Below are positions 1 to 43,984 of a stretch of DNA of 43,984 nucleotides, in pieces. How positions within the stretch are numbered: the stretch's first letter is position 1; every line of letters starts with the position of its first letter. The notes below the pieces were generated by a model. That model saw only the letters and a program-made list of their open reading frames with translations. It did not search any database and was not told the origin of the DNA. The stretch is from positions 1 to 43,984 of the forward strand of contig DHIZ01000169.1 in assembly GCA_002404055.1 (NCBI GenBank), in the 5' to 3' direction. Both the position numbers and the translations under genes were made by a program. This stretch comes from Chloroflexi bacterium UBA4733. GTDB taxonomy: Bacteria > Chloroflexota > UBA4733.

Positions 1-37
1 CGCTGCGGCGGGTACCCGCAAAGCACCCTAAAGGGCG

Positions 38-469
38 CTACGAAGGGGCGACAGGGCGGCGAGTGATGCCCGTGCGCAGCGCTTCGGCCTCGTCAGTTCG
101 CACTGAGGCGCGTCCGGCGCACGGGGCCGCCCTTGGGGGCAAAGGCAGCCCGAATGCGGGGCCAGGCGGCCTTCCCCAGGAGCTCCACGGCACGGCCGCT
201 TCGACGGTCACGGCCGCCCTACGGGCGTCGGCGCGGCGTCCGGCGCGCGGCGTCGGCGAGCCGCTCCGGCACGTTGAAGCAACAGCAAACGTCGTACAGC
301 AACAGCGCGACGCGCGCTGGCGAGCGGAGCGAGACCGTCGAAGCGGCCGTGCCATCTCCGGCCACTCCTCCTCGGCCTGAAAGTCGCGCACCATCCAGGT
401 CAGCGCCGTCACAATGGCGCTCGCTCTAGGCCGCCCGGTCTCATCGTACAACCCACAGTCATCGATCAC
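38..469 (-). pseudogene. Unrecognised small gene, apparently frameshifted
   Basis: A GTG at 469-467 is preceded by a good ribosome binding site (GGGAGGTG, about 5 bases upstream). The first 40 or so residues look like a real soluble protein (acidic, with the stretch DFQAEEEWPEM). The same frame then becomes an Arg/Ser/Cys-rich run typical of a wrong frame, while the adjacent frame gives a plausible continuation (ALLLYDVCCCFNVPERLADA) ending at a TAG at 219-221. This suggests a frameshift near 340-350 and an intact product of about 82 residues. Without a shift the frame runs to 38 (143 aa). I do not recognise the family. It lies downstream of the ABC exporter genes on the same strand, about 350 bases away. 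Confidence 0.35.
189..353. repeat. 21-bp perfect inverted repeat with 123-bp spacer
   Basis: The arm at 189-209 is the exact reverse complement of the arm at 333-353 (core GGCACGGCCGCTTCGACGGT). One arm lies inside the broken small gene and the other just past its in-frame TAG. The spacer is G+C-rich and has no other clear feature. It may be a remnant of a mobile element or a recombination scar. Confidence 0.6.
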
Positions 470-823
470 GGCACACCTCCCGAGGGACGGGACCGATTCG
501 GCCCCCCTCCCTGCGGTCGTTACCGCCCCGCCCGGAACCCTGGGCCGCAAGCGCGGCAATCCATTGTCCGCTGCCCCCGCCACGGCTGCCAGTTGAGAGC
601 CTGTACGGTAAAGTCCGCCACACGCTCCCGGCACCCGTAGGCAGCCGTCCCTTGCAGTGCAGCCTCTCGGTTCCCCCACGGCAGTGGGGGAACCTGGCGA
701 GCGGTGCGAGCCGGAGCGGGCCTCCTCCGCGCCTGCCCGGCGCAAAATGTTTCCAAACGCCTGTAGCGTGTCCGATGGCGTGTCCGCTATTATAAGGCTT
801 TACACGCCGCAGTGTCCTCGCCA
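470..823. other. Non-coding stretch downstream of ABC exporter
   Basis: No convincing gene on either strand. The open frames here are Arg/Pro/Gly-rich and have no family features. The stretch contains the strong hairpin at 669-694 and lies downstream of the exporter gene that ends at 824. Otherwise I see nothing in it. Confidence 0.5.
669..694. repeat. Perfect 10-bp stem hairpin (possible terminator or repeat)
   Basis: GGTTCCCCCA and TGGGGGAACC form a perfect stem around a 6-base loop. It lies about 130 bases past the end of the exporter operon on the minus strand. There is no T-run on either side, so a classical rho-independent terminator is not supported. It may instead act as an mRNA 3'-end stabiliser or be an extragenic palindrome. 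Confidence 0.55.
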
Positions 824-2593
824 TCACGAGGGCCAACTGACCTCGCCCGCCCACAACCGCCGCATCTCCTCCGACGTTTCCAGTAACTCCGCCAGCGTTC
901 CCTGCGCCATCACCCGCCCCGCAGCGAGCACGACAACACGATCAGCCGTCCGCAATGCCGCACGGCGGTGAGACACGACCAGGCACGTCGCCTCGCGCCG
1001 GGCAAATAGGCGCTCCCATAAGAGCCGCTCCGTGTCCCCGTCCAGCGCGCTGGAGAGATCGTCGATCACCAGCAACTCCGCCTCCCGCACGAACATGCGG
1101 GACGCCGCCGCGCGTTGCACCTGCCCGCCGGAGAGCCGCACGCCACGCGGCCCGACCACCGTCTGCAGCCCCTGCTCCAGGCCGGTAACATCCCGTTCCA
1201 ACACGGCGGCCCGCACCGCCCGCTGCAGCCGGGCCGGGTCCGCGCGCAGGCCCAGGAGAATGTTGTCCTGCAGCGATTCGCTGAACAGACGGGGCGTCTG
1301 GGGCGTGTAGGCGGCGCGCGGCGGCCGGAAGAACTCCCGTGGATTACTGACTGTCTCCCCGTTCCAGCGGATGTCACCGCTATCGGCCGGCAGCAGGCCC
1401 AGCAACGCCTGTAACAGCGTCGACTTCCCCGCGCCGACCCGTCCGGTGATGACGACGAATTCGCCCCGCGCGAGGTGGAGATCGACGTCGCTGATACCCC
1501 GCCTGCTGCTTGGATGCAGATAGGTAAGACCGGCAATATCCAACGTCTCCAGGCCATCGGCGCCTGATCTGGCCGGAGGCAGCAGTTCCCCAACGGGTGC
1601 GGCGCCGGCCACAATTGGCATGCTGGCGACCAGCGCATCAGGCGCCGCGAACGGCACCAGTGCGGCCAGCCGGCCCATCGAGACACCGGTCTGCTGGTAG
1701 CCCAGGAACCAGCGCGAAATCTCGTCACCGAACCAGGTCAAGGCGTTCAGGTACGTCACGAAGAGCGCGAAGTCGCCCACCGTGAAGCTTCCGGCCCGCA
1801 GCGCCCGCGCCGCCACCAGCAGGACGACCCCCGTGCCGAGGTTGACCACGTTGACATTGAAGCCGTCCAGCAGCCCGCTGAAGACCTGATCGCGCAGGTC
1901 GGTACGGCGGCGCTGCTCATTGAGTGCTCCCAGGTGGGCAACGACATGCGGCGTGGCGCCGGCCACCTTCACCGCTTGGACCGCACCGAGCAGGTCGGCC
2001 AGAAAGCTCGTGGCCCGCCCCAGCGCCTGCCGGCTGCGCAGCCGGTAGGCGGCGATGGGGCCCTGCGCCTGGTTGACGGCAATGACCACGGCCGCCAGCG
2101 GCAAGAAGGCGAAGGCAGTGATCGTGGCATTGATCCGCAGCATGATGACCAGCGCTGCCACCACCGTGATCGATCGCCCGGCCAGGTCCAACCAGGCGTC
2201 GATCGACTCCACCACCTCTTCTACGTCGTCCCGGAAGCGACTCATGGCGGCGCCGGATGACTCAGCGAGGGCGACCGCCGCCGGCGCCTGCAGCACCGCC
2301 CGCAGCAGATTCTTACGCAGGAGCGCCATGCTCGTCTGCAGCAAGCTACCCCAACTGAGCGACAGTCCGGCATTGCTGAGCACGCCGAACGCTTCCGTCA
2401 CAACAAAGAGGGCGATCACGGCGCCGACGCCGTTGCGCACCGTTGCCGCCCCGTTCAGCCGATCGAAGAAGGTCAGTGTCACCAGGCCCAACGGCACCGG
2501 CAGCCCGAACACGGCCACCGAACACAGCAACGCGGCGCTAAAACTAGCTGGACTGAAGCGGATCAGCCGCCAGATCACCTGGTAGGTTTTCAC
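824..2593 (-). CDS. ABC exporter half-transporter (TMD-NBD), degenerate Walker B
   Basis: 589 residues, the usual size of a half-transporter with an N-terminal six-helix membrane domain (about 1-320) and a C-terminal ATPase. Seen: Walker [10 protein letters not shown], signature LSGGQ, Walker B LLVIDD followed by SSALD, and H-loop histidine in VVSHR. The residue after the Walker B aspartate is Asp, not the catalytic Glu, as in degenerate sites of heterodimeric exporters. The start is GTG at 2593, overlapping the upstream stop as GTGA, so the pair is probably translationally coupled. The upstream gene encodes the other half. Substrate cannot be predicted; the family moves lipids, drugs or peptides outward across the membrane. 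Confidence 0.9.
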
Positions 2594-3555
2594 GCTGCAC
2601 CTCCCAACAGCTCTTGCTCGCTGCCGCGTAGCAAGGCGGCGAAACGCGACTCCGCATCGCCGGCCAGCGCCGAGCGCGTGCCGTGTTCCACGATGCGACC
2701 GCCGTCCAGCACCAGAATCTCGTCGACCTTTGCCACAGTGCTCAGCCGGTGGGCGATGACGATGGCCGTGCGGCGCGGCTGCCCTGCCGGCGTCTCCGCA
2801 CGCAATAGCCGCTCCACCGCCCGGTCGATGCGCGCTTCCGTGGCCGGGTCCAGCCGTGAGGAAGCTTCATCGAGGATGACCACCGCCGGGTCGTGCAAGA
2901 ACACCCGCGCGAAGGCCAGCAGTTGCGCCTCGCCGGCCGACAGGCCTCCCCCGCCCGGCGCCAGCATGCTGTCCAGCCCCGCCGGCAGTGCGCGGCACCA
3001 TTCCGTCAGCCCCAGGCCATCCAGTGCCGCCAGGATACGTTCGTCGCCAATGGCCGGATCGAACAGCGTGAGGTTCTCCCGCACGCTGGCGGCGAACAGT
3101 TGCACCTCCTGCGTCACCATACCGACCTGCCGCCCCAGTTCGGCCAACGGCAACTCCCGTATATCGACGCCACCCAGCAGCACCGCGCCAGCGGCCGGGT
3201 CGTACAGGCGGCAGAGCAACCTGGCCAGCGTCGTCTTGCCGCTGCCGCTGCGCCCCAACACCCCCAGCACGTTGCCCGGTTTGATCTGAAATGAGACATC
3301 CCGCAGGATGTCGGCTGTCGTCTCCCTACCGCTGGCATCAGACGCCGGATAGGCAAACGACACAGCCCGAAACTCCACGCCCAGAGCGCCCGCCGGCAAC
3401 ACGGCGCCCGGACCATCGGTGATGGTGCGCGGCATGCCGTACAGTTGCCGCAGCCGCGCCACGCTGGCGGCCGCCCTCTGGAAATCGCGCGCCTGGCGCG
3501 TCACCTGCCCTAGCGGCGCCCGGACCATCGTCGTGTACTGAAAAATCAGGTACAC
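2590..3555 (-). CDS. ABC exporter half-transporter, C-terminal part with NBD (downstream of frameshift)
   Basis: This frame holds the end of the membrane domain and a complete ATPase: Walker [10 protein letters not shown], signature LSAGE, Walker B VVILDE with the catalytic Glu, and H-loop VIAHR. The first residues ([15 protein letters not shown]) match the last transmembrane helix in the partner gene, so this is not a free-standing gene. Read upstream, the frame continues as [16 protein letters not shown], the expected join to the N-terminal part in another frame. The signature is non-canonical (A for G, E for Q). It would complete the degenerate site formed with the Asp Walker B of the downstream partner. 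The stop overlaps the next gene as GTGA. Confidence 0.85.
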
Positions 3556-4385
3556 CGTGCCGATCGTGATGCTGCCGGCCCGGAAGAACGAGGCACTGAG
3601 GCCAGCGCTGCCGCTGTCGCGGCGGTGAACACCAGGCTGGTCGCGCCGCCCAGCAGACTGCCCGCTAAAAAGGACGCTCTTCCCCAGCGGATCGTCGCCA
3701 GCAGCCGGCTGGACAACCCTCGCAGCACGTACTCCTGAGCGCCGGCCGTCTGGATATCCGGCAGGCCATTCAAGCGTTCTTCTAGATACCCGAAGAGGTC
3801 GGCGACGGCCTGGCGACTGGCCGCCGCAAACCGCGCTCCGGGGTTGCGAAAGCCGTTCATCACTAGCAGCGCCAGGATGCTGAAGGCGAGCAGCACCAGC
3901 CCGATCCGCCGGTCCTCCCGGAAGACCAGTACCAGCACACCTGCCAGCAGCAGCCCATTCCCGACCACGTGCAGCACGAACCGCGAGAAGAAGTTGGCCA
4001 GAACCGTGACATCGCCGTCCAGCCGTTCGATCAATTCGCCCGGCGTGCGGCTGTTGTGGAAAGAGAGGTCCAACTCCAGGCAGTGTTGCGTCAGATCGGC
4101 CCGCAAGGCATTGGTCGCCAGCCAGCCCAGGTTAGCGGCGGTATACCCTTCCACAATGCCGATCACCTGGGTGAGCAGAGCGACGCCAAGGTACAGCAAG
4201 GCCGCCAGGCTCATTGCTCCCGGCGCACCCCCGGCCTGTGCAGCGTCGATGAAGAAGCGCACGATCTGTGGCTGGACGAGGTCCAGGCTAATGAGGCCGC
4301 CGAGTAGCACCGCCAGCAGCACCGCCATCGGCCAGTGCGGCAGCAAATACGTGCGGAAGAGATAACGATATGGTGTGCGAAGCAC
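3546..4385 (-). pseudogene. ABC exporter half-transporter, N-terminal membrane part (upstream of frameshift)
   Basis: Membrane domain of the exporter partner. Hydrophobic helices alternate with typical exporter cytosolic loops (FHNSRTPGELIERLDGDV, like the FF/D-x-x-x-x-GE-loop of family members). The sequence is good up to SLVFTAATAAAL, then runs into a short Ser/Arg tail and a stop. The proper continuation is one frame over, so a single-base indel lies at about 3590-3615. The start is GTG at 4385 with AAAGGG upstream. Either the gene is newly inactivated or there is a sequencing error; no homopolymer is present at the site. Start codon to the edge of the MITE-like element is only 32 bases. 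Confidence 0.8.
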
Positions 4386-4417
4386 GCTGGGTATACCCTT
4401 TCAATGCATAATGTTGA

Positions 4418-4772
4418 TGACGGGGGCGCCTGCGGGCGCACCCCACCCGCGCGCTTCGCTTGCCGGCCCTCCCCTTAAAAGGAGAGGGCCTCGCTGTAAC
4501 CGGCAGGACGGTTGCAAAAAGCGTAGCCGGATTGCGATGGCGGTGCAGGGGATCAGGTGGCCAGACGATCAGCCCTCGGTACGCTGCTCCACACCATGCG
4601 CCGCGCCTGAGAAGTGCGGGCCGAGACGAAACGCCGCGTTTCCCGTGCTTGACCCTATCAGCCGTGCCGGTGTCCACGACCGCGGCACCCTCGCAGCGAG
4701 GCCCTCTCCTTTTAAGGGGAGGGCCGGCAAGCGAAGCGCGCGGGTGGGGTGCGCCCGCAGGCGCCCCCGTCA
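4418..4772. mobile_element. MITE-like element with 79-bp perfect inverted termini
   Basis: Bases 4418-4496 are the exact reverse complement of 4694-4772 (79 of 79). They enclose 197 bases with no convincing gene. Each arm also carries its own near-perfect 26-bp palindrome (4465-4490 in the left arm) around an AT-rich TTAAAA centre. The termini begin TGACGGGGGCGCC. I see no clear target-site duplication in the flanks, so it could be two copies of one palindromic repeat in opposite orientation rather than a single transposed unit. It lies directly upstream of the exporter genes, so their promoter must sit inside the element or in the few bases next to it. Confidence 0.75.
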
Positions 4773-5069
4773 GTGATCGCCGACGCTAGCTACTTCGGGT
4801 TTCCGAGAAGGGAAAGGTGACTCGAACCCCTAGACGCGCGGCATCCAGACATCGCCTGCGGAACACGAGATGGAGGCCCCCAACGTAGCACATGTCATGA
4901 TCGGCCATCCTCTCTGAACAGTTGGCGCGCACCTGCAAGACAACCGCAGAAGTGAGCGGCCGGTGCTGTCTTCCCGCCATCATCACATGCGCGCTCGCCA
5001 CATGCAACTGTTGTTTCAGGGTGTGGCGCCGCCGGCGTCACGTCTACCCCTGCGCCATCGCCCGTCCTG
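4773..5069. other. Intergenic region, no gene seen
   Basis: Between the MITE-like element and the end of the oxidoreductase gene I see no supported gene. A tRNA T-arm-like string occurs near 4811-4821 (minus strand, GGTTCGAGTC), but no matching acceptor stem or other arms can be found. Confidence 0.5.
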
Positions 5070-6260
5070 TCAGGCCAGCGGGCGCAGCGTCACGCGCCGC
5101 CCTTCGGCGGCGGAAAGATAGGCGGCGTAGATCGCCTCCACCACTGCCTGGCCCAACCGGCCATCGGCCAGTGGCGGCCGGCCGGCGCGGATCGCTGCCG
5201 TGAAGTCCTGCATCTCGTCGCGGAAGCCATAGAGCCAGGCGGCATCAATCTCTGGAAAACTCCAGCCGGCGTTGGTGTGCGACTTCTCCTGCAGCGGCGC
5301 TCCGGCAAAGATGTCGCCGCTGGGCGCATAGACCTGGAACAGGGAGCTATGGCTGAGGTTGATATTGAAGCGCGCGCGTGCCGTCAGCAACTGCACGCCA
5401 TCTTCGATCCCGCCAAGCGCCAGGTCCGAGGCCAGACAGATGGCGTGGCTGCCGTCGGTGAAGGTCAGCGTGACCGCGCTCCAGTTCTCGACATCCTGCC
5501 AGCCGCTCACCAGGTAACCGGCGGCACCGCCGTCGTTCGCCAGGGTCGCCACCTCCGCCGAGACCGCCGCCACTTCGACCGGTCTGCCGTCCAGGCGCTC
5601 GCCCTCGGCCCGCTTCAGGTGCAACGCCAGGCCAATGGGGTGGCTGCCCAGGCGCAGCAGCGCGCCGCCTCCCGCCTCCCGCCAGCGCATGGCGTAGGCA
5701 GCGTGCGAGCCGCTATGGCACTCGCTGGCCCGAATCTCCAACAGCCGGGCGTCGCTCTGCTCCAGCAGTTCCTTTGCCCGTCGCACCACCGGGCTGTAGA
5801 CCAGGTTCTCGCCGTACCCGATCTGCACTCCGGCCTCCCTGGCGGCCTGCAGCAGGTCAGCGGCGCTCCGCATAGCCTCCGCCAGCATCATGCCGCGCGG
5901 CAGGTCGCCCACCCGCGTCTCCGGCGCAGCGTCCAGCGGTCCGAAGTAGCCGGTGAGCGGCTTCTCGATCAGCACGTGCCGCCCGGAGCGCAACGCCGCC
6001 AGGGCCAGCGGCGCGTGACTCCGGTTCGGCGTGCAGATATCGACGGCCTCCAGGTCGTCACGCGCCAGCAATGCGGCAGCATCCTTTACCACTTCGGGGA
6101 TGGCAAACCGTGCCGCCAGCGCCTCGGCGGAACTCCGCCGTCCGGCAGCGACGGCCACCACCTGCGCCCGCGGGCGCAAACACTGCGCATAAGCCTGACA
6201 ATGCGTGGCCGCCGCGAACCCAGCCCCCAGCAGCCCAATGCGAACCGGCTCGTCCGGCAT
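5070..6260 (-). CDS. Gfo/Idh/MocA family oxidoreductase
   Basis: About 396 residues. It has an N-terminal Rossmann domain for NAD(P) with IGLLGAGF at residues 8-15 and the family EKP motif at 99-101 (HVLIEKPLT), whose Lys is catalytic. A C-terminal alpha/beta substrate domain follows. Such enzymes oxidise or reduce sugars, inositols and related polyols. I chose the ATG at 6260 rather than the longer frame because AGGAGG lies about 9 bases upstream of it. It follows the SelA-like enzyme gene by 76 bases on the same strand, and the two are probably co-transcribed under the divergent FadR-type regulator. The sugar substrate cannot be assigned. Confidence 0.9.
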   Translation of the reverse strand: MPDEPVRIGLLGAGFAAATHCQAYAQCLRPRAQVVAVAAGRRSSAEALAARFAIPEVVKDAAALLARDDLEAVDICTPNRSHAPLALAALRSGRHVLIEKPLTGYFGPLDAAPETRVGDLPRGMMLAEAMRSAADLLQAAREAGVQIGYGENLVYSPVVRRAKELLEQSDARLLEIRASECHSGSHAAYAMRWREAGGGALLRLGSHPIGLALHLKRAEGERLDGRPVEVAAVSAEVATLANDGGAAGYLVSGWQDVENWSAVTLTFTDGSHAICLASDLALGGIEDGVQLLTARARFNINLSHSSLFQVYAPSGDIFAGAPLQEKSHTNAGWSFPEIDAAWLYGFRDEMQDFTAAIRAGRPPLADGRLGQAVVEAIYAAYLSAAEGRRVTLRPLA

Positions 6261-6336
6261 GTACCCTTGCCTCCTCATCCTGATCATGCATGTACTTGCT
6301 AGTCCACGCGGCCATTATGGCCTTTGTAGGCGCACC

Positions 6337-7539
6337 TCACCGCACTCCCCCCAACACCGCCCGCAGCCGGCTCACGAGCGGATCGACGTCCTCCTCCTGC
6401 AGGGCCATCGGGTTGATCACCAGCACCCCTTGCCGGGCACGGCCTTCGCCAACGGCAAGTGCCGGCGTGCCGTCCAGCAGACGGCGGATCACTTCAAACG
6501 CGGTGCAGCCAAGCGCAGCTTCATCCAATGTCAGTTGCAGGCGGGGAACCGGTCGGTTGGTTGGGCCGTCGAAGTCCGCCTGCACGTGTGGCAGTGTACC
6601 GATACCATCCAGCACCGCCTGCAGCAGCCTCTCCCAGCGGGTGCGTTCGGCAGCATGGTCGCGCTGCACGTAGCGGCGCAGGGCGACGACCAGCCCGGCG
6701 ATCTCCTCCTTGCCCACCTTGAAGCCCCGCCCGATCCCCTGGTGCGGCGGCCCTGCCAGCACTCCCGCCGCCCGATACTGGTCGCCAAAGCTCCACACTT
6801 CCGGGTGGACATCCATGTCCTGGTTCTGCAGCAGCACGGAGGCGATCAAGTCGCGCCGCCCGCAGAGGATGCCGCTGGCCTGTGGGCCTTGAATCGCCTT
6901 CCCACCGCTGAAACTCACCAGATCAGCCCCCGCGGTGATAAACCGGCGCAGATTCTCCGGCGGTGGCAGGGCGGCGGCGGCATCGACGATAACCGGCAGG
7001 CCATGCCGGTGGGCGATCCGGCAAAATTCTTCCAACGGCACGACCCCTTGCGCCTCGATCATTGCCCAGTACAACGCAGCGGTGCGTTCACCGATGGCGG
7101 CCTCGATCTGCCAGGCGTGCGTCCCCCCCGCACCCGGGTAGCCGAGGTAGCCGACCTCCACGAAGCGTCCGCCGGCCGCGCGCACCGCGTGGTCGTAGGC
7201 GTTGCGGTGGGCGCGCTGGACGACGATCTCGTTGGGCATACCCGTCGTGTCCGGCAGGCGGTCCATGCGGGCGACATCCAGGCCGGCCAGGCAGGCTGCC
7301 GTGGCGAGGGTGATCCCGGCTGCAGCGCCGGAGGTGACGTAGCCCGCTTCGGCGCCCGTCGCTGCGGCAATTTCCTGCCCGGCAGCCGCCTGCAGCTCCT
7401 CCATCCGCACGCACACACCGGCTGCCTCCGCCATCGCCTGCACCACCTCCGCCGGCAGCGGCCCGCCGCCGTAGCGCGTCATCAACCCGGCAGCGTTGAT
7501 GAGTGGACGGACAGCGAGCGTGTCATACACTCCGGTCAT
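6337..7539 (-). CDS. SelA/DgaE-like PLP-dependent enzyme (fold type I)
   Basis: 400 residues with the class V-like PLP fold of the SelA family. The Schiff-base Lys is K214 in SFSGGKAIQGPQ, and an Asp ahead of it (LPVIVDAAAA) would contact the cofactor. The length and the motif VTSGAAAGITLATAACLAG match the bacterial group that includes D-glucosaminate-6-phosphate ammonia-lyase (DgaE), rather than true selenocysteine synthase, which is longer and comes with selB/selC. A lyase acting on an amino sugar acid or hydroxy amino acid is the best guess. ATG at 7539 has an AAGGAG site. It is divergent from a FadR-type regulator only 33 bases away and precedes a Gfo/Idh oxidoreductase. Confidence 0.8.
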   Translation of the reverse strand: MTGVYDTLAVRPLINAAGLMTRYGGGPLPAEVVQAMAEAAGVCVRMEELQAAAGQEIAAATGAEAGYVTSGAAAGITLATAACLAGLDVARMDRLPDTTGMPNEIVVQRAHRNAYDHAVRAAGGRFVEVGYLGYPGAGGTHAWQIEAAIGERTAALYWAMIEAQGVVPLEEFCRIAHRHGLPVIVDAAAALPPPENLRRFITAGADLVSFSGGKAIQGPQASGILCGRRDLIASVLLQNQDMDVHPEVWSFGDQYRAAGVLAGPPHQGIGRGFKVGKEEIAGLVVALRRYVQRDHAAERTRWERLLQAVLDGIGTLPHVQADFDGPTNRPVPRLQLTLDEAALGCTAFEVIRRLLDGTPALAVGEGRARQGVLVINPMALQEEDVDPLVSRLRAVLGGVR

Positions 7540-7572
7540 TCAGCGTCTCCTTTCCAGGTGGTAGGATGCGGC

Positions 7573-8343
7573 ATGGTCATTTCGCCTGTTTCGGCAACGC
7601 CGCCGCAGTCCGCACCGCCTGCGGGAGGCGTCTCACGCATCGGTCGTCAGCGCCTGGGCGAACAAGTCGCCGATGCCTTGATCGAGGCGATCCTGGCAGC
7701 CGAGTACCCGCCCGGTCATTACTTACCATCCGAACAGGAATTGATCAAGCGCTTCGGCGTGAGTCGGACTGCCATCCGCGAGGCACTGCGGGTGCTGTCG
7801 GCCCGTGGCTTCGTGACGGTGGAGCATGGACGCGGCGCGCGCGTCACAGAGCAGCACCCGCAGGCGATTTCCGGCTTGCTGCAGTTTCAGTTGCGGCAAG
7901 GGCAGGGCAACCTGCATCACGTGCTGGAGGCGCGGCGCATGCTGGAAATGACGGCCGCCCCGCTGGCGGCCCGGCGCGCCGCTCCGGCAGATCTGGCCGC
8001 CATGGCTGAAGCCCTGGAAGCTATGGCCGATAACCCCAGCGCCAGTCAGTACATCGTTGCTGATCTGACCTTCCACCGAGCGATCGTTGGCGCGACCCAC
8101 AATCCGATTCTGGTGCTGTTGAACGATGCCATCGCCGACGTGCTGGCCAGCATGCGTGAGCATACCTACCGCCTGCCCGGCGCGGTCGCCCGCTCGCTGG
8201 AGGATCACCGCTGGGTCTTCGAGGCCATCGTGGCAGGCGACGCTGACCGCGTCCGGTTGCGCATGGCGGAAGTCCTCGACGAAGTCGAGCACGCTATCGA
8301 GCAGATCGAGCCGACCACCGACGACGAGCGGCCGGCTCACTGA
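7573..8343 (+). CDS. FadR-type GntR family transcriptional regulator
   Basis: 256 residues. The N-terminal winged helix-turn-helix (about 25-90) has the typical GntR run GHYLPSEQELIKRFGVSR followed by TAIREALRVLSARGFV and the wing HGRGARV. The C-terminal FCD effector domain (about 110-240) has the helical metal and ligand pocket pattern (EARRMLE, DLTFHRAI, DHRWVFEAI). Such regulators usually repress nearby catabolic genes until a small carboxylate or sugar acid binds. I chose the ATG at 7573, which has purine-rich GGTAGGA upstream and no supported coding sequence before it. The divergent SelA-like gene starts 33 bases away, so their promoters must overlap the opposite coding regions. Probable targets are genes at 5070-7539. 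Confidence 0.9.
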   Translation: MVISPVSATPPQSAPPAGGVSRIGRQRLGEQVADALIEAILAAEYPPGHYLPSEQELIKRFGVSRTAIREALRVLSARGFVTVEHGRGARVTEQHPQAISGLLQFQLRQGQGNLHHVLEARRMLEMTAAPLAARRAAPADLAAMAEALEAMADNPSASQYIVADLTFHRAIVGATHNPILVLLNDAIADVLASMREHTYRLPGAVARSLEDHRWVFEAIVAGDADRVRLRMAEVLDEVEHAIEQIEPTTDDERPAH

Positions 8344-8451
8344 CCCGACCGGCCGCCGGCTCGCTCAGCAACGCGTCCATGGCAATTCCTTTCACACTTC
8401 AGCCACCCGTATCAGGAGGATCATACAGCCGGATCGCACCGGCCGGGTTTG

Positions 8452-9675
8452 TCATGCACACCAGGCAATCGCCAGGCGAGCCAGAATCCGCGCAGCATCG
8501 AGCAACTCCGAAATGGTCAAGAACTCCTCCGGCCCGTGGGCCCGAGCGAGGCTACCGGGACCGAAGATCGCCACCGGCAGGCCGCGGGCGGCAAAGTGCC
8601 GGGCATCACAGGTCGCCGGGAATGGTCCCATGCTGCTGCCCGGCTGCACGGCACGCGCCGCCTGCCACAGCAGTTGCAGCAGCCCATGGTCGGCTGGCGT
8701 ATGGGCGGCCTCTACGACGAACGGCACACTGGCCGCAGTATGCATGGGGCCAGTTGGACCGTCCCAGGAGCGCCCCGCCGCCGCGCGCACCTCCTCTTCT
8801 ACCCTGTCGTGGTAGCCCGGCGGGAAGCGCACAGTGGCTTCGATCCGGCAGGAGGCCGGGACGGTGAACAGTTCATCGCCCCCGCTGATGCGGGCCACGT
8901 TGATCACCGGCGCCGGATAGTCGGGGCGCCAGGGCATCGACCAGCCTTGCTGCAACCGTTCCAGGGCGATGACCACCTCGGCCGCCCGCACCACGGCATT
9001 GGCGTTGCTGCGCTGGGCGCCGTGGCCGGCGACGCCCGGTACATCGACGCGCAGGCCAAAAACGCCCTGGTGACCGTAGCAGACGCCGAGGTCAGTTGGT
9101 TCGAGCACGACCACGCCGTCGGCGGCGGGACCACGCCGACAGAGTTCCAGCGCGCCGTTACCGGTAGTCTCCTCTTCCACGACGCTCGCCACAACAACAT
9201 CGCCGCGCAGCGACACACCGATCGCCTGCACGGCAGCTATCGCCAGCGTTGCTGCCCACAATCCGCCTTTGGCGTCGGTAGCGCCGCGTCCATAGACGCG
9301 CTCGCCATCCACCTCGGCCGCCCAGGGGTCGTGACGCCAGTTCGCGCCGGCCGGTACGGTGTCGATATGGCTGACAAACAGCAGGCTCCGCCCGCCGCCG
9401 CTTCCCGAAAGAGTTGCCCGCACATTGGGGCGTTCAGCATAGCCGGTGTCACTCGGCAGATAGCCCGGCGTTGCTTGCAGTGCCGGCGCATCCACCCAGT
9501 GGAGCATCGCCGGCAGCCCCAGTTCCGCTAACTGCCGCGCGAACTGCTGCTGCGCCGCCCCTTCCTTGCCGGTCACGCTGGGAACCTGCACGAGACGGCG
9601 CAGCCCGTCCCGCGCCAGGGAGCGGCTTTTCCCCAGCCAGTGGTCCAGGCGGTCGGTGACCGGCGTGTCAGGCAT
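8452..9675 (-). CDS. M20 family metallopeptidase / amidohydrolase
   Basis: 407 residues, normal for the ArgE/DapE/carboxypeptidase G2 family. Seen: HxD metal ligands at 103-105 (SHIDTVP), the bridging Asp in GRGATDAKGG near 134, and the catalytic EEE at 167-169. The dimerisation domain interrupts the catalytic domain at about 205-310, and a late His occurs in LARAHGPEEF. Family members cleave N-acyl amino acids or dipeptides at a two-zinc centre in the cytoplasm. The ATG at 9675 overlaps the end of the upstream threonine-synthase-like gene by 8 bases, so it is the last gene of the operon. It converges with the FadR-type regulator gene. Substrate unknown. Confidence 0.9.
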   Translation of the reverse strand: MPDTPVTDRLDHWLGKSRSLARDGLRRLVQVPSVTGKEGAAQQQFARQLAELGLPAMLHWVDAPALQATPGYLPSDTGYAERPNVRATLSGSGGGRSLLFVSHIDTVPAGANWRHDPWAAEVDGERVYGRGATDAKGGLWAATLAIAAVQAIGVSLRGDVVVASVVEEETTGNGALELCRRGPAADGVVVLEPTDLGVCYGHQGVFGLRVDVPGVAGHGAQRSNANAVVRAAEVVIALERLQQGWSMPWRPDYPAPVINVARISGGDELFTVPASCRIEATVRFPPGYHDRVEEEVRAAAGRSWDGPTGPMHTAASVPFVVEAAHTPADHGLLQLLWQAARAVQPGSSMGPFPATCDARHFAARGLPVAIFGPGSLARAHGPEEFLTISELLDAARILARLAIAWCA

Positions 9676-10801
9676 TGCCCACGATCTTCAGCACCTGCGC
9701 GGCGTTGACCGGCGTCGGTGTGGCCAGGCTGGCGACCGGATCGAACTGCGGGTACTTGCTGCCCGCAGCCGTTAGCACTGCCACCACCGGGTGGGCGTGC
9801 CCTTCTTTCCCCAGCAGCCGAGTACCGACGACAGCGGCCGCCGCACCTTCCGGCGAAGTCAGGAGACCGTGCTCGCGCGCCAGCTTCCCCCGCATGGCCA
9901 GAATGTCGGCGTCACTCACGGCGATGGCGCTGCCCTGGGAGGCGTATACCGCGGCCAGCGCATCGTCGCTGCCGGTCACCATCTCGATGCCGCTGGCGAC
10001 GGTCTGCGCACCGGGCAGAACGTCAACCCGCTGTGCGCCGCGCCGCCAGGCTCGTACCAGCGGCGCCGCCCCGCGTGCCTGCACCGCGACGAGCCGCGGC
10101 GGTTGTGGTCCGTCGCGCAGGGCGAGCCAGAGGCCCAACAGCAGGTCGCCACTGCCCGTTGGAACTACCAGGGCGCCGGGCCCGCCGGCGATCTGACTCA
10201 GCAGTTCCCCCGCCAGTGAGGCGCAACCGGCAAGGTAATAGGGGCTGGCCCGTAGTGGCAGGGCGATCCGATTGAGAGGGAACCAGCCGCCGTTCTGCCA
10301 CAACTGCTCCTGCAGTCTACCCACCGCGCCACTTGTCCAGAGGGTGTCGTGATCGAGGTCGAGCGTGAGCACCTGCGCGCCATAAGCCCTGATGAGCGCC
10401 GCGGCCTGGCTGCTCATCGTGGGCAAGGCCAGCACCAGGCAGCGCAGCCCGAGGCCGGCTGCCGCCGCTGCCGCCGCAGCGCCGCCGTTACCGCAACTGT
10501 AGAGCGAGACGCCGCGCGCACCCATGGTCAGTGCCGCCGCCACCGCGGCCCCCATAGCGCGATCCTTGAACGAGCCAGTGGGGTTGCGCCCCTCATCTTT
10601 CAGGTACAGAAAGGCCGAAGCGCCAACCTGCAGTTGGTAGAGCGGCGTGTTGCCGGCATGCAAGGAGGAGACAGGTGTCGCGCCGTCGGTCCCGTCCAGT
10701 GCCAGTTGCCCGCCGCAGTTGGGGCAGGCGAATTGCCAGAGCGCCGGCAACCGCCGGTCGCAGTGCAGGCAGCGCAACCGGCCCCGATTTGGCTCGTTCA
10801 C
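9668..10801 (-). CDS. Threonine-synthase-like PLP enzyme with zinc ribbon (second copy)
   Basis: About 377 residues from GTG at 10801. It begins with a zinc ribbon (CLHC, then CPNC about 13 residues later) and continues into a fold-type II PLP domain. The Schiff-base Lys is K79 in NPTGSFKDRAM and the phosphate-binding loop is SCGNGGAAAAAAAAG. The family performs beta/gamma replacement or elimination on O-phosphohomoserine, serine or related compounds. An unrelated sequence (about 30 percent similar by eye) serves the same fold four genes upstream, so this is unlikely to be a recent duplicate. The start is uncertain: GTG at 10852 is an alternative, and a 9-bp hairpin lies between the two. It overlaps the M20 gene by 8 bases. 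Confidence 0.8.
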   Translation of the reverse strand: MNEPNRGRLRCLHCDRRLPALWQFACPNCGGQLALDGTDGATPVSSLHAGNTPLYQLQVGASAFLYLKDEGRNPTGSFKDRAMGAAVAAALTMGARGVSLYSCGNGGAAAAAAAAGLGLRCLVLALPTMSSQAAALIRAYGAQVLTLDLDHDTLWTSGAVGRLQEQLWQNGGWFPLNRIALPLRASPYYLAGCASLAGELLSQIAGGPGALVVPTGSGDLLLGLWLALRDGPQPPRLVAVQARGAAPLVRAWRRGAQRVDVLPGAQTVASGIEMVTGSDDALAAVYASQGSAIAVSDADILAMRGKLAREHGLLTSPEGAAAAVVGTRLLGKEGHAHPVVAVLTAAGSKYPQFDPVASLATPTPVNAAQVLKIVGNA

Positions 10802-10807
10802 CGTGTG

Positions 10808-10835
10808 GTCCGGTGCATCTGCTACAGCACCGGAC
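10808..10835 (-). promoter_or_regulatory. Intercistronic 9-bp hairpin before threonine-synthase-like gene
   Basis: GTCCGGTGC and GCACCGGAC form a perfect 9-bp stem around a 10-base loop. On the minus-strand mRNA it ends 6 bases before GTG 10801, where a ribosome binding site would be expected. It could limit translation of that gene, or mark the real start as the upstream GTG at 10852, in which case it is coding. No T-run follows, so it is not a simple terminator. Confidence 0.45.
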
Positions 10836-10976
10836 GAGTATGCACCTGGCACGGCCGGGCTATCGTGCCCATCGTAAACAACGTCTTTACTGGACCGGCG
10901 CTTTAGCTCGGCTCTCGCCGCAAAAATCCTGATATCCCCGGAAACACCCCGAATGCCATTGACGGAGATTGCCGAT

Positions 10977-11435
10977 CTAGCCACCCGACAACACTTCCAG
11001 TTCCAGCCGCATACCCGGCGCTGATCGCATCCGCCGGCAGACCTCCGCAAACTCCGCCAACCCGTGCTCGATGCGCGCAAACAGGCAGATCGGCACCGGC
11101 CCCCACGGCATGCTGGGAACCCCATCCCGGTCGTAGACCACCAGTACCTCCGAGATTGCCTGGCGGAGACCCTGCCAGAGGCCGCCCTCCAGGCAATAGA
11201 AGGCGACGTCACCGGGGAGCGCCCGTAAGGTCTGGTTGCTGGGAGGAAGGAGCAGGGGAGGGGCCAGATCGAGCGCGACTTCGCTGCCGGAGTAGATGGC
11301 ATGGTGGGCGAGGCCGGCGACAGGCAGGCGGCTGCGCAGGGCGGCGCAGAGCGACGGCGCTTCGTCGTCCAGAAAGCGCGCTCGTGCTTCCACGCCAGCA
11401 GAGGGGAAGCGCAACAACAGAGTAGTTGGCGACAC
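10977..11435 (-). CDS. DUF3830 family protein (cyclophilin-like fold)
   Basis: About 152 residues from GTG at 11435, with GAGGGG upstream and only 8 bases after the glycosidase stop. The sequence has the DUF3830 pattern: a strand LLLRFPSAGVEARARFLDDEAP, then CAALRSRLP, a central AHHAIYSGSEVALDL, and the late GDVAFYCLEGG and WGPVPICLFARI. Known members adopt a cyclophilin-like barrel and occur beside hydrolases and amino-acid catabolic genes, but no reaction is established. A longer reading upstream would run into the previous gene and gives an Arg/His-rich tail that I reject. Position inside the operon points to a role with the M20 and PLP enzymes. Confidence 0.8.
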   Translation of the reverse strand: MSPTTLLLRFPSAGVEARARFLDDEAPSLCAALRSRLPVAGLAHHAIYSGSEVALDLAPPLLLPPSNQTLRALPGDVAFYCLEGGLWQGLRQAISEVLVVYDRDGVPSMPWGPVPICLFARIEHGLAEFAEVCRRMRSAPGMRLELEVLSGG

Positions 11436-11443
11436 GGTGTTTA

Positions 11444-13603
11444 CTACCCCTCGTTCGACGTTGTGATGGGCCACGAAACTCGCACGACCTCGTAGGCGCC
11501 GAAATCCGGCAACTGTAGGGTGTACCGGTCGCCGTCGCGCGTCACAGGGATGGCGGCCTCGCCCCGCAGGGTGCAAGCCACCGGCGCCGCTGCGCCAACC
11601 CCGCCCGGTATCAGCAGTCGAGCGCCTTCCACCGGCAGCACAGCGCGGATTGGCCGCTCCAGGGCGCCACTGCGGTTGAGGAGATGCACGATCAGATCGG
11701 CGTTGACGGCGCGACGAACGAGCATCTGCACACCGCGCGGCGCGCCGTCCAGCCTAATGTCAGTCGCTGCCTCACCTTTTCCCTGATGACCGTCCGAAGC
11801 ATCTGCTGCCGACGCTGCGGGAAGCGCCGCCCGTGCCAGGAAGTCGAGCCACTCCGGGAAGCGTTGTGACCAGGCGAGCGCCCCGGCCAGCCCGGCAACG
11901 TAGGTGACCTCCCCGGCGCCGAAGCGGTGGCTGAAGGTGGCGCTGGGGGCATCCGCCTCCACGTGCAGCGGGAAGTACCGGCTCGGCAGCTTCTCGGCGT
12001 AGCGCGACGTCGGCACACCGCCAGCTGGCTGCGCGTGGAAGGCCCAGACCGGGGAGGGCAGCAGCGGTCGCTGCACGCCTGTCCAGTGCGGGTGGGAAAG
12101 CTCTGGGGCGATATAGTCGATGGCACGGGGGCCAACCACGCCGGCAGTCACACGGACGCCGAGCACGTCGTCCAGGCTGCCCACCGCCCGGAGCCGTCCC
12201 AGTTCGTCGGCGATTCCTGGCGCCCCGGTCGCCAGCAGCCGGCCCCCGCGGCGTACAAACTCGCGCAGGCCGTCGGCGGAAGCGGCGGAGAGGCAGGCCG
12301 CCATCGGCAGCACCAAACTGTCGTACCGACCGGCAGGCAGATCAGCCAGCGCACCGTCGTCGATCACGTCCACCGCTACCTGCGCCCGCACCAGCGCTTC
12401 GTAACAACCGGCAAACTCCTCCCAGCAGACGCGGTCCCAGGCGAAGCCGTCGGCTTCGCCCAGTTCGCGGTGGACACCGCCCCAATCGGTGGTAGCTTGC
12501 GGCCATACCACGGCGACGCGCGCTGCCGAGCGACTGCCGGCAAAGCAGTCGGCGTGGCGGCGATAGAAATGGAGCAGGTCGCTGATCGTGGCTTCCAGCG
12601 GCGGGTCGATAAAGCGCAGCCCTCCCATGATCTGCGGATTCGCGCCGGCGGCGATGGCCCCGGCGATCAGCAACTCCATCTCCACCGGCGTCAGCCCGTA
12701 GTAGTCCCAGGGCAGGTGTCGGAAGCAGCAATAGACCACAGTCGGCAACCGGCTGCCATCGGGCCGCTCTGCCTGGCGGTCCAGCATGAGCGCGCCGGCG
12801 CTGGTCAGCCAGAGCGGCACGAGCAGCGGCGGCGTGTTGTTGAACAGGTTGCCACGCTCGTTGCCCAGCAGATCAAGGTGCGGCGCGAGTACCCGCGTGC
12901 TGCGCCCGCCGCTCCAGTTCGCCAGGAGGCTGGCGTTATTCATGAAGAAGACCGCCCCCGGCCGCTCGGCGTGCAGCGCCTGACGCAACTCAGCCAGAAA
13001 GCGGGCCAGCGTCTGCTCCCGAAAGGCAGCAAAGCGCGGCCAGTCGGGATGCGCTCGTTCCGCCCAGGGCGGCAGATCGCGTCCCCACTGTGTACGAAAC
13101 AGCAACCGGCAGGCAGGGCAGTAGCACGTGCGCGGGAAGAGGGTCGGACCGTCGAGAAAGATGCCATCCAGCGGATAGCGTCGGGCCTGCTCGCGCAACT
13201 GTTGCGCCGCCCAACGCCCCCAGGGACTATTTGGACATGGTGCGTGCCCCTTGCCATAGCCCAGCACCGGCGGCACACCATGTTCGTCCACCTGCAGCCA
13301 GTCGGGATGCTGTTCCGCCTCCTCCGAGAGCACCCAGTGGACATTGGTATAGGTGACCAACCGCATCCCCCGGGCGTGCAACGCCGTCAGATAACGGTCG
13401 TACTCCTCCGCCATCCAGACGCCGCGCAAGAAGGTTCCTTCACCGCCGGCCAGGTCCGGTAGGGCCTGCTCGACCAGGGTGAAGCCCATGCCGTCCAGAC
13501 GCGCGGCCAGACCTTCCGGGGTCAACGCCCGCATCTCCTCCGGGGTGACCTGTACATCAGAAATAGTCTGGGCCTGCCGCCACCAGGGGGATGTGGACTC
13601 CAT
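11444..13603 (-). CDS. Glycoside hydrolase-like protein: TIM barrel plus GH42-type trimerisation domain
   Basis: About 719 residues. The N-terminal half looks like a TIM barrel of the hypothetical glycosidase type: residues GVWMAEEYDRYLTALHARGM and TYTNVHW lead to SPWGRWAAQQLREQ, LDGIFLDGPT, then a Cys cluster TCYCPACRLLF. Similar Cys motifs occur in alpha-L-fucosidase/GHL6-like relatives. From about residue 360 a flavodoxin-like beta-galactosidase trimerisation domain follows (VAVVWPQ, LREFVRRGGRLLATG). A beta-sandwich end comes last. No signal peptide, so it is cytoplasmic. ATG 13603 overlaps the upstream stop as TGATG with AAAGGAG before it. Likely acts on an imported oligosaccharide; linkage unknown. 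Confidence 0.75.
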   Translation of the reverse strand: MESTSPWWRQAQTISDVQVTPEEMRALTPEGLAARLDGMGFTLVEQALPDLAGGEGTFLRGVWMAEEYDRYLTALHARGMRLVTYTNVHWVLSEEAEQHPDWLQVDEHGVPPVLGYGKGHAPCPNSPWGRWAAQQLREQARRYPLDGIFLDGPTLFPRTCYCPACRLLFRTQWGRDLPPWAERAHPDWPRFAAFREQTLARFLAELRQALHAERPGAVFFMNNASLLANWSGGRSTRVLAPHLDLLGNERGNLFNNTPPLLVPLWLTSAGALMLDRQAERPDGSRLPTVVYCCFRHLPWDYYGLTPVEMELLIAGAIAAGANPQIMGGLRFIDPPLEATISDLLHFYRRHADCFAGSRSAARVAVVWPQATTDWGGVHRELGEADGFAWDRVCWEEFAGCYEALVRAQVAVDVIDDGALADLPAGRYDSLVLPMAACLSAASADGLREFVRRGGRLLATGAPGIADELGRLRAVGSLDDVLGVRVTAGVVGPRAIDYIAPELSHPHWTGVQRPLLPSPVWAFHAQPAGGVPTSRYAEKLPSRYFPLHVEADAPSATFSHRFGAGEVTYVAGLAGALAWSQRFPEWLDFLARAALPAASAADASDGHQGKGEAATDIRLDGAPRGVQMLVRRAVNADLIVHLLNRSGALERPIRAVLPVEGARLLIPGGVGAAAPVACTLRGEAAIPVTRDGDRYTLQLPDFGAYEVVRVSWPITTSNEG

Positions 13604-14775
13604 CACGAAGCTCCTTTTGCTCTTGCCCGGAGAGCCTGCCGTAGCGCCGGCCAGCGGCCGCCGGTGGCGGTGAGCAGGCAGACCGCCGTCTCCTCGCCGA
13701 TCGAGGTTGCCAGCCGTCGAGCGACGGCCAGCGGCGCCGCTGAGGCCGGGTCAACCAGCAGCCCACAGGAGGCCAGGAGGCTTGCCGCCGCCACGATCTC
13801 TTCGTCCTCCACGGCCACTGCCATTCCGCCTGATGCTCGCAGGGCCGCCAGCACGTGTTCACCGGACGATGGATCGCGGATGGAGAGGGCGATGGAGGAG
13901 ACGGCATCCAACACTGGCGGCTCGTCCAAACCGGCGGTAAAGGCGCGCACGACCGGGTCGGCGCCGGTGGCCTGGCAGGCCACCATGCGCGGCAGGCGTT
14001 GGATGACTCCTAGCTGCGCCAGGTCCAGAAAGCCCTGCCAGACGCCGGCGAGGCCGTCGCCGCCGCCGACGGGACAGAGCACCCAGCCGGGAGCCTCGCC
14101 GCCGCACTGACGGCAGAGTTCATAAGCGATGGTCTTGTAGCCCGTGATGCCGAACGGCGACGCCAGTGGCGCGAAGGAGGATGTGGTTGCCGGATACCAA
14201 CCCGCCCGGAGCAGCTCGTGCATGGCGGCGTCCCGCACTGCCGCCGGCAGCACCTCTACCCTCGCGCCGAGCGCTCGCATGTGGTCACACAGCTCGTCGG
14301 GCGCCTCCGGGTGGGCAAATACTGCGCAGGCCAGGCCGGCCAGGGCGCAGTAGGCGGCGGCGGCGATGCCGTGGTTGCCTGTCGAGGCGCAGAAGCAGCC
14401 CGGGCAGCCCAGCGCGCTCGCGTGTGCGACGGACACCGCCTGAAAGCGGTCCTTGTAAGAGTGGGTGGGATTGCTACCTTCATATTTGCAGCGCAACCCC
14501 GGCAACTGCAACTCCTCAGAGAGCCGTTCCAGGTGCAGGAGCGGGGTGTCGCTTTCGCCAAGCGTGGGGCGTGCCGTTCCCGACGGGCCCGGCAATAGCG
14601 CCTCGTAGCTCCAAACACCGCTGCCTGCAACGTGCCCCTCCAGGTCGGCGCGGGCACGCACGGCATCCAGTTCCAGGCGCACGGCGAGGTTGCCGCCACA
14701 ACGCCGGCAGACGTAGGGCAGCACATTCTCTTCGCGTGCGCCGCAGCGGCGGCAGTACAAGGTGAAGGCGGCCAT
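13603..14775 (-). CDS. Threonine-synthase-like PLP enzyme with zinc ribbon (first copy)
   Basis: 390 residues. It starts with a zinc ribbon (CRRC, then CRRCGG) and a short linker, then a fold-type II PLP domain with Schiff-base Lys K108 in NPTHSYKDRF and phosphate loop ASTGNHGIAAAAY. A glycine-rich PVGGGDGLAG loop and the STGNHG motif fit threonine synthase and its relatives (cysteate synthase, diaminopropionate-type lyases). ATG 14775 overlaps the solute-binding protein stop as TGATG, so the gene was positioned by that coupling rather than by the longer frame upstream. With a second family member in the same operon, housekeeping threonine synthesis is unlikely for both; a catabolic lyase is my inference. 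Confidence 0.85.
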   Translation of the reverse strand: MAAFTLYCRRCGAREENVLPYVCRRCGGNLAVRLELDAVRARADLEGHVAGSGVWSYEALLPGPSGTARPTLGESDTPLLHLERLSEELQLPGLRCKYEGSNPTHSYKDRFQAVSVAHASALGCPGCFCASTGNHGIAAAAYCALAGLACAVFAHPEAPDELCDHMRALGARVEVLPAAVRDAAMHELLRAGWYPATTSSFAPLASPFGITGYKTIAYELCRQCGGEAPGWVLCPVGGGDGLAGVWQGFLDLAQLGVIQRLPRMVACQATGADPVVRAFTAGLDEPPVLDAVSSIALSIRDPSSGEHVLAALRASGGMAVAVEDEEIVAAASLLASCGLLVDPASAAPLAVARRLATSIGEETAVCLLTATGGRWPALRQALRARAKGAS

Positions 14776-16316
14776 CAGCTCTTCAGGATGCTGTTCATTT
14801 GCTGCTGCGCCTGCTGGAGGGCCTGGCCGGCAGGGATCTTGTGCGCGAAAGTGTCCGTGATGATTGGCGTCCAGGCGCCCGTCAACTGGGTCAGGCGGAA
14901 GTAAGGGTAAGGGCCAACGGCCGGCAACTGCGCGATATCGAGCACACGCTGATTCTGCGGAATGCTGGCGACCGCCGCCTTCCATTGGGGGCTGGTGTAG
15001 ACGTCTTTGCGCGGACTGGGCAACGCGGCCACCGCCGACCGTTGCGCCTGCACCGTGGGACCCGAATAGAAGGCCATCCAGTTGAGCGCCAGGTCCTGGG
15101 CCTTGCTCTCCTTCGGCACGGAATCCATGTTGACGAAGATGTCGGTCGCCGGCCCTGCGCCGGCCGGCCCCTTCGGGAAGGGCATGAGGTCCCATTGCAG
15201 GGTCGGCGCCGCGGTGTGTACGTTGTTGATGAGGTACAGCCCCATCGGCATCATGGAGATATGGCCCTGATAGAAGTACTGCAAGTTCGTGACGCCCTTG
15301 GGGAGCGGACCGCTGGTGGCATAGCGATCCATGAGGTCTAGGGTGAACTGCAAAGCATCCACGCCGCGCGGCTGATCGAACTGCACCGACTTCAAGTCCG
15401 GCGCGTAGAAGGTCCCGCCCTGCGTGTACAGCCACTCGCAGAAGTATTCCAGAGAAGGCGTCGAGTCGAGGTAGCCGATGCGCGTCACACCGCTGCTATC
15501 CTTCTGGACGAGTTTGGCCGCGGTGTCGGCGAAGGTCTGCCAGCTCCAGGCGGAGGTCGTCTCCCAGGTCGGCGTAGCGCCGATTTCCTGAAAGTGCGCA
15601 ACGTTGTAGGCGATGCCGTAGCCGGAAGGGCCTTCCACCGGCGTGCCGAAGATCTTGCCGTCGGCCTGATTGTAGAACGCCGCCGCTGGAATGAACTGGT
15701 CCGCCGCGATGGACGGCGTCCTGGCAACCATGCTGCTGATGTCCAGCAGCGTCCCCTTATCCCAGAGGTCCCGCGCATAGGCGACGGACATGTGCAGCGC
15801 ATCCGGCGTGTCGTTGCCGGCCACGGCGGCGATGAACTTGTTGGGATAGTCGTCAATACCCGCCGCGGGGATGGTGACGATATCCAGGGCAACCTGAGGA
15901 TACTGCTGCGCCCAGGCCGCCCTGGCGTACTTGAACCAGGCAGCGAAGGTCGGATTGGAAACAGGATCCCACCAGTCCCAGTAGGTGAACGTCTGCGCCG
16001 TCGCCGACTTCACCACTGCTGCCGTCGTGGCCGTCGCCGTGGCTGCGGCCGTCGTACTGGTGGCCGCCGTGCCGGCGGCGCTGCTCGTCGTCGGCGCGGC
16101 GGCGGTTGTCGAGAGCGGAGCGACGGATGAGCTGGATGATGCGGGGGCAGACGCCACGGTCGGCGCCGCAGTGCTGCTCGTTGCCGACGACGCGACGGTG
16201 GCCGACGTAGTACCGCCGCAGGCCGCGCTCAGCAGCACAGCCACACCGCTGCCAACGACCATGCTGCTGGTGCGGAGGAAGGACCGACGCGTGGAGAGGA
16301 TAGCAACGCCTACCAT
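14775..16316 (-). CDS. Extracellular solute-binding protein (ABC type, sugar-like), Tat lipoprotein
   Basis: 513 residues. The N-terminus has a twin-arginine motif (STRRSFLR, RR at 10-11), a hydrophobic stretch and a lipobox ending at Cys33 (LLSAAC). It should therefore be exported folded and lipid-anchored. Residues 37-107 are almost only Ala/Ser/Thr/Val, an unusually long tether. The binding fold starts near 108 (TFTYWDWWDP) and resembles family 1 sugar-binding proteins. First gene of the operon, with its own promoter (16364-16392) and operator palindrome. GGAG precedes ATG 16316. No permease or ATPase gene follows; the next gene is a PLP enzyme. A paralogue with the same leader lies upstream (17717-19294). 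Confidence 0.9.
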   Translation of the reverse strand: MVGVAILSTRRSFLRTSSMVVGSGVAVLLSAACGGTTSATVASSATSSTAAPTVASAPASSSSSVAPLSTTAAAPTTSSAAGTAATSTTAAATATATTAAVVKSATAQTFTYWDWWDPVSNPTFAAWFKYARAAWAQQYPQVALDIVTIPAAGIDDYPNKFIAAVAGNDTPDALHMSVAYARDLWDKGTLLDISSMVARTPSIAADQFIPAAAFYNQADGKIFGTPVEGPSGYGIAYNVAHFQEIGATPTWETTSAWSWQTFADTAAKLVQKDSSGVTRIGYLDSTPSLEYFCEWLYTQGGTFYAPDLKSVQFDQPRGVDALQFTLDLMDRYATSGPLPKGVTNLQYFYQGHISMMPMGLYLINNVHTAAPTLQWDLMPFPKGPAGAGPATDIFVNMDSVPKESKAQDLALNWMAFYSGPTVQAQRSAVAALPSPRKDVYTSPQWKAAVASIPQNQRVLDIAQLPAVGPYPYFRLTQLTGAWTPIITDTFAHKIPAGQALQQAQQQMNSILKS

Positions 16317-16335
16317 GGACGGGTCTCCTCAGAAA

Positions 16336-16353
16336 ACCGCTGACTGGAGCGGT
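16336..16353 (-). promoter_or_regulatory. 5'-UTR hairpin of solute-binding gene, conserved in paralogue
   Basis: ACCGCT and AGCGGT pair as a 6-bp stem with a 6-base loop, just ahead of the ribosome binding site. On the mRNA the stem is followed by TTTT. The same stem occurs at 19314-19331 before the paralogous gene with a different loop, and the closing pair there is G-U instead of A-U, so pairing is kept while sequence drifts. Confidence 0.5.
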
Positions 16354-16357
16354 AAGT

Positions 16358-16374
16358 CATAGCATCATACCATA
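16358..16374. promoter_or_regulatory. Operator-like palindrome overlapping -10 box
   Basis: CATAGCATCATACCATA is an imperfect version of the 17-bp perfect palindrome at 19336-19352. In both places the centre coincides with the -10 box of a solute-binding gene promoter. A repressor bound here would block RNA polymerase. Which regulator binds is unknown; the only regulator gene in the window is the FadR-type protein at 7573. Confidence 0.5.
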
Positions 16375-16392
16375 ACCTGCTAGGTCAGGCAA
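16364..16392 (-). promoter_or_regulatory. Sigma70-type promoter for the 8452-16316 operon
   Basis: On the minus strand TTGCCT (16392-16387), 17 bases, then TATGAT (16369-16364). The -35 box lies within the last codons of the upstream acyltransferase gene. The predicted transcription start is near 16357, about 40 bases before ATG 16316. Confidence 0.6.
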
Positions 16393-17704
16393 GTGTGGCT
16401 GTCTGCCGGGGGCCACGCGAGCTGCCATCACGGGAACCGGAAGGCGTACGGTACACCTGCTCTCCCCATTGCACGTCGTCGGTAAGTAAGAAGGAAGCGC
16501 CGGCATGCAAATGGCCGCCGATGAGCAAGTGGTCGATGATGGCGCGCCGTAGTGTGGTGTCGCGCGGCGCTTGACGCAGCTCCGTTGGTACTTTCCCGAA
16601 GACGCGCTCCAGCGTGACTCGATTATCGCTACCACCAGGTAGGAGGTATTGCTCCTGCATGAAACGCACGATGTTGGAGGTGGAAGGCAGCAACTGCTCG
16701 AACTGGTTATCCAGCAGCCAGGAACTGCAAGCGAAGGCAAGGAAAGGCGTATCCGGCGAGTAGGTGGGGAAGAAGCGGAGCGCTTCGCGGAAGGACTCGC
16801 CGCAAAGATCAAAATCCATCGGCCTCCCCGCGGGAATATGGATCTGCAGCACCGGATCACCGCGGGATAACACCAACTGCCACTCCTCGAGCTTGAGTTC
16901 GACCGGTTGCTGGACAGCTCTGCCCAACGGGAGGATCGGCATGCCGCGGACAAGGTGGTCGGTTTGCTCGAATTGCGCCATCCAGTCGCTCTCCGCTGCC
17001 GGTAGCCCTCCGGCGCCGAACAACTGGCCATCGGCTCGGAAGCGCACCCCTGCCTCCGCCAGCGCGAGGACGGCGCCGCTCCGATGGCGGTACACGCGCA
17101 CACGCGAGCGGAAGGGGCCGGGCTGGAACTGTAGACGTACTAGGTGGTAACGCGCGCCGGTCAAGGTGTAGGCGACGTAGGGCAGGCTGCGCGGCGCAAG
17201 CCCCCAGGCGCCATGTTCTGCGCGGTCAGCCTCCAGCCAACGCAGAACGTCGGCGCGTGTGTCGTGGGCAACCTTTCGTGGAATGCCGCGCTGCCGGTAG
17301 ATGCGACCCAACTCCGGCAAGTTCGCCAGAGCCACCAGCATATAGAACAGGTCGCCTTCGGGGCCAAGGGCGCTTACCAATGACGGCCAGTTCTGCATCT
17401 GCGTCGGTACCGCGTGCGCTCCGTATAGACTACGCACGCCATGCCACGCGATTGCGCGTAGAGCGGGGTCGGCAGCGACGCGTCGCGTCAACTTGCCCAG
17501 GGCGCTCCGCACCTCTTCCGGGAACTCCAACTCAGCACAGGCCGAGGCGACAAACTGGGGTTCGAGAAACGGCAGATCAGATGACGGCAAGGTACACCAC
17601 GACTCGGGCCAGCCGACAGCGAACACTGGAGCCGAGTCTTCCAGACCGAACTGCGCCACAATCTCCTGTAAGGTGGGACGGCAAGGAACCTGGGCAGCGA
17701 TCAT
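16385..17704 (-). CDS. Acyltransferase-like protein with tandem GNAT fold (NAT_N/GNAT_C type)
   Basis: 439 residues. The N-terminal part (about 15-160) and C-terminal part (about 200-425) match the tandem acyltransferase group with NAT_N and GNAT_C domains. Seen are the conserved LQIHIPAGRPMDFDLCGES, FFPTYSPDTPFLAFACSSWLLDN and LPSTSNIVRFM. Members occur across Gram-positive and Chloroflexota-like bacteria beside sugar catabolic genes; the acyl donor and acceptor are not known. ATG 17704 follows the broken solute-binding gene by 12 bases, so the two form a unit. The operon promoter for the next genes sits inside its last codons. Function beyond acyl transfer is not assignable. Confidence 0.7.
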   Translation of the reverse strand: MIAAQVPCRPTLQEIVAQFGLEDSAPVFAVGWPESWCTLPSSDLPFLEPQFVASACAELEFPEEVRSALGKLTRRVAADPALRAIAWHGVRSLYGAHAVPTQMQNWPSLVSALGPEGDLFYMLVALANLPELGRIYRQRGIPRKVAHDTRADVLRWLEADRAEHGAWGLAPRSLPYVAYTLTGARYHLVRLQFQPGPFRSRVRVYRHRSGAVLALAEAGVRFRADGQLFGAGGLPAAESDWMAQFEQTDHLVRGMPILPLGRAVQQPVELKLEEWQLVLSRGDPVLQIHIPAGRPMDFDLCGESFREALRFFPTYSPDTPFLAFACSSWLLDNQFEQLLPSTSNIVRFMQEQYLLPGGSDNRVTLERVFGKVPTELRQAPRDTTLRRAIIDHLLIGGHLHAGASFLLTDDVQWGEQVYRTPSGSRDGSSRGPRQTATLA

Positions 17705-17716
17705 CCCCAGGATCGA

Positions 17717-19294
17717 TCAAGCATTCGCCTGGGCGAGGATCGTCTTCACCTTGTCTGCCGCCTGAGTGATCGCGGTTGCTACGCCAAGTTGTCCCTTCAA
17801 CACGGCGTTGAAGATCGGGGGCAAATCCTTGAACAACTGCGCCATCTCGACGAATGGATATGCCTGCACACCGGGAAGGGCGGCGATACTCGCCACGCGG
17901 TCCAGCAACGGATACTGCTGCACCGCACTCTTCCACGCCGCGGTCTGATAGACATCTTTGCGGGGGCTCACGAAGCCGATCTTTGTTGGCAGTTGCGCCT
18001 GCACCTCTGCACCGGCGTAGTAGCTGATCTACGCCCAGGAAGCATCTTGGTCCTTGGCGTCCTTGGGCACAACCTCCATGTCGTACTCCAGTGCCGTGGC
18101 CGGCCCTTTGCCCTCAGGCCCTCTAGGGAAGGGCATGAGGTCGTAGTGGAGGAGTGGCGCCTGTTTGGCTGTTGAGGGAATCAAGTACATACCGAACGTC
18201 ATCATGGAGGCCTGTTCGGCCACAAACGCCTTGTAGGGAGTCGTCCCGGTAGGGAGGGTCGCTGAGACGCGATTCTTATTCAACATGTCGCTCATGAACT
18301 GGAGTACCGCCGCTCCCCGGCCGTCATCGAATGCCACCCCGGTGTAATCCGGATTATAGAATGTGCCGCCGTCGCTGTACAGCCAATCGCAAAAGTATTC
18401 CACCGATCCCGCCGCGCCAAGCCAGCCCGATTGGGTGATCGTATCACCGGAGCGCTTGGTGAGTTTGGCGGCCGCGTCGGCAAACTCCTGCCACGTCCAC
18501 GATGCCGTCGCCGCCGGTGCCAGTCCAACCTCCTTGAAGTGATCGAGATTGTAAGCGAGGGCGTAGCCCGCAGGACCCTCGGTGGCCACGCCGAAGGTAT
18601 GGCCGGCCTGTTGCGTGTAGGTCTTGGCCGCCGCGAAAAACTGGTCCGGGGCGACCGCTGGTGTGCGCGCCACGTACGGCGAGAGATCGGCGAGCACGCC
18701 ATGCTTCCATGTGTCCCACGCAAAGACGATGTCGAGGTGAAGGACATCGGGAGGGACACCGCCAGCGACAGCGGCTAACAGCTTCGTCTCGTAGTCGCCG
18801 TCGTCGGCGACGAAGGAGATTTGGAGCGACTGCCCTGGGTGCTTGCTTTCGTAATCGGGTTTGACGTACTGCCACCAACTGGCGAAACTCGGGTTACTCG
18901 AATTCCACCAGGTCCAGTACTGCAGCACCTTCGCTCCAACACTCGGCTGCGCGTTGGCAACGGACGAAGTCGTCGTCGTCGATGCCAGGGTGGTCGACGT
19001 CGTTGGGGCGGCGCTTGACGTCGTGGTAACGGTGGGCACAGCACTGCTGGTCACGGTCGATGACGCAGCGACCGAGGTCGCGTTGGAAGTCGCCGTCAGC
19101 GCAGCGCTTGACGTCACGGTGGCCAACGGCGTAGCACTACCGGTCGCGGCCGCGCTACTGGTTGCCGAGGACACTGCCGTTGACGCCGTGGCGCCGCAGG
19201 CGGAACTGAGCAATACCGCGACACCACTGCCGATGACGGCGCCGCTGGCCCGAAGGAAGGACCGGCGAGTGGAGAGGACATCAACACCGACCAT
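17717..19294 (-). pseudogene. Solute-binding protein (paralogue of 14775) interrupted by an in-frame TAG
   Basis: 526 codons in one frame, with a TAG at codon 422 (18031-18029). The flanking sequence fits the paralogue at 14775-16316: here ASWA-stop-ISYYAG, there LALNWMAFYSG. The stop falls exactly on a conserved Trp, so one TGG-to-TAG change explains it. Upstream are a Tat motif (RR 10-11), lipobox Cys33 and a very long Ala/Ser/Thr/Val linker (35-118). The last 95 codons after the stop remain well formed (SPRKDVYQTAAWKSAV), suggesting recent loss, suppression or a sequence error. Its promoter, operator and 5' hairpin are all intact. An acyltransferase gene follows 12 bases later. Confidence 0.85.
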
Positions 19295-19313
19295 GGACGG
19301 GTCTCCTCACATA

Positions 19314-19331
19314 ACCGCTCACACGAGCGGC
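19314..19331 (-). promoter_or_regulatory. 5'-UTR hairpin, paralogous to that at 16336-16353
   Basis: On the mRNA GCCGCT pairs with AGCGGT around the loop CGTGTG. It lies at the extreme 5' end of the predicted transcript and 20 bases before the start codon. The loop differs from the paralogue; the stem is retained. Confidence 0.5.
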
Positions 19332-19335
19332 AAGT

Positions 19336-19352
19336 CATAGTATCATACTATG
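19336..19352. promoter_or_regulatory. Perfect 17-bp operator-like palindrome
   Basis: CATAGTATCATACTATG is a perfect 8+1+8 palindrome whose centre lies on the -10 box (TATGAT). It is related to the site at 16358-16374. The position fits a repressor operator. Confidence 0.6.
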
Positions 19353-19370
19353 AATTGCCGCATCAGTCAA
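19342..19370 (-). promoter_or_regulatory. Sigma70-type promoter of the interrupted solute-binding gene
   Basis: TTGACT (19370-19365), a 17-base spacer, TATGAT (19347-19342). This is close to consensus and is the strongest promoter of the set. Transcription start near 19335, about 41 bases before ATG 19294. Confidence 0.7.
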
Positions 19371-19415
19371 GAGTCGATGACGCTGAACCTGTTCAGCCCT
19401 CAGGCCCCTGCCCCC

Positions 19416-19630
19416 TCAGTTAGTGGCGGCGTATTTGTCCAGGATCGCCTGCACCTGCGGCACGCTGCTGGCGATGCCGTCGGCAGCCGAGACTTTGCCG
19501 CTGAGCACGTCGTTGACCGTCTGGGTCTGCACCTTGAAGATCTCCACCGACCACCTTTATCTGATCGACCATGGGTTGCAGTGCCTGGATACCCAGCGGT
19601 GCGTTGCAGGCGACCTTGTGCCGATCCGAC
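19416..19630 (-). pseudogene. 3' remnant of another solute-binding protein gene
   Basis: On the minus strand a frame ending with TGA at 19418-19416 reads VEIFKVQTQTVNDVLSGK and then VSAADGIASSVPQVQAILDK, the typical C-terminal helix pair of family 1 sugar-binding proteins. A second stretch in another frame just upstream (VACNAPLGIQALQPMVDQIK, about 19620-19550) looks like the preceding part of the same protein. A frameshift or deletion lies between them near 19545-19555. Everything further upstream is lost, and the stop of the Uma2 gene follows at 19643. It is probably left from a rearrangement that placed Uma2 here. Confidence 0.6.
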
Positions 19631-19642
19631 GTCAGTCTGCGT

Positions 19643-20260
19643 TTAGCCCAGCGGATCGGCGAAGACGGCGGCGACGGGATAGGCGAAGCCGGGTACGACA
19701 TCCTCCCCATCGAGCGTATCACTCGCGTTAAGTGTCGCCACCGGTCCGCCAGTGTGCCCGGCGTGCCAGACATCAATATGCCCGCTTGATGGCCAGACCA
19801 CCCATACCAGGCGCGTGCCATTGGCGAGGTAGAGTCGCGCTTTCTCAGCCAACTCGTCGGGCTTCTGGTCGGGAGACGCCACCTCCACCGCCAGGTCCGG
19901 CGCGAAAGGGATCGGCTTCTGGCGGTTCGCGATCAGCGCGCGACGCTCGGCGCGAATAAAGCCGACATCAGGGATCAGGCCCGTCTCGGCTCCCGAGAAC
20001 TTGTACACGCCATCTGCCGATGTGACGATGCCTAGACGCAAGGGGCGCACGACAGCGTAGAGTTCGCCCTGAATGACGGAGGCAATGGACGTCGCCTCAA
20101 ATCCGCTACCAGCCATCCGAACCAGGACTCCTTCGACCACTTCGTAGCAATAGCCGTCATCCGGCAAGGTGAGCAGCAGGTCGACCGTGACCGGTCCATA
20201 ACCGGGCACAACTTCGGCCCAGGGGGCAATGCGTCCGGCGACACTGGTGGCGATACTCAT
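19643..20260 (-). CDS. Uma2 family (PD-(D/E)XK nuclease-like) protein
   Basis: 205 residues from ATG 20260 with GGAGGG upstream; an earlier frame start is unsupported. It has the Uma2 fold pattern: LPDDGYCYEVVEGVLVRM, then VYKFSGAETGLIPDVGFI with the metal-binding Asp, and APDLAVEVASPDQ with the E-x-V step of the restriction-enzyme-like core, followed by a conserved Lys further on. Uma2 proteins are abundant in Chloroflexota and cyanobacteria; most have no assigned role. A lone -10-like TATACT is at 20298-20293 with no clear -35. It replaces the 5' part of a solute-binding gene remnant. Confidence 0.85.
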   Translation of the reverse strand: MSIATSVAGRIAPWAEVVPGYGPVTVDLLLTLPDDGYCYEVVEGVLVRMAGSGFEATSIASVIQGELYAVVRPLRLGIVTSADGVYKFSGAETGLIPDVGFIRAERRALIANRQKPIPFAPDLAVEVASPDQKPDELAEKARLYLANGTRLVWVVWPSSGHIDVWHAGHTGGPVATLNASDTLDGEDVVPGFAYPVAAVFADPLG

Positions 20261-20397
20261 GCTTCGGGGCCCTCCGTACGTTCGGTGCTTTGAGTATAGC
20301 GCAGAGGCGGCGAGAGCCTGCTTAGTAGGCGACAACGCCTGCAGTGGTTGGTATTGATAGAGTCCAGCACTACCTGGCCGGAAACTGCGGCGCTCGT

Positions 20398-21420
20398 CTA
20401 GTCGCGCCAATCCAGGAGTACTCCCAAAAAATCGCTCGGCTGCTGCACGAGTTGCGCAAAGACCTGCGGCGCCGTGGCGGCCGGCGCCTGGTGACTGATC
20501 AAAGGCGCGACGCGCAGGTCGCCGATCGCCAGCAGGCGGAGCACGAGGTCCAGGTTGCGCTGCGGCGTCCAGGTGCTGAAGATGCTCTCCTGGCGCGGGG
20601 CCGTGCGCTCGTGCGCGCCAACGATCGTCACCCCGGGCCGGTGAATTGATGTGTAAGGGTCAATCTGCACGGTCCCACGCGGACTGCCCAGGAGCACGAC
20701 GCGAGCGTAATCGGCCGTCAGCGTCAGCGCCTGGGCCACTGCGGCGGGGGCGCCCGTCGCCTCAATCACAGCGTCAAAGCCCCGACCGCCGCTCAACTCG
20801 TGCCGCAGCGTCCGCGCCTCCCGTCCGCTGAGGTTGACGGCGTCATCGATGCCACAGGCCCTTGCCGCCGCCAGGCGGCTATCCAGGAGGTCGCCGATCA
20901 CCACCGGACGTCCGCCGCTCAAGCGGGCAAACTGGGCGGCAAACTGGCCGATGAGTCCGGCGCCCAGCACACCGACACGATCCCCCAGATGGATCGACGC
21001 CAGACGCACGCCGTTCATACTGATGCTGGCCAGGCGACCGAAGGCAGCGTGCAGCGGCGAAAGCCCGTCCGGCAGTGTGGCCCAGGGCTGCTGCCGGAGG
21101 TCCCAAACACTGCGGCTGCAATGCCGGCCGGGATAGCAGAGCAACTGTCCCGGTGTCACTGTCTTCACGTCGGCCCCCACCGCCTCTACCTCCGCCGTTG
21201 CCGCGTAGCCCGGATAGAAGGGGTAGCGTGGGTACGTTGCCGAAGGATCACTGAAGCCGATGTGCGTTTTGGTGTACACCGCCGTCTCCGTGCCCACGCT
21301 GATGGCGCTGAACAGGGTGCGCAGGCGGACATCAGAGGGGCCGAGCTGCTCCGGAAGGGTACACTCCTCCCACTCCGCGCTATGTACACCAGTGAAGACG
21401 AGCCGACGATCCTGTGCCAC
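20398..21420 (-). CDS. MDR superfamily (alcohol dehydrogenase-like) oxidoreductase without structural zinc
   Basis: About 340 residues from GTG 21420, preceded by AAAGGAA at 8 bases. GroES-like N-terminal domain (to about 130) then a Rossmann domain with VGVLGAGLIGQFAAQ. I do not see the four-Cys structural zinc loop; the sequence resembles the BchC/threonine-dehydrogenase-like subgroup (GTETAVY, PFYPGYAATAEV). Likely oxidises a sugar or polyol alcohol with NAD(P). Divergent from the solute-binding gene at 21633 with about 210 bases between starts, so both may respond to the same signal. Substrate unknown. Confidence 0.85.
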   Translation of the reverse strand: MAQDRRLVFTGVHSAEWEECTLPEQLGPSDVRLRTLFSAISVGTETAVYTKTHIGFSDPSATYPRYPFYPGYAATAEVEAVGADVKTVTPGQLLCYPGRHCSRSVWDLRQQPWATLPDGLSPLHAAFGRLASISMNGVRLASIHLGDRVGVLGAGLIGQFAAQFARLSGGRPVVIGDLLDSRLAAARACGIDDAVNLSGREARTLRHELSGGRGFDAVIEATGAPAAVAQALTLTADYARVVLLGSPRGTVQIDPYTSIHRPGVTIVGAHERTAPRQESIFSTWTPQRNLDLVLRLLAIGDLRVAPLISHQAPAATAPQVFAQLVQQPSDFLGVLLDWRD

Positions 21421-21560
21421 CGTGATGTTCCTTTCGGCTATTGAGCGCCATTGCCGACCAAGGATAGCAAATCGGCAGGTTGACTGTATCGTACAACCCG
21501 ATACCTGACCAACCTCGTCGAGGCCCCGTGAAGACGCGAACGGCTTCCGGCTCATTGCCC

Positions 21561-21589
21561 TTGTCAACCCGAAGGTGTGCATCTATACT
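21561..21589 (+). promoter_or_regulatory. Sigma70-type promoter of solute-binding gene 21633
   Basis: TTGTCA (21561-21566), 17-base spacer, TATACT (21584-21589). Predicted start near 21596, giving a 5'-UTR of about 37 bases with AGGAGG before ATG 21633. Confidence 0.7.
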
Positions 21590-21632
21590 ACTGCTCATAC
21601 TAGCGAGAGCGGGTTATAGATAGGAGGAAGTC

Positions 21633-23237
21633 ATGGCATCAGGGACGGTCTCGGCCAGTCGTCGTCAGCTTCTCGCCGGCATGCTCGGCGCCTGTGGGGC
21701 GAGCGCCTTGCTGGCGGCCTGCGGTAGCTCCGGGAGTACTGCGGCGACAGCGAGCGCGTCGGCGGCGGGCGCGGCCTCGACGAGCGCGGCTGCCGGCAGC
21801 GCGACGAGCGTGAGCACGTCGGTGGTGGCGTCCAGCACCGCAGCAGCGAGCACGGCCAGGGCGGCAACCAGTGCCAGCGCGAAGCCTCTGCCCACACCAT
21901 CGAGCAGGTCGGTCCTGAAGGCGGGCCTGACGAAGGTGGAGTACCTTTGCGTCTTCTCCTCGGGCACCAGTTATGACGAGTACGTGACGCTCTTTAATCA
22001 GTTCAACCAGCAGAACGACAAAATTCAGGTCGAGGTGCTGCCTGGCACGAATAGCTTTGTCACCACGCGCGAAAAGGTGCTGGTCGCCCACGCCGCCGGG
22101 GGCGACGCGGGGGATTTCTACGAGAACGGCTGGGGTCCGTTCACCGACATGGCCGACGAGCAAGTCATTGCCGACCTGAGTACGATCATCGCCGCCGACA
22201 AGTTCGACACCACCATCTTCATTCCTAACGTCCTCCAGGCCTGGCAGTACAACGGCAAGCAGTGGGCCATCCCGCCGTTCGTCGCCGCCGACGCCATCGG
22301 CTACAACATGGACCTCTTTGACGCCGCCGGCCTCAAGTATCCGCCGACCGATCCGACCGATACGTCCTGGACCATGGAGACCTTTCTCGACACAGCAACC
22401 AAGCTGACCAGGACAGGCACCCAGTGGGGGTATGGCGGCGGCATCACCTGTTACAACCAGGCAGGCGTGACCGCCGGCACCTTCTTTGGTGAGCAGCCGT
22501 GGGACGATACGCAGAAGAAGTCGCTGATGGACACGGATACCTTCAAAAAGGGCCTGCAATACTTCTACGACCTGACGGACAAGAAGTACCACGTGCAGCC
22601 GAATGCCGACGAGTCCAAAGGCTTTCCCACCGGGCTCGATTCCAACCTGGAATCAGGCAAAATCGGCCTGACGGTCATCTGTGGGCGGCTCAACAAGGCC
22701 AAGATCAAGAACCGGCTGGCCCTCGGCACGTCGCCCTATTCGGGCCCGGCGCCCAACCAGAGCGGGCGCTTCTTTGCCGACGGTCTGCACATCGACAACA
22801 ACAGCAAGGTGAAGTCCGAGACGTTCGAGGTGTTCAAGTGGCTGATGACGCCCAACCCCAACGCCGCCTACGCCCTGGCGCTCGGCCAGTCGGTGTCGTC
22901 GCTCAAAGCCGGCAACCCCGCGATGTCGAAGGCCTACCAGGATGCTACCGGCCTCGATCCGAAAGCCTTCAACCTGCAGGCGCAGTACTCCCATAATTCC
23001 GGCAACGGCCTGCTCAAGTACGCCAACTGGGCTAAGGTGCTGTCGCAGATCAACCCGCTCTATGCCGACTTCAATAGCGGCAAAATTGATGTCAACACCT
23101 ACGCCAACCAGGCCGCCATCTTCATCAATAAGGGCATCCTGACGCCGACCGCCGGCGTCGAACTGCACCTTGCCTCCGCCGCCAGCCCGGCCGCGCCCGA
23201 GAATGCCGGCCGCTGCGGCTGCGTCAGCCTGGCGTAG
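21633..23237 (+). CDS. Extracellular solute-binding protein, Tat lipoprotein
   Basis: 534 residues. Twin-arginine signal (SRRQLLAG, RR at 10-11), lipobox ending at Cys30 (LLAAC). An Ala/Ser/Thr linker of about 60 residues (32-92) precedes the fold. The fold starts near 100 (KVEYLCVFSSGTSYDEYVTLF) and shows family 1 traits: NDKIQVEVLPGTN, a conserved GDAGDFYENGWG motif, and VIADLSTI. ATG 21633 with AGGAGG and a strong promoter. Its last 14 bases overlap the end of the convergent heparinase-like gene. No permeases follow. The end of the protein is Cys-containing (AGRCGCVSLA), which may be a late addition from shortening or fusion. Confidence 0.9.
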   Translation: MASGTVSASRRQLLAGMLGACGASALLAACGSSGSTAATASASAAGAASTSAAAGSATSVSTSVVASSTAAASTARAATSASAKPLPTPSSRSVLKAGLTKVEYLCVFSSGTSYDEYVTLFNQFNQQNDKIQVEVLPGTNSFVTTREKVLVAHAAGGDAGDFYENGWGPFTDMADEQVIADLSTIIAADKFDTTIFIPNVLQAWQYNGKQWAIPPFVAADAIGYNMDLFDAAGLKYPPTDPTDTSWTMETFLDTATKLTRTGTQWGYGGGITCYNQAGVTAGTFFGEQPWDDTQKKSLMDTDTFKKGLQYFYDLTDKKYHVQPNADESKGFPTGLDSNLESGKIGLTVICGRLNKAKIKNRLALGTSPYSGPAPNQSGRFFADGLHIDNNSKVKSETFEVFKWLMTPNPNAAYALALGQSVSSLKAGNPAMSKAYQDATGLDPKAFNLQAQYSHNSGNGLLKYANWAKVLSQINPLYADFNSGKIDVNTYANQAAIFINKGILTPTAGVELHLASAASPAAPENAGRCGCVSLA

Positions 23238-26200
23238 GCCCGACGCCGCTCCACCACACCGCCGGCTCCAGCCGGACCTCCGCGCCGTGGTCCCAGGCCA
23301 GCAGCGTTGCCGTCGTGCCGGAGGAACAGTCGAGCGCGGCATCAAGTTCCAGCGTGTGGCCCTGGGGAGGTCGCATCCGGGCCAAACGCACCCGTCTGGT
23401 GATGCCGTCCGCTTGTAGCCAGGCGCCTTCCAGGTACCGTCCGATATCGTCGCGCCCTCGGAACGCCGGATAGAGGGTGGTGCGCGTCGTGACCGTTGTG
23501 CCGGTCACCGCGTCCACGGCGAGTTGGCCAACCGGCGCACCCCGGTCGAGCATCAGGCGCACGGTGCGCTCCCCAATCCGGACAGCCGACCTGACCAGCG
23601 CCTGCTGGTGGTTGCCGGCGATCGAGACGACAGTTCCGGCAAGCTGAGCAGGGAGCGCGTCTGTCACGCGGACGACACCGGCGAGCGTGATTTCTAGCTG
23701 CTGCCCTGCCCTGTCCATCCCGCTGATGACGCCGCGTAGCGGGCCGTGTGCCTGCAGGGCGACGCCTGGCACGCGAAGCGACTGCCCGCAGAGGTAGGCG
23801 GCGTGTACGGCGCCGGCTGCGTCGAAGCGCACCACCGCCAGACGGCCTGCCAGCATCAGGCCCGCCACCTCCAGCGGGACGCCGGGATCGGTGGCCAGGA
23901 CGACGTCGCTACCGCCGCTATGCGTGATGCGCAGGGCAAGCTGCCCCTCCTTGCCCGTATCGAGACGGTTGACCGTCCGAATGACTGGCCCGCCGACGAG
24001 CGGCTCAAGCACCGTCGCGAACGTGGACGACAGCGGTGCTGCGCCCTCCCGGCGCAGCACCAGGTAGCGGAAGCGTGCGGGATTGCCGGGGCGGCGCGGC
24101 ACGTCGCCCCAGGCGAGGAACGCCTGCGTGTAGTCCGACGGCACAACGTGAACGGCCAGCCCTGCGCCGTCACCCCAGCACACCTGCCAGGGTTCCAGCG
24201 CCGGTTGCGCTTGCTGAATGCCGTACAGAAAGCTGTCGCCGCTCCCCTCGTAGCTACCGAAGGAGCGCGTCCGGTCGGGCTCCTCAAGGGCGGGATCGTC
24301 CCAGAGCCGGCCCAGGGGAATATCGGAACCGGCGAGAGTGCCCGGCAGCTCATCGCCAAACGTTATGCCCTCTGCCCGGCAGGAAAGGTCCGGCCCATGC
24401 AAACGGTAGTCGTGGCGGGAGCCACCGTGGACGCGGAACACGTCCACGACATAGGCCGGGTTGTGTACGCCCTCACCAATCAGCAGCGCCGTGCGCTCGT
24501 AGCGGTCAACCTGATGATAGGCATAGGCGGGGGCGTTTGCGGCGACCGCCTGGAGCCAGGGCGAGGAGGCGAAAAGCAACAGTTCGCCACCGTTCTGGCT
24601 CGTCTGGCGCCGGCCGTCCACGACGACCAGCGCATGATTGCCGGTGTTGCGGTCCCAGGCGTTCGCCGTCTTATCTTCAGCGGCAAATTGCGGATAGCCG
24701 AGGTCTGACACCAGCTTGCGACCGCCACCGAAGAATTCCACGTTCAGACGGTCCGCGTGGGCGTGGCCGGCATTGGCGCGGCCGTAATGGAACGACAGCG
24801 CCGTCGCAGTCGTCCCGGCGCCTGCCCGGAGAATTGCCAGGCCGTAGTCGGTCAAGACGTCACTGGCGCTCGCTGCCGGAGTAGCCTGCTCCGCTGCGCC
24901 GGTGGGCAGGGGCTCCGCGAACAGGTCCTCGAACTGCTGGAATCCGTCGTCACCTGTTCCCCGTGCCCGTAAGCGCGCAGCCAGATCCGGCTCGTGGGTC
25001 TGACGGTACACGGCCCGGAGGGCGGCGGCGCTGACGTCGACGATGGCGGATGGCGCCGCGCCCCCGGAGTCGCCGATTGCCGGTGTCCAGCGCTCCAGGC
25101 ACACCAGACGCGGCGGCCATTGCACGAGCGCCGTCAGGCGCGCCGTCTGGTCGGCGGGCGCCGGGTCCTTGGCGTTTGCCCCGGCCAGCGCGCTTAGCCG
25201 TTCCAGCGGCAGCACCAACTTCGGCAGCAGTTCGCTGGGGATGGAACAGTAGCCCGGCGCGGTCTCGTAGCTGATGCCTTCGGCGCTGAAGAGGTTGGCG
25301 AGAACGGCAAGGACGCCTTCGTACTGGAAGCCGTCCATGCCGGGCCAGCCGGAGAGCACGTCGCGGGCCGTCGCCGCTGCCTGTTCCGGATCGCCCAGAG
25401 CGAGGGCCAGGTAGAGGGCGGTCTCCTGATGCATGCCGTAGTTGCCCAGGATGCGTCGCTGCGGAATTGCCAGCAGCGCTTCGCGGAGGAGGCATCGCTC
25501 GACCAGATCGACCGACTCCGGGCCCAGTGCCGCATCCTCCGCTACCGCCAGGCTGACGGCATCCCAGGCTTCCGCCAGGTCGCGCGCCGTGGCGGTCTCC
25601 CAGATGGCGTTGACGATCTTGCCCGTGTAGGAGGGCACGTACTCGGCGGCATAGCGGGATTGCCGGTTGTGGTCCATCCGTGGGTAGTCGCGGGCAATCT
25701 GCGTGAGGAGCACTCCGGCCTTGTGGGCATAGCGCGGCGCGGCGGTCAGCAGATAGGCGCGGCCGAGCGACAGCACCGCCGGGATCAGGTGGTCCTTCCA
25801 GAACCAATGGCAGTAATAGGCGACGAACCAGTGCTTGTGCTTCCCGGCGGGGGGCGCCCAGCCCCAGCCATCATCGGCGTAGGGGCCGCTGAGCAAGCGC
25901 CGGTCCCGCAGGCCGCCGGCGAGGAACGCCGCGAAGTCGTTGCTCGGGTAGACCTCGCCGCCAACGGGGCAGACCAGCTTCCAGGGAGCAGCGAAGGGGT
26001 CGAAGCGCCAGGAGTAGTTGCCGTGAACGAACAGTTCGCGTCCGTGGATCGGGCAGCCTTCGAAGGAGGTGTTGAAGGCCCGCGGCGCCTCCGGCGGCGG
26101 AACCATCCCGCGCAGGGTGGCGTCGTCAATTGCCGCCCAGCGAGTCGCCAGTGCCAGGATCGTTACCATAACCCGCCGCGCCGCCGGCGACATCTGGAGG

Positions 26201-26259
26201 CGTTCGCGCGCCCTGCCTATTTCCTCAGGCGTGCGCAGCCGGGATGCATGCGCGGTCAC
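23224..26259 (-). CDS. Heparinase II/III-like polysaccharide lyase
   Basis: 1011 residues. N-terminal (alpha/alpha) toroid (about 100-430) with helix pairs such as WFVAYYCHWFWKDHLIPAV and GNYGMHQETALYLALAL; a beta-sandwich domain follows, with the family motif GRANAGHAHADRLNVEFFG near residue 495, whose His is characteristic. A long C-terminal beta-rich region (about 700-1011) is extra. No signal peptide is evident, so it would be cytoplasmic unless exported by another route. The family cleaves uronic-acid polysaccharides by beta-elimination. GTG 26259 overlaps the isochorismatase stop as GTGA. Its 3' end overlaps the convergent solute-binding gene by 14 bases. Confidence 0.9.
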   Translation of the reverse strand: MTAHASRLRTPEEIGRARERLQMSPAARRVMVTILALATRWAAIDDATLRGMVPPPEAPRAFNTSFEGCPIHGRELFVHGNYSWRFDPFAAPWKLVCPVGGEVYPSNDFAAFLAGGLRDRRLLSGPYADDGWGWAPPAGKHKHWFVAYYCHWFWKDHLIPAVLSLGRAYLLTAAPRYAHKAGVLLTQIARDYPRMDHNRQSRYAAEYVPSYTGKIVNAIWETATARDLAEAWDAVSLAVAEDAALGPESVDLVERCLLREALLAIPQRRILGNYGMHQETALYLALALGDPEQAAATARDVLSGWPGMDGFQYEGVLAVLANLFSAEGISYETAPGYCSIPSELLPKLVLPLERLSALAGANAKDPAPADQTARLTALVQWPPRLVCLERWTPAIGDSGGAAPSAIVDVSAAALRAVYRQTHEPDLAARLRARGTGDDGFQQFEDLFAEPLPTGAAEQATPAASASDVLTDYGLAILRAGAGTTATALSFHYGRANAGHAHADRLNVEFFGGGRKLVSDLGYPQFAAEDKTANAWDRNTGNHALVVVDGRRQTSQNGGELLLFASSPWLQAVAANAPAYAYHQVDRYERTALLIGEGVHNPAYVVDVFRVHGGSRHDYRLHGPDLSCRAEGITFGDELPGTLAGSDIPLGRLWDDPALEEPDRTRSFGSYEGSGDSFLYGIQQAQPALEPWQVCWGDGAGLAVHVVPSDYTQAFLAWGDVPRRPGNPARFRYLVLRREGAAPLSSTFATVLEPLVGGPVIRTVNRLDTGKEGQLALRITHSGGSDVVLATDPGVPLEVAGLMLAGRLAVVRFDAAGAVHAAYLCGQSLRVPGVALQAHGPLRGVISGMDRAGQQLEITLAGVVRVTDALPAQLAGTVVSIAGNHQQALVRSAVRIGERTVRLMLDRGAPVGQLAVDAVTGTTVTTRTTLYPAFRGRDDIGRYLEGAWLQADGITRRVRLARMRPPQGHTLELDAALDCSSGTTATLLAWDHGAEVRLEPAVWWSGVGPTPG

Positions 26260-27176
26260 GTCGTGGCCCGCGCTGCGTCGTCGCCCGCGCCAAGTGGACC
26301 GTTCAGCGCTGCAATGATGCCCTCAGCGTCGAAAACGAAGCCGAAGGCGAGCGCCACACGCCAGAGCGCGATCTCTTTCGCGCCTTGCTCGCGCGTCGTT
26401 TCCCGGTTTTCGACTGCCGTCACGGCCTGGCGGATCGTCGAGCAGAGCAGACCGTGGCGCTGCATCGCCGCCATACCGCCGGGAGAGAGCAGCAAACACC
26501 AGTTGATGGCGAAGCCGATGTAGATCAGGTGATTGATCTCGCGCTGCCGGCAGAGGGCATAGAGTTGGGCTGTCGTCGCGGCGATTCCTTCTGTGGCGAG
26601 CGGTCGTGCTTCGGGCAGGAAGTCCATGTGCTGGACGCCCCGCCCGATGTCTTGCCGGTTATGGTTACCTGGGAAGACGTGCTCGCTCCGGAACTCGTCC
26701 AGCGCCATCCGGACGGCATCGCGAGGAACCTGAGCGAGTGGCGGCTCGGCTTCGGCCATGGCGACGGTCCGCTGATAGCCCGGTAGGTCCTGATAATAGG
26801 CGCCACCGCCGACGACGTGGAAAACTGCCAGCGGAGACGAGCGCACTGCCGTCAGGAGCGGAGGAAACACCGAACGGCTGATCTCGTGGGCGCGCGGAAT
26901 GTATTCCACAGCGCGATGCCAGCCGGGATACTCCTCGGGCCTGCCGCAATCATAGGCGTGCATGACGACCAGTGCCGTGTGTTCGGGGGCGATCTCGATG
27001 TCGGCGCGTTGCCAGCCACCATAGCCTTCGCCCGGGACAGGCAGGGCAAAATCGGCGTCGAACTGCTGGTAATAGCCGGCAGGGAGACGTATGAGTGTCA
27101 GCGCGCGCCCTCCAGTCCGGCCGAGTTTATCTGCAACCACCTGCCGGCACCATACCGACAGGCGGTGATCCAACAC
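26256..27176 (-). CDS. Isochorismatase-like (cysteine hydrolase) family protein
   Basis: About 306 residues from GTG 27176. The hydrolase core starts near residue 60 (TALVVMHAYDCG, with the Asp of the triad) and includes VFHVVGGG and YIGFAINWCLL, where the Cys is in the expected catalytic position. The protein is longer than usual because of an N-terminal part (VVADKLGRTGGRALTLIRLP) and a C-terminal helix extension. Family members hydrolyse amides such as nicotinamide or N-carbamoyl compounds, or isochorismate. GTGA overlap with the lyase gene and promoter at 27213-27241 make it the first gene of a two-gene unit. The start is inferred from the promoter position, since no strong ribosome site is visible. 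Confidence 0.7.
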   Translation of the reverse strand: MLDHRLSVWCRQVVADKLGRTGGRALTLIRLPAGYYQQFDADFALPVPGEGYGGWQRADIEIAPEHTALVVMHAYDCGRPEEYPGWHRAVEYIPRAHEISRSVFPPLLTAVRSSPLAVFHVVGGGAYYQDLPGYQRTVAMAEAEPPLAQVPRDAVRMALDEFRSEHVFPGNHNRQDIGRGVQHMDFLPEARPLATEGIAATTAQLYALCRQREINHLIYIGFAINWCLLLSPGGMAAMQRHGLLCSTIRQAVTAVENRETTREQGAKEIALWRVALAFGFVFDAEGIIAALNGPLGAGDDAARATT

Positions 27177-27212
27177 GCCGCGCTGCCCGACTCTCGCGTC
27201 GGCGCAGCAACG

Positions 27213-27241
27213 ATTGTATATGAATATTGCTGCTGTGGCAA
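27213..27241 (-). promoter_or_regulatory. Sigma70-type promoter for isochorismatase-heparinase unit
   Basis: TTGCCA (27241-27236), 17 bases, TACAAT (27218-27213) on the minus strand. Predicted transcription start near 27206, 30 bases before the chosen GTG start. Confidence 0.6.
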
Positions 27242-27292
27242 GCGGACGGTGGTGAGTGGTGAGCGTGCATAACTCACGGGCAGGCTTCAAGT

Positions 27293-28537
27293 CTATTGCC
27301 CCCACGCCCGCTGAATCTTGGCCACCGCCTCGGGGATGTGTTGCAGGTCCTGCTGCTCCGCCAGCAACATGGACTGGGTGAGCCAGACTCCCTCCGCACT
27401 GCTGGCACGCTCCGCCACCGGCAAGGGCTGCTGCAGCCGGTCATCCTGCCGGCCCAGACGGGAACACAGCGCCTGGATCGCGTCGACGATGGCCGGGCTG
27501 TGGTGCAACGGCACGGTATAGCCGGGGCTGCACGGGATGCCTTCGGCACGCAGCGCCTTCAGGAACGGTTCGCGAGGGCGACCGCCGAACTCCGCCGCCT
27601 CGTAGCGCAGCACGTACAGGTGGTGCGCGTGGGCGGTGACCCGAGGATCGCGCGCCTGGGGCCGGATGCCGGGTATCGTCGCCAGTTCCCGGTCCAGCAA
27701 CTGAGCAGCCTGTTCTCGACGAGCCATCTGCCCTTCCAGCCTGGACATTTGCGCCATGAGCAGCGCCGCTTGAAAGGCAGTCAGGCGATAGTTGAAGCCG
27801 AGCAGGTCGTGCTGGTACCAGCCACTGGTGCGCCAGTGCTCCGTCAGCGCGCGGCCTACATTGTGCAGCGACCAGACGCGGCGGTAGAGCGTCTCGTCGT
27901 CGGTGACAATCGCCCCGCCCTCGCCGGAGTTGAGATTCTTGCTGGCCTGGAAACTGAAGGTACCCAAATCGCCCAGCGCACCGACGCGGCGGCCGCGCCA
28001 TTCGGCGCCGTGCGCTTGCGCCGCGTCCTCCACCACACGCAGCCCGTGGCGCCGCGCCACTGCCAGGATGCCATCCATGTCCGGCGGGCAACCGGCGATG
28101 TGGACTGGGACGATGGCGCGGGTGTGCGGCGTGATGGCCGCTTCGGCCGCCAACGGGTCAAGCTCGTAGGTTGTCGGGTCGATATCGGCGAAGACCGGCA
28201 AGGCGCCGGCGAGCAGCACGGCGGCGGCGGTGGCGACGAAGGTGTAGGGCGGCACGATTACCTCGTCGCCCGGCTCGAGTTCCAGCGCGCGCAGCGCCAC
28301 TTCCAGCGCCGACGTGCCGTTGACGACCGCCACGCAATGGCGCGCTTGCTGAAACGTGGCCCAGGCCCGCTCAAACTCGGCTACCGCATTCCCCTGCGTC
28401 ATGCCCCAGGCGCCGGAGCGCAGCACCTCCAGCAATGCGCGCTCCTCCCGTTCGTCCCAGACCGGCCAGCGCGGCCAGCCGCCGCTATGGACCGGCGTGC
28501 CGCCCTCCAGGGCCAGTGCCGCCTGCATCACGACCAT
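27293..28537 (-). CDS. DegT/DnrJ/EryC1/StrS family aminotransferase
   Basis: 414 residues, usual length. Fold type I PLP enzyme: NGTSALEVALRALELEPGDE, the cofactor Asp in VVEDAAQAHGA (D171) and Schiff-base Lys K200 in FSFQASKNLNSGEGG. The family transaminates keto-sugars, often nucleotide- or free sugar acids; some act as AHBA-like or dehydratase enzymes. ATG 28537 has GGAGGG at 9 bases. It follows the ceramidase-like gene by 18 bases on the same strand. A decayed DegT gene stands at the head of the same unit (29897-30254), so this intact copy may have taken over. Confidence 0.9.
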   Translation of the reverse strand: MVVMQAALALEGGTPVHSGGWPRWPVWDEREERALLEVLRSGAWGMTQGNAVAEFERAWATFQQARHCVAVVNGTSALEVALRALELEPGDEVIVPPYTFVATAAAVLLAGALPVFADIDPTTYELDPLAAEAAITPHTRAIVPVHIAGCPPDMDGILAVARRHGLRVVEDAAQAHGAEWRGRRVGALGDLGTFSFQASKNLNSGEGGAIVTDDETLYRRVWSLHNVGRALTEHWRTSGWYQHDLLGFNYRLTAFQAALLMAQMSRLEGQMARREQAAQLLDRELATIPGIRPQARDPRVTAHAHHLYVLRYEAAEFGGRPREPFLKALRAEGIPCSPGYTVPLHHSPAIVDAIQALCSRLGRQDDRLQQPLPVAERASSAEGVWLTQSMLLAEQQDLQHIPEAVAKIQRAWGQ

Positions 28538-28555
28538 GATCGTTTTCCCTCCTTC

Positions 28556-29866
28556 TTACTTGCCGGCCAGTCGTCGCACCAGCTCGGCGGCCTGGCGGGT
28601 TATCGCCTCCCCCGCCTCAGGCGACCAGGCGGCTGGGTAGCCATAATAGCGATAGGCGATCTCAACCTCGTAGCCACCCTGCGGGTAGGCGTCGCGCGTC
28701 GGGAAGTAGCCGAGGTTGTCGTTCGTCCAACCGGCCACCAGCACCGGGAGTTCGGGCAGCACTGCCTTGACCTGCCGGCCGTAGTTGGCGAAGAACTCGC
28801 CCGGCAGCGCCGCCACAATGACCGGCCCGATCCGCAGCGCTTGCACTTCGGCGACGTAGGACGGGAGTGGGTCGGAGCCCCAGTGCAGACGGACCAGCCG
28901 GCGACTGTGCTCGCGGTGGGTAACCGCTGCGCCGCGATAGGCGACGCTCTCCGCTGGTTCGCTGCGCTCGATGTGCTGCCACTGTTGCTGGAGCGCGACA
29001 ACCTCTTCCGCTCTTGCCAGGGGCTGGAAGGTGAGCGGCACGAGAGCCTGCACCCCCGCCACGTCGCTGGCAGCGGTGGCTACGGCCCGCTGCCACAGCG
29101 CCAGAGCGGCCGCGCCAATCGCTTGGCCAGCGTCATCTACCGCCGGAAAGCCGCGCTGTGTCATGCGTGGATTGACGTCCCCAGCCGCGCCATTGATGAG
29201 GAGCACCGGTCCACTGCCGGCTGCTTCCAAGAAACGTCGACTGACGCCGCACCAGTCGGCCGTGGCCAGTCGGTTCTCGGCGCCGGCAGCCACTGGATGG
29301 CAGGAATAGTGGAGCAGCGTACCCAGCGGCCGCCCGGCAGCATCCGCAATGGCCACGACCACCAGGTCGCGGTCCACCGGCCCTTCCTCGCCCGTCGGCG
29401 CCCGGCGGTTGATTGCCACGGCGCAGTGGCCCCGCTGCCAGCGCAAGCGTGCCGGGACGACGGCACCGGCGGCTTCCGCCACCAGCTCCGTCAGCGTCTG
29501 CTCCAGGCGCAGGAGATAGGCAGGATCGGCCGCCCCCGTGCTGGTGATGACGCCCGTCTCCGGCCCGCCGTGCGTGTGCGTGCAGGCGTACATCTGGTGC
29601 GTCGCCGGGATGCCGGTGGTCTGCTCGACCGCCGCTCGCAGGCGTCGCACGAGCGCCGACCCCAGGCCGATCAGGTCGCAGGAGACCAGCGCCACGCGGG
29701 CAACGCCGTCTGACGCCACCAGCGCCGTTGCCGTCAGCGGATCGTGGACCCCGGTACAGGGGCCGCCGCGGGCCAGAAAGCCGGAGAGGTCGATGCCCGC
29801 CGACGGCGTAATGTCCCGCCGGGCCAGACCACAAGACAGTCCTGGCTCCTCAGGCTGCGGTTTCAC
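28556..29866 (-). CDS. Neutral/alkaline ceramidase N-terminal-domain-like hydrolase
   Basis: 436 residues from GTG 29866 (AGGAG at 8 bases). The zinc-amidase-like core of the family is visible: RRDITPSAGIDLSGFLARGG at the start, ACTHTHGGPETG with metal-ligand His, LLHYSCHPVA, LLINGAAGDVNPR, and the late GEFF and GYFPTRDAYPQGGYE. Only the N-terminal catalytic domain is present; the C-terminal domain of true ceramidases is missing, as in many bacterial members near sugar catabolic genes. No signal peptide. The substrate is probably a small amide rather than ceramide. Clustered with the DegT aminotransferase. Confidence 0.85.
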   Translation of the reverse strand: MKPQPEEPGLSCGLARRDITPSAGIDLSGFLARGGPCTGVHDPLTATALVASDGVARVALVSCDLIGLGSALVRRLRAAVEQTTGIPATHQMYACTHTHGGPETGVITSTGAADPAYLLRLEQTLTELVAEAAGAVVPARLRWQRGHCAVAINRRAPTGEEGPVDRDLVVVAIADAAGRPLGTLLHYSCHPVAAGAENRLATADWCGVSRRFLEAAGSGPVLLINGAAGDVNPRMTQRGFPAVDDAGQAIGAAALALWQRAVATAASDVAGVQALVPLTFQPLARAEEVVALQQQWQHIERSEPAESVAYRGAAVTHREHSRRLVRLHWGSDPLPSYVAEVQALRIGPVIVAALPGEFFANYGRQVKAVLPELPVLVAGWTNDNLGYFPTRDAYPQGGYEVEIAYRYYGYPAAWSPEAGEAITRQAAELVRRLAGK

Positions 29867-29896
29867 ATGCTGTCTCCTGCCATCCGAACCTGCGGC

Positions 29897-30254
29897 TCAC
29901 GAGTTTGACGGATCGAGCAATCGCCTGACCTGCTGCCGAGTCGCCACCGGGATATCTTCGAGGTCGCAGGCGTTGCCGACCAGGTGGATAGGCAATGATG
30001 ACGCGCGTCCGCGCAGTAATCCGCCGTTCCACATCAGCCGGGTCTATGCAGAGCGTGAACGGGTCGACATCGGCGAACACCGGCACGCAATTCTGGAGCA
30101 AGATCGGAATCACGGTACCCATATCGGTAATCGGCGACGTGATCACTTCGGTGAGCAAGGCGATTTCCTCGTCGCCCAGCGTCCGTCCGTTCGGGTCGTT
30201 GATGCCGGGGAAGGGCGCGGTGCGCAGCGGCGCCAGCCGCGTTTCGGTGGCCAT
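29897..30254 (-). pseudogene. Decayed DegT-family aminotransferase gene
   Basis: ATG 30254 with GAGGAG begins METRLAPLRTAPFPG-like sequence (MATETRLAPLRTAPFPGIND) and GRTLGDEEIALLTE, the normal N-terminus. It then jumps directly into VITSPITDMGTVIPIL and VFADVDPFTLCIDPADVERR, which in intact relatives lies tens of residues further on. So an internal in-frame deletion removed the cofactor phosphate region. Next a frameshift near 29980 moves the reading to HLVGNACDLEDIPVATR, ending at TGA 29899-29897. The Lys-bearing half is gone. It still has a good start and ribosome site, so transcription into the ceramidase-like gene may persist. Confidence 0.8.
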
Positions 30255-30412
30255 GCTTTCTCCTCGATTCATACCAACATTGCCTGCCGCCATCATATAC
30301 TACCGAGTGGCACGCACGCCGGGCGGGGTACAGTCCTGCATGAGCAGGCAGCGGGACCGACCACTATTGGACCGCCGCCGCGCCTTTGCCGGCTACCGCC
30401 CGGCCGAGGGCA

Positions 30413-30440
30413 TTGGGGAGTTACGGCGATGTGCGATAAT
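30413..30440 (+). promoter_or_regulatory. Probable promoter of M55 aminopeptidase gene
   Basis: TTGGGG (30413-30418), 16 bases, extended -10 TGC-GATAAT (hexamer 30435-30440). The spacing is acceptable and the -35 weak. The start codon is at 30495. Confidence 0.45.
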
Positions 30441-30459
30441 CGCGACGTCTCTGTCGCGA
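30440..30459. promoter_or_regulatory. Operator-like inverted repeat at transcription start
   Basis: TCGCGAC and GTCGCGA form a perfect 7-bp inverted repeat with a 6-base spacer. It starts on the last base of the -10 box and covers the predicted transcription start, a classic repressor position. It could also form a 5'-end mRNA hairpin. Confidence 0.45.
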
Positions 30460-30494
30460 GCCGCTCTACGAGTTGCGGTCTGAAAAGGAACCCC

Positions 30495-31289
30495 ATGAAG
30501 ATTTACGTCATTACCGACCTGGAAGGTCCAGCGATGGTGTTCTCCTTTGACCAGACGCGTCTCCCCGAAGCAACGGAGCGGATCGCCCAGGCCAAACGGT
30601 TCTTGACGCGGGAGGTCAACGCCTGCGTGGACGGCATTCTCGACGTCGATGCGGCAGCCGAGGTGGTAGTGCTGGATGGACATGGCTCCGGCGGCATCGA
30701 CTATGAACTGTTCCACGAGCAGGCGCAACTGATTGCCGGATATAGGCGCCCCTCCTTTGCCTGCCTGGACGAGACGTACGATGCCCTCTTTTTCGTCGGA
30801 CAGCATGCGATGGCGGGAACGCCGGCGGCCCCGCTGGCGCATACCCAGTCCTCGCGAACGATTGAGTACTACCGGTTGAACGGCGAGCTAATCGGCGAGT
30901 TTGCCCAGCACGCGATCCTGGCGGGGACCCTGTTCGGCGTGCCTACCGCCTTCCTGTCTGGGGACGACAAAGCGGTGGCGGAGGCGCAGACGTTGGCGCC
31001 GGCGTTGGTGGGCGTGGTTACCAAGGTCGGCCTCGGGCTGGAAGCGGCGCGGTCAGTATCGCCCCGCCGAGCGCAGAAACTGATCCGCGCGGGAGCAGCG
31101 GAGGCGTGCCGACGGGTGCGCGCCAGGGCCATTCCACCGCTGCGCGTGGCCCCTCCCTACGAGTTAGAGATTCGCGTATTGCCTGGCCAGGAGGCTCGCT
31201 TGGCCGGCTATCTGCAGCGGGGCTTCGTGCCCGTGGACGAGCGAACCGTGCGGCGAGAGTCGGACGACCCGAGAGTTGTGTTAAGTTAA
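30495..31289 (+). CDS. M55 family D-aminopeptidase (DppA-like)
   Basis: 264 residues from ATG 30495, with AAAAGGAA upstream. The family's zinc ligands are in place: D8 and E10 in TDLEGPA, His63 in DGHGSG, and His104 in GQHAMAG, followed by the conserved nucleophile region AHTQSSRTIEYYRLNG. DppA-type enzymes release D-alanine from peptides; they are cytoplasmic decamers. It is followed closely by an epimerase and a beta-propeller gene in the same direction, so a role in breakdown of D-amino-acid-containing glycopeptide material is possible (inference). Confidence 0.9.
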   Translation: MKIYVITDLEGPAMVFSFDQTRLPEATERIAQAKRFLTREVNACVDGILDVDAAAEVVVLDGHGSGGIDYELFHEQAQLIAGYRRPSFACLDETYDALFFVGQHAMAGTPAAPLAHTQSSRTIEYYRLNGELIGEFAQHAILAGTLFGVPTAFLSGDDKAVAEAQTLAPALVGVVTKVGLGLEAARSVSPRRAQKLIRAGAAEACRRVRARAIPPLRVAPPYELEIRVLPGQEARLAGYLQRGFVPVDERTVRRESDDPRVVLS

Positions 31290-31322
31290 GCGGCATGAAG
31301 ACGGGGCAATAGGGGGTAACGG

Positions 31323-32117
31323 ATGAAACTGAGCTTGCTCACCTACCAGATGGCGCGCAGTTGGGAACTGTCCAAGATCATTGACGTGGCCCGGACCAGT
31401 GGGTTTGCCGCCATCGAGTTTCGGGTGGATGCGGGGCACCGGCACGGCGTCGAGTTGGAGGCGCCACCGGCACAACGGCGCGCCATCCGCAATCAACTCC
31501 AGGATGCCTACCTCGCGGTCGCCGCGCTGGGTACCGGCTCCCGCTTCGACACACCGGACGCCCATCGACGGCAGGAGGTCGTCGAGCAGACCAAGCGCTA
31601 CGTTGAATTGGCGGTCGAGGTGGGCTGTGGACGCATCCGGGTCTTCGGCAATGATATGCCGAAGGGAGAAGCTGCTCCCGATCGCACCGAGGTGCTGCAC
31701 TATGTCGGGGAGGCACTGCACGAGATCGGCACGTTCGCGCAGCCGTATGGCGTCGACGTGCTGCTCGAGATGCATGGCCAGTTCAACTATTGGGGCTTCG
31801 CTCGTGCAGCGGCGGAGTACGCCGCCCATGCCCGGGTTGGCCTTGTCTACAACTGTGACCAGCGTGATCTCGTCGGCGGGTCGGTGGCAGCAACCTACGG
31901 CGAGGTGCGGTCCCTCGTCCGCCACGTCCACATGCATGCACTGACGGACAGTTTCCCGTACCCGGAATTGTTTCGCCTGCTGGTGCGGGACGGCTACACC
32001 GGCTATCTTTCGTCAGAGGTGGAGCAAGAAGTGCCGCCCCCTGAGGAGTATTTGCAACTCTACGCCACATTGTTCCGTGCCTGGGCGGCCCAAGCTGAGT
32101 CACCCAGCGCCCGGTAA
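31323..32117 (+). CDS. Sugar phosphate isomerase/epimerase-like TIM barrel protein (first)
   Basis: 264 residues, xylose-isomerase-like TIM barrel. Metal ligands expected for the family are seen: Glu149 in LLEMHGQ, Asp179 in YNCDQRDL, His203 or neighbours in HVHMHALTD, and Glu232/234 in LSSEVEQE. ATG 31323 with AGGGGG ahead, 33 bases after the M55 gene. Acts on free or phosphorylated ketoses or inosose-type compounds. The other isomerase in the window (37769) is different in sequence. Confidence 0.85.
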   Translation: MKLSLLTYQMARSWELSKIIDVARTSGFAAIEFRVDAGHRHGVELEAPPAQRRAIRNQLQDAYLAVAALGTGSRFDTPDAHRRQEVVEQTKRYVELAVEVGCGRIRVFGNDMPKGEAAPDRTEVLHYVGEALHEIGTFAQPYGVDVLLEMHGQFNYWGFARAAAEYAAHARVGLVYNCDQRDLVGGSVAATYGEVRSLVRHVHMHALTDSFPYPELFRLLVRDGYTGYLSSEVEQEVPPPEEYLQLYATLFRAWAAQAESPSAR

Positions 32118-32197
32118 TCCCCACGTCCGGAACGGTCAGTCTGTACTGAGCGGTTAGCAAGGCCGCTCTGACCCAGTATATACGAGGAGAGATAACA

Positions 32198-32227
32198 ATG
32201 AGGATCGCACTCCATACGCATGTTTGA
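32198..32227 (+). CDS. Nine-codon leader frame, or shifted true start of the propeller gene
   Basis: An ATG at 32198 has the best ribosome site here (GAGGAGA). Its frame MRIALHTHV ends at TGA 32225-32227, overlapping the ATG of the beta-propeller gene at 32220. Either this is a coupling leader peptide, or it is the genuine N-terminus separated from the rest by a one-base indel, since an upstream strand such as RIALHTH would suit the fold. Confidence 0.4.
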   Translation: MRIALHTHV

Positions 32228-33974
32228 GCAGTTGGCTACCTTTCGCCAGCGCGGGGGCGTGCTGGTGGAGCTGGTAGGACCTGGACCCGAGGCCGGCAGC
32301 GAGCGCCTCTACCAAAGTTACATCTATACCGGCGCCAGCCTGGAAATCGTCGCCGTCGACCCGGCGACCGGCGAGGCTCGGGTCTTCCCCAGCCCCGTTT
32401 CCACCGAGTATGGCGCCTGGGGGATGACGCTTGGCGCCGACGGCAACCTCTACATTGGCACGCTGCCGCACGCCCACCTCTTCCGCCTTGATCCGCGGCG
32501 CGGCGTGCTGGAGGACATCGGGCAGCCCAGTCCGCACGAGCAATACATCTGGCAGCTCACCGCGGCGCCCGACGGACGGCTCTACGGCTGTACCTACCCA
32601 TCGGCCGGGCTGGTGCGTTTCGACCCGGCGACAGGACACAGCGAAGATTTGGGCCGGATGGATGACGAAGAGCAGTACGCTCGCTCTGTAGCAGCAAGTG
32701 ACGACGGCTTTGTCTACATCGGTATTGGCACCAGCCACGCTGGTGTGGTTGCCTACGACGTCGCCAGTGGTACACACCGGGAGTTGCTGCCGGAGGTCTA
32801 CCGCAGCACCGGCACGGCGGCCGTCCAGCGCGGGGCCGACGGCCGCGTCTATGCCCAGGTCGCCGGTCAGTGGTTCCGGCTTGCGCGCTGGGAGGCGCAG
32901 CCCGTGACCGATGCCGAGGTAGTGGGGCCAGTGCCGCGCAACCGGTTGCACGATGGCCGGTTGGTCGACACGAGCGGCGGCGGGGTACGCCTGCACCGGC
33001 CTGACGGCGCGGTTCAGACGATCGGCCCGCTGCGCTACGCCGGCGGACTCATCCGCGTCTTTCGGCTCGCCCCCGGCCCGGATGATTTGCTCTACGGCAG
33101 CGCCGTCCTGCCGGCCCACTTCTTTGCTATCGACCCGCAACATGGTACGCAACACTACTTTGGTCAGGTCGGCGGCGGCGAGCTCTATAGCCTGCTGCGC
33201 TACGGCGAGGACCTGCTTCTGGCCGCCTACTCCGGACTGGCCCCGTTGATGCGCTTTGACCCGCATCGTCCCTTCGCGTCCGCCAGCGGGGCCGAAGGCA
33301 ATCCCTTGCTGGTCACCTATCCAGACCAGGAGGGTAGCTGGCGTCCCATGGCAATGATCGCGGGACCAGGTGGCGCAGTGTACCTGGGCGCCGTCTCCGG
33401 CTACGGGAAGTTGGGCGGCCCGCTCACCGTCTGGGACCCGGCCACCAACCAAGTCGACAGCTACCTTCATCTGGTACGCGATCAGAGTGTCGTCACCCTG
33501 GCAACGGCGGGCGACTATATTGCCGGCGGCACGAGCGTTGGGGGCGGCGGGGGCAGCCGGCCCACACAGACGGAGGCGCGGCTCTTCCTCTGGGATCCCC
33601 GTTCGCGTCAGAAGCTGTTTGAGACGGCGCCGGTGCCTGGCGCTCGGGAACTGACCGATCTCCTTCAGGCGCCGAATGGACTGATCTTCGGCATCGCCGG
33701 CGGCGAGACGCTCTTCGCCTTCGATGCTACCACTCGCTCAGTCATGCATACGGCGCCCCTGCCGTTCCGCGGTGTTCCTTACAACAGCGTCGCGCTCGGT
33801 CCCGATGGAGGCATCTGGGGACTTGCCAACCGGGGCGTCTTCCGGATCGACCCGACCACGCGCGAGGTTCGGCTGGTGGCGGAGGCGCCCGAGCCGGTGA
33901 CCGCCGGCTTCGCCCTGACGGGGGACCGACTCTACTTTGCCTGCGGGGCCAACATCTATCGCTACGCCCTGTGA
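32220..33974 (+). CDS. Beta-propeller repeat protein, function unknown
   Basis: 584 residues made almost wholly of repeated blades: LGADGNLYIGTLP, AAPDGRLYGCTYP, ASDDGFVYIGIG, RGADGRVYAQVAG, LGPDGGIWGLANRG, with RFDPATG-like turns between. The blades resemble SMP-30/YncE or PQQ-type propellers. No signal peptide is seen, so it would be cytoplasmic. The start at 32220 has no good ribosome site of its own and lies over the end of the nine-codon leader frame. Third gene of the plus-strand unit after the M55 peptidase and epimerase. It converges on the small frame and solute-binding gene downstream. A lactonase or sugar-binding role is a guess. Confidence 0.7.
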   Translation: MFEQLATFRQRGGVLVELVGPGPEAGSERLYQSYIYTGASLEIVAVDPATGEARVFPSPVSTEYGAWGMTLGADGNLYIGTLPHAHLFRLDPRRGVLEDIGQPSPHEQYIWQLTAAPDGRLYGCTYPSAGLVRFDPATGHSEDLGRMDDEEQYARSVAASDDGFVYIGIGTSHAGVVAYDVASGTHRELLPEVYRSTGTAAVQRGADGRVYAQVAGQWFRLARWEAQPVTDAEVVGPVPRNRLHDGRLVDTSGGGVRLHRPDGAVQTIGPLRYAGGLIRVFRLAPGPDDLLYGSAVLPAHFFAIDPQHGTQHYFGQVGGGELYSLLRYGEDLLLAAYSGLAPLMRFDPHRPFASASGAEGNPLLVTYPDQEGSWRPMAMIAGPGGAVYLGAVSGYGKLGGPLTVWDPATNQVDSYLHLVRDQSVVTLATAGDYIAGGTSVGGGGGSRPTQTEARLFLWDPRSRQKLFETAPVPGARELTDLLQAPNGLIFGIAGGETLFAFDATTRSVMHTAPLPFRGVPYNSVALGPDGGIWGLANRGVFRIDPTTREVRLVAEAPEPVTAGFALTGDRLYFACGANIYRYAL

Positions 33975-34201
33975 GCCAACTCCTGCACCAGCGTCTTGCA
34001 CCGTCCGAGCCCATCTTCCAGGTTCTGCACAACCATGCGAGTCGCTTCGGCGCGGGCAACCGCCTCGATACGCTCCGCGGCGCTGAGGGGCTGCCCCCTT
34101 GCCACTGACGCCTTCAGCAGCGGCGCCATGGCAACCGCATCCTGTCGGCGCGCCCCCCGAGGTCCTGCAACTGCCTCGCGCTGGTGGCGTCCTGTACTCA
34201 C
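33962..34201 (-). CDS. Small hypothetical helical protein
   Basis: 79 residues from GTG 34201, or 55 from an internal ATG (MAPLLKASVARGQ). The C-terminal half is a clean amphipathic helix rich in Ala/Glu/Arg (LSAAERIEAVARAEATRMVV). It follows the solute-binding gene stop by 14 bases on the same strand and its stop lies 12 bases inside the end of the propeller gene. AAAGG is too close to the GTG to be a good ribosome site. It could be a real small gene or a chance frame. Confidence 0.3.
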   Translation of the reverse strand: MSTGRHQREAVAGPRGARRQDAVAMAPLLKASVARGQPLSAAERIEAVARAEATRMVVQNLEDGLGRCKTLVQELAHRA

Positions 34202-34215
34202 GCCTTTCGTAAGCT

Positions 34216-35790
34216 CTAATCGCCGAGGAAGCCGCGGGCGATATCCGGAACCTGCTTGAGCAGGTCATTGAGCGGACCATCAACCTGTTGGGCAAACTGG
34301 ACGGCGCTGATCTTGCCTTGCAGCACCTGGCTGTATATGGGCGTAAAAAGGGCGACCATTTTGGGATAGATGGTGGTGACGGGCGTGTACTGGTAGTGGT
34401 TGTTCTCCAGCATATCCAGCACCATCTGGAAATTGCGGCCCACCGTACCCGGCACTTGTGGCTTGAGGAAATCATTCGACTCCGCCACTTTGCGAAACGG
34501 CGGTACGCCCAGGCCATCCTTGGCGACGAGTTGGCTCTCGCCGACCTGGCCAGTGACGAATGCCGCTAGGGCAAAGGCATTCTCCGGCGATTTCGTGCCA
34601 GACGCTACCATGACCGAGTCGGCCGGATTGCGCGTGAACGCTCCCGCCTTACCGCTCGGCATGGGCGCCATGTCGTAGTTGACATCCTGTTTCTTGGCGG
34701 CGATATAGAAGGCCTCCGTGACGTTATTTGCCCACATGGCGATTTTGCCGTCGATAAACGCGAGTAGCGTATCGCCGAGCGCTTTCGCCTCATCGGCGTT
34801 GGGGTGGACGTGATACTTGTTGATCAGGTCGGCGTGGTACTGGAAACCATCGGTCGTCTCCGGCATCGTGATCGTCGACTTGGTGTGATCGGCGTTGAGG
34901 ATCGTACCGCCGTTCCCCCAGATGGTCTCCAGGCTGTCGCGCCAGTCGAGGGGCCAGCTCACTCCAAAGGTCTTGCCGGCGCCAGTGCCGGTCGTGAGCT
35001 TCTGCGCTCGTGTGACCAACTCATCCCACGTCCAGGTAGGATCGCCCCACTTCGCGGGCGGTAGCGCCACACCGTGAGCGGCGAACACATCCTTGTTGTA
35101 GAAGATGACGATGGGCTGGAGATCCAGCGGCATAGTGAGCAACTTGCCGCCGATGTGCGCCTTGTTCCATTCTTGCGGAAAGTATGTGTCACTGGCGATC
35201 TTCGCTCGTGCGGCGTACGAGGTCAGATCAAGCAGCAACCCCTGGGCGTAGAAGCCGGGCATCCACTTGGTCTCAATGTCGGCGGCATCGGGCGAGGTCC
35301 CTCCGGCGGCCAGCACGATCAGCTTTTGCTGCAAGTCCTGGCCCGCGAACAGTTCGACGTTGACCTTGACCCCAGGCTGCTGCTGCTCGAAGGCGCTGAC
35401 GATATCGCCTTCGTCGACCGAGAACGGCTTACTGGTGTTCTGGGTGGTGTAGCGAAGCTGGACGCCAGCGGCAGAAGCGCTGCTGGCAGCGGCCACCGGG
35501 GTCGAACTGGTGGTGACGGCCGATTGACTGGTCGTTACCGCGCTGCTGGTGGTCGCCAACGCGCTTGTGGACGTTGCCTGCGTGACGGTAGTGCCGGCTG
35601 CGGGAGCGGTGGACGTGACAGGGACACTGGCAGCGGCGCTGGTGCTCAAGGCAGAGGACGCCGTGGCGGAGGCCAGTGTTGTCGTCCCAGCCGAGCCGCC
35701 GCAGGCGTCCAGCAAAGCCGTTCCGGCGAGTAGGAGCATCGTCGCGGCGCTGGTCTGGAGGATCCTACGTCGCGTCAGTACCTTGGCCAT
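34216..35790 (-). CDS. Extracellular solute-binding protein, Tat lipoprotein with odd lipobox
   Basis: 524 residues. Tat-like TRRRILQTSA, hydrophobic core, then Cys30 in LLDACGG. The Asp at -2 of the lipobox is unusual and may weaken lipid anchoring. A linker of about 75 Ala/Ser/Thr/Val residues (33-108) comes before the fold (VQLRYTTQNTSKPF). Family 1 sugar-binding traits follow (FEQQQPGVKVNVEL, DAADIETKWMPGF, AFALAAFVTG). ATG 35790 has AAAGGAA at 8 bases and a consensus-like promoter at 35877-35905. Gap to the next solute-binding gene upstream is 138 bases. No permease nearby. Confidence 0.9.
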   Translation of the reverse strand: MAKVLTRRRILQTSAATMLLLAGTALLDACGGSAGTTTLASATASSALSTSAAASVPVTSTAPAAGTTVTQATSTSALATTSSAVTTSQSAVTTSSTPVAAASSASAAGVQLRYTTQNTSKPFSVDEGDIVSAFEQQQPGVKVNVELFAGQDLQQKLIVLAAGGTSPDAADIETKWMPGFYAQGLLLDLTSYAARAKIASDTYFPQEWNKAHIGGKLLTMPLDLQPIVIFYNKDVFAAHGVALPPAKWGDPTWTWDELVTRAQKLTTGTGAGKTFGVSWPLDWRDSLETIWGNGGTILNADHTKSTITMPETTDGFQYHADLINKYHVHPNADEAKALGDTLLAFIDGKIAMWANNVTEAFYIAAKKQDVNYDMAPMPSGKAGAFTRNPADSVMVASGTKSPENAFALAAFVTGQVGESQLVAKDGLGVPPFRKVAESNDFLKPQVPGTVGRNFQMVLDMLENNHYQYTPVTTIYPKMVALFTPIYSQVLQGKISAVQFAQQVDGPLNDLLKQVPDIARGFLGD

Positions 35791-35876
35791 GGATATGGTT
35801 CCTTTCTAGAGACGCTCCGGCCAACGTTGCCGGTGCGGCCGGTAGCGCCAACCTTAGCCGCTCGACCGCGATCGAC

Positions 35877-35905
35877 ATTGTAGCGGCAAGCGGGCAAGGC
35901 TGCAA
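35877..35905 (-). promoter_or_regulatory. Sigma70-type promoter of solute-binding gene 34216-35790
   Basis: TTGCAG (35905-35900), 17 bases, TACAAT (35882-35877). Predicted start near 35870, leaving an 80-base 5'-UTR. Confidence 0.6.
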
Positions 35906-35928
35906 GAATGCCTGTACTCGCCCAGCGG

Positions 35929-37461
35929 CTACTTCGCCAACTGGTCGAGCAGCGGCTGGACCTGCTGGTTAATCGTCTGAAGGCTATCCTTGACTGCCCG
36001 CGAGCCGTCCCAAGACTTCGCCATTTCCTTGTTGGCAATACTGCGGATGTCCAGGTTGGCGCCGCTGCTGGCGACCACGCGGGAGTAGGTGGCGGCAGCC
36101 GGCAGTTGGTCCGTATGCTGCACGCCGGCGTCCTGGAAGGGCTTCTGGTAGCCGGCGCCTTCAGCCAGCGATTTGCGGCTGGGCATGCGCCCGGTGTCGG
36201 CGGCGAAGGTGGTCAGGAACTCCGGGCTGACCAGGTACTTGAGGAAAGTCCAGGCGTTGTCGACCTCCTTGCTGCCCTTGGGTATTTGCAGGCCGTCCGG
36301 GAAGGCCGCAGTGCTGTTCTTGCCGCTGGGACCCTTCGGGTAGGGGGCCACGGCCCAGGCCAGGTTGGCCTTGTTCTTTTGCACGAGCGACAGAATCGTT
36401 GGCCCATCGACCAGATCCATCGCGTAGGTGCCGAACCAGAATCCACCGAGCTGCGGGTTCGCCTTGAGTTCGGCGGCGGTCGGCGAACTATGGTCTTTCT
36501 GTATCATATTGACCCAGAGGCTCACGGCGTCGATGACCCCTTGCTGGTCGAACATCGCCTTGGTGGGATTCTCGTCCTTATCGAAAAAGTCCGCGCCGTA
36601 GTCCCAGACCGGCATGCACCAGCGTGCGTAATCGTTATAGACGCGGATGCCGAACTGGCTCTTGTCCGGCCTGGTGAGCTTGATCGCCGCGTCCTGCACG
36701 TCGGTCCAGGTCCACGTGGCGTCCGGCTCCTTGATGCCGGCAGCCTGGAACATCTGCGGCACGTAGTAGAAACCGACGACATACAGATCGGTGGAGAGGC
36801 CGAGCTTGGCGCCTTGCCAGGTGAAGGCTTCGTAGGTGATGGGGTAGAAGTCGTCCAGGGGATACTTGTCGCGGGCAATGAGCGAACTGAGATCCTGCAG
36901 TGTCCCTTTGGCGGCATAGGAGGGGAAGACGATGTTGTTCAACATCACCACGTCCGGCGGCGCCCCGCCGGCCATCATCGTTTGGAGCTTGGTATAGTAG
37001 TCGCCGCCGGTTCCCGAGACGGCCACCTGCTTACCGGGGTTGGCGGCAACGTACTTCTTGGCGTAGCCATCATATTGGCCAGCCTCCGCCGGGTTCGAGA
37101 CATAGGCCCAGAAGTTGACGGTACCGGCCTTCGGCACGACGTTCGCCACGGTGCTGGAGGTCGCCGTCGCTGCGCCGGCCTTGGTCGCACTGGTTGTGGT
37201 GGCCTTGACCGCCGAGGTGGCGATGCCGCTGGTCACAACGCCGGATGGCGTTGCGCTGCTGGTGGCCGCGGCGCCGCCGGGTGTACTCAGGACCGCCGTG
37301 CTTGCCGCAGTGGTTGCCGTACCCGTACCGGTGGACGCTGGCGAGGCGCCACAAGCCGCCAGCAGCGCCGTGCCGCCAGTAGCGAGAGCAAGGACGCTCA
37401 AACGGAGCGCCATTCGCCGGGAGATGGCAGAGGAGGACAATGGTCGCCCTGAGGCTGTCAT
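35929..37461 (-). CDS. Extracellular solute-binding protein, Tat-like lipoprotein
   Basis: About 510 residues from ATG 37461 (AAAGGA at 9 bases); an upstream in-frame start is unsupported. Signal: SRRMALRLSVLALATGG with RR at 15-16, lipobox Cys37 (LLAAC). Linker 39-108 is Ala/Thr/Ser/Val-rich. The fold (VNFWAYVSNPAEAGQYDGYA) matches family 1 binding proteins, with PPDVVMLNNIVFPSYAAKG, YEAFTWQGAKLGLSTDLYV and the late TGRMPSRKSLAEGAGYQKPF. It belongs to a different subgroup than the 14775 protein. It stands alone with a strong promoter at 37514-37542; the divergent isomerase gene starts about 300 bases away. Confidence 0.9.
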   Translation of the reverse strand: MTASGRPLSSSAISRRMALRLSVLALATGGTALLAACGASPASTGTGTATTAASTAVLSTPGGAAATSSATPSGVVTSGIATSAVKATTTSATKAGAATATSSTVANVVPKAGTVNFWAYVSNPAEAGQYDGYAKKYVAANPGKQVAVSGTGGDYYTKLQTMMAGGAPPDVVMLNNIVFPSYAAKGTLQDLSSLIARDKYPLDDFYPITYEAFTWQGAKLGLSTDLYVVGFYYVPQMFQAAGIKEPDATWTWTDVQDAAIKLTRPDKSQFGIRVYNDYARWCMPVWDYGADFFDKDENPTKAMFDQQGVIDAVSLWVNMIQKDHSSPTAAELKANPQLGGFWFGTYAMDLVDGPTILSLVQKNKANLAWAVAPYPKGPSGKNSTAAFPDGLQIPKGSKEVDNAWTFLKYLVSPEFLTTFAADTGRMPSRKSLAEGAGYQKPFQDAGVQHTDQLPAAATYSRVVASSGANLDIRSIANKEMAKSWDGSRAVKDSLQTINQQVQPLLDQLAK

Positions 37462-37513
37462 GCGCTGTGGTCCTTTGCTACATGCTGTGCCGCACTCAGA
37501 CACGCGGTACCCC

Positions 37514-37542
37514 GAGTATATCCAGTGTTATCGCCTGCTTCA
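37514..37542 (-). promoter_or_regulatory. Sigma70-type promoter of solute-binding gene 35929-37461
   Basis: TTGAAG (37542-37537), 17 bases, TATACT (37519-37514). Predicted start near 37507, 46 bases before ATG 37461. Confidence 0.6.
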
Positions 37543-37768
37543 ATCGTCGTACCAGCCCCTCATTCATTGGCCCGTCCCAACGGCCGCCCACACGCACCGC
37601 GCGACCGCTATGGAACTGGCTGATCCCCGCCGTCTGCAGCATTGGAATGTGCTCCAGACGCAACCCCCCCGACGTCCGTCACAAGGCGGACCGCCGTAGC
37701 GAGCAGTCCTGACTCTATAGTATTATATCGTTCCTGAACACGTAGCCCGGCAGAGGAGGAGCAAGACG

Positions 37769-38689
37769 GTGCTGGCGCCCTTCCCCCTTGGCGTCGTGAG
37801 CGACGAGATCGACCAGGATCTTGAGCATGTCTGTCAGGTCGCTGTCGACCTCGGCATGCAGGTTCTCGAGCTCAATACCCTCTGGGAGAAGCCGGCAGAC
37901 CGCCTGGAGCCGGACGAGGTCGCCCGCGCTCACGACCTGCTGCGCCATTACGGCTTGCGCCTCGACGCGGTCAGCACCCTCGCCTTCAAGGCACTGGAAC
38001 TGAGTGTGGAACCGGACCTCCGGCACTCCCCCCAGTTTGCCGAGCACATGGCCGCCATCCGGCGCGCCGCTCGCATCGCCCGTACCCTGGCCGACGTTGC
38101 CATCACGCCGGCCGTGCGCATCTTCGCCTTCCGGCGCGAACCGATGAGCGGACTTGGCAACCCGTCGCCCATCCTGCCCGATGGGGGCGGCATCCCCGAC
38201 AATGTCCTCCTGCGCATCGTGCAGGGGTTACGCCTGGCCTGTGATCTTGCGCGCGACGAAGGGGTGCACCTCCTCCTGGAGAACGTGCGTTCCTGCTGGA
38301 ACAACACCGGCGTCAATACGGCGCGTATCGTGGAGTTGACCAACCGGGCGGAACTCTCCATCCTCTGGGACCCGACCAACGACTTCGTCTCCTGCGGCCG
38401 CCCCTACGCCAACGGCTACGCCGCCGTGAAGCCCTACATGGCGGCGGTCCACTGCAAAGACGCCAGCATCGTTGACCCGGCCACCGGCCTCACCGCTTGG
38501 ATGCCGATTGGGCAAGGCGCCGCCGACATGCCCGGCCAGATTGCTACCCTGTTGGACGATGGCTTCCGCGGCCCCGTGCTTCTGGAAACGCACTGGCGCG
38601 GTGACGGCCTCAGCCGGGAAGCCTCCAGCCGCCAATCCTTTGCAGGTTTGCAGGCGGCCATTGCGCAGCGCCAGACGGGGGCGCATTAA
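37769..38689 (+). CDS. Sugar phosphate isomerase/epimerase-like TIM barrel protein (second)
   Basis: 306 residues from GTG 37769 with GAGGAGGA upstream. TIM barrel of the xylose-isomerase-like group: LGVVSDEIDQDLEHVCQVA, VLELNTLW, HLLLENVRSC with metal Glu, ILWDPTNDF with Asp, AAVHCKDASI with His, VLLETHWRG with Glu. The sequence differs clearly from the epimerase at 31323. An SDR gene follows after 62 bases, probably in the same transcript. Upstream the string CTATAGTATTATATCG resembles a half-site of the 17-bp palindromes, but no -35 box fits well. Confidence 0.85.
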   Translation: MLAPFPLGVVSDEIDQDLEHVCQVAVDLGMQVLELNTLWEKPADRLEPDEVARAHDLLRHYGLRLDAVSTLAFKALELSVEPDLRHSPQFAEHMAAIRRAARIARTLADVAITPAVRIFAFRREPMSGLGNPSPILPDGGGIPDNVLLRIVQGLRLACDLARDEGVHLLLENVRSCWNNTGVNTARIVELTNRAELSILWDPTNDFVSCGRPYANGYAAVKPYMAAVHCKDASIVDPATGLTAWMPIGQGAADMPGQIATLLDDGFRGPVLLETHWRGDGLSREASSRQSFAGLQAAIAQRQTGAH

Positions 38690-38751
38690 GCGCGGTCGCC
38701 CTCGCGCACAAACCCCGCCGGGCTCGGCGGCAACAACCGAACGGAGAGCGC

Positions 38752-39471
38752 ATGGAAGCACAACGTTTTACCGGGCGTGTGGCCCTCGTGACGGGTGGAA
38801 GCGGCGGACTCGGCCAGGCGGTCGTGGCAGCCTTCCTGGCCGAAGGCGCCCGTGTCGCTGCCGTTGGGCGCCACCATGCTGCCCTGGCGGAACTGCGCAC
38901 GCTTTCCGGCGCAGACGCCTCCTTGTTTATTCTGGGGGTGGATTTGCTTGATGCCGCAGCAACCGACCATGCTGTCGGAGCCCTGCGGGAGTGGGGCGGC
39001 CGGCTCGACATCCTGGTAAACGCTGCCGGAGGCTACGCTGGCGGTAAGCCGATCGGGGAGAGCGCCGACGACGAGTGGCGCACAATGCTCGACGCCAACC
39101 TGTTGACCGCCATGCACGCCTCACGCGCCGTCCTGCCCATCATGGTCGCCCAGAGAGGCGGGCGCATCATCAACGTCTCCTCCCGTGCGGCGCGTGCCAT
39201 CGGGCGTAACACCGCCGCTTACAGCGTAGCGAAAGCCGGCCTGGAGACGCTGACCCTGGCAATGGCGGAAGAGTATCGCCAGCAACGCGTGACGGTCAAT
39301 GCAGTTTCCCCCAGCGCCATCGCCACGCCGGCCATGCTGGTACACGCCACGGCCCAGCAGCGCGAGCGCTGGGTGCTGCCCGCCTCAATCGCCCGTGTGA
39401 TCCTTTTCCTGGCCTCCGATGATGCGGCCGACGTCAGCGGCGCCATTATCCCGGTGTACGGTCGCGCCTGA
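38752..39471 (+). CDS. Short-chain dehydrogenase/reductase (SDR)
   Basis: 239 residues, classical SDR. Cofactor loop TGGSGGLG (14-21), NAAGG near 90-94, catalytic Ser in NVSSRAA (143-144), Tyr157 and Lys161 in YSVAK. The VAAVGRH end of the second strand, lacking an acidic residue, suggests NADP(H). ATG 38752 has GGAGAG ahead. Downstream of the isomerase/epimerase, so it may reduce or oxidise the same sugar product. Converges on the Uma2 gene. Confidence 0.9.
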   Translation: MEAQRFTGRVALVTGGSGGLGQAVVAAFLAEGARVAAVGRHHAALAELRTLSGADASLFILGVDLLDAAATDHAVGALREWGGRLDILVNAAGGYAGGKPIGESADDEWRTMLDANLLTAMHASRAVLPIMVAQRGGRIINVSSRAARAIGRNTAAYSVAKAGLETLTLAMAEEYRQQRVTVNAVSPSAIATPAMLVHATAQQRERWVLPASIARVILFLASDDAADVSGAIIPVYGRA

Positions 39472-39514
39472 CCTCGTCGGAGAAGACGTAGCACAGTACG
39501 TCCGCGCCACCTGC

Positions 39515-40321
39515 CTATCTTTGCCCTGGTCCTTCCAATAGGCGGAGCAGTCGCGCAATCTCGGCTTCCAACGCTCGACGTGCCTGCGCTTCGCCAACGG
39601 CTCGCTGGGCTTCAGCATTCGCCCGCTCGGTAGCCGCCTGCGCCCGCTCCTCCGCCTCCTGCAACGCCACTTGGAGGTCCTGGCGCTGGCGCACCTCCTG
39701 CTGGAGACGCGGTTCGAGCTCCCAGAGCAGCGGGAAGAATTCACCGGTCTGCAAGTCGATGACACGTACCCATTCGCCCTCGACGATCCAACCGATGGGG
39801 ATAAGCGCGCTACGTAAGATGCCGTCGGCGTCGGCCAGCATGTGATCCATGCCAGCGGAGGTCGGGCTGGCGAGGTCATGGAAGCGCCAGGCTTGCAGCC
39901 GGGGCTCGGGGAAGAATTCGCCGCTCGGATCAAGCACGACGTACTCACGCACGCCTTCTCGCCGATACCAGTCCCGCTTCGCAGTCAGATCGCCGTTCTC
40001 CAAGGAACTTGGTGAGAGCACCTCAATCGTCAAATCCGGCGCTTTCCGCTCCTCCCAGAGCAGGTAGCGCCGTCTGATACGGTCCGGCACGCCAAAGGCC
40101 ACCAGGACGTCCGGCTCCCGGTAGTCGTGCAGATTGCGAGGGTTGCGGTGTACTCGCAGCTCGCTCGCCACGAAACAGTCCTGGCCGCGCAGCCGTGTAT
40201 AGAGGGGATAGAACAGATTCTGGATCGTCAGGTTGTGGTCCTGGCCGGCCAACGGTTCATCCTGTTCCTCATCATCGAGCAGGTCTGGAGGCCACTCGAT
40301 GGCGACCGTATCGACGCTCAT
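39515..40321 (-). CDS. Uma2 family protein with C-terminal coiled coil
   Basis: 268 residues. Residues about 25-190 carry the Uma2 nuclease-like core: YREPDVLVAF with metal Asp, APDLTIEVLSPSS with the acidic-x-acidic step, KRDWYRREGVREYVVLD. Residues about 205-265 form an uninterrupted Glu/Ala/Arg/Gln coiled coil (LQEAEERAQAATERANAEAQ). This extension is common in Chloroflexota and cyanobacterial members and suggests self-association. ATG 40321 has GGGAGGGGAGG ahead. It lies 58 bases past the end of the FtsH-like gene. Confidence 0.85.
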   Translation of the reverse strand: MSVDTVAIEWPPDLLDDEEQDEPLAGQDHNLTIQNLFYPLYTRLRGQDCFVASELRVHRNPRNLHDYREPDVLVAFGVPDRIRRRYLLWEERKAPDLTIEVLSPSSLENGDLTAKRDWYRREGVREYVVLDPSGEFFPEPRLQAWRFHDLASPTSAGMDHMLADADGILRSALIPIGWIVEGEWVRVIDLQTGEFFPLLWELEPRLQQEVRQRQDLQVALQEAEERAQAATERANAEAQRAVGEAQARRALEAEIARLLRLLEGPGQR

Positions 40322-40379
40322 CGCGCCTCCCCTCCCGTTCGCTACGCCCTACCATATTCGGAGCTGCGTGGTCAGCCTG

Positions 40380-42212
40380 TTACCCTTCCTCCCGGGTATC
40401 TGCGCTGGCCGCGTGGACCCCGCCAAAGGCCGGAGCGCCTGCCGCTGTCCCCGTGTTGGCCGCCACGAAGGCCGGCAGTTGCTCCATGTTCTGGGGCAGG
40501 ATGCCCTGCGGATGGCCCGGCACCGGCGCTTCGCTGCCTTCGATCTGGCGTACGATCTCGTAAACCTCGTCGCCCAGCAACTCGTCGTTCTCCAACAGCG
40601 CCTGAGCGATGGCCTCGACGGCCAGGCGGTGCGTGTTCAGCATCTTGCGGACGTTGATGTAGCGCCAGCGCAGCATGCGCTCGACGCGGCGCTGGGCGCG
40701 CGGGTCGCTCGACCCGGCCTGGGAGAGCGAGGAGGCGAAGGTGCCGTCCATTCCCAGCACGCGGATGCACCAGTTGGCGATGTTGGTCGCCTGGGCAAAG
40801 TCCGACACCACGCCGTTGTACTGGGTGCCCAGGAACAACTCCTCAGCGGCACGGCTGGCCAGTGAGACGTCAATCAGCGCCAGGTAGTCCTCGCGGTTCA
40901 TCGTGTGATATTCCACCAGCGGCTTGTGCGCACTGAAGCCCAGCGCCCCGCCGTGGCGAATTATGGACACTTTGGAGAGGCGGTCCCGGCGCTGGAGCCG
41001 CATCGTGGAGTAGGCGTGGCCCGCCTCGTGGTAGGCCAGCATCCGGCGCTCTTCAAACGCCATGCCGCGAATCGGCTCTTTCAAGCCCAGCTCGTGTACG
41101 TCAATCGCCTTGCTGATGTCACGGTAGGAAACAGCGCTGCGACCGTCGAAGTGGGCGTTGATCAACGCCTCGTTGATGATGTGCTTCATCGCTGCCGGCG
41201 TGTAGTAGATCGTGTCGGAGACGATCGTGCTCATCGGCAGCGCCTCGTGCGATACCTTCGCCAGATAATACTCCAGGATTTCCTGACGGCCATCGGCGTT
41301 GGGCAGGTGGACCGCCAACTTGCGGTCGAAGCGGCCCGGGCGCAGTAACGCTTCGTCCAGCGTTTCCACCAGGTTGGTGGCGCCCATCGTCAGCACGGCC
41401 ATGCGCTCGGCCTTGCCCTTCTTCAGGCCCATCCGGCGGAGCATACGGGTACGCCAGTTCTGATCCATCGGCGGCGGGTCCAACTGCATCAGCAGTTCAT
41501 TAATGATGCCGCCGCCGCCGCCCATGGCCATCATGCCCATGCCCATGGAGGGCTGCTGTCCGGCGCGGCGCTGACCGATGGCGTCAATCTCGTCAAGGAA
41601 GAGGATACAGGCGCCATGCTTCCGGGCCAGCTTCTTCGACTTGCGATAGAGCATCTTGATAGTCAGGGATCCCATACCCATAAACATGCTCTGCAGGCCC
41701 GCGCTGGAACAGTAGCCGAAAGGCACCCCGGCTTCGGTCGCGATGCACTGCGCCAGGTAGCTCTTGCCGGTTCCCGGAGGACCGTAGAGCAGTAGGCCGC
41801 GTGTCGGCTCGCCGCCCATCTGCTTGAACTCTTTGACGCCCTTCAAGAGCACCACCACCCGCTTCGCCACGTCGAGCACCTCCGGGTTGCCCCGGTAGTC
41901 CTGATAGGTGACGCCGGCTTCACCAGGCCCCAGCCAGTAGATGCGCGGGCGCCCCAGGAAGTACATCAGGCCGGCAAACTGGACGATCATGAAGAAGACA
42001 GCGAAGAGCAACTGGAAGAGCAGCGCCAGCACCGTCGGCAACGCCGAAGAGAAACGCGCCAGCAGCGGCAGTGCGACGACCCAAAACAGGACGATGATGG
42101 CGAAAAAGATGATGACGCGGACCAAATTCTTACTGAACCAGCCGAAAAAGCGGTCCATCCCTTCGTCGACAGCCTGGTTGATACTCGGCCCAGGAGGTGC
42201 TTTGACGCTCAT
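40380..42212 (-). CDS. FtsH-like AAA metalloprotease with short extracytoplasmic loop
   Basis: 610 residues. Two membrane helices (about 31-52 and 61-86) are joined by only about 8 residues, so the usual periplasmic domain of FtsH is missing. AAA domain: Walker A GPPGTGKS (144-151), Walker B FLDEID (205-210), second region of homology with RPGRFD (291-296). A Met/Gly-rich insert (PSMGMGMMAMGGGGG, 221-235) follows Walker B. Protease domain: zinc motif HEAGH (395-399) and a likely third ligand Asp in VVSDFAQAT. Housekeeping FtsH is normally larger and lacks the insert, so this is probably a specialised paralogue. AAAGGA precedes ATG 42212; a small membrane protein gene lies just upstream. Confidence 0.9.
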   Translation of the reverse strand: MSVKAPPGPSINQAVDEGMDRFFGWFSKNLVRVIIFFAIIVLFWVVALPLLARFSSALPTVLALLFQLLFAVFFMIVQFAGLMYFLGRPRIYWLGPGEAGVTYQDYRGNPEVLDVAKRVVVLLKGVKEFKQMGGEPTRGLLLYGPPGTGKSYLAQCIATEAGVPFGYCSSAGLQSMFMGMGSLTIKMLYRKSKKLARKHGACILFLDEIDAIGQRRAGQQPSMGMGMMAMGGGGGIINELLMQLDPPPMDQNWRTRMLRRMGLKKGKAERMAVLTMGATNLVETLDEALLRPGRFDRKLAVHLPNADGRQEILEYYLAKVSHEALPMSTIVSDTIYYTPAAMKHIINEALINAHFDGRSAVSYRDISKAIDVHELGLKEPIRGMAFEERRMLAYHEAGHAYSTMRLQRRDRLSKVSIIRHGGALGFSAHKPLVEYHTMNREDYLALIDVSLASRAAEELFLGTQYNGVVSDFAQATNIANWCIRVLGMDGTFASSLSQAGSSDPRAQRRVERMLRWRYINVRKMLNTHRLAVEAIAQALLENDELLGDEVYEIVRQIEGSEAPVPGHPQGILPQNMEQLPAFVAANTGTAAGAPAFGGVHAASADTREEG

Positions 42213-42257
42213 TGCTGGTTGTCCTTTCCATGTACTCGGTCGTGGGGCAAAGCACGA

Positions 42258-42278
42258 GGCGGTGGCACAGGTACCGCC
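42258..42278. terminator. Weak intercistronic hairpin
   Basis: GGCGGT and ACCGCC pair over 6 bases around a 9-base loop, directly after the small membrane protein gene and before the FtsH-like gene. No T-run, so it might lessen read-through or stabilise the upstream mRNA rather than stop transcription. Confidence 0.3.
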
Positions 42279-42279
42279 G

Positions 42280-42861
42280 CTACTCGATCTTGACTATTTT
42301 ACCTTGTGGATCAAGCGTGAACAGGTAGGTCACCTGGCTCGTCTGCCCGCCCTGATCCAGCGTCAGCAGGTACAGGTAGATGCCGTTGCCATCCACCTCT
42401 TTGGCCCCGCCGACATAGGAAACATGCTTGATGACCCCCATTTTGGGCTGGACCTGTGCCAACTGGGCCTGCAACTGTTGCATGCTGAGTCCTTGCTTGA
42501 ATGTGTCGCTGAGCAGCCCCCACATGGTGTTGGCGTCGCCCGATTGCTGTGCCTTGAAGAACTGCACCGGCGCTTGCGGCGAAGGCAGCAGCCCCTGCAC
42601 GGAACTCAGGCCCGCCGTGGTGCTGGCCGTCGACACCACCCCGGTTGGCAGCACCGCCGGTGTGAAGTAGTACAGCGCCCCGCCCCCTACAACGAGCAGG
42701 GCGACGATGCTTGTGCTGATTCGCGGGTGGCGCCGGATCGCCATGAAGAAGCCGACAACGACCAGCAAAACGATCTTGAGGGGTAAGCGCAGCAACCGCG
42801 CGAAGAACGAACGTTTGCGACGTGGCGGCGGCGGGGTCGCCGCCTCAATAAAGGTTGTCAC
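42280..42861 (-). CDS. Small membrane-anchored protein with NTF2-like/DUF4878-type domain
   Basis: About 193 residues from GTG 42861 (GGTGAGG ahead); a longer start at 42885 is possible. Basic N-terminus (PPPPRRKRSFFARLLRLP), one or two membrane helices (KIVLLVVVGFFMAI and ISTSIVALLVVGGGALYYF), then a linker and a domain of about 110 residues (APVQFFKAQQSGDANTMWGLL, FKQGLSMQQLQAQLAQVQ, YLYLLTLDQGG). The latter resembles NTF2-like or DUF4878 lipoprotein domains. No enzyme motif. Directly upstream of the FtsH-like protease on the same strand, so it may be its partner or substrate adaptor (inference). Confidence 0.65.
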   Translation of the reverse strand: MTTFIEAATPPPPRRKRSFFARLLRLPLKIVLLVVVGFFMAIRRHPRISTSIVALLVVGGGALYYFTPAVLPTGVVSTASTTAGLSSVQGLLPSPQAPVQFFKAQQSGDANTMWGLLSDTFKQGLSMQQLQAQLAQVQPKMGVIKHVSYVGGAKEVDGNGIYLYLLTLDQGGQTSQVTYLFTLDPQGKIVKIE

Positions 42862-42997
42862 CGCCAGGGTCCTCACCGGAAGCAAGCAATTTGACGTGTT
42901 GCGCCTTACAAACCATGGTACTGCCCGTCAGCAAATCTCGTCAAGCGGCCGAGAGCGTCAGTTGCCATTTCCTATGGTTCCTCTAAGGCGCCTGCGC

Positions 42998-43984
<987 letters not shown>

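Follow-up and report, generated by a model that had tools for sequence, protein, structure and literature searches.

A candidate catabolic operon with two threonine-synthase-like PLP enzymes and a DUF3830 protein in a Chloroflexota contig

The clusters for hydroxyectoine and ectoine (ehu-eutABCDE) bring together in one unit an uptake protein, a GntR-type regulator, a threonine-dehydratase-like PLP enzyme and a deacetylase, as presented in the passages of the published account that deal with these genes (PMC5924519). For the GH151 alpha-L-fucosidase, the corresponding part of the published text gives Asp D154 as the nucleophile and Glu E235 as the acid/base (PMC10154630). Here, a unit of six genes that can be set beside these systems is described from Chloroflexi bacterium UBA4733, within a window of 43,984 nucleotides, the window being the whole stretch of DNA that was analysed.

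Organization of the six-gene unit

Six genes on the minus strand fill the region from 16316 to 8452. The first encodes SBP1, a solute-binding lipoprotein of 513 residues (14775..16316), and its stop codon (14777-14775) is joined in a TGATG to the ATG at 14775 of ThrC-like 2 (13603..14775, 390 residues). A second TGATG links ThrC-like 2 (stop 13605-13603) to the GHL6/GH151-like glycosidase candidate (11444..13603, 719 residues), which starts with the ATG at 13603 or possibly with an alternative GTG at 13606. The glycosidase stop ends at 11444, 8 nt from the GTG at 11435 of the DUF3830 gene (10977..11435, 152 residues). The only loose junction of the unit follows the end of DUF3830 at 10977, where ThrC-like 1 (9668..10801, 377 residues from GTG 10801) begins after 175 nt, or after 124 nt if GTG 10852 is the start. 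ThrC-like 1 and the M20 metallo-hydrolase gene (8452..9675) overlap by 8 bases (9668-9675). The operon of the original prediction, with its two TGATG junctions, 8-base gap, 8-base overlap and single loose junction, is therefore read as such in the sequence. No permease gene is found inside the six-gene unit.

A promoter-like TTGCCT-N17-TATGAT stands upstream of SBP1 on the minus strand (16364..16392), together with an inverted repeat ACCGC-N8-GCGGT (16336..16353) that is a candidate operator or leader element. Upstream of the operon lie SBP2, a paralogue of SBP1, and a GNAT-type acyltransferase gene. The SBP2 leader repeats the promoter as TTGmCT-N17-TATGAT and carries a copy of the inverted repeat with one mismatch (19314-19331), both spaced from the gene as in the SBP1 leader. 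Because the promoter recurs with the repeat at equal distance before a paralogous gene, it is more than a match to a consensus. The number of repeats was rejected as a signal, given that 9 matches with at most one mismatch against 5.2 expected are not above chance; the evidence for the repeat is its matching place before the two paralogous genes only.

On the other side of the operon, and convergent with it, a plus-strand gene encodes a GntR/FCD protein (7558..8343, with a provisional start), a candidate regulator that may control the unit. Divergent from it is a gene for a DgaE/SelA-like fold-type I PLP enzyme (6337..7539, minus strand), which is below the cut-off of the DgaE-type lyase model TIGR01437 (232 bits vs 385.3) and is possibly a further gene of the pathway. 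A Gfo/Idh gene (5070..6287, minus strand) lies outside the operon coordinates.

In the Pfam scan, for which ThrC-like 2 was used without its first 21 residues and some other genes with provisional starts, both ThrC-like proteins match PALP (182.6 and 214.7 bits, cut-off 35), the DUF3830 protein matches DUF3830 (PF12903; 76.4, cut-off 26), the M20 protein matches M20 (116.2, cut-off 24.6) and the glycosidase matches GHL6 (45.7, cut-off 35) and Glyco_hydro_42M (41.2, cut-off 25.8). The NCBIfam scan of the two ThrC-like proteins and M20 was run with the starts as given, with the same outcome as with provisional starts, and in the NCBIfam scans none of the enzymes scores above the cut-off of a curated equivalog model to which a specific reaction is attached. 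The M20 protein is ArgE/DapE-like and stays below the deacylase cut-off of TIGR01910 (203.9 vs 217.6); it carries H103, D105, D134, E168/E169, E192 and H380, which we take to be the residues expected in the active site. SBP1 has no Pfam match of its own and shares 44% identity over 429 residues with SBP2, which matches SBP_bac_1 (PF01547). It carries an RRSFLR stretch and a further motif, presumably a Tat-like and a lipobox-like signal, respectively. The glycosidase candidate, made of a barrel and a GH42M-type domain, shows no export signal by eye, and its best PDB sequence match is weak (6tvk, a GH151 alpha-L-fucosidase; 37.8 bits, with 30.7 for the barrel and 5.0 for a second stretch).

The two threonine-synthase-like enzymes

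Both ThrC-like proteins have an N-terminal CxxC...CxxC ribbon and an intact PLP lysine in an SFKDR/SYKDR motif. Their best NCBIfam match is in each case a threonine synthase (ThrC) model, their best PDB sequence matches are ThrC structures, and relatives of both are labelled 'threonine synthase' by a source. This resemblance is what favours the explanation that one of the two is the threonine synthase of the organism, relocated into the operon, and a separate ThrC is seen in G031, the nearest genome compared, rather than in the source organism, of which the window was analysed. We regard this explanation as extremely improbable, given that ThrC-like 1 and ThrC-like 2 are both below the cut-offs of TIGR00260 (82.9 and 122.8 vs 167.1) and PRK08197 (170.6 and 231.6 vs 303), that the substrate residues are kept in neither, and that both fall outside the ThrC clade.

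The residues concerned are N154, S155, R160 and N188 of Thermus thermophilus ThrC, numbered from its sequence, which we take to form the substrate site. Positions 154 and 155 align to gaps or other residues in both enzymes, position 160 is Y and G in the two, and position 188 is S and G. All four are kept in 51 of the 119 ThrC-like 1 relatives examined and in 0 of the 119 ThrC-like 2 relatives.

The tree has 66 rows, of which 50 were taken from 238 listed relatives (which exclude P0017 and P0137, the copies of the two enzymes themselves) and the rest are window, PDB and locus rows; eight of the 18 fetched regions entered it. The ThrC clade (14 rows, support 100/100) includes the solved structures 1uim and 6cgq and the ThrC of G031, which keeps all four substrate residues; the genomes compared include three each from the order and the class of G031. 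ThrC-like 1, in a small clade, and ThrC-like 2 fall in two separate clades outside it, which answers, with respect to ThrC, the placement proposed in the original prediction. The count of 145 of 400 for ThrC-like 2 does not measure this family as such, because two of the eight tree rows drawn from it (L118 and L123) fell in other clades. A recent origin of the PLP pair by tandem duplication was rejected, given that the alignment of the two enzymes (382 columns) shows 33.5% identity and the tree puts them in different clades.

Cut-offs, residues and tree taken together, a housekeeping ThrC in the operon was rejected, and despite their resemblance ThrC-like 1 and ThrC-like 2 are, judging from sequence, probably not threonine synthases. 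The earlier argument that the two could not both be housekeeping enzymes is supported, neither having the look of a housekeeping threonine synthase. Models of other PLP enzymes do not name them either: ThrC-like 2 scores 33.2 with diaminopropionate ammonia-lyase (NF006058, cut-off 276) and 31.9 with cysteate synthase (NF053679, cut-off 600), and ThrC-like 1 has no match to these two models among the matches listed (25 of 32 families).

Peptidases, amidases and transporters adjoin relatives of DUF3830 and of ThrC-like enzymes at the loci read. In the ThrC-like 2 clade (25 rows), seven members were read in part (G001, with a tree position marked unsure on a long branch, G119, G321, G039, G022, G258 and G003), and at six of them a gene for a peptidase or an amidohydrolase lies no more than about 5 kb away, namely GGT in two, M24 in three (one with a creatininase) and M81 in one; G003 has none among the few neighbours tested. 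Sequences that a source calls threonine synthase include large groups in which the four substrate-site residues are not all retained, with several members next to peptidases and amidases. Because many such proteins do not keep these residues, automatic annotation as threonine synthase may mislead and leave a set of PLP reactions unassigned.

DUF3830 and the conservation of the gene set

The DUF3830 protein has a cyclophilin-like fold, and its nearest solved folds after its own family (3kop) are the Pictet-Spenglerases KslB and McbB. The family is named in no paper found by the literature search. Its neighbours were counted at 43 loci, each 4 to 20 kb long and selected from the stronger matches (6, plus 17 after the duplicate L060 was dropped, plus 19 regions covering 21 of 28 places, plus the plasmid L125; L126 was left out). 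A 2-hydroxyacid dehydrogenase occurs at 10, an Asp/Glu-racemase-like gene at 9, an amidase at 8, an FCD regulator at 8, a class III aminotransferase at 7 and a peptide-type SBP at 8, five of which come from six near-identical arrangements (L044-L049). On a Deinococcus plasmid, DUF3830 lies side by side with a class V PLP enzyme, an FAD oxidoreductase and three genes for aminopeptidase P, one of which is on the opposite strand. The record of plasmid P0016 has no annotation at the matching place, and a scan of viral contigs yielded no lead. The neighbourhoods of ThrC-like 2 and DUF3830 relatives look like those of amino-acid or peptide catabolism.

The conservation that the original prediction called for was not observed, as the full six-gene set appears nowhere else among the 43 loci and the relatives searched. 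A ThrC-like gene is present at 2 of the loci, M20 at 3 and GHL6 at 0, and ThrC-like and M20 genes occur together at none; that every DUF3830 gene comes with a ThrC partner was accordingly rejected (2 of 43), as was a constant DgaE-like partner (0 of 43). The DUF3830 relative at L053 is a divergent one, in which the SGSE and YDRD motifs are missing. At the loci read, neither GHL6 nor M20 shows a tie with DUF3830 or with ThrC-like genes. For three of the five nearest ThrC-like 1 relatives, the DUF3830 and ThrC-like 1 matches have equal longest contigs (191,043, 2,265 and 2,532 bases), co-occurrence being judged indirectly, from these sizes; the pair seems to form a smaller conserved module in close metagenomic relatives.

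With recurrence seemingly limited to this pair, and with GHL6 relatives at 1e-30 in only 2 of 400 genomes (31% and 28% identity, both weak), the unit could consist of two modules joined only in this lineage, one for import and sugar removal (SBP1, ThrC-like 2, GHL6) and one for amino-acid catabolism (DUF3830, ThrC-like 1, M20), and not of a single pathway of six steps. This is unlikely, though it deserves weight: the supposed border is closely coupled by the 8-nt gap between GHL6 and DUF3830, the loose junction falls inside the second module, and a ThrC-like 2 match (P0138) and a DUF3830 match (P0009) are both listed with contigs of 2,131 bases. If this is the same contig, it leaves no room for a glycosidase between them.

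Proposed function and comparison with known systems

The best explanation, to which we give about an even chance, is that the six genes form a catabolic operon for the uptake and breakdown of an amino-acid conjugate. The tight coupling and the paralogous promoter and leader support it, as do the position of the PLP enzymes outside the ThrC clade, the counts of kept substrate-site residues, the peptidase and amidohydrolase neighbours of ThrC-like 2 relatives, the gene context of DUF3830 and the equal contig sizes of DUF3830 and ThrC-like 1 matches. Against it count that the whole set does not recur, that GHL6, M20 and ThrC-like genes are rarely or never near DUF3830 at the loci read, that no curated model names a reaction and that the unit has no permease. 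The catabolic route first proposed stands with respect to the neighbourhoods of ThrC-like 2 and DUF3830 relatives and is weakened by the six-gene set not recurring. We infer the catabolic direction, the order of the steps and every substrate, the conjugate being best read as an amino acid in acylated, peptidyl or glycosylated form. SBP1 would bind the compound outside the cell. Inside the cell, the GHL6 glycosidase would strip a sugar that acts as a protecting group, and the M20 hydrolase a second one of acyl, carbamoyl or peptidyl type. The DUF3830 protein, which consists of a cyclophilin-like domain standing alone, would work on the amino-acid part, perhaps in a cyclic or imine form, and the two ThrC-like PLP enzymes may catalyse eliminations or replacements with amino acids that bear no phosphate, giving ammonia and a keto acid, or an altered amino acid.

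Beta-replacement is catalysed by many enzymes of the fold type II PLP type. Together with the DUF3830 fold and the GNAT-type acyltransferase gene upstream, this would suit a biosynthetic unit, in which the product of a PLP beta-replacement is condensed by DUF3830 with a carbonyl compound, as in cucumopine synthase, KslB and McbB, to a compound of opine-like or alkaloid nature, later glycosylated or acylated. Such a unit is very unlikely, since the SBP, the two hydrolases, the FCD regulator nearby and the hydrolytic neighbourhoods of the relatives all point to uptake and breakdown. Within the catabolic operon, a more specific role for DUF3830 is speculative and itself quite unlikely: a small amino-acid/carbonyl enzyme with the Pictet-Spenglerase fold that acts on adducts, cyclic or imine, between an amino acid and a sugar or keto acid, opening or rebuilding them, and passes the freed amino acid to ThrC-like 1, which would represent a novel class of PLP lyase with a zinc ribbon. 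If true, the operon would be a breakdown route for glycated or opine-like amino-acid conjugates.

In outline of working, the unit is like the hydroxyectoine and ectoine clusters as these are presented in the account cited above. By Pfam, however, no M24 ectoine hydrolase or aminotransferase is among the six genes, and identity with such a cluster was rejected on these missing genes and on the EutB model TIGR02991 (31.4 for ThrC-like 1 and 38.0 for ThrC-like 2 vs a cut-off of 413.35). ThrC, as defined by TIGR00260 and PRK08197, shares with both PLP enzymes the zinc ribbon, the fold-type II PLP domain and the SFKDR-type lysine motif, and provides the nearest solved structures, whereas its four substrate-site residues, its clade and its cut-offs set it apart. 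The GH151 alpha-L-fucosidase 6tvk and the GHL6 protein have in common the stretch DGIFLD...RTCYC..C in the barrel; with an assumed numbering offset, the Asp of DGIFLD aligns at the likely place of D154, as numbered in the part of the GH151 text cited, and the weak alignment ends before E235. DUF3830 shares 25% identity with 3kop, an uncharacterised Arthrobacter DUF3830 protein whose entry gives no function, and 17-20% with KslB and McbB, which are of the cucumopine synthase type. KslB and McbB have chains of about 275-315 residues with a second, helical bundle domain, whereas DUF3830 is a single domain of 152 residues without the bundle, in which the cyclophilin-like domain of their subtype is present. 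This likeness in fold between DUF3830 and the two Pictet-Spenglerases is new here, and it provides the family with a first testable idea, that of chemistry between an amino acid and a carbonyl group.

Gene order and candidate control elements of the operon

It was originally predicted that six genes form a single operon, and this anatomy is confirmed: all six are present on the reverse strand and their junctions match the description. In transcription order, the solute-binding lipoprotein SBP1 (16316-14775) is followed by ThrC-like 2 (14775-13603), the glycosidase-like GHL6 (13603-11444), DUF3830 (11435-10977), ThrC-like 1 (10801-9668), and the metallo-hydrolase M20 (9675-8452). The first two junctions each read TGATG in the sequence, GHL6 and DUF3830 are separated by 8 nt, and ThrC-like 1 overlaps M20 by 8 bases. 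The gap between DUF3830 and ThrC-like 1 is 124 or 175 nt, depending on which GTG start is used.

SBP1 is preceded by TTGCCT-N17-TATGAT and an inverted repeat, ACCGC-N8-GCGGT. Its paralogue SBP2 starts 3 kb upstream, is 44% identical to it over 429 aa, and is preceded in the same arrangement by TTGACT-N17-TATGAT and the same inverted repeat with one mismatch. Four promoter-like sites were observed in 15.4 kb versus a mean of 1.6 in shuffles and, therefore, the argument is the conservation of this arrangement before paralogous genes and not the number of sites. The leaders of SBP1 (16313-16420) and SBP2 (19291-19400) are closely alike, with promoter spacing, inverted repeat, and a GAGGAG stretch in common, a likeness that suggests common control of the two units. 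SBP2 itself (17717-19294, reverse strand) carries an in-frame stop near 18029-18031, after which recognisable solute-binding sequence resumes in the same frame; it is either a pseudogene or the product of a sequence error.

A NAT_N/GNAT_C acyltransferase gene (17704-16385, reverse strand) lies upstream of SBP1, between the two paralogues. At the opposite end, a GntR/FCD regulator (7558-8343, forward strand) converges on M20; beyond the regulator, on the reverse strand, come a fold-type I PLP gene of DgaE/SelA-like type (7539-6337) and then a Gfo/Idh gene (6287-5070). One further solute-binding gene was assigned by Pfam at 34216-35790, and two others, at 21633-23237 and 35929-37503, were judged SBP-like by eye. 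The region 21633-37503 additionally contains heparinase-like and ceramidase-like genes, a DegT aminotransferase, and an M55 D-aminopeptidase domain.

The two threonine-synthase-like enzymes

Both PLP enzymes have an N-terminal CxxC...CxxC ribbon and a PALP domain, with the lysine motif SFKDR in ThrC-like 1 and SYKDR in ThrC-like 2. In the sequence of Thermus thermophilus threonine synthase (ThrC), NSVNPHR supplies N154, S155, and R160, and GNAGN supplies N188 as its first N; we take these four to be the phosphohomoserine-binding residues, a literature search on this point having returned nothing useful. At these positions ThrC-like 2 has APLASPFGITGYKT and GGGDG, and ThrC-like 1 has LPLRASPYYLAGCAS and GSGDL. 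In one alignment, the number of relatives with all four residues is 51 of 119 for ThrC-like 1 and 0 of 119 for ThrC-like 2. Both proteins score below the curated ThrC cut-offs. Among the 66 rows chosen for a maximum-likelihood tree, the solved ThrCs and the ThrC of G031, the nearest to the window of the genomes compared, form a 14-row clade (100/100). ThrC-like 1 belongs to a separate clade of 8 rows (100/96), and ThrC-like 2 to a family of 25 rows (100/98). Residues, cut-offs, and tree thus bear out, as far as sequence can tell, the expectation that neither enzyme is a housekeeping threonine synthase. Given that the changed motifs are common to the near relatives of each, both enzymes seem to represent established subfamilies rather than decayed copies.

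The proximity of G031 is seen in a protein that the window encodes at 40380-42212 (AAA/FtsH-like, as judged by eye), which is 91% identical to a G031 protein over its 610 aa, the next match by score in a 400-genome draw being 55% identical. The draw was made from the phylum of G001, labelled a Thermomicrobiales MAG; this phylum is presumably Chloroflexota as GTDB defines it, although in NCBI's 2026 dump Thermomicrobiales belongs to Thermomicrobiota. The ThrC-like gene of G031 lies inside the true ThrC clade, with the four substrate-site residues all preserved. Searches of G031, a genome that may be incomplete, gave no match to DUF3830, to GHL6 at 1e-30, or to ThrC-like 2 at 1e-45.

Conservation of the gene set

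DUF3830 was found in 59 of the 400 genomes drawn around G001 (profile A1, 1e-3), with many of the matches weak, and in 22 of 188 genomes in the phylum of G002 (Pfam cut-off). Neighbours were counted by tblastn at 1e-10 at 43 chosen DUF3830 loci, with some queries taken from one of these loci. The most frequent were 2-hydroxyacid dehydrogenase (10), Asp/Glu-racemase-like (9), amidase, FCD regulator, and peptide solute-binding protein (8 each), aldo-keto reductase and class III aminotransferase (7 each), and GDH-like (4); six of the seven aldo-keto reductases and five of the eight peptide solute-binding proteins come from the near-identical arrangements L044-L049. M20, M24, and amidohydrolase genes were found at three loci each, ThrC-like genes at two, and GGT, M19, a class V PLP enzyme, and an FAD oxidoreductase at one each, while GHL6, DgaE-like, and M81 genes were found at none of the 43 at this threshold. 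The full six-gene set has no second occurrence among these 43 and was seen nowhere else in the loci read; the proposal of a conserved six-gene route is not supported. Near DUF3830 at L154-L160 (phylum of G002) and L051, an amidase and an Asp/Glu-racemase-like gene form a recurrent cluster, joined at most of these loci by 2-hydroxyacid dehydrogenase and class III aminotransferase genes.

A smaller module, DUF3830 with ThrC-like 1, seems conserved. Ten relatives of the window's DUF3830 (P0002-P0011) align over at least 93% of its length with 63-84% identity; for ThrC-like 1 there are five relatives (P0018-P0022), with 55-61% identity. For three of these five, the longest contig equals in size that of a DUF3830 match (191,043, 2,265, and 2,532 bases), the 191,043-base contig apparently carrying both P0005 and P0022; the contigs of P0021 and P0009, at 2,130 and 2,131 bases, are one base apart and were left uncounted. 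Equal sizes are able to identify a contig, given that P0160 and G119:C22, both with a length of 44,394 bases, have identical proteins in the tree. The evidence for a single contig is strong at 191,043 bases and suggestive for the rest. P0138, a ThrC-like 2 relative, shares the 2,131-base contig size with the DUF3830 protein P0009. At L053, a ThrC-like gene from a third subfamily has a possible ATG 4 bases past the end of a divergent DUF3830 relative.

Of eight loci from the search for ThrC-like 2 relatives that were placed in the tree, six fall within the ThrC-like 2 family, or seven with L003 (from G001), which has a long branch and a place marked unsure. In six of these seven, a peptidase or amidohydrolase gene lies within approximately 5 kb: GGT at L003 and L107, the M24 creatinase/prolidase type at L114 and L116, the same type with a creatininase at L108, and M81 at L111. 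At L119, none was found among the few neighbours tested. An arrangement of a ThrC-like gene, M81 (MlrC-type), and an FAD-binding oxidase gene is repeated in several genomes (L110-L113 and L115), with Pfam families read at L111 and the other four likened to it by gene sizes.

The hydrolases and a possible route

GHL6 matches the GH151 alpha-L-fucosidase 6tvk with 37.8 bits, nearly all in the barrel (30.7, with 5.0 in a second stretch). D154 is reported as the nucleophile of a GH151 alpha-L-fucosidase (PMC10154630); with the numbering offset that we infer, its counterpart in GHL6 is probably the Asp of DGIFLD. M20 is closest to the ArgE/DapE deacylases, with a score of 203.9 that is below the subfamily cut-off of 217.6. 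A literature search returned no described threonine-synthase-like catabolic cluster and no paper mentioning DUF3830, although absence is unproven in both cases given that most subscription papers were beyond its reach.

The mechanism with the best support is that the unit takes up an amino-acid conjugate and breaks it down step by step, a reading to which we give an even chance of being correct. The unit would resemble hydroxyectoine utilisation (PMC5924519) in its broad workings, yet it is not a member of that system.
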